From: Antedon bifida
Taxonomy: Eukaryota; Echinodermata; Crinoidea; Comatulida; Antedonidae
DNA length: 64,000 nucleotides
NCBI GenBank assembly: GCA_963402885.1
Contig: OY727096.1
Span: 13,001,820 to 13,065,819, forward strand
Direction: 5' to 3'
Position 1 is the first letter of the stretch. Every line of letters begins with the position of its first letter. Of the stretch, positions 1-64,000 are shown piece after piece. The position numbers and the translations under genes were made by a program. The notes beneath the pieces were generated by a model. That model worked only from the letters and a program-made list of their open reading frames with translations, made no database searches and was not told where the DNA came from.

Positions 1-95
1 TATGTTTAAGTCTTGTAAATGCAAATCTGTCAATCAAAACATAACACACCCAACAATTCGAAGGGAGATAAACAACTTATCAGCTCTTATCGGGT

Positions 96-753
96 GTGAA
101 GTGTGCCTGTATCGGAGCTTCCTGGCAACATATATTTGGTGATTTCCCTAATCTACAAATAGACGTCGACGCGGTAGCGCGTTTGTGTCTAAACTGTCGA
201 ACTTTTTTCCAGCGGGTACAAGCACTACATGACGGTCATACTGGAATTGTCAGAATGAAAAGTTTTGCTCTGGATTCGTTATGGTGGCCTAATATGGACA
301 AAGACATATCAAAGCAGTGCGATACATGCCAATCCAATCAAACTTTACCACCTAAAGCACCATTGCACCCATGGAATTGGCCAAACAGACCATGGTCACG
401 ATTACATATCGACTATGCTGGACCATTTATTGGAAAAATGTTTTTAATACGATGCATACTCAAAATGGCTTGAGGTAATTCCGGTAAATTCCTCAACGAC
501 AAATACCACAGTGGATAAGCTCAGGCTTATATTTGCATCGCATGGATTGCCAGATAAAATAGTATCCGACAATGGAACATGTTTCACCAGTGATGAATTT
601 CATACATTCGTAAAGCGAAATGGAATAAGACATTCTTTAACAGCCCCATATAACCCATCATCGAATGGTCTTGCAGAACGTGCTGTACGCACATTTAAAG
701 AAACAATGAAACGTATGAAAGATGGATATATCGAAACAAAAGTCGCAAGATTC
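96..753 (+). pseudogene. Gypsy integrase, zinc finger and catalytic core (frameshifted)
   Basis: Integrase inserts retroelement cDNA into the host genome. The first block carries an HHCC-type zinc finger (HDGH ... CDTC) followed by HIDYAGP with the first catalytic Asp. An indel near 448-452 shifts the frame. The second block continues with SDNGTCF (second Asp) and NGLAER (catalytic Glu), spaced as in the D,D35E family. All three acidic residues are therefore still present, split over two frames. The open frames start at internal methionines, which are not true starts, because integrase is normally released from a Pol polyprotein. The core is then interrupted by the insertion at 754. Confidence 0.88.
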
Positions 754-950
754 TTATGTTGTAATTTGTATGTTCTTGTTATCAGTTTCTTGTTTTTAGG
801 ACCCAAGTGGAAATAAGTTTTTAACTTTTCTTGGCATTCCTTGTAATCAAGGCCTGTTTTTTCCGTGCAATTGTTTTTCTATTTTCTATTTATTATATTT
901 TATTGTTTTTTAACCTTGATTACCAAATAAAGTTTTAAAAAAAAACAATT
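754..950 (+). mobile_element. Short retroposed insertion inside the integrase gene
   Basis: The integrase frame is cut by 197 bp that end in AATAAAG, a run of A and ACAATT. The 8 bp CAAGATTC stands on both sides (746-753 and 951-958), as expected of a target-site duplication. Joining the flanks across the insert resumes the integrase alignment. The insert has no coding potential and looks like the 3' untranslated tail of a non-LTR retrotransposon or a retroposed transcript. The family was not identified. Confidence 0.7.
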
Positions 951-1490
951 CAAGATTCCTATTTAAATATAGAAATACACCTCATAGCACAACTGGCAAA
1001 ACACCAGCAGAATTACTGAATGGCCGAAAATTGAAAACGCATTTTGATCTTTTACACCCTTATCAAGCAGATCGTGTTATCACTCAACTTGAAAAACAGA
1101 AATTAGCCCATGATCGTCATGCAAAGAACGCACTTTTTGTAGAAGGAGAGTAGGTGTATATAAAGAACTTTAGAGGACAAAATCTGAAATGGTTACCCGG
1201 AACAATAATATTAAAATCCAGTCGCATCTCATTCAAGATAAAACTAGAAGATGGACGAGTTTGTCGTCGTCATGCCGACCATATCAGGAAGCGTTATAGG
1301 CCTGTTCAAACTCAGGATAAACAGCTTACAAACAAAGATGATCCTCCACAATTACCTCCAATGCTCATTAATCCAAATCTTAACAGTGGAAACATCACAA
1401 TCGACTGTCGAAGCACAGTCTATTACTGCTCAGCGAAGAGTATACCTTACTCGCGATAGAAAACCGCCGGAAAGATATGGACATTTTTAA
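951..1490 (+). pseudogene. Gypsy integrase C-terminal region (broken)
   Basis: The core resumes after the insertion (NTPHSTTGKTPAELL, a typical Gypsy integrase motif) and runs on through the C-terminal DNA-binding part, including KWLPGTI and LEDGRVCRRHADHIR. An in-frame TAG at about 1151-1153 and a frame change between about 1320 and 1400 break it. The second frame ends in RKPPERYGHF and a stop at 1490, a common kind of Pol C-terminus. The part from 1190 is duplicated at 41221-41537. Confidence 0.82.
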
Positions 1491-1650
1491 TAACTGAAAT
1501 ATAGAAACTCTTATGGACATTATTACTGGACAATTTAAAATGTTGATCTTATGCATTATACAATATACATTTAAAGTGTTATTAAACCATAACTTAGTAC
1601 AGTGCTGCTTTGATTCAATTATAAATAAATAGCTTAGAATTGTTTATAAT

Positions 1651-1663
1651 AGAAGGGAGGGAA
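1651..1663 (+). promoter_or_regulatory. Polypurine tract of the Gypsy element
   Basis: AGAAGGGAGGGAA lies immediately before the TG of the 3' LTR, the place and composition expected for the plus-strand DNA primer of an LTR retrotransposon. The same tract precedes the LTR at 41728. Confidence 0.85.
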
Positions 1664-1971
1664 TGTAATGTATTGAACTTGATTAATATTACTTGCTACC
1701 AATTATTTATACTTCCTTCACCTGTTACCATATATATTACGTTAACCCACTTCTATATAACCCTGGCTACTTAATGGTCACTAATGGCTAAAGTAGACCC
1801 CTCTGCTGAGACCACTAAACATTCCACCTTGACAGATTAATTACCCATTACCGATATTGTTATTATATATAGTAGATGTAGAATAAAGAATAAACACTTC
1901 AGTGCTAGCTTTCAACTATAACAGAACTTGTCTCTCTCTCACTTATTTGTATTGTAAATCGGTACATTACA
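1664..1971 (+). repeat. Gypsy 3' LTR (308 bp), copy A
   Basis: The LTR starts TGTAATGTATTG and ends CGGTACATTACA, so it has TG...CA ends inside a short inverted repeat (TGTAATG/CATTACA). It contains a TATA-like CTATATAA near 1754 and AATAAAG/AATAAAC polyadenylation-like signals near 1882-1893. An LTR of exactly the same length lies at 41728-42035. The matching 5' LTR would be outside the window. Confidence 0.9.
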
Positions 1972-2161
1972 AAAAGTATTGTAGGTAAGTGTACTAGGTT
2001 GATGAAAATAATGCAACTAGCAAGTAAGGATACACAATGATTTACATTTACGTAACTTGGATAAATGCAAGTGGTCCGTAGATATATAGGATAAATACTA
2101 TTAGTACTTACCCTAAATTAGGTATATGTATGTAAACCCTGTTCTTGTCTCTGACTGTTAC

Positions 2162-2279
2162 CTTCTTTGTACAGCACCTACAGCGGACATTGGGTGGATA
2201 CCATCATCATTTGATGGATTGGTCATAGTAGCGTAATGATCTTTCTTACACGCAGTATCAAAATGAGCGAATGTGACAT
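2162..2279 (-). pseudogene. PKHD1L1-like exon (DVTFAHFD exon), copy A
   Basis: On the minus strand a 118 bp open block lies between a plausible acceptor (ATCAATAG) and a donor (GTAACA). It encodes DVTFAHFDTACKKDHYA and continues to GIHPMSAVGAVQ. This resembles the fibrocystin-L segment after the second set of parallel beta-helix repeats, a large extracellular region of a type I membrane protein. This exon itself shows no lesion, but neighbouring exons of the same gene are broken. The copy at 42226-42343 is almost identical. Assignment rests on recalled family resemblance. Confidence 0.62.
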
Positions 2280-2598
2280 CTATTGATAAGAAAGAGCAAA
2301 ATACCTTTATTTGTAAATGAATAAGTATGTTGAAATATATTCATTTGGTAAGTTTCACCAAAAATGTATTCCGATATTAAAGACATATTTTATGATAAAA
2401 CAGTACTAAGGGACAACCTCAACATTACAGTGGTGATAACTTGGATACAATGGCAATTTTATGTTATCCAAATAAGCATTCAGCTTCATGTGTAAACAGT
2501 ATGAGTATGCGTTTCCTGCAATAGAACTCAACTGGTTTGTCCAAGTAAGGACTAGGTTTGTCGAAGTAAGGACCAGATTATGTCATGCTTTTACATAC

Positions 2599-2773
2599 CT
2601 TGCAATCTTGTGCTTCCAGCAATAGCTGGGTAATTATGTATACCATGAAATGGAAAAAATGGAGCACCATTATCACCAGACATGAAATTTGCCCTCACGT
2701 ATCCAGCATTTCCATTGTCTGGACCACAAGGTGCACACTGTTTTGCACTTTGACCTGCATTCTCCGGTTGATT
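2599..2773 (-). pseudogene. PKHD1L1-like exon (NQPENAG exon), copy A
   Basis: A 175 bp minus-strand block is open in one frame between TTTCAG and GTATGT. It encodes NQPENAGQSAKQCAPCGP and, further on, GNAGYVRANFMSG and GIHNYPAIAGSTRLQ. It sits upstream (in transcription sense) of the DVTFAHFD exon, in the order expected for fibrocystin-L. It is intact here and at 42663-42837. The paralogue at 20821-20984 has a small deletion and substitutions that break the frame. Confidence 0.6.
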
Positions 2774-3242
2774 CTGAAATATTTACATGAAAATGTTAAT
2801 GGGAAAATGTAATATTTTAATCAGAATTTATAAATTACGTGACTGATTACACAATGGAATGGCATTATCAGTACACGTTAAGAAAAAGAAGGTAGAAGAG
2901 TAAGAAAGTCCTTTGACAAATTTCCTTATGAAAGTCAAGTATGCATATATAATATCTATACATTGATTTTATTTGACAGAATGCAAAATATAGTTCCCCA
3001 AACTGACAAAATAATAACATTTGAAAAACAGAAATAAAATCTTTTAAAATGAATAATAAAAATGTTCATATTTATTGAAAATGTTTATATCTTTTTTGGG
3101 TTTCCCACTTTTATTTCATCGTCATTAACATTGTTCCATTCATTATGATTTTTACATTTATACATTATCTAATCTAATTCATCATAATTGCTTAATTACA
3201 GTATTCGGTTTGTAACATGCTACAAATGTTTATATTCTTATA

Positions 3243-3586
3243 TCGCAATCAAAGAACAGGCTTGTACCAATTATAAACGATGACTACATTCTCACACATA
3301 CTTATCAACAGCTTCATGACTAAGAGAAGATGGCCCAATGACAAATGGCATCACCCCGATGTTGTTGTCTAAAATCTAAAATGTAAGTTACTATATAAGG
3401 AAAAGAGAAGTATTTTGGTATTGCTTACCTGCTCCAACTGTGTGGTGAATTACATTATCCTGAATTGCATCCCGATAGCAGGACTGAAGCCATTATGAAA
3501 TGTATATTCACGTACAAACGATGGACTTTCTACAGTAACTTCTCCAATATCCAAGAAAGCAACTGAATAATGTGGCTCATAAAAAT
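3243..3586 (-). pseudogene. PKHD1L1-like pseudo-exon pair, unit 1
   Basis: Two minus-strand pseudo-exons. The block at 3429-3586 has an acceptor TTTCAG, encodes FYEPHYSVAFLDIGEVTV then FHNGFSPAIGM, and ends at a GTAAGC donor. A 19 bp deletion after GM, relative to 21888-21910, removes the FGTSGLT part and shifts the frame before the VIHHTVGAG end. The block at about 3243-3371 keeps only the two ends of the GTYQDRY exon, with roughly 330 bp missing from the middle. The GFSPAIG...TSGL...HHTVG pattern is a recognisable fibrocystin-L repeat motif, so this is a decayed copy. Confidence 0.72.
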
Positions 3587-3999
3587 CTGAAACAAATAAA
3601 TAAGTGTCACTATCGAATGAATAAGTGCCAGACAAAAACCTCAGGGAAAAAAAAGTTACAATTACAGAACTAACACTTTCCAATGTAAGAATGTTCCTTT
3701 ATAGAAGTATTTTAACACAACCTGTGTTATTATAATGTATTATTCTGGTCCTCAAGCTTTACTGGAAACTGAGGAAATTCGGATTAGGCCCTCCACGGAC
3801 CCTCGACAGCCAGCAGTGCAGCGCCTACCAGATCAGCACACCGGGAGACAATCCCCTACTTTTTTCAAATAGTGTACCACGTTCTTTAATGTACACAGGA
3901 CCAACGGCTTTACATCTCATCCGAAGAATAAGGCAATGAGAGTAAAGCATCCTGCCTAAGGAACCATGGTGGTCTATTTATAATTATTTTCTCTCAATC

Positions 4000-4836
4000 T
4001 AATAACAATCATTGCCATGATTCAATAAATTGTTTATTAATTAAAAATATAAAAATCATCACCATTAATGACCAGAAATAATGAGTGATAGAGCTGATAA
4101 TGTTAGTTTTCCCAACGATTATATAATCTTAAGTTTCCAAAGAAGGAAAGAAGGCAAATAAAGAGAATGCTAGAAGTTTGGACTGGCAAACAGTTTAGTG
4201 TACACATAAACAGTAGTTACTGGCACTGTATACTTCAACACAAAGAATAAATATTCTAAATATTTATTTCTTAGGCTTAATACTTACAATAGTTGATTAG
4301 ATCCACTGCTAGCATTCTTCTTACTTAGATTCATTCGCATAGTCTGACATTTTAACTTAAGGTACCTTCTCAGGCAGTGCCATGTTCTCTATTTTAGAAA
4401 ATTGTGCTCTACAAAGAAACACAAATATTTAATATAACTCACAATATTAAAAAAAAACTTACATACAGTACATAAACGTATACACACAAATTATTTGACA
4501 TATTGTTGCATGATGAAATCAATATGAAAAGAACGGTTGCGTTTTTCTCCACATTTCAATCAACATGCTGTGATCGTTCTGTACCGCAAACATATCACTA
4601 TCACGAACGCTGAACATCTTGCGACATAGCGCACTTAACAAGACTTCCCCAATCAGAGCGATTATTGTCCAAAGTGTGCATAGACTTGTTTATTTTTGTT
4701 TTTTCATTTTCTATAATTTTGATGTGATTTTGGGTCGTCCCCTTAGTCTCTTAACTTTTCTCATTGTTTGTTTCCTCGCATAGAGCTCTTTGAGCTGAGA
4801 TATCGGAGTCTAGATGAAGAAGGTGTCCACACTATG
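4000..4836. other. Non-coding stretch, probable intron or intergenic
   Basis: No reading frame or splice-flanked block stands out. The region is AT-rich and repeated at 6090-6960, 44080-44700 and 45440-46330. A segment near 4741-4810 (TCTCTTAACTTTTCTCATTG and onward) looks like transcript 3' end but cannot be assigned. Confidence 0.4.
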
Positions 4837-5343
4837 CACTGTTTTGCACTTTGACCTGCATTCTCCGGTTGATTCTGAAATATTTACATGAAAATGTTAA
4901 TGGGAAAATGTAATATTTTAATCAGAATTTATAAATTACGTGACTGATTACACAATGGAATGGCATTATCAGTACACGTTAAGAAAAAGAAGGTAGAAGA
5001 GTAAGAAAGTCCTTTGACAAATTTCCTTATGAAAGTCAAGTATGCATATATAATATCTATACATTGATTTTATTTGACAGAATGCAAAATATAGTTCCCC
5101 AAACTGACAAAATAATAACATTTGAAAAACAGAAATAAAATCTTTTAAAATGAATAATAAAAATGTTCATATTTATTGAAAATGTTTATATCTTTTTTGG
5201 GTTTCCCACTTTTATTTCATCGTCATTACCATTGTTCCATTCATTATGATTTTTACATTTATACATTATCTAATCTAATTCATCATAATTGCTTAATTAC
5301 AGTATTCGGTTTGTAACATGCTACAAATGTTTATATTCTTATA

Positions 5344-5688
5344 TCGCAATCAAAGAACAGGCTTGTACCAATTATAAACGATGACTACATTCTCACACAT
5401 ACTTATCAACAGCTTCATGACTAAGAGAAGATGGCCCAATGACAAATGGCATCACCCCGATGTTGCCTGTCTAAAATCTAAAATGTAAGTTACTATATAA
5501 GGAAAAGAGAAGTATTTTGGTATTGCTTACCTGCTCCAACTGTGTGGTGAATTACATTATCCTGAATTGCATCCCGATAGCAGGACTGAAGCCATTATGA
5601 AATGTATATTCACGTACAAACGATGGACTTTCTACAGTAACTTCTCCAATATCCAAGAAAGCAACTGAATAATGTGGCTCATAAAAAT
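5344..5688 (-). pseudogene. PKHD1L1-like pseudo-exon pair, unit 2
   Basis: This is a second copy of the pair at 3243-3586, offset by about 2102 bp, with the same 19 bp deletion in the SVAFLDIG exon (5531-5688) and the same loss of the middle of the GTYQDRY exon (5344-5473). One small difference (TTGCCTGTC for TTGTTGTC near 5464) marks independent change after duplication. Confidence 0.72.
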
Positions 5689-6962
5689 CTGAAACAAATA
5701 AATAAGTGTCACTATCGAATGAATAAGTGCCAGACAAAAACCTCAGGGAAAAAAAAGTTACAATTACAGAACTAACACTTTCCAATGTAAGAATGTTCCT
5801 TTATAGAAGTATTTTAACACAACCTGTGTTATTATAATGTATTATTCTGGTCCTCAAGCTTTACTGGAAACTGAGGAAATTCGGATTAGGCCCTCCACGG
5901 ACCCTCGACAGCCAGCAGTGCAGCGCCTACCAGATCAGCACACCGGGCACATCCCCTACTTTTTTTCAAACAGTGTACCACGTTCTTTAATGTGCACTGT
6001 TAAGTACACAGGACCAACGGCTTTACATCTCATCCGAAGAATAAGGCAATGAGAGTAAAGCATCCTGCCTAAGGAACCATGGTGGTCTATTTATAATTAT
6101 TTTCTCTCAATCTAATAACAATCATTGCCATGATTCAATAAATTGTTTATTAATTAAAAATATAAAAATCATCACCATTAATGACCAGAAATAATGAGTG
6201 ATAGAGCTGATAATGTTAGTTTTCCCAACGATTATATAATCTTAAGTTTCCAAAGAAGGAAAGAAGGCAAATAAAGAGAATGCTAGAAGTTTGGACTGGC
6301 AAACAGTTTAGTGTACACATAAACAGTAGTTACTGGCACTGTATACTTCAACACAAAGAATAAATATTCTAAATATTTATTTCTTAGGCTTAATACTTAC
6401 AATAGTTGATTAGATCCACTGCTAGCATTCTTCTTACTTAGATTCATTCGCATAGTCTGACATTTTAACTTAAGGTACCTTCTCAGGCAGTACCATGTTC
6501 TCTATTTTAGAAAATTGTGCTCTACAAAGAAACACAAATATTTAATATAACTCACAATATTAAAAAAAAACTTACATACAGTACATAAACGTATACACGG
6601 TAGGTGTATGGTCAAATTATTTGACATATTGTTGCATGATGAAATCAATATGAAAAGAACGGTTGCGTTTTTCTCCACATTTCAATCAACATGCTGTGAT
6701 CGTTCTGTACCGCAAACATATCACTATCACGAACGCTGAACATCTTGCGACATAGCGCACTTAACAAGACTTCCCCAATCAGAGCGATTATTGTCCAAAG
6801 TGTGCATAGACTTGTTTATTTTTGTTTTTTCATTTTCTATAATTTTGATGTGATTTTGGGTCGTCCCCTTAGTCTCTTAACTTTTCTCATTGTTTGTTTC
6901 CTCGCATAGAGCTCTTTGAGCTGGGATATCGGAGTCTAGATGAAGAAGGTGTCCACACTATG

Positions 6963-7420
6963 TCAACATATACTGTATATTTAACAATTACAAACTTCAT
7001 TTTGTATATGAAGACAGATTATGGCACTCCTCATCTTAGAGACTCAAAATACCTGCTTTTAAAACGGATAGATTTTAAGTAGCTACCAGAAAAGCTTTAG
7101 TGAGAAGTTTAAGGCGCTGTGGGTGCTCAAATGAAAACTGTCAATGGATGTCAAAGGTTGAAAAAGCAATGCGTTGCTCAATTTCTAAACAATGACCCTG
7201 TTGTACACACATTTGACTGGATATTTGTTTAATTAATGTACAGTATGTATGCATGTATGAACATGCTCGCCTGCATCTTAAATTGAGAGGATCTGTGTGT
7301 GTAGCATCCAATAAGAATTTAGTGAAGTTCGAGAAGCTGGGAAGAGCAACCCTGTGTTGATCTGGGCCTCCGTGGAAAAATTGAACTTATTATACCTATT
7401 CATGGTAACAGTAACGTTTG
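6963..7420. other. Unassigned non-coding sequence
   Basis: A 62-codon open frame (6894-7082, +) crosses this segment, but it has no recognisable domain and lies in sequence that reads like intron or transcript tail. Copy C has the same sequence at 46331-46790. Nothing else is supported. Confidence 0.35.
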
Positions 7421-7708
7421 TTGCTCTTAGAGTGGATACGATAGTCTACAATTGAAGATGCTTTTAAAATTGGGGTAGGGGGAAGTGTTAATAGAAGGTA
7501 GTAGGTTAAATAGAGGGAGACCTGCATTGAAAATTTGAAATGGACTGTAATCTTCAAAAAGAAGTTGCTCTTAGATTGGATACACTAGTCTACAATTGAT
7601 GGTGATTTTAGAATTATAATGCAGTATTAAATAGAAGATGGATGGTTAATTAGAGAGAAAAACTGCATTGACAATTTGAAAATGACTTATAACTAATTTA
7701 AAAATCAC
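7421..7708. repeat. Two-unit tandem repeat, period about 144 bp
   Basis: TTGCTCTTAGAGTGGATACG at 7421 recurs with changes at 7565 (TTGCTCTTAGATTGGATACA), and the following text (GTCTACAATTGA, GAGGGAGA/AGAGAGAA, CTGCATTGA, AATTTGAAA) also repeats. The same pair occurs in copy B from 35017 and copy C from 46790. Confidence 0.8.
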
Positions 7709-7722
7709 CAACCTTGGAATCC

Positions 7723-8060
7723 AGATGTTCTGCAATATCCATTGTAAAATCTTCAATTAGATTAAACTGAACATCAAATTTCTCAACAACTTTTAGTGTT
7801 GATCTGCGATTGATATGTGGAAAACACCCTCAATGACAGAAAACTCTGTTGAGTTGATACCTTCTAGCGTGGATGAGTTGGAATAAACAATGCTGAATTT
7901 AAAGAAGTAACCACTTCCTGACAGATTAATGGCAAGATCAGTGAAGTTGGCCCAGCCATGGATTATATCTACAGTGTTGTTGCTGACGAGCTCTGCATCA
8001 GATACTCCTGGGCATTTTCCATGGATGTGAAGAATGTCCCAGATTTTGCACAATTTCACC
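7723..8060 (-). pseudogene. PKHD1L1-like exon (WANFTDLAI exon), copy A
   Basis: The minus-strand block begins after TTTTTACAG and runs to a GTTGGT donor. It encodes GKCPGVSDAELV, then GWANFTDLAI and GSGYFFKFSIVYSNSS, which match the late extracellular part of fibrocystin-L (WANFTNLAI...GSGY). Near 7795-7815 the frame shifts: the first frame stops after IADQ, while the next frame continues TLKVVEKFDVQFNLIEDF to the donor. The same shift is present at 35309-35656 and 47091-47428, so it predates the duplications. Confidence 0.75.
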
Positions 8061-8127
8061 CTGTAAAAATCATTGAATAATTCCTTAATTTTCGTAGAAT
8101 ATTTGTATCAAACCTATGGTGTATTAC

Positions 8128-8323
8128 CACAGCTTGATAGCCTATATTGGAGTTTAGAAAGAATTGTGTTAAATCTACACTGGTATCCAATATAGAGATG
8201 CAAGGTTGAATCTCAAATAGCATCAGCCGTTATAAACGTATACTCATTGTGCTTGAGAATTGATAGATGATTTCTACTCCTGGGTCACTAGATGCCTCTT
8301 CTTCAGCTTGCTTCTCAGAATAC
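8128..8323 (-). pseudogene. PKHD1L1-like exon (EKQAEEEAS exon), copy A
   Basis: After a TTCACAG acceptor the minus strand encodes YSEKQAEEEASSDPGVEIIY. The frame then breaks. Copy B keeps more of the continuation in a second frame (KHNEYTFTADAMENHPFEVQ, then CISILDTS). Here about 20 bp are lost around 8220 compared with B, adding a second lesion. The donor at the low end is GTAATA. Position just before the WANFTDL exon fits the fibrocystin-L order. Confidence 0.62.
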
Positions 8324-8481
8324 CTGTGAACCAATTAGTTATGTTGTTTTGTAATGATATAGGCATTATGGTTATGTTCGTTACAAGCCACACATGAGAA
8401 TACAATTTAAGACTTTGGACAAGACGATACAAGCCAGTTTAAAACTCTACTTCAAATCATTACTTCTTAAATGTGACTTAC

Positions 8482-8678
8482 GTTTTATTGCCTGTACTTG
8501 GACCTCCTGTTGTATTTGTTGCTCTCACACCCCTTGTTGGGTCTGCGGCTGGGGGAGAAGGATCGGTCATTGCTAATAACCTCAACTTCAAGACTCTCGT
8601 ACAAAGTACCGGTTTGTGCTGCATTAACAATTTCTGCTTGAAGGTTAACTAACTCATCATGTTCTAGGGTTGAATTGC
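8482..8678 (-). pseudogene. PKHD1L1-like exon (NLQAEIVNAAQTG exon), copy A
   Basis: A 197 bp minus-strand block lies between TTACAG and GTAAGT. It encodes NSTLEHDELVNLQAEIVN then AAQTGTLYESLEVEVIS, after which a one-base shift moves the frame to MTDPSPPAADPTRGVRATN. The run of proline/aspartate after a short helix resembles the equivalent linker in fibrocystin-L. The same lesion is seen at 36124-36320 and 47854-48050, which are the same length. Confidence 0.65.
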
Positions 8679-8719
8679 CTGTAAGGAAGAAATATTAATT
8701 ATTGTTTAGATATTAAAAG

Positions 8720-8892
8720 ACACCCGATTCTCGTACTGTTTATGTCTAACAACAAGAAACTGCTGTGCTGTTCCATGTCAAGCGACCATAACAGGCCCAT
8801 CCATATCACGCATGTGTCACTGTTGCATGTCCCAGTACTGTACTACTGTAAAACTTCATTCATCTAACGTGAAATTGTCCGCCGGCAACCAG
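8720..8892 (+). repeat. Left terminal inverted repeat of the 10.4 kb element
   Basis: About 173 bp that match the reverse complement of 18926-19099 with scattered mismatches. The match begins ACACCCGATTCTCGTAC and ends near GCCGGCAACCAGA. Confidence 0.92.
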
Positions 8893-9483
8893 ACTGAATG
8901 CCAATTGATATTATTAATTGTTACCATTATCATTTTTGTAAATATATTGTAATATCAGTTACATGGACATTTCATTTACAATTTAATTAAATGCATTATT
9001 ATATTTTTGTACTTGCCTGACATATTATTTATTATCTATTAATTTTTTATTGACAGATTAAAAGTGATATTTTATTTTTAAAATCGCGTATCAAAAGGTC
9101 ATCTTTTGACATAAATTAAAAATAATACTTACGTATAAACTATTTAAATTAAGTATAAAAAATATCAAGTGATGCATTATCCTGCCTATAATATTATATA
9201 AGCTTAGTTATATTAAAACTTAATTATATAGTAGATACTGTATATTATATCGATGTAAAACTGTGTTAACAAGTTGTCGCGCCTGCTGGCCAACCAGCTA
9301 CCACATATTACGTACGTGCCGTGTGCACCTAGACCAATTGCTGAATTGAATCGGTCTGGTCAATTCGTCCCTCATTCGTATGAATGTTGTTAGTTAGGAT
9401 CTATCTGGTTGATCAATTCCCACTTGGTTTTCTTTGTCCCTTAAAATTCTATTAGATGTACATTAAATATTGAATAAACTGAC

Positions 9484-9665
9484 CATCTAGTAGTAGGTTA
9501 TGATAGGCCTCTAGAATCCCCTCTAGGTAGTCTACTAGCCTAGCCTAGGCTAGTACTACTATACTACTACTCTAGGCTAGGCCTTGTTGTTTAGGTAGGC
9601 CAGGCCTAGCCTACTACTAGACCCTCTAGCCTACCACCACATAGGCCCTATGCCATAGCCTCAAG
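9484..9665. repeat. AGGCCTAG-rich cluster
   Basis: Dense CTAG, TAGGCC and AGGCCT words (for example CTAGCCTAGCCTAGGCTAG at 9537-9555) form a degenerate, self-complementary simple-repeat patch. Similar patches lie at 18330-18450, 22975-23660 and 27283-27590. Confidence 0.75.
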
Positions 9666-9689
9666 AAGGTTAGTAGGAAGGATGCTGGT

Positions 9690-9800
9690 CAACCCGTAAC
9701 CATGCCAACTCGTACCCAAATTGGTCAATTTGTACTCAATTCGGCTAACCCGTACCCATGCAAACCCGTACTACCTAATTATTTGGCTTACTCGTAACGG
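9690..9800. repeat. Left subterminal CYCGTAC motif cluster
   Basis: AACCCGTAAC, AACTCGTACC, TTTGTACTC, AACCCGTACC, AACCCGTACT and TACTCGTAAC occur within 110 bp. The core CYCGTAC also appears inside the terminal repeat (TTCTCGTAC at 8729-8737). A similar cluster lies at 18140-18205 near the other end, which suggests binding sites for the mobilising protein. Confidence 0.6.
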
Positions 9801-11583
9801 ATCCTATTAAACCTATGCCTAGTGGGATAGCCGGTTGTCAAACTATTAATCGGGTTCACAGATGATGAGGGTCATTTCAAGACGATCAGGACAAACTAAT
9901 GTACTTTTAGGACGTTTGGGCCGCAAATTTGTTTTTTTTAATGGGAAAAGACAATCGGTGATCGGTTCATTCATAATAACAACATTTTATAAAACAGATG
10001 AATTTGTACTACTGTATTAAACAAATTTGCACTTTTTTTTCCCCTCAGTTTTGAAAAATAGGTCAAATGATGTTCTACGTAACGCAGTACTCAACTAAAT
10101 TGAAGATTGCAAATGTAAAATTAGGTAAAAAATGAATATTATTATTATAACGATAAACTTAAGTTTTATATCTCTTTATTATCCATGGCATGTTAAAAAG
10201 TAGGTATAAGAACTCAATATAAAACAGTTGATCATGGAATATTGGTTATTTAAAATATTGAAAAAGATTTTCAAACCAGAATATAAAACAACCAAGCCCA
10301 GCTAAACATTAGAACTATCAGACCCAACGGTAAGACTATTGTGCCCAACGCCTATGACTGACCCAAAACTGAAGATGATGGACCGGCAGGCCCACAGTTC
10401 ATGTGGTGCAGATTTTAATAATGTACATTTTTTTCGATGTTTGGACTGTGGTCCAAAAGTATATTTCAGCCAGTCAAAAAAAAAAAAATTCTTCATGTTC
10501 TTGAAATTTGTAAAGTAAGTAAAAATCATTCACAAGTTATGACAGTTTTACTGTTTTTCCCCACTGTCCAGGTTTACACTTGCCAAACTTTCGTGTTGGC
10601 TGATGTCTGATGTCAACTATCTTGTTTAATTATAAGCCAGCAAATTTGATTCACATAATCTGACCGGATATTTTTGATTTAATATTTAAATGTATGAAAC
10701 ATTTGTTAGACCTACCAACTTACTTGCTGCTAAGGCTTTCTGCTAAACCTTTTGAGGTTACAGTTATGTTTAACACGCAAAAAATACACAGATTACGTGT
10801 AATGAAAATCTGAAAAAAGGTAATCTGAAAAAAAGGCTAGTAGAAGAATCATAAATTTAGCCGATACCGTGTTGATGTGTTCTCAGGCTATAGTTTGACC
10901 TCTTGTTAAACAGTAATTATTGACAGTTAATATATGGTAGGGTTGATGTGTAGTTTTTAAAACAAATCGCGGGAAGGCTTTATTGAATTTGCGTCTTATA
11001 AAATACTGTATTGTTATGAATATTATACAAGCATAGGCCTAGTGAGTATAAAATTTCGCTAAAATGCTTTGAAAACTAGGCAGGCTATGGCTGCTAAGCT
11101 AGCCCCCCAATAAGCTAGCCCTAGCCAAATAATAATTTTAATACTAAGCAAAACATGTTGGTTAAAACTTAGCATTATGGTTTTGCTACAATTATTAAGT
11201 GTATGTTGAAAAACTTATGGACGAAAAACGCTCCATTATGAAAATCAAAATGGCGAAATGCTTGAAATCATGAAATTGCAAAAATTTAGTGCCATGAAAA
11301 TAAAAGATTTTACAGTATATCATTGTAACTGTACACTGAGTTTTATTTTATATTAGTACAGTGCCAGTACAACTTTTTGTACATGCCATGTAACTAACAA
11401 AATGATTAGATGGTTTGTCAACAAGCTATAAATTGCTGGGTTTTTAATACTAGTTGCATTGTCAGTACAACTTGTTGAAGATAAAATACTAGCTCTAAAA
11501 TACTAGTCTACTAGCTGTCTATTTTAGACTTCATAGTTTACACATGTCTTAATTAGGCATTATCATTTTGTTTCTGTCCACAG
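9801..11583. other. Element interior without recognisable genes
   Basis: AT-rich sequence with no supported coding block. A 75-codon minus-strand frame at 10302-10529 includes a long A/T tract and has no recognisable motif. At 11340-11560 there are words (AGTTGCATTG, CAGTACAACTTG, CTACTAGCTGTCTATTTTA) that recur around the exon-like units downstream. Confidence 0.4.
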
Positions 11584-12568
11584 TTTGTTCCTATTGAACT
11601 TGCAGCATTTCCAGAGAAATATCATGAGGATGTTGATATTAAAAGTAAGTTGTGATTTTACTAAACAGCCATGTACAGCCCAATTTGCCTCTATTCACTG
11701 TTTGTGCTTTGTAGTTTTATATTAGTTGCATTGCCAGTACAACTTGATGTTGGCCTACATAGCATATCAACTAACATAATATCATTAGATGATTTGTCTA
11801 CTAGCTGTCTATTTTAACTTGATAATTTAACCATCGACCTATAAATTAATCTAATTTATAGGTCCATGATTTAACTATGAAATATGTCCTAATCAGTCAT
11901 TGCGCTTCTATCCACAGGTTGTCATGCATGCTATTGGACTTGCAAAATTTTCCCATAGAAATGTCATGAGGATGTTGATATTGTGCACATTAAAAGTAAG
12001 TTATGAGTCTACAGCACAGTCTAGTTTAAAGCCAAATTTGCACTTATTCACTTTGTGGTATTGTGCACAGTCAGGTAGACAGCCCAATTTGCCTCTATTC
12101 AATGTTTGTGCTGTGTAGTTGTATTGGTATTGATGCCAGTGTTTTCTATTCGTTGCATTGCCAGTGCAACTTGCTGTACATATTAACTAACATAATGATT
12201 ACATGGTTTGTCTACTAGCTGTCGATTTTAAGTTTCTTAAATTCAAGAAGAAGTATCTTACTGATTCTGTATTACTGCTCGTGCAAATTTCAAAAAACTT
12301 TGTAGGAGCAAGTACTACTCTTACTTACAAGCACTTGCTAATGAAATGAAAAATAACAACAACAAATTTTGGTCTTGGATGAAGAAGTCTTATAAATCTA
12401 ATTACTCTTAACCGTCAGCCTTAAATCTTGGAGGTACTTCTGTTTTTAAGCTGAGATGCTTAACAAAAGGCTGATATGTTTAACAATTATTTTCAATCAA
12501 TCTTTAAAGCTACAGTAGTGGTCCATATGAAATATTAGAGGATGAGGATATTTTTGTGCAGATTAAAA
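11584..12568 (+). repeat. Three decayed tandem exon-plus-intron units inside the element
   Basis: Exon-like blocks at 11584-11644 and 11918-11995 each follow CCACAG and end in AAAA|GTAAGT. The first encodes FVPIELAAFPEKYHEDVDIK. The second is a diverged copy (GLAKF..., GATGTTGATATT, ATTAAAAGTAAGT). A third partial copy near 12515-12568 lacks its acceptor. Flanking intron words (CCAATTTGCCTCTATTCA, TTGCATTGCCAGT, CTACTAGCTGTC) repeat too, so whole exon-intron units were duplicated. Function is unknown, and frames differ between units, so it is probably non-functional now. Confidence 0.6.
12235..12510 (+). pseudogene. Non-LTR retrotransposon ORF2 fragment (pre-RT region)
   Basis: The plus strand encodes KLCRSKYYSYLQALANEM and then KFWSWMKKSYKS before a stop; another frame gives ADMFNNYFQSIF. 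The order (basic Tyr-rich helix, FWS-W, then a FNNYF-SIF segment) is typical of the linker between endonuclease and reverse transcriptase in CR1/L2/Jockey-type LINEs. It is short, frameshifted and inserted into the third exon-like unit. Confidence 0.7.
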
Positions 12569-12821
12569 GTAAGTCTACAATACAGCCTAGTACAAAGCCA
12601 GATTTTCCCCTATCCACTGTTTGTGTTAATGTGTAGTTACACTTGTATTCATTTCTGTGTTTTTATTTAGTTGCAATGGCAACATTGTACATGGCATATT
12701 ACACAATTTAATAGTTGGTTTGTTTAACATTAACATTTTTACTCATCCTTATATGTTATGTTGTATGTTATTAATGAGTTGTTTCGGTGATCATGTAATT
12801 ACAGTTGTATTTATTGTTACA

Positions 12822-13160
12822 GGATAAAATACAGGATCGTGTGAATACATAAACAGACATATGAAGAAATAGGGTTTGAGGATGAAATGACACTGTTAGG
12901 ACCATCACCCGTCCAAGACAGAATTTAGCACCTAAAAATATTCCTTAATTATGAAAAAGCATTATCAAATAAACATTTAAAAATAAATATCAAATAATTT
13001 TAGTTGTATGTGATATTTTAGTGTGACAAAGAAATTACTGTTAATAAAAGATGTTTTAGATATTTATAGTACAAATTAGTATTTTGTTTTATTTAACAGT
13101 ACAATAAATTACATGTCTTGTTGTTACTATTGGTTTATATGGTATTGCAATAAAATGTAT
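12822..13160 (+). other. Possible terminal exon and 3' end inside the element
   Basis: TTGTTACAG at about 12814-12822 precedes GATAAAATACAGGATCG, encoding DKIQDRVNT and a stop. AATAAA signals follow at about 12967 and 13148. Together with the exon-like units upstream this could be the 3' end of a spliced transcript. It is only a reading of splice and polyadenylation-like signals. Confidence 0.3.
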
Positions 13161-13939
13161 ACATACAACACTCCTAATTTCCTAGTTTCTTCTTGAGAGT
13201 ATATTTTGCAACAGAGCATTATTAAAGGCCTACTTTTAGTAATGTTCACTTTGTTCATAATACACATGTACCAATTGATGGAAGTTGCACATATTATGCG
13301 AAATAATAATTGTTATAATAATCATTATTAGTCATGTTACTGTTAAATATTCCACTAAAAGGCTGAAATGAAGAAATTTAGTTCATGAAAAATGTTGTGA
13401 CGTCATCATAATGGCCACTCGAATATTCATTCATTCATATTCACATTTATTTCAACAAATGGGTTCCACCCACTTTTTTTTTCTTAAGTGCCCTTTTCAC
13501 ACAGAGACCATCAGCGAAATTGCTAGTAAATGCCTAACTCATGAGAATTATGGCCAATTCTCCTAGCCAGCAGACTTTTTTTCATCTAATAGGTAGACTT
13601 AAATATATTTTTTCTTCAGTTGCTTGCATTTGCCCCTTTTTAAAGAAAAAAAACTGGCTACGGGTGCACTTGCCATGTAGGGTGTTACTGGTTTTGATAA
13701 CATCCTCTTCCCATGTACCCGTATTTATGTGTAATTAATAAAATGATATTAAGTAGTTCATTTAGATGTGTAGTAGCTACACCTGAAAGAGTCAATTTCA
13801 ATCAACTAAGTTTAATACATTTTAAAATAAGGCATTAGACCTAATAATAGTAACATTATTTTAAAGAAAAATACTCTGTCTCCGTAAAAAAAAAGTTTGT
13901 GTCACTTCAAGTTGTAAGATTTGCCTTCACCTATTACTA

Positions 13940-15185
13940 ATGTAAAAGAATAATACTGTGTCATTCTTTTTGTTGTACATTATTAATAGGAGCATTTTCA
14001 CTAAATGAGTTCAAGTTGCATATGTGTTCATAGGCATCATATTTTGAAACTACAAATGGTCCAAACAATCTAAAATCTTAGTAAATTACCCAATTTTTCT
14101 ACCAAAGATGAACAAATACATATAAAATGCTTGTACCAGATTTGAACAAAATTGCAAATGATTAAGTATTTTTCCGCGATAGTTTTTGAATGCTGTTTTA
14201 CAGTGTTTTATTATTAGTCCAAATAATAAATTTCAATTACCAATACAAATCTAAATTTCCAATATAATTGTATTACAATTTTGGAATTAAATGCTGTTTT
14301 ATGTGTGGAACAAACTTACACTATTAAATATTAAGTGTGTGTAATAATTAGTCATTAATTAGCTATTATTTGACATTTATTTTTTCGTTATTTAAAATCT
14401 ACGCGAAAAAATCGGAGAGGACGCTGTTTTGCTGGTAAATAGATTAGGTTAGTGTGTGTGTTATTCTTCCGCTCGAGTATTCTTTAACTCACAGACTTCA
14501 TCGCACAGGTACGGAGCTCCCAATTATTTTTGTATTCTTATACTACAGGAAAGGTTATTCCATTTTGCTAAAGGAACCTTTAATTAATACAATATGTTTA
14601 TTTATTTTCAATTCATTCAATCAAGGAAGGAAACTAACGTCTAAAAAAATAAAGTATGAAACATAATGAATTAAAATAATAAGTACTTCCAATATGAGAA
14701 AATGTATTATCAATGTGTAAAATATCTAGCAATGCATGCCTTAATAGTAAATTGACGAGTCTCACTAAATATTGTAGGCTAGCTAGAGTGGTGGTTCAGT
14801 GTATGGAACCGGGAAGAGATTCGCTCTAGCCGCGTATGCTTATTAGTCACTCCGCGAGAGAGGTCGGCCTACGGGTAGGCCTTGGTCTTCTTTAATGGGG
14901 GCCTAGCTCGTGTCTACCAGAGTGCCTCGGCGGGCTCTACCTTCTACCTATACCCAGTAGAAGGCAAGGCCGATGCTAGACAAGACAATTTTTAAATAGG
15001 GAAGTTACTAGTAGTTCCATTTATTTCTAGTTTAATAAATCAAATAATGTACACTTATACTACCTAAACAAAAACAAATTATGAAATGTGATGAAATGAA
15101 ATAATAGTTACTGTTACAGGAAAATATGTTATCGACGATGGAGTAATAAAATATCAACAATAAATTGACGAGTCTCTGGCCAGCA
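13940..15185 (+). repeat. Dispersed repeat family, about 1.25 kb, inside the element
   Basis: This stretch is similar to the reverse complement of 23665-24925 (and 52825-54085 in copy C). Shared landmarks include ATAGGCATCATATTTTGAAA, GTAAATTACCCAATTTTT, TTCCGCTCGAGTATTCTTTAA, CCATTTTGCTAAAGGAACCT and GACGAGTCTC. Inside, a section ending TAAATTGACGAGTCTC occurs twice about 410 bp apart (near 14751 and 15162). No coding sequence or family name is recognised. Confidence 0.75.
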
Positions 15186-15838
15186 ACTAACTAACTAACT
15201 CTTATACTTACAGCAAAGTTGTCTCAAAGAAGCTTGAGTTGAAATAATTTCTTTGAATACTAAAAACAGGACCTAATGATGAAGGCTGCCTAGCCTACTA
15301 CATACTACTAGCACTAGTATGCGCTATACAAATTTAAAACCATCCATTATATTATATTCTATACCTGTACGACCACTGTAAAAGCCATGTTACAGTTTAT
15401 GAAATGTTTAATATTAATAAACAAAAATTTACTGTCCGTCTCAATTTCTACATTGCAGTCAACGGAAGATGGTAGCAGCCAATATTATTAAGCATCTTTA
15501 TTAGTGTATCAAATCAAATTTCTCAATACTGTACTATACTAGAAGGTCTCTTGAAAAACTTGGAATGGTTTAGCACCACTCGCAGGAGAGCGGCATGATT
15601 TAGAGGTACAGTACCACCAAAGCAAAGCAATTTTTATCAGTTCACATCATTTGTGTGTGGTAAGTAGCTTCTCAGAGATTATACCTTAATTCTCATCCTA
15701 AAAAGTACTTATTACACTTAACAACAAATTCTGTGAGAAATATATATATATTTTGTTTGCTGCATGGTAACATTAAAAGCTAATTTTATTGTATCATTAC
15801 TAAAATATCTAATGCAGTGACGTATTTATATTTTTCAG

Positions 15839-15898
15839 CTACAGATATGGACAATTTATGTAAAAGTGTGGGTGTACCCATCAATGAGAATAAACCAG
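15839..15898 (+). other. Exon-like block TDMDNLCKSVGVPINENKPG
   Basis: Sixty bases between TATTTTTCAG and GTAATG encode TDMDNLCKSVGVPINENKPG without a stop. Both boundaries are phase 1, so the block could be skipped or added without changing frame. Nothing else nearby confirms a gene. The protein is not recognised. Confidence 0.3.
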
Positions 15899-15899
15899 G

Positions 15900-17930
15900 T
15901 AATGTGTTTGTATATGTAGAGTAACATATATGTAGAATAACATATACATAACTGTACAATAGCATCATCCAAATCAATCTACTATAAAACCAATGCATCT
16001 TTCGGATAGGTAGAATCAGTTATTGGTGTGCCACCACCCTTTACCAAATCAGTCAATAATGAAATATTTGGCCCTTTTGTAAATTGTGAAGTTGATCAAC
16101 AATAAAATAATCTGGTCATTGTTATTGATATGAGCATTAATTTTTTTATTGATGTCTGGGCTCATGTACATTAATAATTTGACTTCATCAGGCTGGGTGA
16201 GTTGGTATGATTGCTGCACATTAATACTCGCAAAAGCCTGTGTAATTAACTCATATAGTCATAGTGTATGTAATATTTTTAAATCCTTATTGTATATAAC
16301 TGTATGTAAATGGTATTTTAAATGAATAACTATCTAGAACAATTAAACTTGGCTTGTTGTACATCCTATTACTGTATTCTTCTCGTCTAGCGCGTTTACC
16401 AGTGGCATATTCTGTATACTGGAAATTCTTCCTTTATATGGTAGCCGAACAAGTGTACCATCATAAAATTACCTGTTATGGCTGACTGACTGCAGTTTGG
16501 TGTTAGTGTAAATGTTGTTGATAATTAATTAAAGCAAACAAGTCAAATACATTATTAGTGCTTTAATATAGTTTAATTTCACGGATCGCAACATGTATTA
16601 AATTTTATTTCAGTTGGTTACTAATTAACATATTTAATAAAAAACAAAAGATACTATTGTAAAGTAAATGATCAAATCAAAATTAATAAAATAATATTTA
16701 TTATGTATAGTCAATCAATTAAAATCTTTTGAAATTATATTATAGAGGTAAAACATTTTGCATAAACATTGTGTAAATGTACATTTATAGTTGCATTATT
16801 ATTATACATTAAAATATAGGTTCGATATCATTTGGGTAATGGAATGTACACACAATTGAGATACTATGGGGAACTACATATTTTTATTGAGTACAGTCTC
16901 CCCTAACTTTATGAACGTAAAATAATTCATAGTTAATATTTTTACTTGAAAAAGCATTTTTAATTTTTAAGGGTGCTATTTTGTTACAATTGTAACTTCT
17001 ATGCTTTGGCAGTGTCACTCTAGATTTAAAAAAGATTTGCACACATGGACAATACATAAAGTTAAAGTTGTACAAGATATTTGTTCAATCATATACGAAC
17101 CAAGTACCATATTATATTTGATATGAAACAACAAACAACTTTCTATTTTGTATTTGCATTATTAATATGTGACATTAATGGTGACTTTTTCTAACCCCAG
17201 TTAAAACCTCATTTTTGAAAATAAACAAACCAAACTTGGCATAGAACGACCCTACTGTCTAATATTTTTGTGCACAATGTACAGTACATCTGAATAATGG
17301 TGGACATCATTTCAACAAATTTGTTCTATCCTCTTTTATTGTATTTGAATCACTTCGATTTCCACAATGAATCATGTATTTCTTCAAATAACTGTAAAAA
17401 ATATTATTAAATCACATTATTAGTTGATAATAGGGTTAGTGTAACTACTGTATGTGCAAATCATTATCTGATGACATTGCCCAGATCCAAGTAATTTAAA
17501 TAAATATGCACTGAAATTTCTCACCATAGAAATTGCCCTTCTTATATTTTCATACAGCATTAATAGTATCAAATTCTAGGAGGTACGAGGGTGGGAAAAA
17601 TTCATGACGATATCTTTTATTTCTGAAAGCACAGCTACAACCATCTGGAAATAGAAATGTTTTAAATTTAAATACAGAACTGTAAGCCTACTGTATTTGG
17701 TTTGAAACATACGTACAAATATAAATTTAATCACACTAACCAATTAGATGTTTTTTAAAAAAAAATTGTTATCTAGAAGAATACGAAATCCTAAAGTCTA
17801 TCATAGGATTTATAGATCGACCACAGAAGAGCGAGAAAAATGCCGTGAAGTGGGTAGAGGGTCCCATTTCAAGAAATAATAAATGTTTTACATAGCATTC
17901 AACTTTACTTGGATACGCATCAGCTGTCAT
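15900..17930. other. AT-rich element interior, nothing recognised
   Basis: About 2 kb with many stops in every frame and no motif or repeat that could be assigned. A 63-codon minus-strand frame at 16884-17075 has no recognisable feature. Confidence 0.45.
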
Positions 17931-17939
17931 GGATATGAG

Positions 17940-18720
17940 TTGGTATGGGTACGGGACGGGGTTGACCGGACATATTTAGTAGTTTAGTGCTGTAGTTTGT
18001 AGCAAAAATGTAGTTAAACATCATTAGTTTAATTTTATCTCAAGAAGACCGGGAAATGGATGATACTACTGGGCCTAGCCATGCCATAGGTGGATCGCCA
18101 TTGGTTAGTCTAGCTAAGGGGGTGGGGGAGGGGATACTGGCTCACCCGTACCATAACAAACTCGTACCATAACAAACTCGTACCCATGCCACTCTTACCC
18201 ATGCCAAATTGTATATATTTTGGTCAGTTCATACCCGAATCGAACATTATACTACTAGGCATTTAGCATTTAATTAAACTTGGGTATGAATCATATATAA
18301 AATGTGTTAGGGTATAATGAGGCCTGGCCTCATAGAGCAATCAGCTAGAGCATCCTGAGGCGGATGCATGGGTAAATAATCACGGCTAGCCTAGCCTACT
18401 AGATAGGTCTAGCTAGGCCTACTACAGGCCACCACTAGGCTAGGCCTAGCTTACATATATTTATATATAGTACTTATATCTATATTTATTTATACTTATC
18501 TTGGCACAAAACTGCACGGTCTCCTTAGGCAGGCTAGAAAGGGTTGACATACGATCGGTCGGGTCGGTTCAAGCATGGTTCAAGAGGGTCCTCCAAGTTA
18601 TAATTATTGATAGGGGGGCTTGGTATTTAGGAGGACTCGTCCAAGGCGATATCGGACCCATTTTAGAGACGATCAGGTCAACCCGTACCAAATTTGGCGA
18701 ACTTGTACAGACATTTCGCT
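17940..18720. repeat. Right subterminal CYCGTAC motifs and AGGCCTAG patch
   Basis: CACCCGTACC, AACTCGTACC and AACTCGTACCC occur at 18144-18184, with CAACCCGTACC near 18679 and AACTTGTAC near 18700. A reverse-oriented GGGTACGGGACGGGGTTGAC lies at 17946-17965. The area also holds TAGGCCTAGC-type sequence at 18380-18450. A 73-codon frame at 18501-18722 is not a recognised protein. The motifs mirror those at 9690-9800, but most have the same orientation at both ends. Confidence 0.6.
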
Positions 18721-18925
18721 AACTAATTCTTGGTGGAAAATCATCGACATTTTTACTGAAATATCCTGATAGTTTGCTTAAACAGAAATCTAAATCCTAG
18801 AATTGCATACACTGTTCGAAACATACACAAATCTAGGGCCTTGGCCTCCTAGTTTAACCCAGGTCTATAATAATGTTCACCAATCACGAGCGAGTTCCAT
18901 TGTTTGGTTGGGCCTACGACTCGAC

Positions 18926-19099
18926 TCTGGTTGCCGGCGGACAATTTCACATTAGATGAATGAAGTTTTACAGTAGTACAGTACTGGGACATGCAACAGT
19001 GACACATGCGTGATATGGACGGGCCTGTTATGGTCGCTTGACATGAAACAGCGCAGCAGTTTCTTGTTGTTAGACATGAACCGTACGAGAATCGGGTGT
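18926..19099 (-). repeat. Right terminal inverted repeat of the 10.4 kb element
   Basis: The inverted partner of 8720-8892. It ends CCGTACGAGAATCGGGTGT directly before the AAAAG duplication. The short frame at 18952-19143 lies within it and is not a gene. Confidence 0.92.
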
Positions 19100-19219
19100 A
19101 AAAGAATAGGCAATGAAATAAAATTCAACTCATTTCTAAACATATAAAACTGAAAAAAGAAGAAATCTGGATAGATTATGTGATACTTTAATATGGTTAA
19201 AGAAAGCTATTTACTTACT

Positions 19220-19589
19220 GTATTATATATACCAAACTGGCAAGATTGTTAACAAGATCTTCTTCATAGAAGTCATCAACATCAACAGAAGCCACACCAA
19301 CGTCAACCATTATAACCGGTGTAGTGATGATGTCAATTGGGTCACTACCACGTATAAGTATCCAAAGAGTCTGCCAATCGCGATCAAAATAGTTCTCGCC
19401 ATAAATGCTGGAGTCATGAACTGATCGTCTGGTCTATTTGGATCTTCTGGAACACATGTAATGACGATTGGTGAAGACGTCGTAATTCTTGTGTCAGACT
19501 TTCAATAATCAACATAGCGTAATCGTAGTCATAGCATTCAAAAGCCTGCCAAGATTCATGCCATATGCAGTCTTCTGTACCAATGATAC
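19220..19589 (-). pseudogene. PKHD1L1-like exon (CIWHESW ... GSDPIDIIT), copy A
   Basis: On the minus strand this starts after CATTAAG with GIIGTEDCIWHESWQAFECY and DYAMLIIESL, and ends with ILIRGSDPIDIITTPVIMV and VDDFYEEDLVNNLASLVYI at a GTAAGT donor. Both ends match fibrocystin-L. About 300 bp of the middle, still present in copy B (NGYVDLINGPQDHGWCHGYT), is missing. A 7 bp loss after GTGTCA (compare copy C) adds a frameshift. Confidence 0.78.
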
Positions 19590-19628
19590 CTTAATGAAAA
19601 GAGCAGATTAGATAAAAGATTTTACTAC

Positions 19629-19841
19629 CATTGATGTCTGTAACCATCATGTTTGGAATTCTATAATCCTATAATTCTAAGTCAACGTCTCGGATCTCTA
19701 TCCCACTCGTATGCAGAATCAGGAATAACATAACCAGGCCGTGATCCTACTAGAATTCCACCATCTTCGTCTCTGATCATTGCATTCTTAAATGCATCAC
19801 AATCCATCTCCACGCACTCAGAAGGATTAAAGACCCTTTCC
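19629..19841 (-). pseudogene. PKHD1L1-like exon (FNPSECVEMDCDAFKN), copy A
   Basis: The minus strand encodes FNPSECVEMDCDAFKNAMIR, then DEDGGILVG and VIPDSAYEWDRDPRR, followed by a frame change before YRIPNMMVTDING. Cys-rich start, RDxDG, IPxSxYEWDxDPRRGL and YRIP are landmarks of fibrocystin-L in this order. The frame change after DPRR marks it as broken. The copy at 48623-48835 carries the same lesion. Confidence 0.8.
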
Positions 19842-19849
19842 CTTCAATT

Positions 19850-20470
19850 TGTGACGTTTTGTAAAAATAATACATATATATTACTTTAAAAACATTAAAC
19901 AAGGTCACTCCTTGTCTAAAATGTACGTTTTATGGTAAATTATGATAAAAAGTGAGAAACAATGCACTACCTATGTAGCTCGCGGCGAATGACCTCTCGT
20001 GGGCAGTCTAGCCTAGCTAGGCTGAGTTTTGTAGGCCTAGCCGGTAAACATCGGTAACGTACGAATATCGTATGCTAGTTATATACCTAGCCTGACGTTG
20101 TATAGTTGCTGCAATAATTGTCTTTCTATATTTGCCAGACACCGTTGATACAAAATGGGGAAAACCTGGTATTTTCGGTGAAAATTTATGAGTCTTCCAT
20201 TTGTTTTGGCCTCACGATCAATCAAAAAGTGGGTGAATTACAGAAGAAAAACAAAAATATCAATCCGCACGCAATGCATTTTGGAATTTATAGCGGGCCG
20301 CTAAAATTACTAGAATCAACTTATTTTTCACATTTTTAACCATTTAAAGACAAAAAAGTTACCATATAATATTTATTTTTACATTAATTGTAGTTTGTGA
20401 CCTTAAATTAGATCTAAAAAACGTAGGGAAGGGGGTCTTTTTAACTTTACTGTAGTGTTAAGATTAAATG
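19850..20470. other. Non-coding spacer between pseudo-exon groups
   Basis: A 73-codon plus-strand frame (20118-20339, repeated at 49112-49333) has no recognisable domain. It contains AGCCTAGCTAGGCT and TAGGCCTAGC near 20010-20040. At 20472 the host sequence AAAAGTATTGTAGG begins, equal to the sequence just right of the Gypsy LTRs, so this is a paralogous unoccupied site. Confidence 0.45.
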
Positions 20471-20820
20471 AAAAGTATTGTAGGTACAGTAAGTGTACTA
20501 GGTTGATGAAAATAATGCAATTAGCAAGTAAAGATACACAATGATTTACAATAACGTAACTTGGATAAATGCAAGTGGTCCGTAGATATATAGGATAAAT
20601 ACTATTAGTACTTACCCTAAATTAGGTATATGTATGTAAACCCTGTTCTTGTCTCTGACTGTTACCTTCTTTGTACCTATAAGCATTCAGCTTCATGTGT
20701 AAACAGTATGAGTATGCGTTTCCTGCAATAGAACTCAAACAATGGCAGTTGTTGGTTTGTCGAAGTAAGGACTATAGGTTTGTCCAAGTAAGGACCAGAT
20801 TATGTCATGCTTTTACATAC

Positions 20821-20984
20821 CTTGCAATCTTGTGCTTCCAGCAATAGCTGGGTAATTATGTATACCATGAAATTGAAAAAATTGAGCACCATTACATGAA
20901 ATTTGCCCACACGAATCCAGCATTTCCGTTCTCTGGACGAGGTGCACACTGTTTTGCACTTTGACCTGCATTCTCCGGTTGATT
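20821..20984 (-). pseudogene. PKHD1L1-like NQPENAG exon, second paralogue (broken)
   Basis: This is the paralogue of 2599-2773 on the minus strand with the same splice-site context (TTTCAG, GTATGT). It has lost bases at two places (CCATTACATG against CCATTATCACCAGACATG, and GGACGAGG against GGACCACAAGG), so the frame no longer runs through. Copy C has it at about 49816-49979. Confidence 0.7.
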
Positions 20985-21315
20985 CTGAAATATTTACATG
21001 AAAATGTTAATGGAAAAATGTAATATTTTAATCAGAATTTATAAATTACGTAACTGATTACACAATGGAATGGCATTATCAGTACACGTTAAGAAAAAGG
21101 AGGTAGAAGAGTAAGAAAGTCCTTTGACAAATTTCCTTTCGAGTGAAAGTCAAGTATGCATATACTGTATAATATCTATACATTGATTTTATTTGACAGA
21201 ATGCAAAATGATTTTTACATTTATACATTATCTAATCTAATTCATCATAATTACATAATATATACAGTATTCGGTTTGTAACATGCTATTTAATGTTAAA
21301 TCTTACTGAACCTAC

Positions 21316-21794
21316 CTGTAACTCATCGCAATCAAAGAACAGGCTTGTACCAATTATAAACGTCCATTCTCACACATACTTATCAACAGCTTCATGACTA
21401 AGAGAAGATGGCTCAATGACAAATGGCATCACCCCGATGTTGTTGTCAGCAAGAACAAGATCAGTCATTTACAACGGAACTCGAAATTTGGAAAAAGACT
21501 CCATAATCCCAATTCTTCCAGATGAAGAAATTGGCAATCTGTGTGCAGTCTCTCTGACCATCCCTCGTCATGAACACCGTGCAAAGAAGTATGGCCTTCG
21601 TTGTTGCTCCATTGACTTTCAACGTCACAATCTCCCCACTGACATGGTACAGCACCATCTCAGAGCCTACCACAGTGTTGTCTTGTAGGATGACATCTCT
21701 GGAGCTCTCAATTTCAATACCTGCTGGCCACGATATATCCTCAGCATTGTAGCGGTCTTGATATGTACCAGGAAAGACAGAACAGCAGATTAAT
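21316..21794 (-). pseudogene. PKHD1L1-like exon (FPGTYQDRY ... DCTQIANFFIW), copy A
   Basis: The most complete piece of the gene, between TTTTAG and GTAGGT on the minus strand. It encodes LICCSVFPGTYQDRY, PAGIEIESSRDVILQDNTVV, GSEMVLYHVSGE, DGQRDCTQIANFFIWKNWDY, LVLADNNIGVMPFVIEP and IIGTSLFFDCDELQ. These follow fibrocystin-L closely through one parallel beta-helix block. Four lesions break it: a shift after VSGE (the correct frame continues CDVESQWSNNEGH), a second shift before the FMTRDG segment, a third near 21465, and an in-frame TGA after DKYV. All are shared with 50470-50948. Confidence 0.85.
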
Positions 21795-21847
21795 CTAAAA
21801 TGTAAGTTACTATATAAGGGAAAGAGAAGTATTTTGGCATTGCTTAC

Positions 21848-21993
21848 CTGCTCCAACTGTGTGGTGAATTACATTATCCTGAATTGTTAGTCCTGAAGTA
21901 CCAAACATCCCGATAGCAGGACTGAAGCCATTATGAAATGTATACAACCGCTGGACCTTCTACAGTAACTTCTCCAATATCCAAGAAAGCAAC
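21848..21993 (-). pseudogene. PKHD1L1-like exon (SVAFLDIG / TSGLTIQDNVIHHTVG), second paralogue
   Basis: The minus strand encodes VAFLDIGEVTVEG, then shifts, then GFSPAIGMFGTSGLTIQDN and VIHHTVGAG before GTAAGC. Unlike the four related exons at 3429, 5531, 43493 and 44897 it keeps the FGTSGLT residues, but it has lost bases near 21944 (TATACAACCGCTGG), which shifts its frame. The lesions in the two paralogue groups are therefore different. Confidence 0.78.
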
Positions 21994-21994
21994 C

Positions 21995-22510
21995 TAAGGG
22001 AACATTATACTTACCCGTTGATTAAGTTAATTAACAATTGGGATGAAATATTTTACAGTACTTTGTACTTAATTTATTATTAACATTAAAACATATTTTA
22101 GTGTAAATTAAAAATAATTTTATTTTATAGTTGTTTATTTATAATTTAATTTAGCATTTACTTAAACTATAGGCTTAATATAATTAAGTTAAGTTATCTT
22201 GCCCAGTGGGCTAGTCACAACAAAAACAAAAATCAAGCCCTGCTGAAATGGAAGCCTTATAATTCTTTTTTGCACTTTTTTTTATAAAAAGAAGAATTAT
22301 CTGCAATTGCGCCATTGGCTGCAACAGTATTTTTAATTAATGATTTATGGTTTTTTTCAAATAACTACTGCATATATCACAATATATCACTTTTTAACAA
22401 TTAGCCAGTAAATCATGGTCTGGTGTTAACATTCTGAATTTTCCACTGATGCAGTGATGCCTGAATTTCACTACACTGCATAAAATATTAGTAAGCCTAT
22501 TATAAGATTA
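21995..22510. other. AT-rich spacer
   Basis: No coding signal seen. It contains ordinary A/T tracts and the sequence is repeated at 51149-51670. Confidence 0.4.
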
Positions 22511-22511
22511 C

Positions 22512-22626
22512 CTTTTCCTTCAAATAGAATACAGTAAATGTCCATCTGGGTCTTGTCTTCTAATATGCGATGCTTCAAAACACATATCCAGTCGTCTTCT
22601 GTTGGTCATTTTGAGATTTTTTTCTT
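22512..22626 (-). other. Candidate short exon (MTNRRRLDMCFEASHIRR)
   Basis: A minus-strand block between TTTCTTCAG and GTAATC reads MTNRRRLDMCFEASHIRR and on to LLYSI then a stop, five codons before the donor. It could be a small terminal exon or chance. The protein is not recognised. The copy at about 51666-51780 is identical as far as I can see. Confidence 0.25.
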
Positions 22627-22679
22627 CTGAAGAAACAATAACAATTCTACTAATTTTTTAATTAATTATTAATTATTAG

Positions 22680-22816
22680 GTCGTACAGACAGTGACCAAC
22701 AACTTTATGTCTTGTCTGAAGAATCACCCAAGAACACAGACAAGTCAGCACAGATCTCGAATTATAAAATATTGCTTATTGAATCGATCAAAAGATGTGT
22801 ACGGCGTAACAGTTAG
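22680..22816 (+). other. Candidate last exon (TDSDQQLYVLSEESPKNTDK)
   Basis: After TTATTAG the plus strand is open for 44 codons: RTDSDQQLYVLSEESPKNTD, then SAQISNYKILLIESIKRCV and a TAG. A hydrophilic segment with an LYVLSEE motif reads like real protein, but no family is recognised and no companion exon was found. The copy in C is at 51834-51970. Its acceptor faces that of the minus-strand candidate about 50 bp away. Confidence 0.3.
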
Positions 22817-22974
22817 CGTTATTTAAATATTCCTTGTTTTTAACTATATAAATATTGACTTTTTGGAACTGAAGTTGATTTATAAAAAGCATATAGGCCT
22901 ATTTACATCGTATTTGTTACATATAACCCTGAATAGTCTTTGGTTTGGTGTTTAATATAGGACATGCGGATAGA

Positions 22975-23660
22975 TTGTACTGTGTTTATTAGGTATTGGT
23001 ATATAGGCTAGGCCAATACTAGGATGATAGGTCCCAGCATGTAGGCTATAGCCTGCTGGGCCTAAAAAAAAATAAACCTTAAACCAAAATTACATTTCCT
23101 AGTTTTTAGAATGAAAGCTGTCTACAGAAAAACCAATTGATATCTAAGCTAGGCCTAATTGAATATAGGGTCTTCGGCCTAGGCTAGCTTGATACTAGAC
23201 TAACGATATAGCCTTTATAGTAATAATACTAGCCTAGCTAGGCCTTATAGGCCTAACCCATTCCCATAAAAGAAAGAAGAAGAAAACAGATCTGTCATAT
23301 AGGCCTAGCTAGCCTAACTAGGCCTAGGCTAGAGCTATAATAGACTATAGGCCTAGTAGGCCTAGAGCTAATACTAGGCCTAGGCCTATTATTATGATTA
23401 GGCCTAGGCCTAGCCTAGGCCTATTCTATTGTTGCAACCACTTTACCTTAAAAAAACAATTTGTATCCAAAGCTAATTTGATACGAAGACATCCTTCCAC
23501 ATTCCAATAAAAAGGGGCCTAGGCCTAGCTAAGTATAAAAAGTGTATTGATATACAATACAATACAACGAATAGGCCTAGGCCTAGGCTAGGCCGAAATC
23601 AAACTTCCCCGCAGGAGGTTCGTGCAAAAAAACACTTAAATAGGCCTAGGCCTGGACCCA
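22975..23660. repeat. AGGCCTAG palindromic repeat field
   Basis: Many copies of TAGGCCTA and AGGCCTAGGCCTAG are scattered in AT-rich DNA, densest at 23210-23430 and 23515-23660. Copy C (52135-52820) differs in repeat number at several points, as expected of an unstable simple repeat. No gene is seen. Confidence 0.8.
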
Positions 23661-23664
23661 CACT

Positions 23665-24925
23665 TTTAGAGACTCGTCAACTTATTGTTTAAGAATGCAG
23701 ATATTTTTTGCCCCGTCGATATAAAATATTTTCCCGTAGAAGTAATTATTAGTTTATTACTAATTTTTCTGTTAAGGTAGTATAAGTATAGGATTTGGTA
23801 AATCATTATTTTAATACAAATAAATATAAGTAGAACCACCAGAACTATTTCCGCTATACAGCCCTATTTAAAAATGGCCTGGTCTAAATTAACATTCTAC
23901 CTACTAGGGGAACGTAGGTTGGCCGAGGCACTCTGCTTGACTTTCTAGGCCCCCCACACTACAAGTCCTAGGCCTACCCGTTAGGCCAATTTCTCTCGCG
24001 TTGTGGTAATAAGGATACGCAGCTAAAGTGAATTTCCTCCGCTACACACTGAACCACGAGCTAAGCCTACATATTTACCGATACTCGTCAATTTATTTTT
24101 TATGGCATCAATGCTACACATTTTGCCCATTGTTAATACATTTTCTCGTACTAAAAGTACTTATTAATTTAATTCATTATGTCTATACTTTATTTATTTA
24201 GATATTTAGTTCCCGTTTCTTGTTGAAATAAACTGCAAATAAATAAAGCTATTGTATTTCTAAAGGTTCCTTTAGCAAAATGGAATCATCTTTCCTATAG
24301 TATATAAGAATACAAAAATATTTAGGATCTCGCTATTTATCTGGGCGATGTAGTCTGTGGGGTTAAAGAATACTCGAGCGGAAGAATGCAACACATAATA
24401 ACCATATCTATTACCAGTAAAACAGCGTCCTCTCTTATTATTTCGCGTAGGTTTCAAATAACGGGGAAAAAAAGTTAAGTAATATCTAATTAATGACTAA
24501 TAATTACATTACATTTTAATATTTAATAGCATAAGTGTGTTCCACTCATAAAAGAGTATTTAATTCCAAAATTGTAATACAGTATATCGAAAAGTTAGAT
24601 TTTTATTAGTGATAGAAATTAATTAGTATTATTTGGATAAAATAAAACTGTAAAAACATCATTCAAAAACCATCGTGGAAAAATACTTAACCAACTTCAA
24701 TTTTGTTAAAATTTGGTACAATAATTCTATATGTATTTATTTATCTTTAGTAAAAAAATTGGGTAATTTACTAGAATTTTAGATGATTTGGAAATTTTTT
24801 ATCTTTCAAAATATGATGCCTATGGTTCTACTATACATTTACAACATTTTTTTTACTAAAAGTGCGCCTAAGTTATTTAAAAAAAAAACTTGATACTAGT
24901 ATTTTTCTTTTACATTATAACATTT
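23665..24925 (-). repeat. Dispersed repeat family, about 1.25 kb, inverse of 13940-15185
   Basis: Reverse-complement relative of the repeat inside the 10.4 kb element. It contains GAGACTCGTC at 23669 and the related ATACTCGTCAATTTA at 24081, AAAGGTTCCTTTAGCAAAATGG at 24263, AAAGAATACTCGAGCGGAAG at 24365, and TTGGGTAATTTACTAGAATTTTAG. No coding sequence is recognised. Confidence 0.75.
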
Positions 24926-25020
24926 GTGTAGTAAATTTTTCTTCTCATAAGCTATTATAGTGTAGGCCCTACATTTATATTATAGTAGAACCCCTCGTTT
25001 AATTGGGGACAGCTCTTTTT

Positions 25021-25510
25021 ACTATTTCGCCTTAACGTCTGTTTTTTTAACATTCGCCATTTACATTGCAAATTATAAATGGTATTATTATTTTTTAGTG
25101 GATTTAGAATAGCTAGAACATGTGTGATAGTAGTTTTGACTACACTATATCAGGGAAGAGTGAGATTAAAGCAGTCGTGAATTAAAATTTCAATAAAATT
25201 TGTCAACAAATATAATTTTACTATTTCGCCTTAACGTCTGTTTTTTTAACATTCGCCATTTAGGCCTAGGCCTACATCGCATTATAAATGGTATTATAAT
25301 TCATACTGGATTTGGAATAGCTAGAACAGTGTGTAGTTTAAACTATACTATATCAGGGGAATGAACGTGAATTAAAATGTCCATAACATTTGTCAACAAA
25401 TATAATTTTGCGATTTCGCCTTAACGTCTGTTTTTTTTTTACATTCGCCATTTGCATTATAAATGGTATTATTTTTATAATGGATTTGGAATAGCTAGAA
25501 CATGTGTGTA
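25021..25510. repeat. Three-unit tandem repeat, about 190-199 bp
   Basis: Units starting ACTATTTCGCCTTAACGTCTG begin at 25021, 25220 and 25410. Each continues with TTTAACATTCGCCATTT, ATAAATGGTATTAT, GGATTTAGAATAGCTAGAACA and a TATCAGGG segment. AGGCCTAGGCCTA is inserted in unit 2. The copy in C starts at 54181. Confidence 0.85.
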
Positions 25511-25519
25511 GATCTTTTC

Positions 25520-26070
25520 CAGGTGGATTTCTTTTCGAGATTTCTTTCAAACTAAATGAGGGGATCTGCTAGGTTCCCGCCCGGAGAAATAGTTTTTCTT
25601 ACAAGATTTGAATAATCAACAATATCAACATTCAACAGTGTGGCGTGTTGACCGCAATGAATAACAATACCATCTTCCCCACTACACCTGCACCAACTCA
25701 TTTGCATAATAACGCACGGCATACCAACTGATCAATATTTGTATAGGAGTAGCAATCAATAGGTTGGTTGGATGGCTGCTGTTGTTCATCATTTAATTCA
25801 TTGTATCAGTTGTTTTGATTTTTCATGATCAATTATTCACTTAATTCATTTCATTTATTCATGATCAAACACAGTAAAATGTAGTACATGGTTTCGAATA
25901 ATGTTCGTTTGTTCAAAGTTAATAATTCAATTTAAAAAAAAATTGTGAAATTATTTATTACAATAATGCATATGTATTTAAATAAATAGAGAGAATACAC
26001 TAGCTAGGCTAGGCATCGGCATCTTTACACATTTCTATTTATTTGTTCCTAATTTTCTGACATAACTAAG
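25520..26070. other. Unassigned spacer
   Basis: AT-rich, no coding block. TCAACAGTGTGGCGTGTTGACCGC at 25633 recurs as TCAACAGTGTGGCGCGTTGACC at 26726, and the nearby CATCTTCCCCACTACACCTG (25671) recurs inverted near 26874-26893, so 25630-26895 has partly mirrored ends. Confidence 0.45.
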
Positions 26071-26382
26071 GTGTTCTTAGAATTGAGGGCGCCAAACATA
26101 AAATTTACGAGATCGGAAAGAGGCGGGAAGCCAAAAAAAATGATGGTGTGCTCCCTTGCCTCTAGCACGGTAAGGCTCTCTCACAGCCTTGGGGGTACCA
26201 CACATCAGATGCTTTGATGTTATTGCCTCATAATGTGTGGTGGAAAGGGGGACGTTTAAATCTGTGAACCCCAAACACAGAAGCTCGCATAGCTTTAACT
26301 CTTTTCCACCGACCGGCATGGGGTTTGAACCCACGATAATCGTGTTCCACGACGCTCTACCAACTGAGCTACCCGGCCCTCT
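26071..26382 (-). mobile_element. tRNA-derived SINE-like element (minus)
   Basis: The minus strand starts with a tRNA-like head of about 74 nt (26309-26382): GGGTAGCTCAGTTGGTAGAG is a good box A and GGTTTGAACCC a good box B, and six of seven acceptor-stem pairs can form. The anticodon arm is distorted (TCGTG, GAA, CACGA leaves only three loop bases), so it is not a working tRNA. A body of about 230 bp follows. The long minus frame through it is incidental. Copy C: 55232-55543. Confidence 0.65.
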
Positions 26383-26515
26383 GGTTAATAGCAAGGTTAA
26401 AACTAGATTCGTTTCCTCAAAATTACGTCATGAATATGCAAATTTATGACGTAACGATTAGAATGACGTAATATGAAGCGCGTATAAGACTATACTATTG
26501 TCACCTTTTATTACT

Positions 26516-26620
26516 CGTGTACATTGTGGCATAACGGGTAGTGCTCTAGTAACTATCGTTTGGATTGAATTCTCTCAGCTCTACTGGCTGGGGTTCGAAT
26601 CTCTACGGATTTCTTTTTTT
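26516..26620 (+). mobile_element. tRNA-like SINE or tRNA pseudogene (plus)
   Basis: TGGCATAACGGGTAGTGC resembles box A and GGGTTCGAATCTC box B, about 50 nt apart, followed by a long T run at 26609-26620 that would terminate RNA polymerase III. The acceptor ends do not pair well, so a functional tRNA is unlikely. It lies head to head with the element at 26071-26382. Copy C: 55677-55781. Confidence 0.55.
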
Positions 26621-27282
26621 TTAAAATAAATATAAAATGCTTTTCTTTTATTTTGAAAGAGAGATATTTAGAGAGTCAGGTTAATTTAGGATAATATAAT
26701 GTAAAAGATTAACAACATCAAAATTCAACAGTGTGGCGCGTTGACCGCCGCGAATGACTAACAATTGAATGTCAGAAAAAAAGGAATTATAGTTCTCTTC
26801 GTTACGTGTTTAGAAAAGAATTTATATCTCATCGTTGGTGGTATGTCGGCGTTGTTATGCAAATGGTTTGTACAGGTGTAGTGGGAAAGATGGTATTCCA
26901 ACCGTTTTAAACCAAAATATCGGCTAAATATATTCTTTTTTGCGTTTCAACATATATGTTAATGATTCCAATTACGATACAAACTTTTTTTTTATTTTGT
27001 AGGTAAAATGGCAGATATAACCCTTTTTGTCTTTCCCCTTAACGTTTTCATACCACAATCGCTGTGCTAAGGGGAATTTATTATATTACCCTTAAGGCCA
27101 TTTTACACTAAAAAGAGGGAAGTAAAATCAACCGATTGACCCCTATCTAAGTTTATTTTCTGTCAATCCTTAAGGCTACAATTTATATAAAACAAAATAA
27201 TTAAATGGTTAAATTCTGTTTCACAAAATTTATAAATAATTTTAGGTCCTAGAGGCATGTCTTTTAATTTGTTGTCGGTGTC
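26621..27282. other. Unassigned spacer
   Basis: No coding signal or family is recognised. It contains a pair of near-complementary blocks (CCCCTTAACG near 27037 and CTAAGGGGAA near 27066) that could form a hairpin. It is repeated at 55782-56443. Confidence 0.4.
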
Positions 27283-27590
27283 TTCTATTCTAGGCCTAGA
27301 AGGCCTAGCCTAGGTCTAAGTGATGCGGCCTTTGCCGCCTGGCTGGGCGTGAGGTGAGTTGGTACCAATTTTAAAAACTAGTTGCATAGGCCTAGTCAGC
27401 TAAGCTAAAAGGTTAGGCCTTAGCCTATTATAGTCGCCGCATAGTACTGTATATCGCTATTAATTAGGGCCAAAATTAAATAACTAGCCTAGGGGCCTAG
27501 CTTAGGCCTATTTAGCTTATTTTTCTTAGGCTAGGCCCTAGCCTAAGCCTAGCTAGGTAGGCCTAGAATAGGCCTAGTAGATATTCGCCC
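27283..27590. repeat. AGGCCTAG repeat patch
   Basis: Frequent TAGGCCTAG, CCTAGGCC and CTTAGGCC words. Copy C retains only the first part, because about 148 bp between GGGGC at 27492-27496 and AAGCAACG at 27645 is missing there. Confidence 0.75.
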
Positions 27591-27627
27591 AGGATTCGCG
27601 TATGGGTGTTAAACGGCTGGGGGTCCA

Positions 27628-27642
27628 GGGGGCGAAGCCCCC
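27628..27642. other. GC-rich hairpin GGGGGC-GAA-GCCCCC
   Basis: A perfect six-base-pair stem with a GAA loop inside GGGTCCAGGGGGCGAAGCCC. It lies in the stretch that copy C has lost. No function is assigned. Confidence 0.6.
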
Positions 27643-27645
27643 GGA

Positions 27646-28700
27646 AGCAACGCGTTCTAGCGTCATTTGAGGTCTTTTTAATCAGATTTAGGGTAGCCAT
27701 TTTTTCCATTTTTTATAATGCATAAATAAAATACTGCGTGCAAAAAAACGATGCGCGATGACTGTTTCAATCCATATTTTTCAATTTAAAAAATAAAAGT
27801 TCAAAGAAAATTTAGAAAAATAGAGTTGGAGGTCCCGGAAATTGGACTTATTATACTTCAAAACATGAAACAAAATATATAAGTCCCTATCATGGTTGTG
27901 ACTGAGCTAAGAAATGTTTGAAAAATAGAGATGTTAGGTCCCGGAAAATGTACTTCTTGTTCTTCGAAATATGACCAGCTTTATTGTTGGGGCTGAGCTA
28001 AAAAAATGTTTAAAACTAGAGCTGCAGGTTGCAATTGCATTTTATACTTTGGAAACATCAGGCCTAGAGGCTTAAAAAACGCAAGCGTAGACCTTTTTCA
28101 GTCGGGGAAATAAGTTTATTCCTCCCAGGTGTATGCGTGCGTACCATCTGGACTACTTCCGCGAGTGGTGAGAAATTCATGACATACAGGATATTGAAAA
28201 ATGTAATAACTTAGCTATAATAAGATGTTGGCTAAGCGAAAAGGGCATGTTTTTTTGTTTAGTAATGGATGAAAAATTTATTTTAGGTGCCCCACGGTAC
28301 AGAAGGTTACTTGTAAATTAAAAAATTGGTGAACATACGAACAATTTAACATAATTCGTTTTTGCTGTAGTGTAGCGTACGTCGACGCAGTACACGACGT
28401 AACCGTCGGTAAACTTCGCCTGGAAAATAACTACAGTACACATTTTGGTCCCTGGATGAAACATGATATCACGCGTCTCGACCCAACGTTGAACGATTCG
28501 TACAAAGGGATACCGCCAGACAAGTGCGTACCTAGCTAATGTTTAGTAGTAAGTTAGATCGCTGGCAATAATGAATGCATAAAAGTGGATATTAGCCCTC
28601 TGACGTACTCTCACGGTCAATGGAACGTCGTGGTTTTCTAGGCGCTGAAGCTATATGAAGTGAACGCGAACGTTTTTTACTGTATATTATATTCCCCGAC
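27646..28700. other. Unassigned sequence, weak internal repeats
   Basis: No coding block. Related short sections recur: AAAATAGAGTTGGAGGTCCCGGAA (27818), AAAATAGAGATGTTAGGTCCCGGAA (27921) and AAACTAGAGCTGCAGGT (28013), about 100 bp apart, so this is an old tandem repeat. Copy C: 56672-57710. Confidence 0.45.
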
Positions 28701-28710
28701 AAAAAGTACC

Positions 28711-28795
28711 CGTGTTCCCCGACGGGGGGGCTAGGCTCCCCGACGAGGGGGCTAGAGCCCCCGTAGCGCCCCCCCCCCCCCCCCCCCCACTGGCG
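28711..28795. repeat. G/C homopolymer-rich patch
   Basis: CCCCGACGGGGGGGCTAGGC is followed by a run of about 20 C at 28768-28789. Copy C has a much shorter tract (57780-57800). The small minus-strand frame (Gly-rich) through it is a by-product of the repeat. Confidence 0.75.
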
Positions 28796-28859
28796 CCACC
28801 ACTGTTAAACGGATGATCGGGCCCACTTTTGTATGCGCACCAAACAAAAGGAGGCCTCC

Positions 28860-29827
28860 AAATAGCCATAAATAAACACAGAACTAAATGGCCATTAAAC
28901 TAGTTTAGTATCTAGTCAAGTATCAGCCGCGCAATGTTTTTATGAATATAGTAAATATTAATTAATTATTAAACAGCCGATAAATACTAATCAATGTGTC
29001 TTAATACAAAACAAATTTTACTAATCTAACATCTAGTTTTAATGATTAATTATAATAATTAATCGTATATTTCTTTTTTTTACGTCTTTTCTTATTTCTG
29101 CATATCATTATTATACATGATACCCAAAACAACAAGGCTCATCTCATAAACACAATATTTCCCGTTTTTTTAATTGTACTTCTTCATTTCTTATGCACTC
29201 GGAGTTTATAACTTGATACAGAAACCATAATCCTGTTATCGATAAAATGAATATTAATTATTAATATTGGTAATGGTAACTAATAATAAATAAACTAATT
29301 TCCAACATTTAAAAAACACAAATTGCAGAATAAAACCAAAACGGAAACAAAACAACTTTATTTATAAAAATCACACATACTTATTGGCACATGTAAAATA
29401 AAAAAAAAAAAAAAATGTACTGGCGTAACTGATGGCCGCAATAACTGGTGGCTGAAATGATCCCAAAAGAGTTATGTTGTCTGGTACTCGTTGTGTTAAC
29501 ATTAATAATGTCTTTTTCCTTTTCATATAGGCCTAGTGTCTGATGTGTTGATGGAGTAAATGTTCTTGGGCAGCTGGTTGCAGTTTTTCTCATTTTCTAT
29601 GGCTATATTGTTCTTAGTTGATGTCATATTCTAAATATGTAATTTGTATTGTCATGACGTTGAAAATATTTAAATAACAATTGTCCATGTGGTTTTTAAC
29701 ATCTTTAGATTCATCTGATGTCCAAATCCAGTAAAAGTATTGGATTATTTTATTGATGATTTGTTCTACTGTACAATCATGTAAGAATTAGAAATCTGGC
29801 TACTCGCTCAAAGCTGCTACAGTAATG
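28860..29827. other. AT-rich spacer, nothing recognised
   Basis: Includes an A15 tract near 29400. Short open frames here have no recognisable content. Copy C: 57889-58831. Confidence 0.4.
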
Positions 29828-29831
29828 TACT

Positions 29832-31436
29832 CTGCCCTGATTTACGAAAGGGCATTATCTCAAAAAATGTAGTTTTGAGTAAATAAGCAAAACGTGTTTG
29901 AGTTTATCTTTAAAAATCTAGAGACAAATTAATGGTTTTTCAGTTATAATAGGTATTAGTACATATATAGAAAATATTTAACATGAATTTTATTTTAATA
30001 ATTTATTTTTTAGGGGGTCAAAATTGAGATAATTCCTTCTTGTAAATTATTCATACTAACTAATAACAATAGATAATTTAACAAAAGGCATTATCTCTAT
30101 ATTTACATAGAATGTACACTACAAAACTAATCTAATAGCACAAGACAAATATGTTGCAGTAGGGATAGGTTAAAGTTAATGAGAGGGAGTAACATGTGGC
30201 TGTTGGGTGAGGGATGGGGAGGGTGTTTGTGGGGGTGGGGATTGGTTTGGGGGGGGGGGGACGTTGTGGTGCTCGCTCGGAAGGATTTCATGAAATTTGA
30301 TGACAAAAACATAAAACAACCATTTATAAAAACTCGATTTACAGTAATTTATCGCATTTTCTATCTTGATACAGATTATTGCTTTATGCATTATATTTAC
30401 AAGTTTTGTATTTGATATATTTATGCGTTTTTAACAGATTGCGTACGTTTGAAGTTGGTGGATTTTTCCAAAAGTTTTCTGTTTGTGGAATCAATTTTTT
30501 TATCATGTTGTCTTTTTTAATTTGTGGAGTTCCTGTTTTTCTTTAAAAACTCTCTAGACATATAACTGGTATCCATATACTCACATTTCCAGTATAATTT
30601 TGTTTCAACCTTTTTAAAGAGTACTTCTTTAACATCATGAAGTTTTGGTATGCGTAGAAGTCGGTATGAGACATTTTGTTGTCTATAAAAAGTACAAATT
30701 TATTAATATTATGCAAATATAATAATATATAATAGAATAATCAATGTAAAGGAATAATCAATGTAATGGAATTCAATGTAATGACTACGCTTACTTACAG
30801 CCACACCCAAAAAAACATGTAATTCAAAAGACTAAAATACGAATTTCCCAATGCCATTGTTTTATAACAAAAGTTGCTTGACATTGATTTAAATATCAAT
30901 TGGAAAACACTACAAATGACCATTGGACTTTTTTGACATTTTCAAGGATAATAACGAAGACATAAGTAATAAAAAGTATTAAACTTAGGCCTACTCATTC
31001 AATAGGCTCCTGAAAATGTCCTTTGCAGCCATGTTCTTCCATTTTAGTTTGGTATCCGCATAAATTTATTTTAGTGTTGTCAAATACAATAATTTGATTA
31101 AAAGTATTCAATTTATTTTAGTTAACATCTACAAACATAGTTTGAGCGTGCTAATTAGCATGCATCAAGTCGACTTCTGATTGGATAATTGTTACTGCTG
31201 CGTGTGCAGTCAAGCGATCATTTCCTGTTGTGTATTGTTTTTTTGAGATAATGCTTTCTACTGAATTTTTTGTAGGTATGAATAAAGATAATGCCCAAAC
31301 TGATTTAAATTTTTTTAATATTTTTAATATTTATAGAAAAAATTTTCGGTATAGATTATACCCTCAAAAGTCATGTAAGACAAAAATCTCAATTTTGAAA
31401 AAAATTGAGATAATGCCCTTTCGTAAATCAGGGCAG
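29832..31436. mobile_element. 1605 bp TIR DNA element, non-autonomous, TACT target duplication
   Basis: Perfect 32 bp inverted ends begin CTGCCCTGATTTACGAAAGG. TACT stands on both sides (29828-29831 and 31437-31440), and copy C has a single TACT in the uninterrupted sequence at 58832-58835, which is an empty site. No transposase frame is seen. Motifs like GAGATAATGCC recur inside both ends (about 30014, 30089, 31245, 31288). A G-rich tract, with a run of about 12 G, lies at 30185-30262. The superfamily is not assigned. Confidence 0.9.
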
Positions 31437-31842
31437 TACTGTGTTAGGAATACTATTAATTGAATCTAACATACACTGGATAGTTCCTAATTTCAGTCTG
31501 TTACACTAGTATTAATTTTAAGAATTTTATTAAGGAACATACTACACTAATTGTGCTTCATATTTTCATATTCATACCGGTAATTTTTTTAAAAACATTT
31601 GACGTTTTTAACATGTATGAAATCTATCTCCAGCAGGATCAATTGCAGGACAATTGTTCTTGTCTTATATGTGATGATTTTTATGTATAAATAAATGATC
31701 ATAATGTAAAGAAAAATAAATTAGAAACATTGACATTCTAGCTGAAATACTTTGAAATATTTAATCACTGAATAACTTAATAAATTACACTTTAATATTG
31801 TGAACATTTCCAAATTGATCAGCTTGTATTATACCATGTACC

Positions 31843-32300
31843 GTCAATTCTAATAGTAACCCACACTCTAATAGTAACCCCGCTTCTAGTAGTAACCCAA
31901 CTTATAAGTCAATCTATAATAATAACACACTACTACTACTAGTAACCCATGGGGGAGGTTATTATTAGAGTCACAAAAACTATTGAAAAAATGACATTAA
32001 GACTGGTCGTTTATTATGCAGCAATATTTTGAAAATAAGGAGATAATGCATGTTGATCTCGGGAGGACTGAGTGTTTTTGAGTTTATAAAATAAAGTTCA
32101 AACAAATTTATTTATTCGTACTGTTTTATTATTTTTCTATGATTTGCTGACCGGAAAAGTTGGGGTGGGTTACTATTTTCAGGTGCCTAATTTAAGATTA
32201 GTAATAATAACCCACTACTCCAATAGTAATCCCCCTTTCCCCCCACCACTTCAAATAGTAACCCACCCTAAAAAACAATCAAAAAATAATAACCCAGGGT
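31843..32300. repeat. TAATAGTAACCC minisatellite-like clusters
   Basis: TCTAATAGTAACCC-type units occur at 31848-31935 and AATAATAACCC/AATAGTAACCC units at 32204-32293. Between them the reverse form (GAGGTTATTATTAGAGT, GGGTTACTATT) occurs, so the region can fold back. The 63-codon frame at 32144-32335 is incidental. Copy C: 59239-59700, with a longer C run. Confidence 0.7.
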
Positions 32301-32317
32301 TACAATTAGAAGATTTA

Positions 32318-32515
32318 CGGAATCAATTAGTTTAAACTAATTAATACATGCTATAGACTATTGTAGCCCAAATATCAAATTACACTTTTAATATTGCAAA
32401 CATTTCCAAATTGATCAACTTGTAGTATATAACCATGTATCAATTAGTTTAAACTAATTAATCCATGCTATAATCTATAGACTATTGTAGCCCAAATATC
32501 AAATTACACTATTAT
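32318..32515. repeat. Tandem repeat of about 115 bp
   Basis: CAATTAGTTTAAACTAATTAAT followed by CATGCTATA, CTATTGTAGCCCAAATATCA and AATTACAC occurs at 32323 and again at 32437. A diverged relative of the linking part (AACATTTCCAAATTGATCA) is at 31803. Repeated in C near 59721-59910. Confidence 0.75.
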
Positions 32516-32778
32516 TTATCAGCCAAGTAGCCTTTTTTGCAATTAAAATCTCATTACACGGAATCTCTTCGATGTTATAGAACACACTTCTCGTAGGCGT
32601 GTTGAATATGTGTGTAATAGCGTGTTGTATAAACGCGCCCTTAGGTGCAACAGCCTGACAAATTGATATGGTAACACTATTAAAAACAAGTATATCAATC
32701 AGAACGTTAACATACGTTATGTTATATCTATTTTCAAACCTTTTAAAATCAAAAACTCATCAGCATCATTTTTTCATT

Positions 32779-32861
32779 CTTAACTTTCATCCTTATAATT
32801 ATCCAATTTTGAATTGAGAATCCAGGATTTGATGTCAACAATTTCGCTACCTCTTTCTTGC
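32779..32861 (-). other. Candidate terminal exon
   Basis: The minus strand has TCATTTTGCAG followed by GCAAGAAAGAGGTAGC. In the phase set by the micro-exons upstream it encodes KKEVAKLLTSNPGFSIQNW and stops at about 32765. Another frame gives SEIVDIKSWILNSKLDNYKD. It would follow the micro-exon row on the same strand. Copy C has it at about 60217-60299 without the micro-exons. Low certainty. Confidence 0.3.
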
Positions 32862-33147
32862 CTGCAAAATGAGAAAAACAAAAATGCAATTATTCTATCA
32901 TCTCTTACAGGTGTATTTGTCCTAAATTTGTCCTATTTTTAGGACAGCTATCCACTTGGAATCGAGAAATTGAATATTTGCGACCAACAACCGGCCCATA
33001 TTTTATAACTACTGTAGTATAACTGTACTTGTTCAAAAATAACACTATATTGATCTCTTTCCCTTTAATGTTCAACAATATTCCAATTAAAATGCTTAAA
33101 TACAGAAGTATAGGCCTACATATGACAACCTCAGACATCCATCCTAT

Positions 33148-33350
33148 ATTAGACTGGGTTCCAGCCCGTAAATTGTGGCACATATGGCGTTTTATACGTA
33201 TAATATAATACTCAGATTTACGCACTGGGGAAATATGTGAAGAAATCGATTTGCATGCCCGCAAACATCCGATAAGAATGACGTAGGTTATCATACCATA
33301 TGTGCCAAATTATTTATCTTTACTATTTACGGGCTGGAACCCAGTCTAAT
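33148..33350. mobile_element. 203 bp foldback (MITE-like) element
   Basis: Perfect 26 bp inverted ends begin ATTAGACTGGGTTCCAGCCC. A second inverted match (GGCACATATGG) lies a little further in. No clear target duplication could be set because the flanks are A/T-rich. It lies inside the 129-codon minus-strand frame at 32905-33294, which is therefore unlikely to be a gene. Confidence 0.8.
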
Positions 33351-33428
33351 CATATATATGCACTGCTCTTTAACCAATTGAATGCTCTTTGGCATGTGAA
33401 GAACGAACCTTTTTAAATATAAACTTAC

Positions 33429-33461
33429 CTGTGTGATCGTCATGGTTGTATAGGTCATCTC
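33429..33461 (-). CDS. Candidate micro-exon M1 (DDLYNHDDHT)
   Basis: Thirty-three bases on the minus strand between TACTATAG and GTAAGT, encoding DDLYNHDDHT with phase 1 at both ends. It is acidic. It is one of five similar blocks spaced 115-290 bp apart. No domain is recognised. Confidence 0.42.
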
Positions 33462-33576
33462 CTATAGTAGTAAACAAAAACAATTTATAACATTAATATT
33501 TTATACATTTTCGTTCTTGATACATTGTACATTTGTGTTTTCAAATGTTTTGCTGCTAATATTGTAGTAGACTTAC

Positions 33577-33624
33577 CTGATGTTGTGGCAATTTCTAGTT
33601 GTCCATAATTATCAGCATCATCTG
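33577..33624 (-). CDS. Candidate micro-exon M2 (DDADNYGQLEIATTSG)
   Basis: Forty-eight bases between TTTATCAG and GTAAGT, encoding DDADNYGQLEIATTS with phase 1 at both ends. NYGQL is a tyrosine motif of the kind seen in cytoplasmic tails, but this is only suggestive. Confidence 0.45.
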
Positions 33625-33868
33625 CTGATAAACAACAATAAAATGTTAAGAATGTAATTGTGTCTGATAAGTGCCATTTCCGGCATCTACAGTTGCACAA
33701 CTCTTAAACATTTCTTATGACACAGGGACAGATTGGAATGGAAAATGGGACATGGATTAATTAATTTTAACACTAAAAAAGAACTTCATAGAAAGAGTCA
33801 ATCTTAATTTCACCTCACCTCAGCACCAGCTGGTATAGATTTTTATTAGTAATGTTTTATAAGCTTAC

Positions 33869-33904
33869 CTGTGATGTTTTCTTCTTCTTTAAAAGTTTCA
33901 TCTG
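33869..33904 (-). CDS. Candidate micro-exon M3 (DETFKEEENIT)
   Basis: Thirty-six bases between TTGATCAG and GTAAGC, encoding DETFKEEENIT in the same phase. The acceptor plus first codons (CAG|CAGATGA) are shared with M2, which suggests origin by duplication. Confidence 0.42.
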
Positions 33905-34146
33905 CTGATCAATAATAAATGAAAAGTTAACAATTTAATATATTCCTAATATATATCTGTACATTAAGTACTTTGATTGCACTGATTGCATTGAAGAACT
34001 TAAGATCTACCATAAAATTTGTTTCCATGTTTAGAAGCAACAAGTATATGGTCTTGATTTTATGGCACTCTGGAATTGTCTCTTCTATTAGCAAAAGAAG
34101 TATTCTCATTTTACATACTTTGTTTATAAACTATATTAAAGCTTAC

Positions 34147-34190
34147 CTGTAAAAGTATTCATTTCTACTTCTAGGCTTCTGGGTTATCTC
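34147..34190 (-). pseudogene. Candidate micro-exon M4, frame-broken
   Basis: Forty-four bases between TTCTATAG and GTAAGC, sharing its start (GAGAT) with M1. The length is not a multiple of three and the expected frame (DNPEA) meets TAG, so this unit is either decayed or used in another phase. Confidence 0.35.
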
Positions 34191-34251
34191 CTATAGAAAA
34201 ACACAATAAAATAATTAATTAAAAAAAATTAAGTTTTCTTATTCTTCTTAC

Positions 34252-34290
34252 CTGTACAAGTGTTGCCACTTGTTAATTTGACAAAATTTG
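34252..34290 (-). CDS. Candidate micro-exon M5 (NFVKLTSGNTCT)
   Basis: Thirty-nine bases between AAAATCAG and GTAAGA, encoding NFVKLTSGNTCT with phase 1 at both ends. It is the most upstream of the micro-exon row in transcription sense. Confidence 0.4.
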
Positions 34291-34396
34291 CTGATTTTTC
34301 AATTACCTACTGGCAGAACAGGTAAGTAAAAGATATGTACTGTGAGGGTAATAAGCTGTACGAACTATATAAAGGGCAGGAAATATTTTGAGATAA

Positions 34397-34672
34397 TCTA
34401 GGTTTTGGCGAGATTCTGGTTTTTAAGGTGTTTATGCTTTGTGAGAGTGAAGTTTGCATTGTACCAGCAACAATGCCTATTTTTTTTTTTAAAAGATGTG
34501 CCGTGTTTAACGTTTTCACCCGCAACTACAGCAATTGCATTATAATTCTTCAAGGTTGATATGTCCTTGGCTATTGGCTGTTCTTGTGGCCTCGAAGTCT
34601 CTGCTGCCTGCTTTTTATTTTGGGCATATACCGCATCACATGCTTGTGCATATCTAGCACTTTCCTGATCTC
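34397..34672 (-). CDS. Candidate exon with YAQNKK motif (tail-like)
   Basis: After AATCACAG the minus strand is open for about 90 codons: DQESARYAQACDAVYAQNKK, QAAETSRPQEQPIAKDIS, then VVAGENVKHGTSF and an A-rich run. The last part may be beyond the true donor. VYAQNKK followed by Ser/Pro/Gln-rich sequence resembles cytoplasmic tails of invertebrate receptors with tyrosine motifs. No transmembrane segment was found next to it. It lies between copy B of the PKHD1L1-like exons and the micro-exons, in the same phase class as the latter. Confidence 0.4.
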
Positions 34673-35308
34673 CTGTGATTTGTGATCATTATCTGTTATT
34701 AAAAACAATCCACTTAATATGTTCCCTTATAGAAGTATTTTAACACAACTTGTTATTAAGTTGCAAAATACTGAAATTAAAGACTGCCTGAACCCAAAAC
34801 AAGTAAGTGCCAGACAAAAAGCCTAAGGAAAAGCCTAGAATATTATATTTATCCTTGTTTGACCAATGTTTGACCAATATTTATCCAATTGTTCTGGAGG
34901 TTGTCTTTAATTTGAGGTGATTTATACAGCCGATGAAATCAAATTTGAAAGAAGTCTGTAATTGGATTTTTATGGGAGTGACTTGTAGGTACTTTTGGCT
35001 AGTCTTCAACATAAGTTGCTCTTAGAGTGGATACGATAGTCTACAATTGAAGATGCTTTTAAAATTGGGGTAGGGGGAAGTATTAATAGAAGGTAGTGGG
35101 TTAAATAGAGGGAGACCTGCATTGAAAATTTGAAATGGACTGTTAGTCTTCAAAAAGAAGTTGCTCTTAGATTGGATACGTCACTAGTCTACAATTGATG
35201 GTGATTTTTGAATTATAATGCAGTATTAAATAGAAGATGGATGGTTAATTAGAGAGAGAACTGCATTGACAATTTGAAAATGACTTAATTAATTAAAAAA
35301 TCACCAAC

Positions 35309-35656
35309 CATGGAATCCAGATGTTCTGCAATATCCGTTGTAAAATCTTCAATTAGATTAAACTGAACATTAAATTTCTCCAAAACTTTTACTGTTGATC
35401 TGCGATTGATATGTGGAAAACACCCTCAATGACAGAAAACTCTGTTGAGTTGATACCTTCTAGCGTGGATGAGTTGGAATAAACAATGCTGAATTCAAAG
35501 AAGTAACCACTTCCCCACAGATTAATGGCAAGATCAGTGAAGTTGGCCCAGCCATGGATTATATCTACAGTGTTGTTGCTGATGAGCTCTGCATCAGATA
35601 CTCCTGGGCATTTTCCATGGATGTGAAGAATGTCCCAGATTTTGCACAATTTCAGC
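35309..35656 (-). pseudogene. PKHD1L1-like WANFTDLAI exon, copy B
   Basis: Same exon as 7723-8060, encoding GWANFTDLAINLWGSGYFF and EFSIVYSNSS, with the same frame change near the IADQ residues, after which TVKVLEKFNVQFNLIEDF continues in another frame. It begins after TTTTCAG. The donor side reads GTTGGTGA. Confidence 0.75.
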
Positions 35657-35730
35657 CTGAAAAAATCAAAAAATCATTGAATAATTCCTTTTTTTCGTAG
35701 AATATTTGTATCAAACCTATGGTGTATTAC

Positions 35731-35943
35731 CAAAGCTTGATAGCCTACAGTATATTGGAGTTTAGAAAGAATTGTGTTAAAACCTACACTGGTATCCAAT
35801 ATAGAGATGCAAGGCTGAACCTCAAATGGATGGTTCTCCATAGCATCAGCCGTAAACGTATACTCATTGTGCTTTGGAATTGATAGATGATTTCTACTCC
35901 TTGGTCACTAGATGCCTCTTCTTCAGCTTGCTTCTCAGAATAC
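35731..35943 (-). pseudogene. PKHD1L1-like EKQAEEEAS exon, copy B
   Basis: The fullest copy of this exon. YSEKQAEEEASSDQGVEIIY is followed, after a one-base frame change, by KHNEYTFTADAMENHPFEVQ and CISILDTSVGFNTILSKLQ. The donor is GTAATA. The shared frame change shows the lesion is older than the A/B/C split. Confidence 0.68.
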
Positions 35944-36123
35944 CTGTGAACCAATTAGTTATGTTGGTTTGTAATGATATAGGCATTATGGTTATGTTTG
36001 TTGCACGCCACACATGAGAATACAATTTAAGACTTTGGACAAGACGATACAAGCCAGTTCTATACTACAGTAACTCTACAGAAAACTCTACTTCAACTCA
36101 TTACTTCTTAAAATGTGACTTAC

Positions 36124-36320
36124 GTTTCATTGCCTGTACTTGGACCTCCTGTTGTATTTGTTGCTCTCACACCCCTTGTTGGGTCTTCAGCTGGGGGAGA
36201 AGAATCGGTCATTGCTAATAACCTCAACTTCAAGACTCTCGTACAAAGTACCGGTTTGTGCTGCATTAACAATTTCTGCTTGAAGGTTAACTAACTCATC
36301 ATGTTCAAGGGTTGAATTGC
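36124..36320 (-). pseudogene. PKHD1L1-like NLQAEIVNAAQTG exon, copy B
   Basis: 197 bp, the same length as in A and C, with LVNLQAEIVNAAQTGTLYES and the same frame change after EVIS, before the Pro-rich MTDSSPPAEDPTRG segment. Confidence 0.68.
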
Positions 36321-36706
36321 CTGTAAGGAAAAAATATTAATTATTGTTTAGATATTAAAAGAATAGGTAATTAAATAAAATTCAACTCATTTCTAAACAT
36401 ATGAAACTGAAAAAAGAAGAAATCTGGATAGATTATGTGATACTTTAATATGGTTAAAGAAAGCTATTTACTTATTATATATACCAAACTGGCAAGATTG
36501 TTAACAAGATCTTCTTCATAGAAGTCGTCAACATCAACAGGAGCCACACCAAAGTCAACCATTATAACCGGTGTAGTGATGATGTCAATTGGGTCACTAC
36601 CACGTATAAGTATCCAAAGAGTCTGCCAATCGCGATCACAATAGTTCTCGCCATAAATGCTGGAGTCAGGAGTTGGCATGAACTGATCGTTTGGATCTTC
36701 TGGAAC

Positions 36707-37484
36707 CCATATTTCTCTTTCTATTAATGGCAATGATGTCGAAAGAGTTGACAATTTTAAATATCTTGGACTTACATTTGATTCACTTTTATGTCATGGA
36801 AAGAGCATGTTGAACAAGTAGCTTCTAGAGTATCACAACGTATCGGTATTATTCGTAGATTAAGATATTATATTCCAAATTTTGCTTTAAGACTACTTGC
36901 TAATGCAATAGTATTACCTTGTTTTGATTACTGTAGTAATGTTTGGTCAAATTGTAACTTAGAACTTGTTAATCGTCTACAAGTACTTCAAAATAGAGTA
37001 GCTAGAATCATTCTTTATGCTGATATGTACACCCCTATAACAGAATTGATGTCCTCACTAAAATGGAAGAGTGTCCATGACAGATGGGAAAATGATTTAT
37101 TAATTATGCTATTTAAATGCCTACAGGGTTTAGCACCATCTTATTTAACAAATCTATTCAAATTTATGGACACTTTTCACACAAAAAATACAAGAAGTCA
37201 ATCAACAAAAACTCTAAATGTTCCAGCATGGAACAATATTTATGGAAAGAGAATGTTTAATTATAGAGCATCAACCTTATGGAATAATCTTCCTGTACAT
37301 ATCCGTAAAAATTATGAGACACTTAGTCAAGTTGAATTTAAACATCTTGTATAACTTCTATTGTACATAGTTTTAATATAGCTTTTACTTTTATTTTTCT
37401 TGTATTTTTTTTTCCAAATCTGGACCTCTTGGGAGACCAGTACTTCCAGAATAAAGAAAGATTTGTATTGTATTGTATTGTATA
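36707..37484 (+). mobile_element. 5'-truncated CR1/L2-like LINE
   Basis: A 778 bp insertion in the opposite strand to the host exon. GGAAC stands at both edges (36702-36706 and 37485-37489) and may be part of a longer imperfect target duplication. It contains the last part of the LINE reverse-transcriptase ORF, an AATAAAG signal and a 3' tail of ATTGT/TTGTA pentamers (37461-37484), the kind of microsatellite tail found in CR1/L2 groups rather than poly(A). Confidence 0.85.
36714..37354 (+). pseudogene. LINE reverse transcriptase, C-terminal part
   Basis: A first short frame reads ISLSINGNDVERVDNFKYLG and LTFDS. One frame change near 36790 leads to 187 codons with WKEHVEQVASRVSQRIGIIR, LPCFDYCSNVWSN, RLQVLQNRVARIIL and YRASTLWNNLPVHIR. 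These are the landmarks of the region after the reverse-transcriptase palm (YLGL, FDYCSxVW, LQNRxxR, LWNNLP) in CR1/L2/Jockey-type ORF2 proteins. The catalytic FADD part is upstream and lost. The ATG at 36791 is internal, not a true start. Confidence 0.88.
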
Positions 37485-38130
37485 GGAACATATCTCCATC
37501 CAGCTGCCCGTTATTTGACATGACATAGTGACCTTGATGGTACACATCTAAGCGTTGAGGATTGGCATACCAGATGCCGACAACTATTTTCTGATCTGGA
37601 GCTGTGTTCAGGAAATGAAGTCATAACGTTTGAGGATTCGTTGAACTCTCATATACATCTCATAAGTCTCTCCAATTGCAACGATAGACATAAATGTGCT
37701 GATGCGCTCTTGACATGTGTACCCATGACACCAGCCGTGATCTTGTGGTCCATTGATCAAATCAACATAACCGTTAGACCCAATGACGATTGGTGAAGAC
37801 GTCGTAATTCTTGGTCAGGATCAAGACTTTCAATAATCAACATAGCGTAATCATAGTCATAGCATTCAAAAGCCTGCCAAGATTCATGCCATATGCAGTC
37901 TTCTGTACCAATGATACCTTAATGAAAAGAGCAGATTATATAAAAGATCACAGCTACAACACAGTGATTCTCCTACTTCTCAAAAAAGGGATGCCACAAT
38001 AAAATTGCGTGCCCAGTCTCGGTGAATGGACTGGTCTTGTTTCAAGAGTGCAACTTTAATAGGAGGAAAGATTTAGGGAAGAATCACAGTTTACAAAAGC
38101 TAAAATTCAACATTAAAGCAGACAACCAAC

Positions 38131-38218
38131 CTTTATGTGGACATTTTTCATCATAAGGAATTTTAAGTCCACGTCTCGGATCTCTATCCCACTCGTATGG
38201 AGAATCAGGAATAACATA
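38131..38218 (-). pseudogene. PKHD1L1-like exon end (VIPDSPYEWDRDPRRG), copy B
   Basis: The minus strand encodes SYVIPDSPYEWDRDPRRGLK, then IPYDEKCPHKG before GTTGGT. It matches the second half of the exon at 19629-19841 and, unlike that copy, is not frame-shifted after DPRRGL. The first half (FNPSEC) is replaced at 38219 by inserted sequence. Confidence 0.75.
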
Positions 38219-38520
38219 ACTTTTAACTTTTAAATGTAAATAGGTTGGGTAATCATCAGGAATAGTCCTGAACAGGGAGATGAGCGCCCCTGCCCACCGA
38301 TGAGTTTCGGGATCCCTTTCACCCGGAGGGAGAGTACCCGTCAGGGTCCCTACCAAGGGTTACAGGTCCCAGGTTTTTAGTTGTTTTTAAAATTGTTCCA
38401 TGACCTTCTCATCAAAATTAACGTCTCTCATAAAATTAAGAAAAGTTGTGCTATGTCAACATAATGTCAATGACGGCGAAATGTCCCCAATATTGGGGAT
38501 AGCTATGAAAACAAGTAAAG
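38219..38520 (+). mobile_element. Probable non-LTR retrotransposon 3' end with AAGT tail
   Basis: Host identity stops exactly at 38219. The following 300 bp include GGGTGAAAGG-type GC-richer sequence on the minus strand and end CAAGTAAAGTAAGTAAGTAA, a tetranucleotide tail typical of some LINEs. It sits directly against the broken start of a Gypsy gag. Coding content is not recognised. Confidence 0.5.
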
Positions 38521-38532
38521 TAAGTAAGTAAC

Positions 38533-39175
38533 TTGTATTTCAAGGCAAAAGAAATTACTACAGAGGGGAAGAAACAAGCAACACTGTTAACAGTTATTGG
38601 CCCATCATCTTATAAGCTTTTACGAAATTTGGTTACACCAGAAAAACCCAAGGATAAAACATTCGATGAGCTGGTAACAGCTATGAATGGGCATCACAGT
38701 CCAGTGCCTAGTGAAATTGTACAGCGATACAAATTCAACTCACGCTTTCGACGTGATAATGAAACAGTGCCTGAATTTATGGCATCGCTTCGATCGATGG
38801 CAGAATTCTGTAACTTTGGAGCCTCGCTCAATACAATGTTACGAGATCGTCTAGTTTTTGGCGTCCGTAATCACGGAATTTGGTCTTTTGGCAGAAAAAG
38901 CACTGACACTGGAAAAAGCTGTTGAAATTGCAACTAGCATCGAAACTGCAACAAGAAATGTAAGAGATCTGGCGCAGCCAACCTCTGCAGCTGCAGTTGA
39001 AAATGTAAACAAAATTGCTTACAAAAAGAAGTCAAAATTTACATCAAATACAAATAAGAAGTCGAAACCATGTTTTCGCTGTGGAAAGAATAACCATTTG
39101 CCAGACAAATGTTATTTTAAGTAAACAACTTGCCATTATTGTAGCAAGGTAGGACACATTCAATCTGTTTGTCTT
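38533..39175 (+). pseudogene. Gypsy gag with two zinc knuckles (broken)
   Basis: Gag forms the particle and binds RNA. The first frame carries FNSRFRRDNETVPEFMASLR and MLRDRLVFGVRN, typical of Gypsy capsid regions. Near 38870 the frame changes to EKALTLEKAVEIATSIETA. Two CCHC zinc knuckles follow: CFRCGKNNHLPDKC at about 39070 and CHYCSKVGHIQSVC at about 39132, with a TAA between them (39122-39124). The start is missing; the methionine at 38533 is internal. Confidence 0.88.
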
Positions 39176-39263
39176 AGCAAAAAGAAGGGGAAGCCCCAAA
39201 CAGTTAAAAATGTTGTGGCAGATGAGCCAAGCGATGAACCAAGCAACATAGCTACAGATATGT

Positions 39264-39977
39264 ATGAAGAATTATTTGGAACAAAGACCACGTCTAGTTC
39301 TCCACCTCATCATCAAAGTTAAGATACTGTTAGATGGTTTGGATACTGAAATGGAAATTGACACAACAGCCTCGGTATCAATAATGTCGCAGACGAAATT
39401 TAGGCAATTATGGCCTGAAAGAAAACTTGAACCATCGTCAGTTAAGCTACGTACGTACACTGGACAAATAATGGATGTTTTGGGTAAAATTAATGCTGAA
39501 GTTACATACCAGAGTACTACTACAATATTACCGTTAACGATTGTGCGAACAAATGGACCTACCCTAATTGGTCGAGACTGGCTTCAGTTTATAAAGTTGG
39601 ACTGGCAACAAATCAAGGTAATAAACCAATTAGATTTAAGTTCACTGCTTGGTAAATACCAAGAAATATTTAAAGATGAACTAGGTACCCTTAAGGGTAC
39701 TGAAGCAAAAATGTATGTTGATAAAGAGACAATGCTAAAATTTTGCAAAGCCAGAAATGTTCCGTATGCTTTGCGACAGAAAGTAGATGACGAACTTGAT
39801 CGCTTACAACGAGAAGGCATTATTGAACTTATACAGTTTTCAGACTGGGCTGCACCAATAGTTCCGGTACTTAAGGCAGATAAATCTACCATTAGGATCT
39901 GTGGTGACTACAAAATTACTGTAAATAAAGCAGCCAAAGTTGATCAGTATCCTTTGCCCCGAAGAAAAATTTACTAA
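39264..39977 (+). pseudogene. Gypsy protease and start of reverse transcriptase
   Basis: A 237-codon frame. MEIDTTASVSIMS is the aspartic protease site, but the usual Asp-Thr-Gly reads Asp-Thr-Thr, a change expected to abolish activity. LIGRDWLQ, a common end-of-protease motif, follows. The reverse-transcriptase part has VPYALRQKVDDELDRLQREG, IIELIQFSDWAAPIVPVLK and ICGDYKITVNKAAKVDQYPL. The frame fails at 39960-39977, where a short piece seems to be missing before FTKLDMSQAYQQL. Confidence 0.88.
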
Positions 39978-40460
39978 ATTGGACATGTCACAAGCGTACC
40001 AACAATTACTCTTGGATAAAGATTCTCGAAAATATGTTGTAATCAACACTCAAAAGGGACTTTACAATATACACGGTTGCCGTTTGGAGTCTCTTCAGCA
40101 CCAGCGATTTTCCAGCGTGTCATGGAAGGACTATTACAAGGAATTAAAGGTGTTACAGTATACCTGGACGATATATTAATTACAGGAAAAAATGACTTTG
40201 AGCATTTCGAAACTCTTGAAACCGTCCTAAAGCGACTGGCAGATGCTGGACTTCGTCTAAAAAAGAGTAAGTGTGTTTTTATGGTTAAATCTGTTGGTTA
40301 TTTGGGACACCTGATCGACAAAGAGGGATTGCATCCCACAAACGCCAAAGTGAGAGCAATTAAAGATGCTCCAGCGTCTCAAAACTTGACAGAACCGAGA
40401 GCTTATTTGGGATTATTATCTTATTATGAAGTTTTTACCAAACTTATCCAACACACTTAA
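39970..40460 (+). pseudogene. Gypsy reverse transcriptase palm (two frames)
   Basis: FTKLDMSQAYQQLLLDKDSR supplies the first catalytic Asp. The frame changes near 40070 to LPFGVSSAPAIFQRVMEG and VTVYLDDILITG, in which YLDD is the catalytic box with the other two Asp residues. KKSKCVFMVKSVGYLGHLI and DAPASQNLTEPRAYLGLLSY complete the thumb. Another change near 40455 leads into RNase H. Confidence 0.9.
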
Positions 40461-40465
40461 TTGCT

Positions 40466-41176
40466 TTGTTATATGCCTTACTTCGTAAGGATAAAGCTTG
40501 GAACTGGACAAATTTAGAACAATCTACTTTTGATAAATCAAAGGAATTGCTACTTTCCTGCAGAGTACTTGCACATTATGATCCAAAAAAGGAAATAATA
40601 TTATCGTGTGATGCATCTCAATATGGAAGTGGGGCTGTGTTAGCACATCGACAAAGTGACGGTACAGAAAGACCAATCGCATTTGCATCTAGAACACTTG
40701 CAGAAGCGGAAAAAAAGTATTCGCAAATTGAGAAAGAAGGTTTGGCATGCGTTTTCGGAGTAACGCGATTTCAGTCTTACATTTATGGTAGACATTTCAC
40801 ATTGGTAACAGACCATAAGCCATTGCTGGGTCTTAATGAGGACAGACTTGTGCCTAGCCAAGCATCAGCTAGAATCCAACGTTGGGCACTGAAATTAGGT
40901 ACATACAAATATACATTAAGCTTCAAACTGACAAAGTCCCATGCCAATGCGGATGCCTTAAGCAGATTACCATTGCCAGGAAAACCAGAATCAATTCCAC
41001 AACCTGCCGAAACTGTTCTATTGATGGAGTCAATGAACCAATCTCCAGTTTCCACAGCAGATATTAAAGGTTGGACGGTTAAAGATCCAACACTTTTTCG
41101 AGTTCTTTACTACATTGAAAAGGGTTGGCCCAATACTAATCCAAAAATTGAAAACTTGCAACCATATTGGATCTGA
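40466..41176 (+). pseudogene. Gypsy RNase H and connection region
   Basis: A 236-codon frame. LSCDASQYGSGAVLAH has the first acidic residue, EKKYSQIEKEGLACVFGV the Glu, and TLVTDHKPLLGL the next Asp of the RNase H site, which degrades RNA in the RNA-DNA hybrid. SHANADALSRLPLP ends the domain. The frame stops at 41174-41176 and little remains before the integrase deletion. Confidence 0.9.
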
Positions 41177-41209
41177 CAAAGAGAACTCTCTACACAAGAT
41201 GGATGTATT

Positions 41210-41537
41210 TTGTGGGGAAATAGACAAAATCTGAAATGGTTACCCGGAACAATAATATTAAAATCCGGTCGCATCTCATTCAAGATAAAACTAGAAGATG
41301 GACGAGTTTGTCGTCGTCATGCCGACCATATCAGGAAGCGTTATAGGCCTGTTCAAACTCAGGATAAACAGCTTACAAACAAAGATGATCCTCCACAATT
41401 ACCTCCAATGCTCATTAATCCAAATCTTAACAGTGGAAACATCACAATCGACTGTCGAAGCACAGTCTATTACTGCTCAGCGAAGAGTATACCTTACTCG
41501 CGATAGAAAACCGCCGGAAAGATATGGACATTTTTAA
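41210..41537 (+). pseudogene. Gypsy integrase C-terminal remnant
   Basis: After the deletion junction at about 41220 the sequence encodes LKWLPGTIILKSGRISFKI and LEDGRVCRRHADHIRKRY. A frame change then leads to RKPPERYGHF and a stop at 41537. Apart from one Arg/Ser or Gly difference it equals 1190-1490. Confidence 0.88.
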
Positions 41538-41727
41538 TAACTGAAATATAGAAACTTTTATGGACATTATTACTGGACAATTTAAAATGTTGATCTTATA
41601 TTTTACTTTATACAGTGCATTATACCATATACATTTAAAGTGTTATTAAACCATAACTTAGTACAGTGCTGCTTTGATTCAATTATAAATAAATAGCTTA
41701 GAATTGTTTATAATAGAAGGGAGGGAA

Positions 41728-42035
41728 TGTAATGTATTGAACTTGATTAATATTACTTGCTACCAATTATTTATACTTCCTTCACCTGTTACCATATATA
41801 TTACGTTAACCCACTTCTATATAACCCTGGCTACTTAATGGTCACTAATGGCTAAAGTAGACCCCTCTGCTGAGACCACTAAACATTCCACCTTTACAGA
41901 TTAATTACCCATTACCGATATTGTTATTATATATAGTAGATGTAGAATAAAGAATAAACACTTCAGTGCTAGCTTTCAACTATAACAGAACTTGTCTCTC
42001 TCTCACTTATTTGTATTGTAAATCGGTACATTACA
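41728..42035 (+). repeat. Gypsy 3' LTR (308 bp), copy C
   Basis: TG...CA ends, same length as 1664-1971 and almost identical, preceded by the purine tract AGAAGGGAGGGAA. The right flank AAAAGTATTG is the same as in copy A, so the two elements occupy the same site and were duplicated with it. Confidence 0.9.
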
Positions 42036-42225
42036 AAAAGTATTGTAGGTAAGTGTACTAGGTTGATGAAAATAATGCAACTAGCAAGTAAGGATACACA
42101 ATGATTTACATTTACGTAACTTGGATAAATGCAAGTGGTCCGTAGATATATAGGATAAATACTATTAGTACTTACCCTAAATTATGTATATGTATGTAAA
42201 CCCTGTTCTTGTCTCTGACTGTTAC

Positions 42226-42343
42226 CTTCTTTGTACAGTACCTACAGCGGACATTGGGTGGATACCATCATCATTTGATGGATTGGTCATAGTAGCGTAA
42301 TGATCTTTCTTACACGCAGTATCAAAATGAGCGAATGTGACAT
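42226..42343 (-). pseudogene. PKHD1L1-like DVTFAHFD exon, copy C
   Basis: Copy of 2162-2279, same length and splice sites (ATCAATAG, GTAACA). It has one base difference near 42239 that changes the end of the exon. Confidence 0.6.
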
Positions 42344-42662
42344 CTATTGATAAGAAAGAGCAAAATACCTTTATTTGTAAATGAATAAGTATGTTGAAAT
42401 ATATTCATTTGGTAAGTTTCACCAAAAATGTATTCCGATATTAAAGACATATTTTATGATAAAACAGTACTAAGGGACAACCTCAACATTACAGTGGTGA
42501 TAACTTGGATACAATGGCAATTTTATGTTATCCAAATAAGCATTCAGCTTCATGTGTAAACAGTATGAGTATGCGTTTCCTGCAATAGAACTCAACTGGT
42601 TTGTCCAAGTAAGGACTAGGTTTGTCCAAGTAAGGACCAGATTATGTCATGCTTTTACATAC

Positions 42663-42837
42663 CTTGCAATCTTGTGCTTCCAGCAATAGCTGGGTAATTA
42701 TGTATACCATGAAATGGAAAAAATGGAGCACCATTATCACCAGACATGAAATTTGCCCTCACGTATCCAGCATTTCCATTGTCTGGACCACAAGGTGCAC
42801 ACTGTTTTGCACTTTGACCTGCATTCTCCGGTTGATT
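42663..42837 (-). pseudogene. PKHD1L1-like NQPENAG exon, copy C
   Basis: Copy of 2599-2773, open through its 175 bp (NQPENAGQSAKQCAPCGP, GIHNYPAIAGSTRLQ), with TTTCAG and GTATGT sites. Confidence 0.6.
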
Positions 42838-43306
42838 CTGAAATATTTACATGAAAATGTTAATGGGAAAATGTAATATTTTAATCAGAATTTATAAATT
42901 ACGTGACTGATTACACAATGGAATGGCATTATCAGTACACGTTAAGAAAAAGAAGGTAGAAGAGTAAGAAAGTCCTTTGACAAATTTCCTTATGAAAGTC
43001 AAGTATGCATATATAATATCTATACATTGATTTTATTTGACAGAATGCAAAATATAGTTCCCCAAACTGACAAAATAATAACATTTGAAAAACAGAAATA
43101 AAATCTTTTAAAATGAATAATAAAAATGTTCATATTTATTGAAAATGTTTATATCTTTTTTGGGTTTCCCACTTTTATTTCATCGTCATTAACATTGTTC
43201 CATTCATTATGATTTTTACATTTATACATTATCTAATCTAATTCATCATAATTGCTTAATTACAGTATTCGGTTTGTAACATGCTACAAATGTTTATATT
43301 CTTATA

Positions 43307-43650
43307 TCGCAATCAAAGAACAGGCTTGTACCAATTATAAACGATGACTACATTCTCACACATACTTATCAACAGCTTCATGACTAAGAGAAGATGGCCC
43401 AATGACAAATGGCATCACCCCGATGTTGTTGTCTAAAATCTAAAATGTAAGTTACTATATAAGGAAAAGAGAAGTATTTTGGTATTGCTTACCTGCTCCA
43501 ACTGTGTGGTGAATTACATTATCCTGAATTGCATCCCGATAGCAGGACTGAAGCCATTATGAAATGTATATTCACGTACAAACGATGGACTTTCTACAGT
43601 AACTTCTCCAATATCCAAGAAAGCAACTGAATAATGTGGCTCATAAAAAT
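43307..43650 (-). pseudogene. PKHD1L1-like pseudo-exon pair, copy C unit 1
   Basis: Copy of 3243-3586. The SVAFLDIG exon (43493-43650) carries the 19 bp deletion, and the GTYQDRY exon is reduced to its ends (43307-43435). Confidence 0.72.
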
Positions 43651-44710
43651 CTGAAACAAATAAATAAGTGTCACTATCGAATGAATAAGTGCCAGACAAA
43701 AACCTCAGGGAAAAAAAAGTTACAATTACAGAACTAACACTTTCCAATGTAAGAATGTTCCTTTATAGAAGTATTTTAACACAACCTGTGTTATTATAAT
43801 GTATTATTCTGGTCCTCAAGCTTTACTGGAAACTGAGGAAATTCGGATTAGGCCCTCCACGGACCCTCGACAGCCAGCAGTGCAGCGCCTACCAGATCAG
43901 CACACCGGGAGACAATCCCCTACTTTTTTCAAACAGTGTACCACGTTCTTTAATGTGCACTGTTAAGTACACAGGACCAACGGCTTTACATCTCATCCGA
44001 AGAATAAGGCAATGAGAGTAAAGCATCCTGCCTAAGGAACCATGGTGGTCTATTTATAATTATTTTCTCTCAATCTAATAACAATCATTGCCATGATTCA
44101 ATAAATTGTTTATTAATTAAAAATATAAAAATCATCACCATTAATGACCAGAAATAATGAGTGATAGAGCTGATAATGTTAGTTTTCCCAACGATTATAT
44201 AATCTTAAGTTTCCAAAGAAGGAAAGAAGGCAAATAAAGAGAATGCTAGAAGTTTGGACTGGCAAACAGTTTAGTGTACACATAAACAGTAGTTACTGGC
44301 ACTGTATACTTCAACACAAAGAATAAATATTCTAAATATTTATTTCTTAGGCTTAATACTTACAATAGTTGATTAGATCCACTGCTAGCATTCTTCTTAC
44401 TTAGATTCATTCGCATAGTCTGACATTTTAACTTAAGGTACCTTCTCAGGCAGTGCCATGTTCTCTATTTTAGAAAATTGTGCTCTACAAAGAAACACAA
44501 ATATTTAATATAACTCACAATATTAAAAAAAAACTTACATACAGTACATAAACGTATACACGGTAGGTGTATGGTCAAATTATTTGACATATTGTTGCAT
44601 GATGAAATCAATATGAAAAGAACGGTTGCGTTTTTCTCCACATTTCAATCAACATGCTGTGATCGTTCTGTACCGCAAACATATCACTATCACGAACACA
44701 TATTCTTATA

Positions 44711-45054
44711 TCGCAATCAAAGAACAGGCTTGTACCAATTATAAACGATGACTACATTCTCACACATACTTATCAACAGCTTCATGACTAAGAGAAGATG
44801 GCCCAATGACAAATGGCATCACCCCGATGTTGTTGTCTAAAATCTAAAATGTAAGTTACTATATAAGGAAAAGAGAAGTATTTTGGTATTGCTTACCTGC
44901 TCCAACTGTGTGGTGAATTACATTATCCTGAATTGCATCCCGATAGCAGGACTGAAGCCATTATGAAATGTATATTCACGTACAAACGATGGACTTTCTA
45001 CAGTAACTTCTCCAATATCCAAGAAAGCAACTGAATAATGTGGCTCATAAAAAT
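44711..45054 (-). pseudogene. PKHD1L1-like pseudo-exon pair, copy C unit 2
   Basis: Second unit of the 1.4 kb duplication, with the same two lesions. The SVAFLDIG exon is at 44897-45054. Confidence 0.72.
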
Positions 45055-46789
45055 CTGAAACAAATAAATAAGTGTCACTATCGAATGAATAAGTGCCAGA
45101 CAAAAACCTCAGGGAAAAAAAAGTTACAATTACAGAACTAACACTTTCCAATGTAAGAATGTTCCTTTATAGAAGTATTTTAACACAACCTGTGTTATTA
45201 TAATGTATTATTCTGGTCCTCAAGCTTTACTGGAAACTGAGGAAATTCGGATTAGGCCCTCCACGGACCCTCGACAGCCAGCAGTGCAGCGCCTACCAGA
45301 TCAGCACACCGGGAGACAATCCCCTACTTTTTTTCAAACAGTGTACCACGTTCTTTAATGTGCACTGTTAAGTACACAGGACCAACGGCTTTACATCTCA
45401 TCCGAAGAATAAGGCAATGAGAGTAAAGCATCCTGCCTAAGGAACCATGGTGGTCTATTTATAATTATTTTCTCTCAATCTAATAACAATCATTGCCATG
45501 ATTCAATAAATTGTTTATTAATTAAAAATATAAAAATCATCACCATTAATGACCAGAAATAATGAGTGATAGAGCTGATAATGTTAGTTTTCCCAACGAT
45601 TATATAATCTTAAGTTTCCAAAGAAGGAAAGAAGGCAAATAAAGAGAATGCTAGAAGTTTGGACTGGCAAACAGTTTAGTGTACACATAAACAGTAGTTA
45701 CTGGCACTGTATACTTCAACACAAAGAATAAATATTCTAAATATTTATTTCTTAGGCTTAATACTTACAATAGTTGATTAGATCCACTGCTAGCATTCTT
45801 CTTACTTAGATTCATTCGCATAGTCTGACATTTTAACTTAAGGTACCTTCTCAGGCAGTGCCATGTTCTCTATTTTAGAAAATTGTGCTCTACAAAGAAA
45901 CACAAATATTTAATATAACTCACAATATTAAAAAAAAACTTACATACAGTACATAAACGTATACACGGTAGGTGTATGGTCAAATTATTTGACATATTGT
46001 TGCATGATGAAATCAATATGAAAAGAACGGTTGCGTTTTTCTCCACATTTCAATCAACATGCTGTGATCGTTCTGTACCGCAAACATATCACTATCACGA
46101 ACGCTGAACATCTTGCGACATAGCGCACTTAACAAGACTTCCCCAATCAGAGCGATTATTGTCCAAAGTGTGCATAGACTTGTTTATTTTTGTTTTTTCA
46201 TTTTCTATAATTTTGATGTGATTTTGGGTCGTCCCCTTAGTCTCTTAACTTTTCTCATTGTTTGTTTCCTCGCATAGAGCTCTTTGAGCTGGGATATCGG
46301 AGTCTAGATGAAGAAGGTGTCCACACTATGTCAACATATACTGTATATTTAACAATTACAAACTTCATTTTGTATATGAAGACAGATTATGGCACTCCTC
46401 ATCTTAGAGACTCAAAATACCTGCTTTTAAAACGGATAGATTTTAAGTAGCTACCAGAAAAGCTTTAGTGAGAAGTTTAAGGCGCTGTGGGTGCTCAAAT
46501 GAAAACTGTCAATGGATGTCAAAGGTTGAAAAAGCAATGCGTTGCTCAATTTCTAAACAATGACCCTGTTGTACACACATTTGACTGGATATTTGTTTAA
46601 TTAATGTACAGTATGTATGCATGTATGAACATGCTCGCCTGCATCTTAAATTGAGAGGATCTGTGTGTGTAGCATCCAATAAGAATTTAGTGAAGTTCGA
46701 GAAGCTGGGAAGAGCAACCCTGTGTTGATCTGGGCCTCCGTGGATAAATTGAACTTATTATACCTATTCATGGTAACAGTAACGTTTGT

Positions 46790-47077
46790 TGCTCTTAGAG
46801 TGGATACGATAGTCTACAATTGAAGATGCTTTTAAAATTGGGGTAGGGGGAAGTGTTAATAGAAGGTAGTAGGTTAAATAGAGGGAGACCTGCATTGAAA
46901 ATTTGAAATGGACTGTAATCTTCAAAAAGAAGTTGCTCTTAGATTGGATACACTAGTCTACAATTGATGGTGATTTTAGAATTATAATGCAGTATTAAAT
47001 AGAAGATGGATGGTTAATTAGAGAGAAAAACTGCATTGACAATTTGAAAATGACTTATAACTAATTTAAAAATCACC
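46790..47077. repeat. Two-unit tandem repeat, period about 144 bp, copy C
   Basis: The counterpart of 7421-7708. TTGCTCTTAGAGTGG near 46790 and TTGCTCTTAGATTGG near 46934. Confidence 0.8.
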
Positions 47078-47090
47078 AACCTTGGAATCC

Positions 47091-47428
47091 AGATGTTCTG
47101 CAATATCCATTGTAAAATCTTCAATTAGATTAAACTGAACATCAAATTTCTCAACAACTTTTAGTGTTGATCTGCGATTGATATGTGGAAAACACCCTCA
47201 ATGACAGAAAACTCTGTTGAGTTGATACCTTCTAGCGTGGATGAGTTGGAATAAACAATGCTGAATTTAAAGAAGTAACCACTTCCTGACAGATTAATGG
47301 CAAGATCAGTGAAGTTGGCCCAGCCATGGATTATATCTACAGTGTTGTTGCTGACGAGCTCTGCATCAGATACTCCTGGGCATTTTCCATGGATGTGAAG
47401 AATGTCCCAGATTTTGCACAATTTCACC
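47091..47428 (-). pseudogene. PKHD1L1-like WANFTDLAI exon, copy C
   Basis: Identical in content to 7723-8060, including the frame change after IADQ. Confidence 0.74.
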
Positions 47429-47495
47429 CTGTAAAAATCATTGAATAATTCCTTTTTTTTCGTAGAATATTTGTATCAAACCTATGGTGTATTAC

Positions 47496-47691
47496 CACAG
47501 CTTGATAGCCTATATTGGAGTTTAGAAAGAATTGTGTTAAATCTACACTGGTATCCAATATAGAGATGCAAGGTTGAATCTCAAATAGCATCAGCCGTTA
47601 TAAACGTATACTCATTGTGCTTGAGAATTGATAGATGATTTCTACTCCTGGGTCACTAGATGCCTCTTCTTCAGCTTGCTTCTCAGAATAC
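47496..47691 (-). pseudogene. PKHD1L1-like EKQAEEEAS exon, copy C
   Basis: Same as 8128-8323, with the same loss near CAAATAGCATCAGCC relative to copy B. Confidence 0.62.
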
Positions 47692-47853
47692 CTGTGAACC
47701 AATTAGTTATGTTGTTTTGTAATGATATAGGCATTATGGTTATGTTCGTTACAAGCCACACATGAGAATACAATTTAAGACTTTGGACAAGACGATACAA
47801 GCCAGTTTACAGAAAACTCTACTTCAAATCATTACTTCTTAAATGTGACTTAC

Positions 47854-48050
47854 GTTTTATTGCCTGTACTTGGACCTCCTGTTGTATTTGTTGCTCTCAC
47901 ACCCCTTGTTGGGTCTGCGGCTGGGGGAGAAGGATCGGTCATTGCTAATAACCTCAACTTCAAGACTCTCGTACAAAGTACCGGTTTGTGCTGCATTAAC
48001 AATTTCTGCTTGAAGGTTAACTAACTCATCATGTTCTAGGGTTGAATTGC
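47854..48050 (-). pseudogene. PKHD1L1-like NLQAEIVNAAQTG exon, copy C
   Basis: 197 bp as in A and B, with the same frame change. The uninterrupted insertion site of the 10.4 kb element lies 37 bp to the right. Confidence 0.65.
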
Positions 48051-48205
48051 CTGTAAGGAAGAAATATTAATTATTGTTTAGATATTAAAAGAATAGGTAA
48101 TGAAATAAAATTCAACTCATTTCTAAACATATAAAACTGAAAAAAGAAGAAATCTGGATAGATTATGTGATACTTTAATATGGTTAAAGAAAGCTATTTA
48201 CTTAC

Positions 48206-48583
48206 TGTATTATATATACCAAACTGGCAAGATTGTTAACAAGATCTTCTTCATAGAAGTCATCAACATCAACAGAAGCCACACCAACGTCAACCATTAT
48301 AACCGGTGTAGTGATGATGTCAATTGGGTCACTACCACGTATAAGTATCCAAAGAGTCTGCCAATCGCGATCAAAATAGTTCTCGCCATAAATGCTGGAG
48401 TCATGAACTGATCGTCTGGTCTATTTGGATCTTCTGGAACACATGTAATGACGATTGGTGAAGACGTCGTAATTCTTGTGTCAGGATCAAGACTTTCAAT
48501 AATCAACATAGCGTAATCGTAGTCATAGCATTCAAAAGCCTGCCAAGATTCATGCCATATGCAGTCTTCTGTACCAATGATAC
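48206..48583 (-). pseudogene. PKHD1L1-like CIWHESW ... GSDPIDIIT exon, copy C
   Basis: Same as 19220-19589 with the same large internal loss, but it keeps the 7 bp that A lost, so IIESLDPDTRITTSSPIVIT reads on in frame here. GTAAGT donor present. Confidence 0.76.
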
Positions 48584-48622
48584 CTTAATGAAAAGAGCAG
48601 ATTAGATAAAAGATTTTACTAC

Positions 48623-48835
48623 CATTGATGTCTGTAACCATCATGTTTGGAATTCTATAATCCTATAATTCTAAGTCAACGTCTCGGATCTCTATCCCAC
48701 TCGTATGCAGAATCAGGAATAACATAACCAGGCCGTGATCCTACTAGAATTCCACCATCTTCGTCTCTGATCATTGCATTCTTAAATGCATCACAATCCA
48801 TCTCCACGCACTCAGAAGGATTAAAGACCCTTTCC
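48623..48835 (-). pseudogene. PKHD1L1-like FNPSECVEMDCDAFKN exon, copy C
   Basis: Copy of 19629-19841, with the same frame change after DPRR. Confidence 0.78.
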
Positions 48836-49815
48836 CTTCAATTTGTGACGTTTTGTAAAAATAATACATATATATTACTTTAAAAACATTAAACAAGGTC
48901 ACTCCTTGTCTAAAATGTACGTTTTATGGTAAATTATGATAAAAAGTGAGAAACAATGCACTACCTATGTAGCTCGCGGCGAATGACCTCTCGTGGGCAG
49001 TCTAGCCTAGCTAGGCTGAGTTTTGTAGGCCTAGCCGGTAAACATCGGTAACGTACGAATATCGTATGCTAGTTATATACCTAGCCTGACGTTGTATAGT
49101 TGCTGCAATAATTGTCTTTCTATATTTGCCAGACACCGTTGATACAAAATGGGGAAAACCTGGTATTTTCGGTGAAAATTTATGAGTCTTCCATTTGTTT
49201 TGGCCTCACGATCAATCAAAAAGTGGGTGAATTACAGAAGAAAAACAAAAATATCAATCCGCACGCAATGCATTTTGGGATTTATAGCGGGCCGCTAAAA
49301 TTACTAGAATCAACTTATTTTTCACATTTTTAACCATTTAAAGACAAAAAAGTTACCATATAATATTTATTTTTACATTAATTGTAGTTTGTGACCTTAA
49401 ATTAGATCTAAAAAACGTAGGGAAGGGGGTCTTTTTAACTTTACTGTAGTGTTAAGATTAAATGAAAAGTATTGTAGGTACAGTAAGTGTACTAGGTTGA
49501 TGAAAATAATGCAATTAGCAAGTAAAGATACACAATGATTTACAATAACGTAACTTGGATAAATGCAAGTGGTCCGTAGATATATAGGATAAATACTATT
49601 AGTACTTACCCTAAATTAGGTATATTTATGTAAACCCTGTTCTTGTCTCTGACTGTTACCTTCTTTGTACCTATAAGCATTCAGCTTCATGTGTAAACAG
49701 TATGAGTATGCGTTTCCTGCAATAGAACTCAAACAATGGCAGTTGTTGGTTTGTCGAAGTAAGGACTATAGGTTTGTCCAAGTAAGGACCAGATTATGTC
49801 ATGCTTTTACATACC

Positions 49816-49979
49816 TTGCAATCTTGTGCTTCCAGCAATAGCTGGGTAATTATGTATACCATGAAATTGAAAAAATTGAGCACCATTACATGAAATTTGC
49901 CCACACGAATCCAGCATTTCCGTTCTCTGGACGAGGTGCACACTGTTTTGCACTTTGACCTGCATTCTCCGGTTGATTC
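49816..49979 (-). pseudogene. PKHD1L1-like NQPENAG exon, second paralogue, copy C
   Basis: Copy of 20821-20984 with the same two losses that break the frame. An A20 tract at 50240-50260, absent from A, lies in the following intron. Confidence 0.68.
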
Positions 49980-50469
49980 TGAAATATTTACATGAAAATG
50001 TTAATGGAAAAATGTAATATTTTAATCAGAATTTATAAATTACGTAACTGATTACACAATGGAATGGCATTATCAGTACACGTTAAGTAAAAGGAGGTAG
50101 AAGAGTAAGAAAGTCCTTTGACAAATTTCCAAAGTCAAGTATGCATATACTGTATAATATCTATACATTGATTTTATTTGACAGAATGCAAAATAGAGTT
50201 CCCCAAAATGAAAATATAATAAAAATTGAAATACAGAAAAAAAAAAAAAAAAAAAATGAATAATAAAAATGTTCATATTTATTGAAACTGTTTATATCTT
50301 TTCTTTTTTTTTTTTGGTTTCCCACTTTTATTTCATCGTCATTAACATTGTTTCATTCATTATGATTTTTACATTTATACATTATCTAATCTAATTCATC
50401 ATAATTACATAATATATACAGTATTCGGTTTGTAACATGCTATTTAATGTTAAATCTTACTGAACCTAC

Positions 50470-50948
50470 CTGTAACTCATCGCAATCAAAGAACAGGCTT
50501 GTACCAATTATAAACGTCCATTCTCACACATACTTATCAACAGCTTCATGACTAAGAGAAGATGGCTCAATGACAAATGGCATCACCCCGATGTTGTTGT
50601 CAGCAAGAACAAGATCAGTCATTTACAACGGAACTCGAAATTTGGAAAAAGACTCCATAATCCCAATTCTTCCAGATGAAGAAATTGGCAATCTGTGTGC
50701 AGTCTCTCTGACCATCCCTCGTCATGAACACCGTGCAAAGAAGTATGGCCTTCGTTGTTGCTCCATTGACTTTCAACGTCACAATCTCCCCACTGACATG
50801 GTACAGCACCATCTCAGAGCCTACCACAGTGTTGTCTTGTAGGATGACATCTCTGGAGCTCTCAATTTCAATACCTGCTGGCCACGATATATCCTCAGCA
50901 TTGTAGCGGTCTTGATATGTACCAGGAAAGACAGAACAGCAGATTAAT
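50470..50948 (-). pseudogene. PKHD1L1-like FPGTYQDRY ... DCTQIANFFIW exon, copy C
   Basis: Copy of 21316-21794 with the same frame changes and the same in-frame TGA. Landmarks PAGIEIESSRDVILQDNTVV and DGQRDCTQIANFFIWKNWDY are unchanged. Confidence 0.84.
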
Positions 50949-51001
50949 CTAAAATGTAAGTTACTATATAAGGGAAAGAGAAGTATTTTGGCATTGCTTA
51001 C

Positions 51002-51147
51002 CTGCTCCAACTGTGTGGTGAATTACATTATCCTGAATTGTTAGTCCTGAAGTACCAAACATCCCGATAGCAGGACTGAAGCCATTATGAAATGTATACA
51101 ACCGCTGGACCTTCTACAGTAACTTCTCCAATATCCAAGAAAGCAAC
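51002..51147 (-). pseudogene. PKHD1L1-like SVAFLDIG/TSGLT exon, second paralogue, copy C
   Basis: Copy of 21848-21993, keeping FGTSGLTIQDN and carrying the same frame-shifting loss in the VEGP segment. Confidence 0.76.
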
Positions 51148-51833
51148 CTAAGGGAACATTATACTTACCCGTTGATTAAGTTAATTAACAATTGGGATGA
51201 AATATTTTACAGTACTTTGTACTTAATTTATTATTAACATTAAAACATATTTTAGTGTAAATTAAAAATAATTTTATTTTATAGTTGTTTATTTATAATT
51301 TAATTTAGCATTTACTTAAACTATAGGCTTAATATAATTAAGTTAAGTTATCTTGCCCAGTGGGCTAGTCACAACAAAAACAAAAATCAAGCCCTGCTGA
51401 AATGGAAGCCTTATAATTCTTTTTTGCACTTTTTTTTATAAAAAGAAGAATTATCTGCAATTGCGCCATTGGCTGCAACAGTATTTTTAATTAATGATTT
51501 ATGGTTTTTTTCAAATAACTACTGCATATATCACAATATATCACTTTTTAACAATTAGCCAGTAAATCATGGTCTGGTGTTAACATTCTGAATTTTCCAC
51601 TGATGCAGTGATGCCTGAATTTCACTACACTGCATAAAATATTAGTAAGCCTATTATAAGATTACCTTTTCCTTCAAATAGAATACAGTAAATGTCCATC
51701 TGGGTCTTGTCTTCTAATATGCGATGCTTCAAAACACATATCCAGTCGTCTTCTGTTGGTCATTTTGAGATTTTTTTCTTCTGAAGAAACAATAACAATT
51801 CTACTAATTTTTTAATTAATTATTAATTATTAG

Positions 51834-51970
51834 GTCGTACAGACAGTGACCAACAACTTTATGTCTTGTCTGAAGAATCACCCAAGAACACAGACAAGTC
51901 AGCACAGATCTCGAATTATAAAATATTGCTTATTGAATCGATCAAAAGATGTGTACGGCGTAACAGTTAG
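51834..51970 (+). other. Candidate last exon (TDSDQQLYVLSEESPKNTDK), copy C
   Basis: Same as 22680-22816, open for 44 codons after TTATTAG. Unrecognised. Confidence 0.3.
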
Positions 51971-52134
51971 CGTTATTTAAATATTCCTTGTTTTTAACTA
52001 TATAAATATTGACTTTTTGGAACTGAAGTTGATTTATAAAAAGCATATAGGCCTATTTACATCGTATTTGTTACATATAACCCTGAATAGTCTTTGGTTT
52101 GGTGTTTAATATAGGACATGCGGATAGATTGTAC

Positions 52135-52820
52135 TGTGTTTATTAGGTATTGGTATATATGCTAGGCCAATACTAGGATGATAGGTCCCAGCATGTAGGC
52201 TATAGCCTGCTGGGCCTAAAAAAAAATAAACCTTAAACCAAAATTACATTTCCTAGTTTTTAGAATGAAAGCTGTCTACAGAAAAACCAATTGATATCTA
52301 AGCTAGGCCTAATTGAATATAGGGTCTTCGGCCTAGGCTAGCTTGATACTAGACTAACGATATAGCCTTTATAGTAATAATACTAGCCTAGCTAGGCCTT
52401 ATAGGCCTAACCCATTCCCATAAAAGAAAGAAGAAGAAAACAGATCTGTCATATAGGCCTAGCTAGCCTAACTAGGCCTAGGCTAGAGCTATAATAGACT
52501 ATAGGCCTAGTAGGCCTAGAGCTAATACTAGGCCTAGGCCTATTATGATTAGGCCTAGGCCTAGCCTAGTTAGGCCTATTCTATTGTTGCAACCACTTTA
52601 CCTTAAAAAAACAATTTGTATCCAAAGCTAATTTGATACGAAGACATCCTTCCACATTCCAATAAAAAAAACTACTAGCTAGGGGCCTAGGCCTAGCTAA
52701 GTATAAAAAGTGTATTGCTATACAATACAATACAACGGATAGGCCTAGGCTAGGCCGAAATCAAACTTCCCCGCAGGAGGTTCGTGCAAAAAAACACTTA
52801 AATAGGCCTAGGCCTGGACC
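52135..52820. repeat. AGGCCTAG palindromic repeat field, copy C
   Basis: The counterpart of 22975-23660, with changes in repeat number (for example an added AAACTACTAGCT near 52669 and a shorter ATTATT run near 52543). Confidence 0.8.
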
Positions 52821-52824
52821 CACA

Positions 52825-54085
52825 CTTTTAGAGACTCGTCAACTTATTGTTTAAGAATGCAGATATTTTTTGCCCCGTCGATATAAAATATTTTCCCGTA
52901 GAAGTAATTATTAGTTTATTACTAATTTTTCTGTTAAGGTAGTATAAGTATAGGATTTGGTAAATCATTATTTTAATACAAATAAATATAAGTAGAACCA
53001 CCAGAACTATTTCCGCTATACAGCCCTATTTAAAAATGGCCTGGTCTAAATTAACATTCTACCTACTAGGGGAACGTAGGTTGGCCGAGGCACTCTGCTT
53101 GACTTTCTAGGCCCCCCACACTACAAGTCCTAGGCCTACCCGTTAGGCCAATTTCTCTCGCGTTGTGGTAATAAGGATACGCAGCTAAAGTGAATTTCCT
53201 CCGCTACACACTGAACCACGAGCTAAGCCTACATATTTACCGATACTCGTCAATTTATTTTTTATGGCATCAATGCTACACATTTTGCCCATTGTTAATA
53301 CATTTTCTCGTACTAAAAGTACTTATTAATTTAATTCATTATGTCTATACTTTATTTATTTAGATATTTAGTTCCCGTTTCTTGTTGAAATAAACTGCAA
53401 ATAAATAAAGCTATTGTATTTCTAAAGGTTCCTTTAGCAAAATGGAATCATCTTTCCTATAGTATATAAGAATACAAAAATATTTAGGATCTCGCTATTT
53501 ATCTGGGCGATGTAGTCTGTGGGGTTAAAGAATACTCGAGCGGAAGAATGCAACACATAATAACCATATCTATTACCAGTAAAACAGCGTCCTCTCTTAT
53601 TATTTCGCGTAGGTTTCAAATAACGGGGAAAAAAAGTTAAGTAATATCTAATTAATGACTAATAATTACATTACATTTTAATATTTAATAGCATAAGTGT
53701 GTTCCACTCATAAAAGAGTATTTAATTCCAAAATTGTAATACAGTATATCGAAAAGTTAGATTTTTATTAGTGATAGAAATTAATTAGTATTATTTGGAT
53801 AAAATAAAACTGTAAAAACATCATTCAAAAACCATCGTGGAAAAATACTTAACCAACTTCAATTTTGTTAAAATTTGGTACAATAATTCTATATGTATTT
53901 ATTTATCTTTAGTGAAAAAATTGGGTAATTTACTAGAATTTTAGATGATTTGGACATTTTTTATCTTTCAAAATATGATGCCTATGGTTCTACTATACAT
54001 TTACAACATTTTTTTTACTAAAAGTGCGCCTAAGTTATTTAAAAAATAACTTGATACTAGTATTTTTCTTTTACATTATAACATT
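52825..54085 (-). repeat. Dispersed 1.25 kb repeat, copy C
   Basis: The counterpart of 23665-24925 and inverse of 13940-15185. Confidence 0.72.
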
Positions 54086-54180
54086 TGTGTAGTAAATTTT
54101 TCTTCTCATAAGCTATTATAGTGTAGGCCCTACATTTATATTATAGTAGAACCCCTCGTTTAATTGGGGACAGCTCTTTT

Positions 54181-54672
54181 TACTATTTCGCCTTAACGTC
54201 TGTTTTTTTAACATTCGCCATTTACATTGCAAATTATAAATGGTATTATTATTTTTTAGTGGATTTAGAATAGCTAGAACATGTGTGATAGTAGTTTTGA
54301 CTACACTATATCAGGGAAGAGTGAGATTAAAGCAGTCGTGAATTAAAATTTCAATCAAATTTGTCAACAAATATAATTTTACTATTTCGCCTTAACGTCT
54401 GTTTTTTTAACATTCGCCATTTAGGCCTAGGCCTACATCGCATTATAAATGGTATTATAATTCATACTGGATTTGGAATAGCTAGAACAGTGTGTAGTTT
54501 AAACTATACTATATCAGGGGAATGAACGTGAATTAAAATGTCCATAACATTTGTCAACAAATATAATTTTGCGATTTCGCCTTAACGTCTGTTTTTTTTT
54601 TACATTCGCCATTTGCATTATAAATGGTATTATTTTTATAATGGATTTGGAATAGCTAGAACATGTGTGTAG
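54181..54672. repeat. Three-unit tandem repeat (190-199 bp), copy C
   Basis: Same three units as at 25021-25510. Confidence 0.85.
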
Positions 54673-55231
54673 ATCTTTTCCAGATGGATTTCTTTTCGAG
54701 ATTTCTTTCAAACTAAATGAGGGGATCTGCTAGGTTCCCGCCCGGAGAAATAGTTTTTCTTACAAGATTTGAATAATCAACAATATCAACATTCAACAGT
54801 GTGGCGTGTTGACCGCAATGAATAACAATACCATCTTCCCCACTACACCTGCACCAACTCATTTGCATAATAACGCACGGCATACCAACTGATCAATATT
54901 TGTATAGGAGTAGCAATCAATAGGTTGGTTGGATGGCTGCTGTTGTTCATCATTTAATTCATTGTATCAGTTGTTTTGATTTTTCATGATCAATTATTCA
55001 CTTAATTCATTTCATTTATTCATGATCAAACACAGTAAAATGTAGTACATGGTTTCGAATAATGTTCGTTTGTTCAAAGTTAATAATTCAATTTCAAAAA
55101 AAATTGTGAAATTATTTATTACAATAATGCATATGTATTTAAATAAATAGAGAGAATACACTAGCCAGGCTAGGCATCGGCATCTTTACACATTTCTATG
55201 TATTTGTTCCTAATTTTCTGACATAACTAAG

Positions 55232-55543
55232 GTGTTCTTAGAATTGAGGGCGCCAAACATAAAATTTACGAGATCGGAAAGAGGCGGGAAGCCAAAAAAA
55301 ATGATGGTGTGCTCCCTTGCCTCTAGCACGGTAAGGCTCTCTCACAGCCTTGGGGGTACCACACATCAGATGCTTTGATGTTATTGCCTCATAATGTGTG
55401 GTGGAAAGGGGGACGTTTAAATCTGTGAACCCCAAACACAGAAGCTCGCATAGCTTTAACTCTTTTCCACCGACCGGCATGGGGTTTGAACCCACGATAA
55501 TCGTGTTCCACGACGCTCTACCAACTGAGCTACCCGGCCCTCT
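55232..55543 (-). mobile_element. tRNA-derived SINE-like element, copy C
   Basis: Identical in its tRNA-like head and body to 26071-26382. Confidence 0.63.
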
Positions 55544-55676
55544 GGTTAATAGCAAGGTTAAAACTAGATTCGTTTCCTCAAAATTACGTCATGAATATGC
55601 AAATTTATGACGTAACGATTAGAATGACGTAATATGAAGCGCGTATAAGACTATACTATTGTCACCTTTTATTACT

Positions 55677-55781
55677 CGTGTACATTGTGGCATAACGGGT
55701 AGTGCTCTAGTAACTATCGTTTGGATTGAATTCTCTCAGCTCTACTGGCTGGGGTTCGAATCTCTACGGATTTCTTTTTTT
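55677..55781 (+). mobile_element. tRNA-like SINE or pseudogene, copy C
   Basis: Identical in boxes A and B and T run to 26516-26620. Confidence 0.53.
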
Positions 55782-58700
55782 TTAAAATAAATATAAAATG
55801 CTTTTCTTTTATTTTGAAAGAGAGATATTTAGAGAGTCAGGTTAATTTAGGATAATATAATGTAAAAGATTAACAACATCAAAATTCAACAGTGTGGCGC
55901 GTTGACCGCCGCGAATGACTAACAATTGAATGTCAGAAAAAAAGGAATTATAGTTCTCTTCGTTACGTGTTTAGAAAAGAATTTATATCTCATCGTTGGT
56001 GGTATGTCGGCGTTGTTATGCAAATGGTTTGTACAGGTGTAGTGGGAAAGATGGTATTCCAACCGTTTTAAACCAAAATATCGGCTAAATATATTCTTTT
56101 TTGCGTTTCAACATATATGTTAATGATTCCAATTACGATACAAACTTTTTTTTTATTTTGTAGGTAAAATGGCAGATATAACCCTTTTTGTCTTTCCCCT
56201 TAACGTTTTCATACCACAATCGCTGTGCTAAGGGGAATTTATTATATTACCCTTAAGGCCATTTTACACTAAAAAGAGGGAAGTAAAATCAACCGATTGA
56301 CCCCTATCTAAGTTTATTTTCTGTCAATCCTTAAGGCTACAATTTATATAAAACAAAATAATTAAATGGTTAAATTCTGTTTCACAAAATTTATAAATAA
56401 TTTTAGGTCCTAGAGGCATGTCTTTTAATTTGTTGTCGGTGTCTTCTATTCTAGGCCTAGAAGGCCTAGCCTAGGTCTAAGTGATGCGGCCTTTGCCGCC
56501 TGGCTGGGCGTGAGGTGAGTTGGTACCAATTTTAAAAACTAGTTGCATAGGCCTAGTCAGCTAAGCTAAAAGGTTAGGCCTTAGCCTATTATAGTCGCCG
56601 CATAGTACTGTATATCGCTATTAATTAGGGCCAAAATTAAATAACTAGCCTAGGGGCAAGCAACGCGTTCTAGCGTCATTTGAGGTCTTTTTAATCAGAT
56701 TTAGGGTAGCCATTTTTTCCATTTTTTATAATGCATAAATAAAATACTGCGTGCAAAAAAACGATGCGCGATGACTGTTTCAATCCATATTTTTCAATTT
56801 AAAAAATAAAAGTTCAAAGAAAATTTAGAAAAATAGAGTTGGAGGTCCCGGAAATTGGACTTATTATACTTCAAAACATGAAACAAAATATATAAGTCCC
56901 TATCATGGTTGTGACTGAGCTAAGAAATGTTTGAAAAATAGAGATGTTAGGTCCCGGAAAATGTACTTCTTGTTCTTCGAAATATGACCAGCTTTATTGT
57001 TGGGGCTGAGCTAAAAAAATGTTTAAAACTGGAGCTGCAGGTCTTCAAAAAAATTGCATTTTATACTTTGGAAACATCAGGCCTAGAGGCTTAAAAAACG
57101 CAAGCGTAGACCTTTTTCAGTCGGGGAAATAAGTTTATTCCTCCCAGGTGTATGCGTGCGTACCATCTGGACTACTTCCGCGAGTGGTGAGAAATTCATG
57201 ACATACAGGATATTGAAAAATGTAATAACTTAGCTATAATAAGATGTTGGCTAAGCGAAAAGGGCATGTTTTTTTGTTTAGTAATGGATGAAAAATTTAT
57301 TTTAGGTGCCCCACGGTACAGAAGGTTACTTGTAAATTAAAAAATTGGTGAACATACGAACAATTTAACATAATTCGTTTTTGCTGTAGTGTAGCGTACG
57401 TCGACGCAGTACACGACGTAACCGTCGGTAAACTTCGCCTGGAAAATAACTACAGTACACATTTTGGTCCCTGGATGAAACATGATATCACGCGTCTCGA
57501 CCCAACGTTGAACGATTCGTACAAAGGGATACCGCCAGACAAGTGCGTACCTAGCTAATGTTTAGTAGTAAGTTAGATCGCTGGCAATAATGAATGCATA
57601 AAAGTGCATATTAGCCCTCTGACGTACTCTCACGGTCAATGGAACGTCGTGGTTTTCTAGGCGCTGAAGCTATATGAAGTGAACGCGAACGTTTTTTACT
57701 GTATATTATATTCCCCGACAAAAAGTACCCGTGTTCCCCGACGGAGGGGCTAGGCTCCCCGACGAGGGAGCTAGAGCCCCCGTAGGCCCCCCTCCCCCCA
57801 CTGGCGCCACCACTGTTAAACGGATGATCGGGCCCACTTTTGTATGCGCACCAAACAAAAGGAGGCCTCCAAATAGCCATAAATAAACACAGAACTAAAT
57901 GGCCATTAAACTAGTTTAGTATCAAGTATCAGCCGCGCAATGTTTTTATGAATATAGTAAATATTAATTAATTATTAAACAGCCGATAAATACTAATCAA
58001 TGTGTCTTAATACAAAACAAATTTTACTAATCTAACATCTAGTTTTAATGATTAATTATAATAATTAATCGTATATTTCTTTTTTTTAACGTCTTTTCTT
58101 ATTTCTGCATATCATTATTATACATGATACCCCAAACAACAAGGCTCATCTCATAAACACAATATTTCCCGTTTTTTTAATTGTACTTCTTCATTTCTTA
58201 TGCACTCGGAGTTTATAACTTGATACAGAAACCATAATCCTGTTATCGATAAAATGAATATTAATTATTAATATTGGTAATGGTAACTAATAATAAATAA
58301 ACTAATTTCCAACATTTAAAAAACACAAATTGCAGAATAAAACCAAAACGGAAACAAAACAACTTTATTTATAAAAATCACACATACTTATTGGCACATG
58401 TAAAATAAAAAAAAAAAAATGTACTGGCGTAACTGACGGCCGCAATAACTGGTGGCTGAAATGATCCCAAAAGAGTTATGTTGTCTGGTACTCGTTGTGT
58501 TAACATTAATAATGTATTTTTCCTTTTCATATAGGCCTAGTGTCTGATGTGTTGATGGAGTAAATGTTCTTGGGCAGCTGGTTGCAGTTTTTCTCATTTT
58601 CTATGGCTATATTGTTCTTAGTTGATGTCATATTCTAAATATGTAATTTGTATTGTCATGACGTTGAAAATATTTAAATAACAATTGTCCATGTGGTTTT

Positions 58701-59238
58701 TAACATCTTTAGATTCATCTGATGTCCAAATCCAGTAAAAGTATTGGATTATTTTATTGATGATTTGTTCTACTGTACAATCATGTAAGAATTAGAAATC
58801 TGGCTACTCGCTCAAAGCTGCTACAGTAATGTACTGTGTTAGGAATACTATTAATTGAATCTAACATACACTGGATAGTTCCTAATTTCAGTCTGTTACA
58901 CTAGTATTAATTTTAAGAATTTTATTAAGGAACATACTACACTAAATGTGCTTCATATTTTCATATTCATACCGGTAATTTTTTTTTAAACATTTGACGT
59001 TTTTAACATGTATGAAATCTATCTCCAGCAGGATCAATTGCAGGACAATTGTTCTTGTCTTATATGTGATGATTTTTATGTATAAATAAATGATCATAAT
59101 GTAAAGAAAAATAAATTAGAAACATTGACATTCTAGCTGAAATACTTTGAAATATTTAATCACTGAATAACTTAATAAATTACACTTTAATATTGTGAAC
59201 ATTTCCAAATTGACCAGCTTGTATTATACCATGTACCG
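55782..59238. other. Copy C spacer, no genes recognised
   Basis: The counterpart of 26621-31842 without the 148 bp GC-rich segment and without the 1.6 kb TIR element. It contains the AGGCCTAG remnant at 56452-56660, a short C tract near 57785, and the TACT empty site at 58832-58835. Confidence 0.6.
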
Positions 59239-59910
59239 TCAATTCAAATAGTAACCCACACTCTAATAGTAACCCCGCTTCTAGTAGTAACCCAACTTAT
59301 AAGTCAATCTATAATAATAACACACTACTACTACTAGTAACCCATGGTGGAGGTTATTATTAGAGTCACAAAAACTATTGAAAAAATGACATTAAGACTG
59401 GTCGTTTATTATGCAGCAATATTTTGAAAATAAGGAGATAATGCATGTTGATCTCGGGAGGACTGAGTGTTTTTGAGTTTATAAAATAAAGTTCAAACAA
59501 ATTTATTTATTCGTACTGTTTTATTATTTTTCTATGATTTGCTGACCGGAAAAGTTGGGGTGGGTTACTATTTTCAGGTGCCTAATTTAAGATTAGTAAT
59601 AATAACCCACTACTCCAATAGTAATCCCCCTTCCCCCCCCCCCCACTTCTAATAGTAACCCACCCTAAAAAACAATCAAAAAATAATAACCCAGGGTTAC
59701 AATTAGAAGATTTACGGAATCAATTAGTTTAAACTAATTAATACATGCTATAGACTATTGTAGCCCAAATATCAAATTACACTTTTAATATTGCAAACAT
59801 TTCCAAATTGATCAACTTGTAGTATATAACCATGTATCAATTAGTTTAAACTAATTAATCCATGCTATAATCTATAGACTATTGTAGCCCAAATATCAAA
59901 TTACACTTTT
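59239..59910. repeat. Minisatellite and 115 bp tandem repeat, copy C
   Basis: The counterpart of 31843-32515, with a run of about 12 C at 59634-59645 and an extra 40 bp segment near 59910-59950 compared with copy A. Confidence 0.7.
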
Positions 59911-60454
59911 ATTTATAATAATAACAGCAACCAGTAATCCACAAAATGTTAGGATTCAGCCAAGTAGCCTTTTTTTGCAATTAAAATCTCATTACACGGA
60001 ATCTCTTCGATGTTATAGAACACACTTCTCGTAGGCGTGTTGAATATGTGTGTAATAGCGTGTTGTATAAACGCGCCCTTAGGTGCAACAGCCTGACAAA
60101 TTGATATGGTAACACTATTAAAAACAAGTATATCAATCAGAACGTTAACATACGTTATGTTATATCTATTTTCAAACCTTTTAAAATCAAAAACTCATCA
60201 GCATCATTTTTTCATTCTTAACTTTCATCCTTATAATTATCCAATTTTGAATTGAGAATCCAGGATTTGATGTTAACAATTTCGCTACCTCTTTCTTGCC
60301 TGCAAAATGAGAAAAACAAAAATGCAATTATTCTATCATCTCTTACAGGTGTATTTGTCCTAAATTTGTCCTATTTTTAGGACAGATATCCACTTGGAAT
60401 CGAGAAATTGAATATTTGCGACCAACAACCGGCCCATATTTTATAACTACTGTA

Positions 60455-63400
60455 CTTACTAGGGAACGTAAACACAAAACATCATAGTGTACCGAATAGC
60501 TTCAAATCGTATTTGGAGACGTTTTAGACCATTTTGTGATTTTCAAAAAAACTTGTTAACATAAAAACACCAAAGTGCTTAGAATAGCTTCAAATCGCAT
60601 TTGGAGACGTTTTAGACCATTTTGTGATTTTCGAAATAACTTGTTAACATAAAAACATCAAAGTGTACAGAATAGCTTCAAATCGCATTTGGAGACGTTT
60701 TAGACCAATTTGTGATTTTTGAAAAAACTTGTTAACATAAAAACACCAAAGTGCTTAGAATAGCTTCAAATCGCATTTTGAGACATTTTAGACAATTTGT
60801 GATTTTCGAAAGAACTTGGTTACACAAAAACATAAAAGTGCTTAAAATCGCATTAGAAACCGTTTTAGACCATTTTGAGCATTTCGATAAAACTTTTCAC
60901 ACAAAAACATCAAAGAGCACAAAATAGCTTAATATCGTATTTAAAAACGTTTTAGACAATTTTGAGCATTTCGACAAAAAGTTTTCACACAAAACATCAA
61001 AGTGTACAGAATAGCTTCAAATCGCATTTGGAGACGTTTTAGACCATTTTGTGATTTTCAAAAAAACTTTTTAACAAAAAAAACACCAAAGTGCTAAGAA
61101 TAGCTTCAAATCGCATTTGGAGACAATTTAGACCATTTTGTGATTTTCGAAAAAACTTGTTAACATAAAAACACCAAAGTGCTTAGAATAGCTTTAAATC
61201 GCATTTGGAGACGTTTTAGACCATTTTGTGATTTTCGAAAAAAATTGTCAACATAAAAACACCAAAGTGATTAGAATAGCTTCAAATGCCATTTGGAGAC
61301 GTTTTAGACCATTTTGTGCTTTTCGAAAAAACTTGTTAACATAAAAACACCAAAGTGTACAGAATAGCTTTAAATCGCATTTGGAGACATTTTAGACTAT
61401 TTTGTGATTTTCGAAAAAAGTTGTTAACATAAAAACATCAAAGTGTACAGAATAGCTTCAAATCGCATTTGGAGACGTTTTAGACCATTTTGTGATTTTC
61501 GAAAAAACTTGTTAACATAAAAACACCAAAGTGCTAAGAATAGCTTCAAATCGCAATTGGAGACATTTTAGACCATTTTGTGATTTTCGAAAAAAGTTTT
61601 TAACATAAAAACATCAAAGTGTACAGAATAGCTTCAAATCGCATTTGGAGACGTTTTAGACCATTTTGTGATTTTCGAAAAAACTTGGTTAACATAAAAA
61701 CACCAAAGTGCTTAGAATAGCTTCAAATCGCATTTTGAGACATTTTAGACCATTTTGTGATTTTCGAAAAAACTTGTTAACACAAAAACACCAAAGTGCT
61801 TAGAATAGCTTCAAATCGCATTTGGAGACGTTTTAGACCATTTTGTGATTTTCGAAAAAACTTGTTAACATAAAAACATCAAAGTGTACAGAATAGCTTC
61901 AAATCGCATTTGGAGACGTTTTAGACCATTTTGTGATTTTCGAAAAAACTTGTTAACATAAAAACACCAAAGTGCTTAGAATAGCTTCAAATCGCATTTG
62001 GAGACGTTTTAGACCATTTTGTGATTTTCGAAAAAACTTGTAAACATAAAAACATCAAAGTGTACAGAATAGCTTCAAATCGCATTTTGAGACATTTTAG
62101 AATATTTTGTGATTTTCGAAAAAACTTGGTTACACAAAAACACCAAAGTGCTTAGAATAGCTTCAAATCGCATTTGGAGACGTTTTAGACCATTTTGAGC
62201 ATTTTGACAAAAAATTTTAACACAAAACATCAAAGTGTACAGAATAGCTTAAAATCGTATTTGGAGACGTTTTAGACCATTTTGTGATTTTCGAAAAAAC
62301 TTGTTAACATAAAAACACCAAAGTGCTAAGAATAGCTTCAAATCGCAATTGGAGACATTTTAGACCATTTTGTGATTTTCGAAAAAAGTTGTTAACATAA
62401 AAACATCAAAGTGTACAGAATAGCTTCAAATCGCATTTGGAGACGTTTTAGACCATTTTGTGATTTTCGAAAAAACTTGGTTAACATAAAAACACCAAAG
62501 TGCTTAGAATAGCTTCAAATCGCATTTTGAGACATTTTAGACCATTTTGTGATTTTCGAAAAAACTTGTTAACACAAAAACACCAAAGTGCTTAGAATAG
62601 CTTCAAATCGCATTTGGAGACGTTTTAGACCATTTTGTGATTTTCGAAAAAACTTGTTAACATAAAAACATCAAAGTGTACAGAATAGCTTCAAATCGCA
62701 TTTGGAGACGTTTTAGACCATTTTGTGATTTTCGAAAAAACTTGTTAACATTAAAACATCAAAGTGTACAGAATAGCTTCAAATCGCATTTGGAGACGTT
62801 TTAGACCATTTTGTGATTTTCGAAAAAACTTTTCACACAAAAACATCAAAGAGCACAAAATAGCTTAATATCGTATTTAAAAAACGTTTTAGACCATTTT
62901 GAGCATTTCGACAAACATTTTTCACACAAAACATCAAAGTGTACAGAATAGCTTCAAATCGCATTTGGAGACGTTTTAGACCATTTTGTGATTGTCGAAA
63001 AAAGTTGTTAACATAAAAACATCAAAGTGTACAGAATAGCTTCAAATCGCATTTGGAGACGTTTTAGACCATTTTGTGATTTTCGAAAAAACTTGTTAAC
63101 ATAAAAACATCAAAGTGTACAGAATAGCTTCAAATCGCATTTGGAGACTTTTTAGACCATTCTGTGATTTTCGAAAAAAACTTGTTAACATAAAAACACC
63201 AAAGTGCTTTAATAGCTTCAAATCGCATTTGGAGACGTTTTAGACCATTTTGTGATTTTCGGAAAAAGTTGTTAACATAAAAACATCAAAGTGTACAGAA
63301 TAGCTTCAAATCGCATTTGGAGACGTTTTAGACCATTTTGTGATTTTCGAAAAAACTTGTTAACATAAAAACACCAAAGTGCTTAGAATAGCTTCAAATC

Positions 63401-64000
63401 GCATTTGGAGACGTTTTAGACCATTTTGTGATTTTCGAAAATACTTGTTAACATAAAAACATCAAAGTGTACAGAATAGCTTCAAATCGCATTTGGAGAC
63501 CTTTTAGACCATTTTGGGATTTTCGAAAAAACTTGTTAACAGAAAAACACCAAAGTGCTTAGAATAGCTTCAAATCGCATTTTGAGAAATTTTAGAATAT
63601 TTTGTGATTTTCGAAAAAACTTGGTTACACAAAAACACCAAAGTGCTAAGAATAGCTTTAAATCGCATTTGGATACGTTTTAGACCATTTTGAGCATTTC
63701 GACAAAAAAATTTCACACAAAACATCAAAGTGTACAGAATAGCTTAAAATCGTATTTGGAGACGTTTTAGACAATTTTGTGATTTTCGAAAAAACTTGTT
63801 AACATAAAAACACCAAAGTGCTAAGAATAGCTTCAAATCGCATTTGGAGACATTTTAGACCATTTTGTGATTTTCTAAAAAAGTTGTTAACATAAAAACA
63901 TCAAAGTGTACAGAATAGCTTAAAATCGCATTTGGAGACGTTTTAGACCATTTTGTGATTTTCGAAAAAACTTGGTTAACATAAAAACACCAAAGTGCTT
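60455..64000. repeat. 88 bp satellite array, about 40 monomers, open at the right edge
   Basis: Monomers of 88 bp repeat head to tail, with landmarks GAATAGCTTCAAATCGCAT, GGAGACGTTTTAGACC, TTTTGTGATTTTCGAAAAAA and CTTGTTAACATAAAAACA. Two main types differ at CACCAAAGTGCTTAG and CATCAAAGTGTACAG and often alternate, giving a 176 bp dimer. A third, rarer type has GAGCATTTCGACAAAAA and lacks GTTAACA. A run of several monomers at 61531 recurs at 62323, 792 bp (nine monomers) later. No coding sequence. Confidence 0.95.

Follow-up and report, generated by a model that had tools for sequence, protein, structure and literature searches.

A recently mobile 10.4-kb family of long-TIR elements in the crinoid Antedon bifida, probably non-autonomous, with a putative spliced transcription unit

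Non-autonomous DNA transposons are usually regarded as short, inert decoys. In contrast, the element described here, which we think is non-autonomous, is 10 kb long, lacks a recognisable protein, has been mobile very recently and appears to carry a spliced RNA unit. Pack-MULEs and Mutator-like elements (MULEs) are known for long terminal inverted repeats (TIRs) flanking unrelated, foreign interior sequence; the target duplications of MULEs are usually 8-11 bp long and those of hAT elements 8 bp. Galileo, a Drosophila element of the P superfamily, is described in excerpts of two papers as having 7-bp duplications with the consensus GTANTAC, long TIRs and mostly non-autonomous copies, copies with transposase segments also existing (PMC2775673, PMC4168063). 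According to an excerpt on the Dada superfamily, its members produce 6-7 bp duplications and insert into multicopy small RNA genes, and the families Dada-U6 and Dada-U1 have no TIRs (PMC3706591). Long TIRs are given as typical of most plant MULEs in the text available from PMC3310237, and primate retro-DNAs, in the available part of PMC11195612, are DNA-transposon sequences copied back with a poly(A) and longer duplications. Among the results listed, our literature search found no paper on an element such as the present one, which does not exclude that one exists.

We analyzed a window of 64,000 nucleotides (C9:13001820-13065819) from a genome of 315.6 Mb in 27 contigs. Comparison of the window with itself revealed an inverted repeat (8720-8893 / 19099-18926; 174 bp, 96.6% identity, E 8e-78) that belongs to an element of 10,378 bp (Table 1). 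The left and right TIRs are identical at 167 of 173 positions, and the end sequence of the family is CACCCGATTC / CACCCGATTCTCGTACGGTTCATGTC. Two CATGTC boxes are present in the TIR, a number reached by 3.6% of shuffles. The same host DNA stands twice more in the window, as copies B and C, both of which read GATATTAAAAGAATAGG at the point where the element-bearing copy holds the insertion. The left flank of the latter is 92.6% identical to copy B and 99.6% to copy C, the right flank 93.4% and 99.1%, and the sequences are unambiguous at all three sites. The initial annotation, made from the window alone, had called the insertion certain from the two empty sites and its ends inverted repeats of about 173 bp; both statements are borne out, and a real TIR insertion is confirmed. 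Of the two target duplications that it had considered, the 7-bp TAAAAGA with CACCC termini is the right one, and the 5-bp AAAAG with ACACCC arises because the flanking bases by chance extend the inverted repeat by one. The window also contains a large recent segmental duplication in pieces (1176-27496 and 41223-56657, mostly 98-99%) with a third partial copy at 35015-36710 (93%), as well as an 88-bp satellite of about 40 copies at 60476-63998 that continues to the window end.

Table 1. Features of the element and of its family (window positions unless a contig is given)
Feature	Position	Strand	Basis or remark
Whole TIR element	8721..19098	+	self-comparison, empty sites, end tabulation
Left TIR, 173 bp	8721..8893	+	
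Right TIR, 173 bp	18926..19098	-	
Left 7-bp target-site duplication TAAAAGA	8714..8720	.	
Right 7-bp target-site duplication TAAAAGA	19099..19105	.	
Empty site, host copy B, single TAAAAGA	36356..36362	.	self-comparison and site sequences
Empty site, host copy C, single TAAAAGA	48086..48092	.	self-comparison and site sequences
Exon 1, 3' part	9376..9388	+	donor GTTAGT; 5' limit open
Exon 2	10049..10124	+	acceptor CAG, donor GTAAAA
Exon 3	11584..11644	+	acceptor CAG, donor GTAAGT
Exon 4, similar to exon 3	11918..11995	+	acceptor CAG, donor GTAAGT
Exon 5	12516..12568	+	acceptor CAG, donor GTAAGT
Exon 6, terminal	12823..13164	+	acceptor CAG; poly(A) follows 13164 or 13165
AATAAA, likely polyadenylation signal of retrocopied transcript	13149..13154	+	
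Deletion point of window copy	12237..12238	.	without ~196 bp present in 5/6 other copies
Independent dispersed repeat inside element	13938..15177	.	143 candidate places, 40 scored
Interior private, at length, to seven full copies	15200..18900	.	genome search, 13/13 candidates scored
Full copies	window (C9), C9:15418682 (C9b), C9:3681003 (C9c), C1:18216472, C10:13551249, C7:26259001, C15:7681672		
Shorter relative L021	C10:17581185		4.6 kb, related ends

The initial annotation had made its reading depend on further copies in the genome, and near-identical ones were found: the family has seven two-ended copies on five contigs (C1, C7, C9, C10 and C15). Together with the shorter relative L021 they make eight two-ended elements, all with CACCCG...CGGGTG ends, except that the outermost right-end base is altered in the C15 copy. 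Tabulating the target duplications, as had been proposed, gave 7 bp in eight of eight, all different: TAAAAGA, TTTACCA, ACAGGAA, CAATTCT, CTGAAAA, TTAAACT, AAAATGT (C15) and TGTAGGG. This count leaves out four orphan ends, for which the DNA fetched around them showed no partner, as well as the eight ends of the loci called family 2 below and short relatives. The latter are older, and two of them have both ends found: that in L043 (~380 bp) has by eye a 7-bp duplication with one mismatch and that in L032 (~231 bp) has none. A 26-base end pattern, allowing up to 3 mismatches, matched 19 ends genome-wide (14 full-copy ends, the left end of L021 and the four orphan ends) and none as a reversed-pattern control. 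The left 201 bp as a query matched at least 40 places (40 of 43 candidates scored), and a sister end motif gave 12 ends against 0 for its control, one of them already among the left-201-bp matches. A 135-codon ORF sequence of both host duplicates (21461-21868 and 50615-51022) also occurs on C13 (L022 1155), about 9 kb from an orphan family end.

Inverted-repeat ends and a target duplication of fixed length are thus both found, as in a non-autonomous TIR transposon. The duplications do not have the 8 bp of hAT elements. Their length lies within the 6-7 bp given for Dada in the excerpt cited above; on the other hand, the element has 173-bp TIRs, and a scan of the window site, the only one scanned, found no Rfam family there.

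We searched the window copy for proteins in six frames, with stops as X, and obtained no Pfam family in any of the six at E values up to 1. As a control, the scan recognised decayed gypsy domains in the same window, and found nothing in three of three frames over a 190-codon ORF at 36782-37354, so that it can miss proteins. The longest ORF of the window copy has 83 codons, a length reached or exceeded in 94 of 100 Markov sequences, and the C9b copy holds one of 113 codons. Recognisable protein domains are absent from the element, and the initial annotation was right to see no transposase. It had also called for a related copy carrying one; the seven two-ended copies share one interior, and no such copy was found. 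L021 was considered as a carrier, and its match to DDE_Tnp_1, which lies in an ORF of 85 codons and with E 0.021 falls short of the family cut-off, was treated as chance; it also gave PF15128 at E 0.7. A virus-like element was rejected, since the six-frame scan gave no domain of any kind. Decayed Ty3/gypsy-type pieces lie elsewhere in the window at 38001-41176 (RVT_1, RNase H) and, by eye from ORFs, at 72-816.

The dispersed repeat of the interior, at 13938-15177, recurs in the window at 23668-24917 and 52830-54078 and is not a gene: a five-sequence alignment shows indels throughout this AT-rich repeat. Beyond the full copies, the stretch 15200-18900 matches 155 bp in one solo end and four other places over 63-231 bp at 75-83%, and a captured host gene there was rejected, no other match at length being found among the 13 candidates, all scored. 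The matches of 8900-13937 (40 of 507 candidates scored) were family members, relatives, dispersed repeats, short or diverged pieces (one at C8:23602056, ~340 bp at 86%) and a retrocopy on C7 described below; a donor gene for this part is not fully excluded.

Altogether, we favor a family of non-autonomous cut-and-paste TIR transposons of about 10.4 kb moved in trans, to which we give a probability of roughly 80%. A transposase encoded elsewhere would bind the 173-bp TIRs and cut at CACCCG/CGGGTG, and the whole unit would be inserted at staggered cuts, leaving the 7-bp duplications. The question raised is which enzyme moves 10 kb in trans. The initial annotation could name no superfamily; 7 bp is a known size, found for example in Galileo and Dada, and any assignment to a superfamily is tentative.

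A P-superfamily, Galileo-like non-autonomous element moved by a P transposase of this genome is a possibility to which we give somewhat less than even odds. The family has 7-bp duplications, within the 7-8 bp of the P superfamily, and long TIRs, as the excerpts on Galileo describe. A member of the P superfamily would also be expected to have a THAP domain and a P-type transposase, either of its own or in a partner element sharing its ends. In the genome, PF21787 (TNP-like_RNaseH_N), which we take to mark P-type transposases, gave 58 matches, some being pieces of one gene. Fifteen of them have an identical score and lie in frames of 638-642 codons (e.g. C7:306529 and C15:7728559), which suggests that P elements may have been active here recently. 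However, none of the 58 lies within 19 kb of 52 listed places with related ends (51 distinct), a limited list drawn from 40 of the 43 candidates of the left-201-bp search and the 12 sister-motif ends; counted between start positions, the nearest is 19.1 kb away. The 3-mismatch end pattern matches only ends of the family, L021 and the four orphans. Unlike Galileo, the family has no duplication that fits GTANTAC (0/8) and no copy with transposase segments was seen. No related TIRs occur in the sequence retrieved from a pair of P-type loci (L054-L056), which stops short of recognisable ends.

A MULE-type non-autonomous element, with long TIRs and an arbitrary interior, would likewise agree with TIRs of this length, given as typical of most plant MULEs in what is available of PMC3310237, and PF10551 (MULE) has 33 matches in the genome. 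We nevertheless consider it unlikely. The duplication is 7 bp and not 8-11 bp, and none of the 33 MULE matches comes within 19 kb of a listed related end, the nearest being 73 kb away. The element resembles a Pack-MULE in its long TIRs around unrelated interior sequence, and differs from it in duplication length and in that no captured host gene was seen among the places scored.

We also considered as a partner the eight near-identical loci of family 2 (L034-L041) and rejected them: their TIR-like motif sits inside a longer repeat that has 180-bp tandem units, and the fetched DNA showed no partner end. These loci (L034-L041 / L046-L053), on six contigs, have the motif downstream of the 180-bp tandem repeats and share a 1-kb repeat also present in the window element.

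The initial annotation had missed a transcription unit in the interior. At C7:22467229-22468045, found in the 8900-13937 search, five stretches of the element follow one another in their original order, without the DNA that separates them in the element. Counting the 13-base end of exon 1, six element segments are joined over five introns, all GT-AG, and four exon blocks abut at C7:22467229-22467498. We read 429 bp of this region (143+211+75), and the exon joins 2/3, 3/4 and 4/5 come from match coordinates. The copy begins directly after TGCAATTTCAAT and ends with ATACAT followed by an A run. The 12-bp TGCAATTTCAAT recurs three bases (TGG) past this run, a duplication that by eye can be lengthened to 16 bp, at the cost of one mismatch, when TGG is taken in. 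In the element, the AATAAA stands 10-11 bases upstream of the poly(A) point. The exon blocks match the window copy at 92-100% identity, and the last exon is split by a later insertion of ~175 bp (L057 29-206). Intron loss, poly(A) and target duplication, the marks of a processed retrocopy, are all found at this site. Such a copy implies that an RNA of a family member, or of a near relative, was spliced and polyadenylated; both processes are shown for this transcript.

Primate retro-DNAs are, from what the available part of PMC11195612 says, the nearest precedent for this retrocopy; the transcript copied here was spliced over five introns beforehand. By the tests applied, the interior of the element is non-coding; on its + strand it would hold a transcription unit of Pol II type with six exons known and poly(A) addition at ~13165, and one such RNA would once have been copied back into DNA by LINE-like machinery. 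By eye, the DNA upstream of the retrocopy (L059) reads like what we take to be a LINE endonuclease, and a LINE probably took part in the retrocopying. The case offers a test of whether elements without a transposase can harbour RNA genes and spread them.

Of the six other copies, five have the exact splice-site string at ten of ten sites, and C15, the most diverged, has it at seven of ten. One could assume that the sole gene of the element is a spliced, polyadenylated non-coding RNA that helps its spread, or that the family represents an undescribed superfamily with 7-bp duplications and an enzyme split by introns. In the former case, a benefit to spread from the RNA, or from the long interior, would have kept the splice sites intact in six of the seven copies. 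We hold this pair of explanations to be quite unlikely.

We judge it improbable, too, that the element is autonomous, the spliced unit or another intron-rich interior gene encoding a transposase so divergent or so finely split that Pfam misses it. A check for an own transposase gave no Pfam match in six frames and no long ORF, though an intron-rich gene of a new kind could have escaped it. The presence of a real spliced gene, its similar exons 3 and 4 with a common open frame, the interior kept at 95-100% block identity, as expected of a self-mover, and the lack of a better partner would all fit autonomy. So would an ORF of 55 codons, the longest on the sense strand once the exons are joined into 622 nt of spliced sequence, but 24% of 500 Markov sequences reach this length, the ORFs of the window copy are no longer than chance and the known transcript of ~0.6 kb is small for a transposase, though exon 1 is open-ended. 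Our preferred reading, a transposon moved in trans, would rather make the RNA non-coding, or the product of a decayed gene, and not that of a working one.

The copies moved recently and as whole units. Their pairwise divergence is 0.19-10.19 substitutions/kb (21 pairs among seven copies), and C9b and C1, on different contigs, show 2 differences in 10,518 aligned bases, yet have distinct duplications. Six of the seven full copies have an identical set of six differences between left and right TIR, and C15 has four of these six; being common to the copies, these differences show that a single founder was copied in whole units and that all copies descend from it. Segmental duplication or an assembly artefact has next to no chance, even in a window full of tandem duplications, and is refuted by the tabulated 7-bp duplications, each of the seven copies on five contigs having its own one and different flanks, with matches that end at or within ~10 bp of the element ends.

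All seven two-ended copies have their interior in common apart from deletions and nested insertions. A shorter stretch of the ~196 bp missing from the window copy is present in C15, and the ends of this deletion have the three bases CTT in common. C9c lacks three stretches, and C15 lacks ~0.8 kb and carries nested insertions, one of which is 3.46 kb long (L019 1907-5370) with a 316-codon ORF. Finally, the nested element of 842 bp in C9b (L010 1146-1988) is by eye foldback-like, with ends GGGTGTGTAGAAAG and a 10-bp duplication AATATTATTA.
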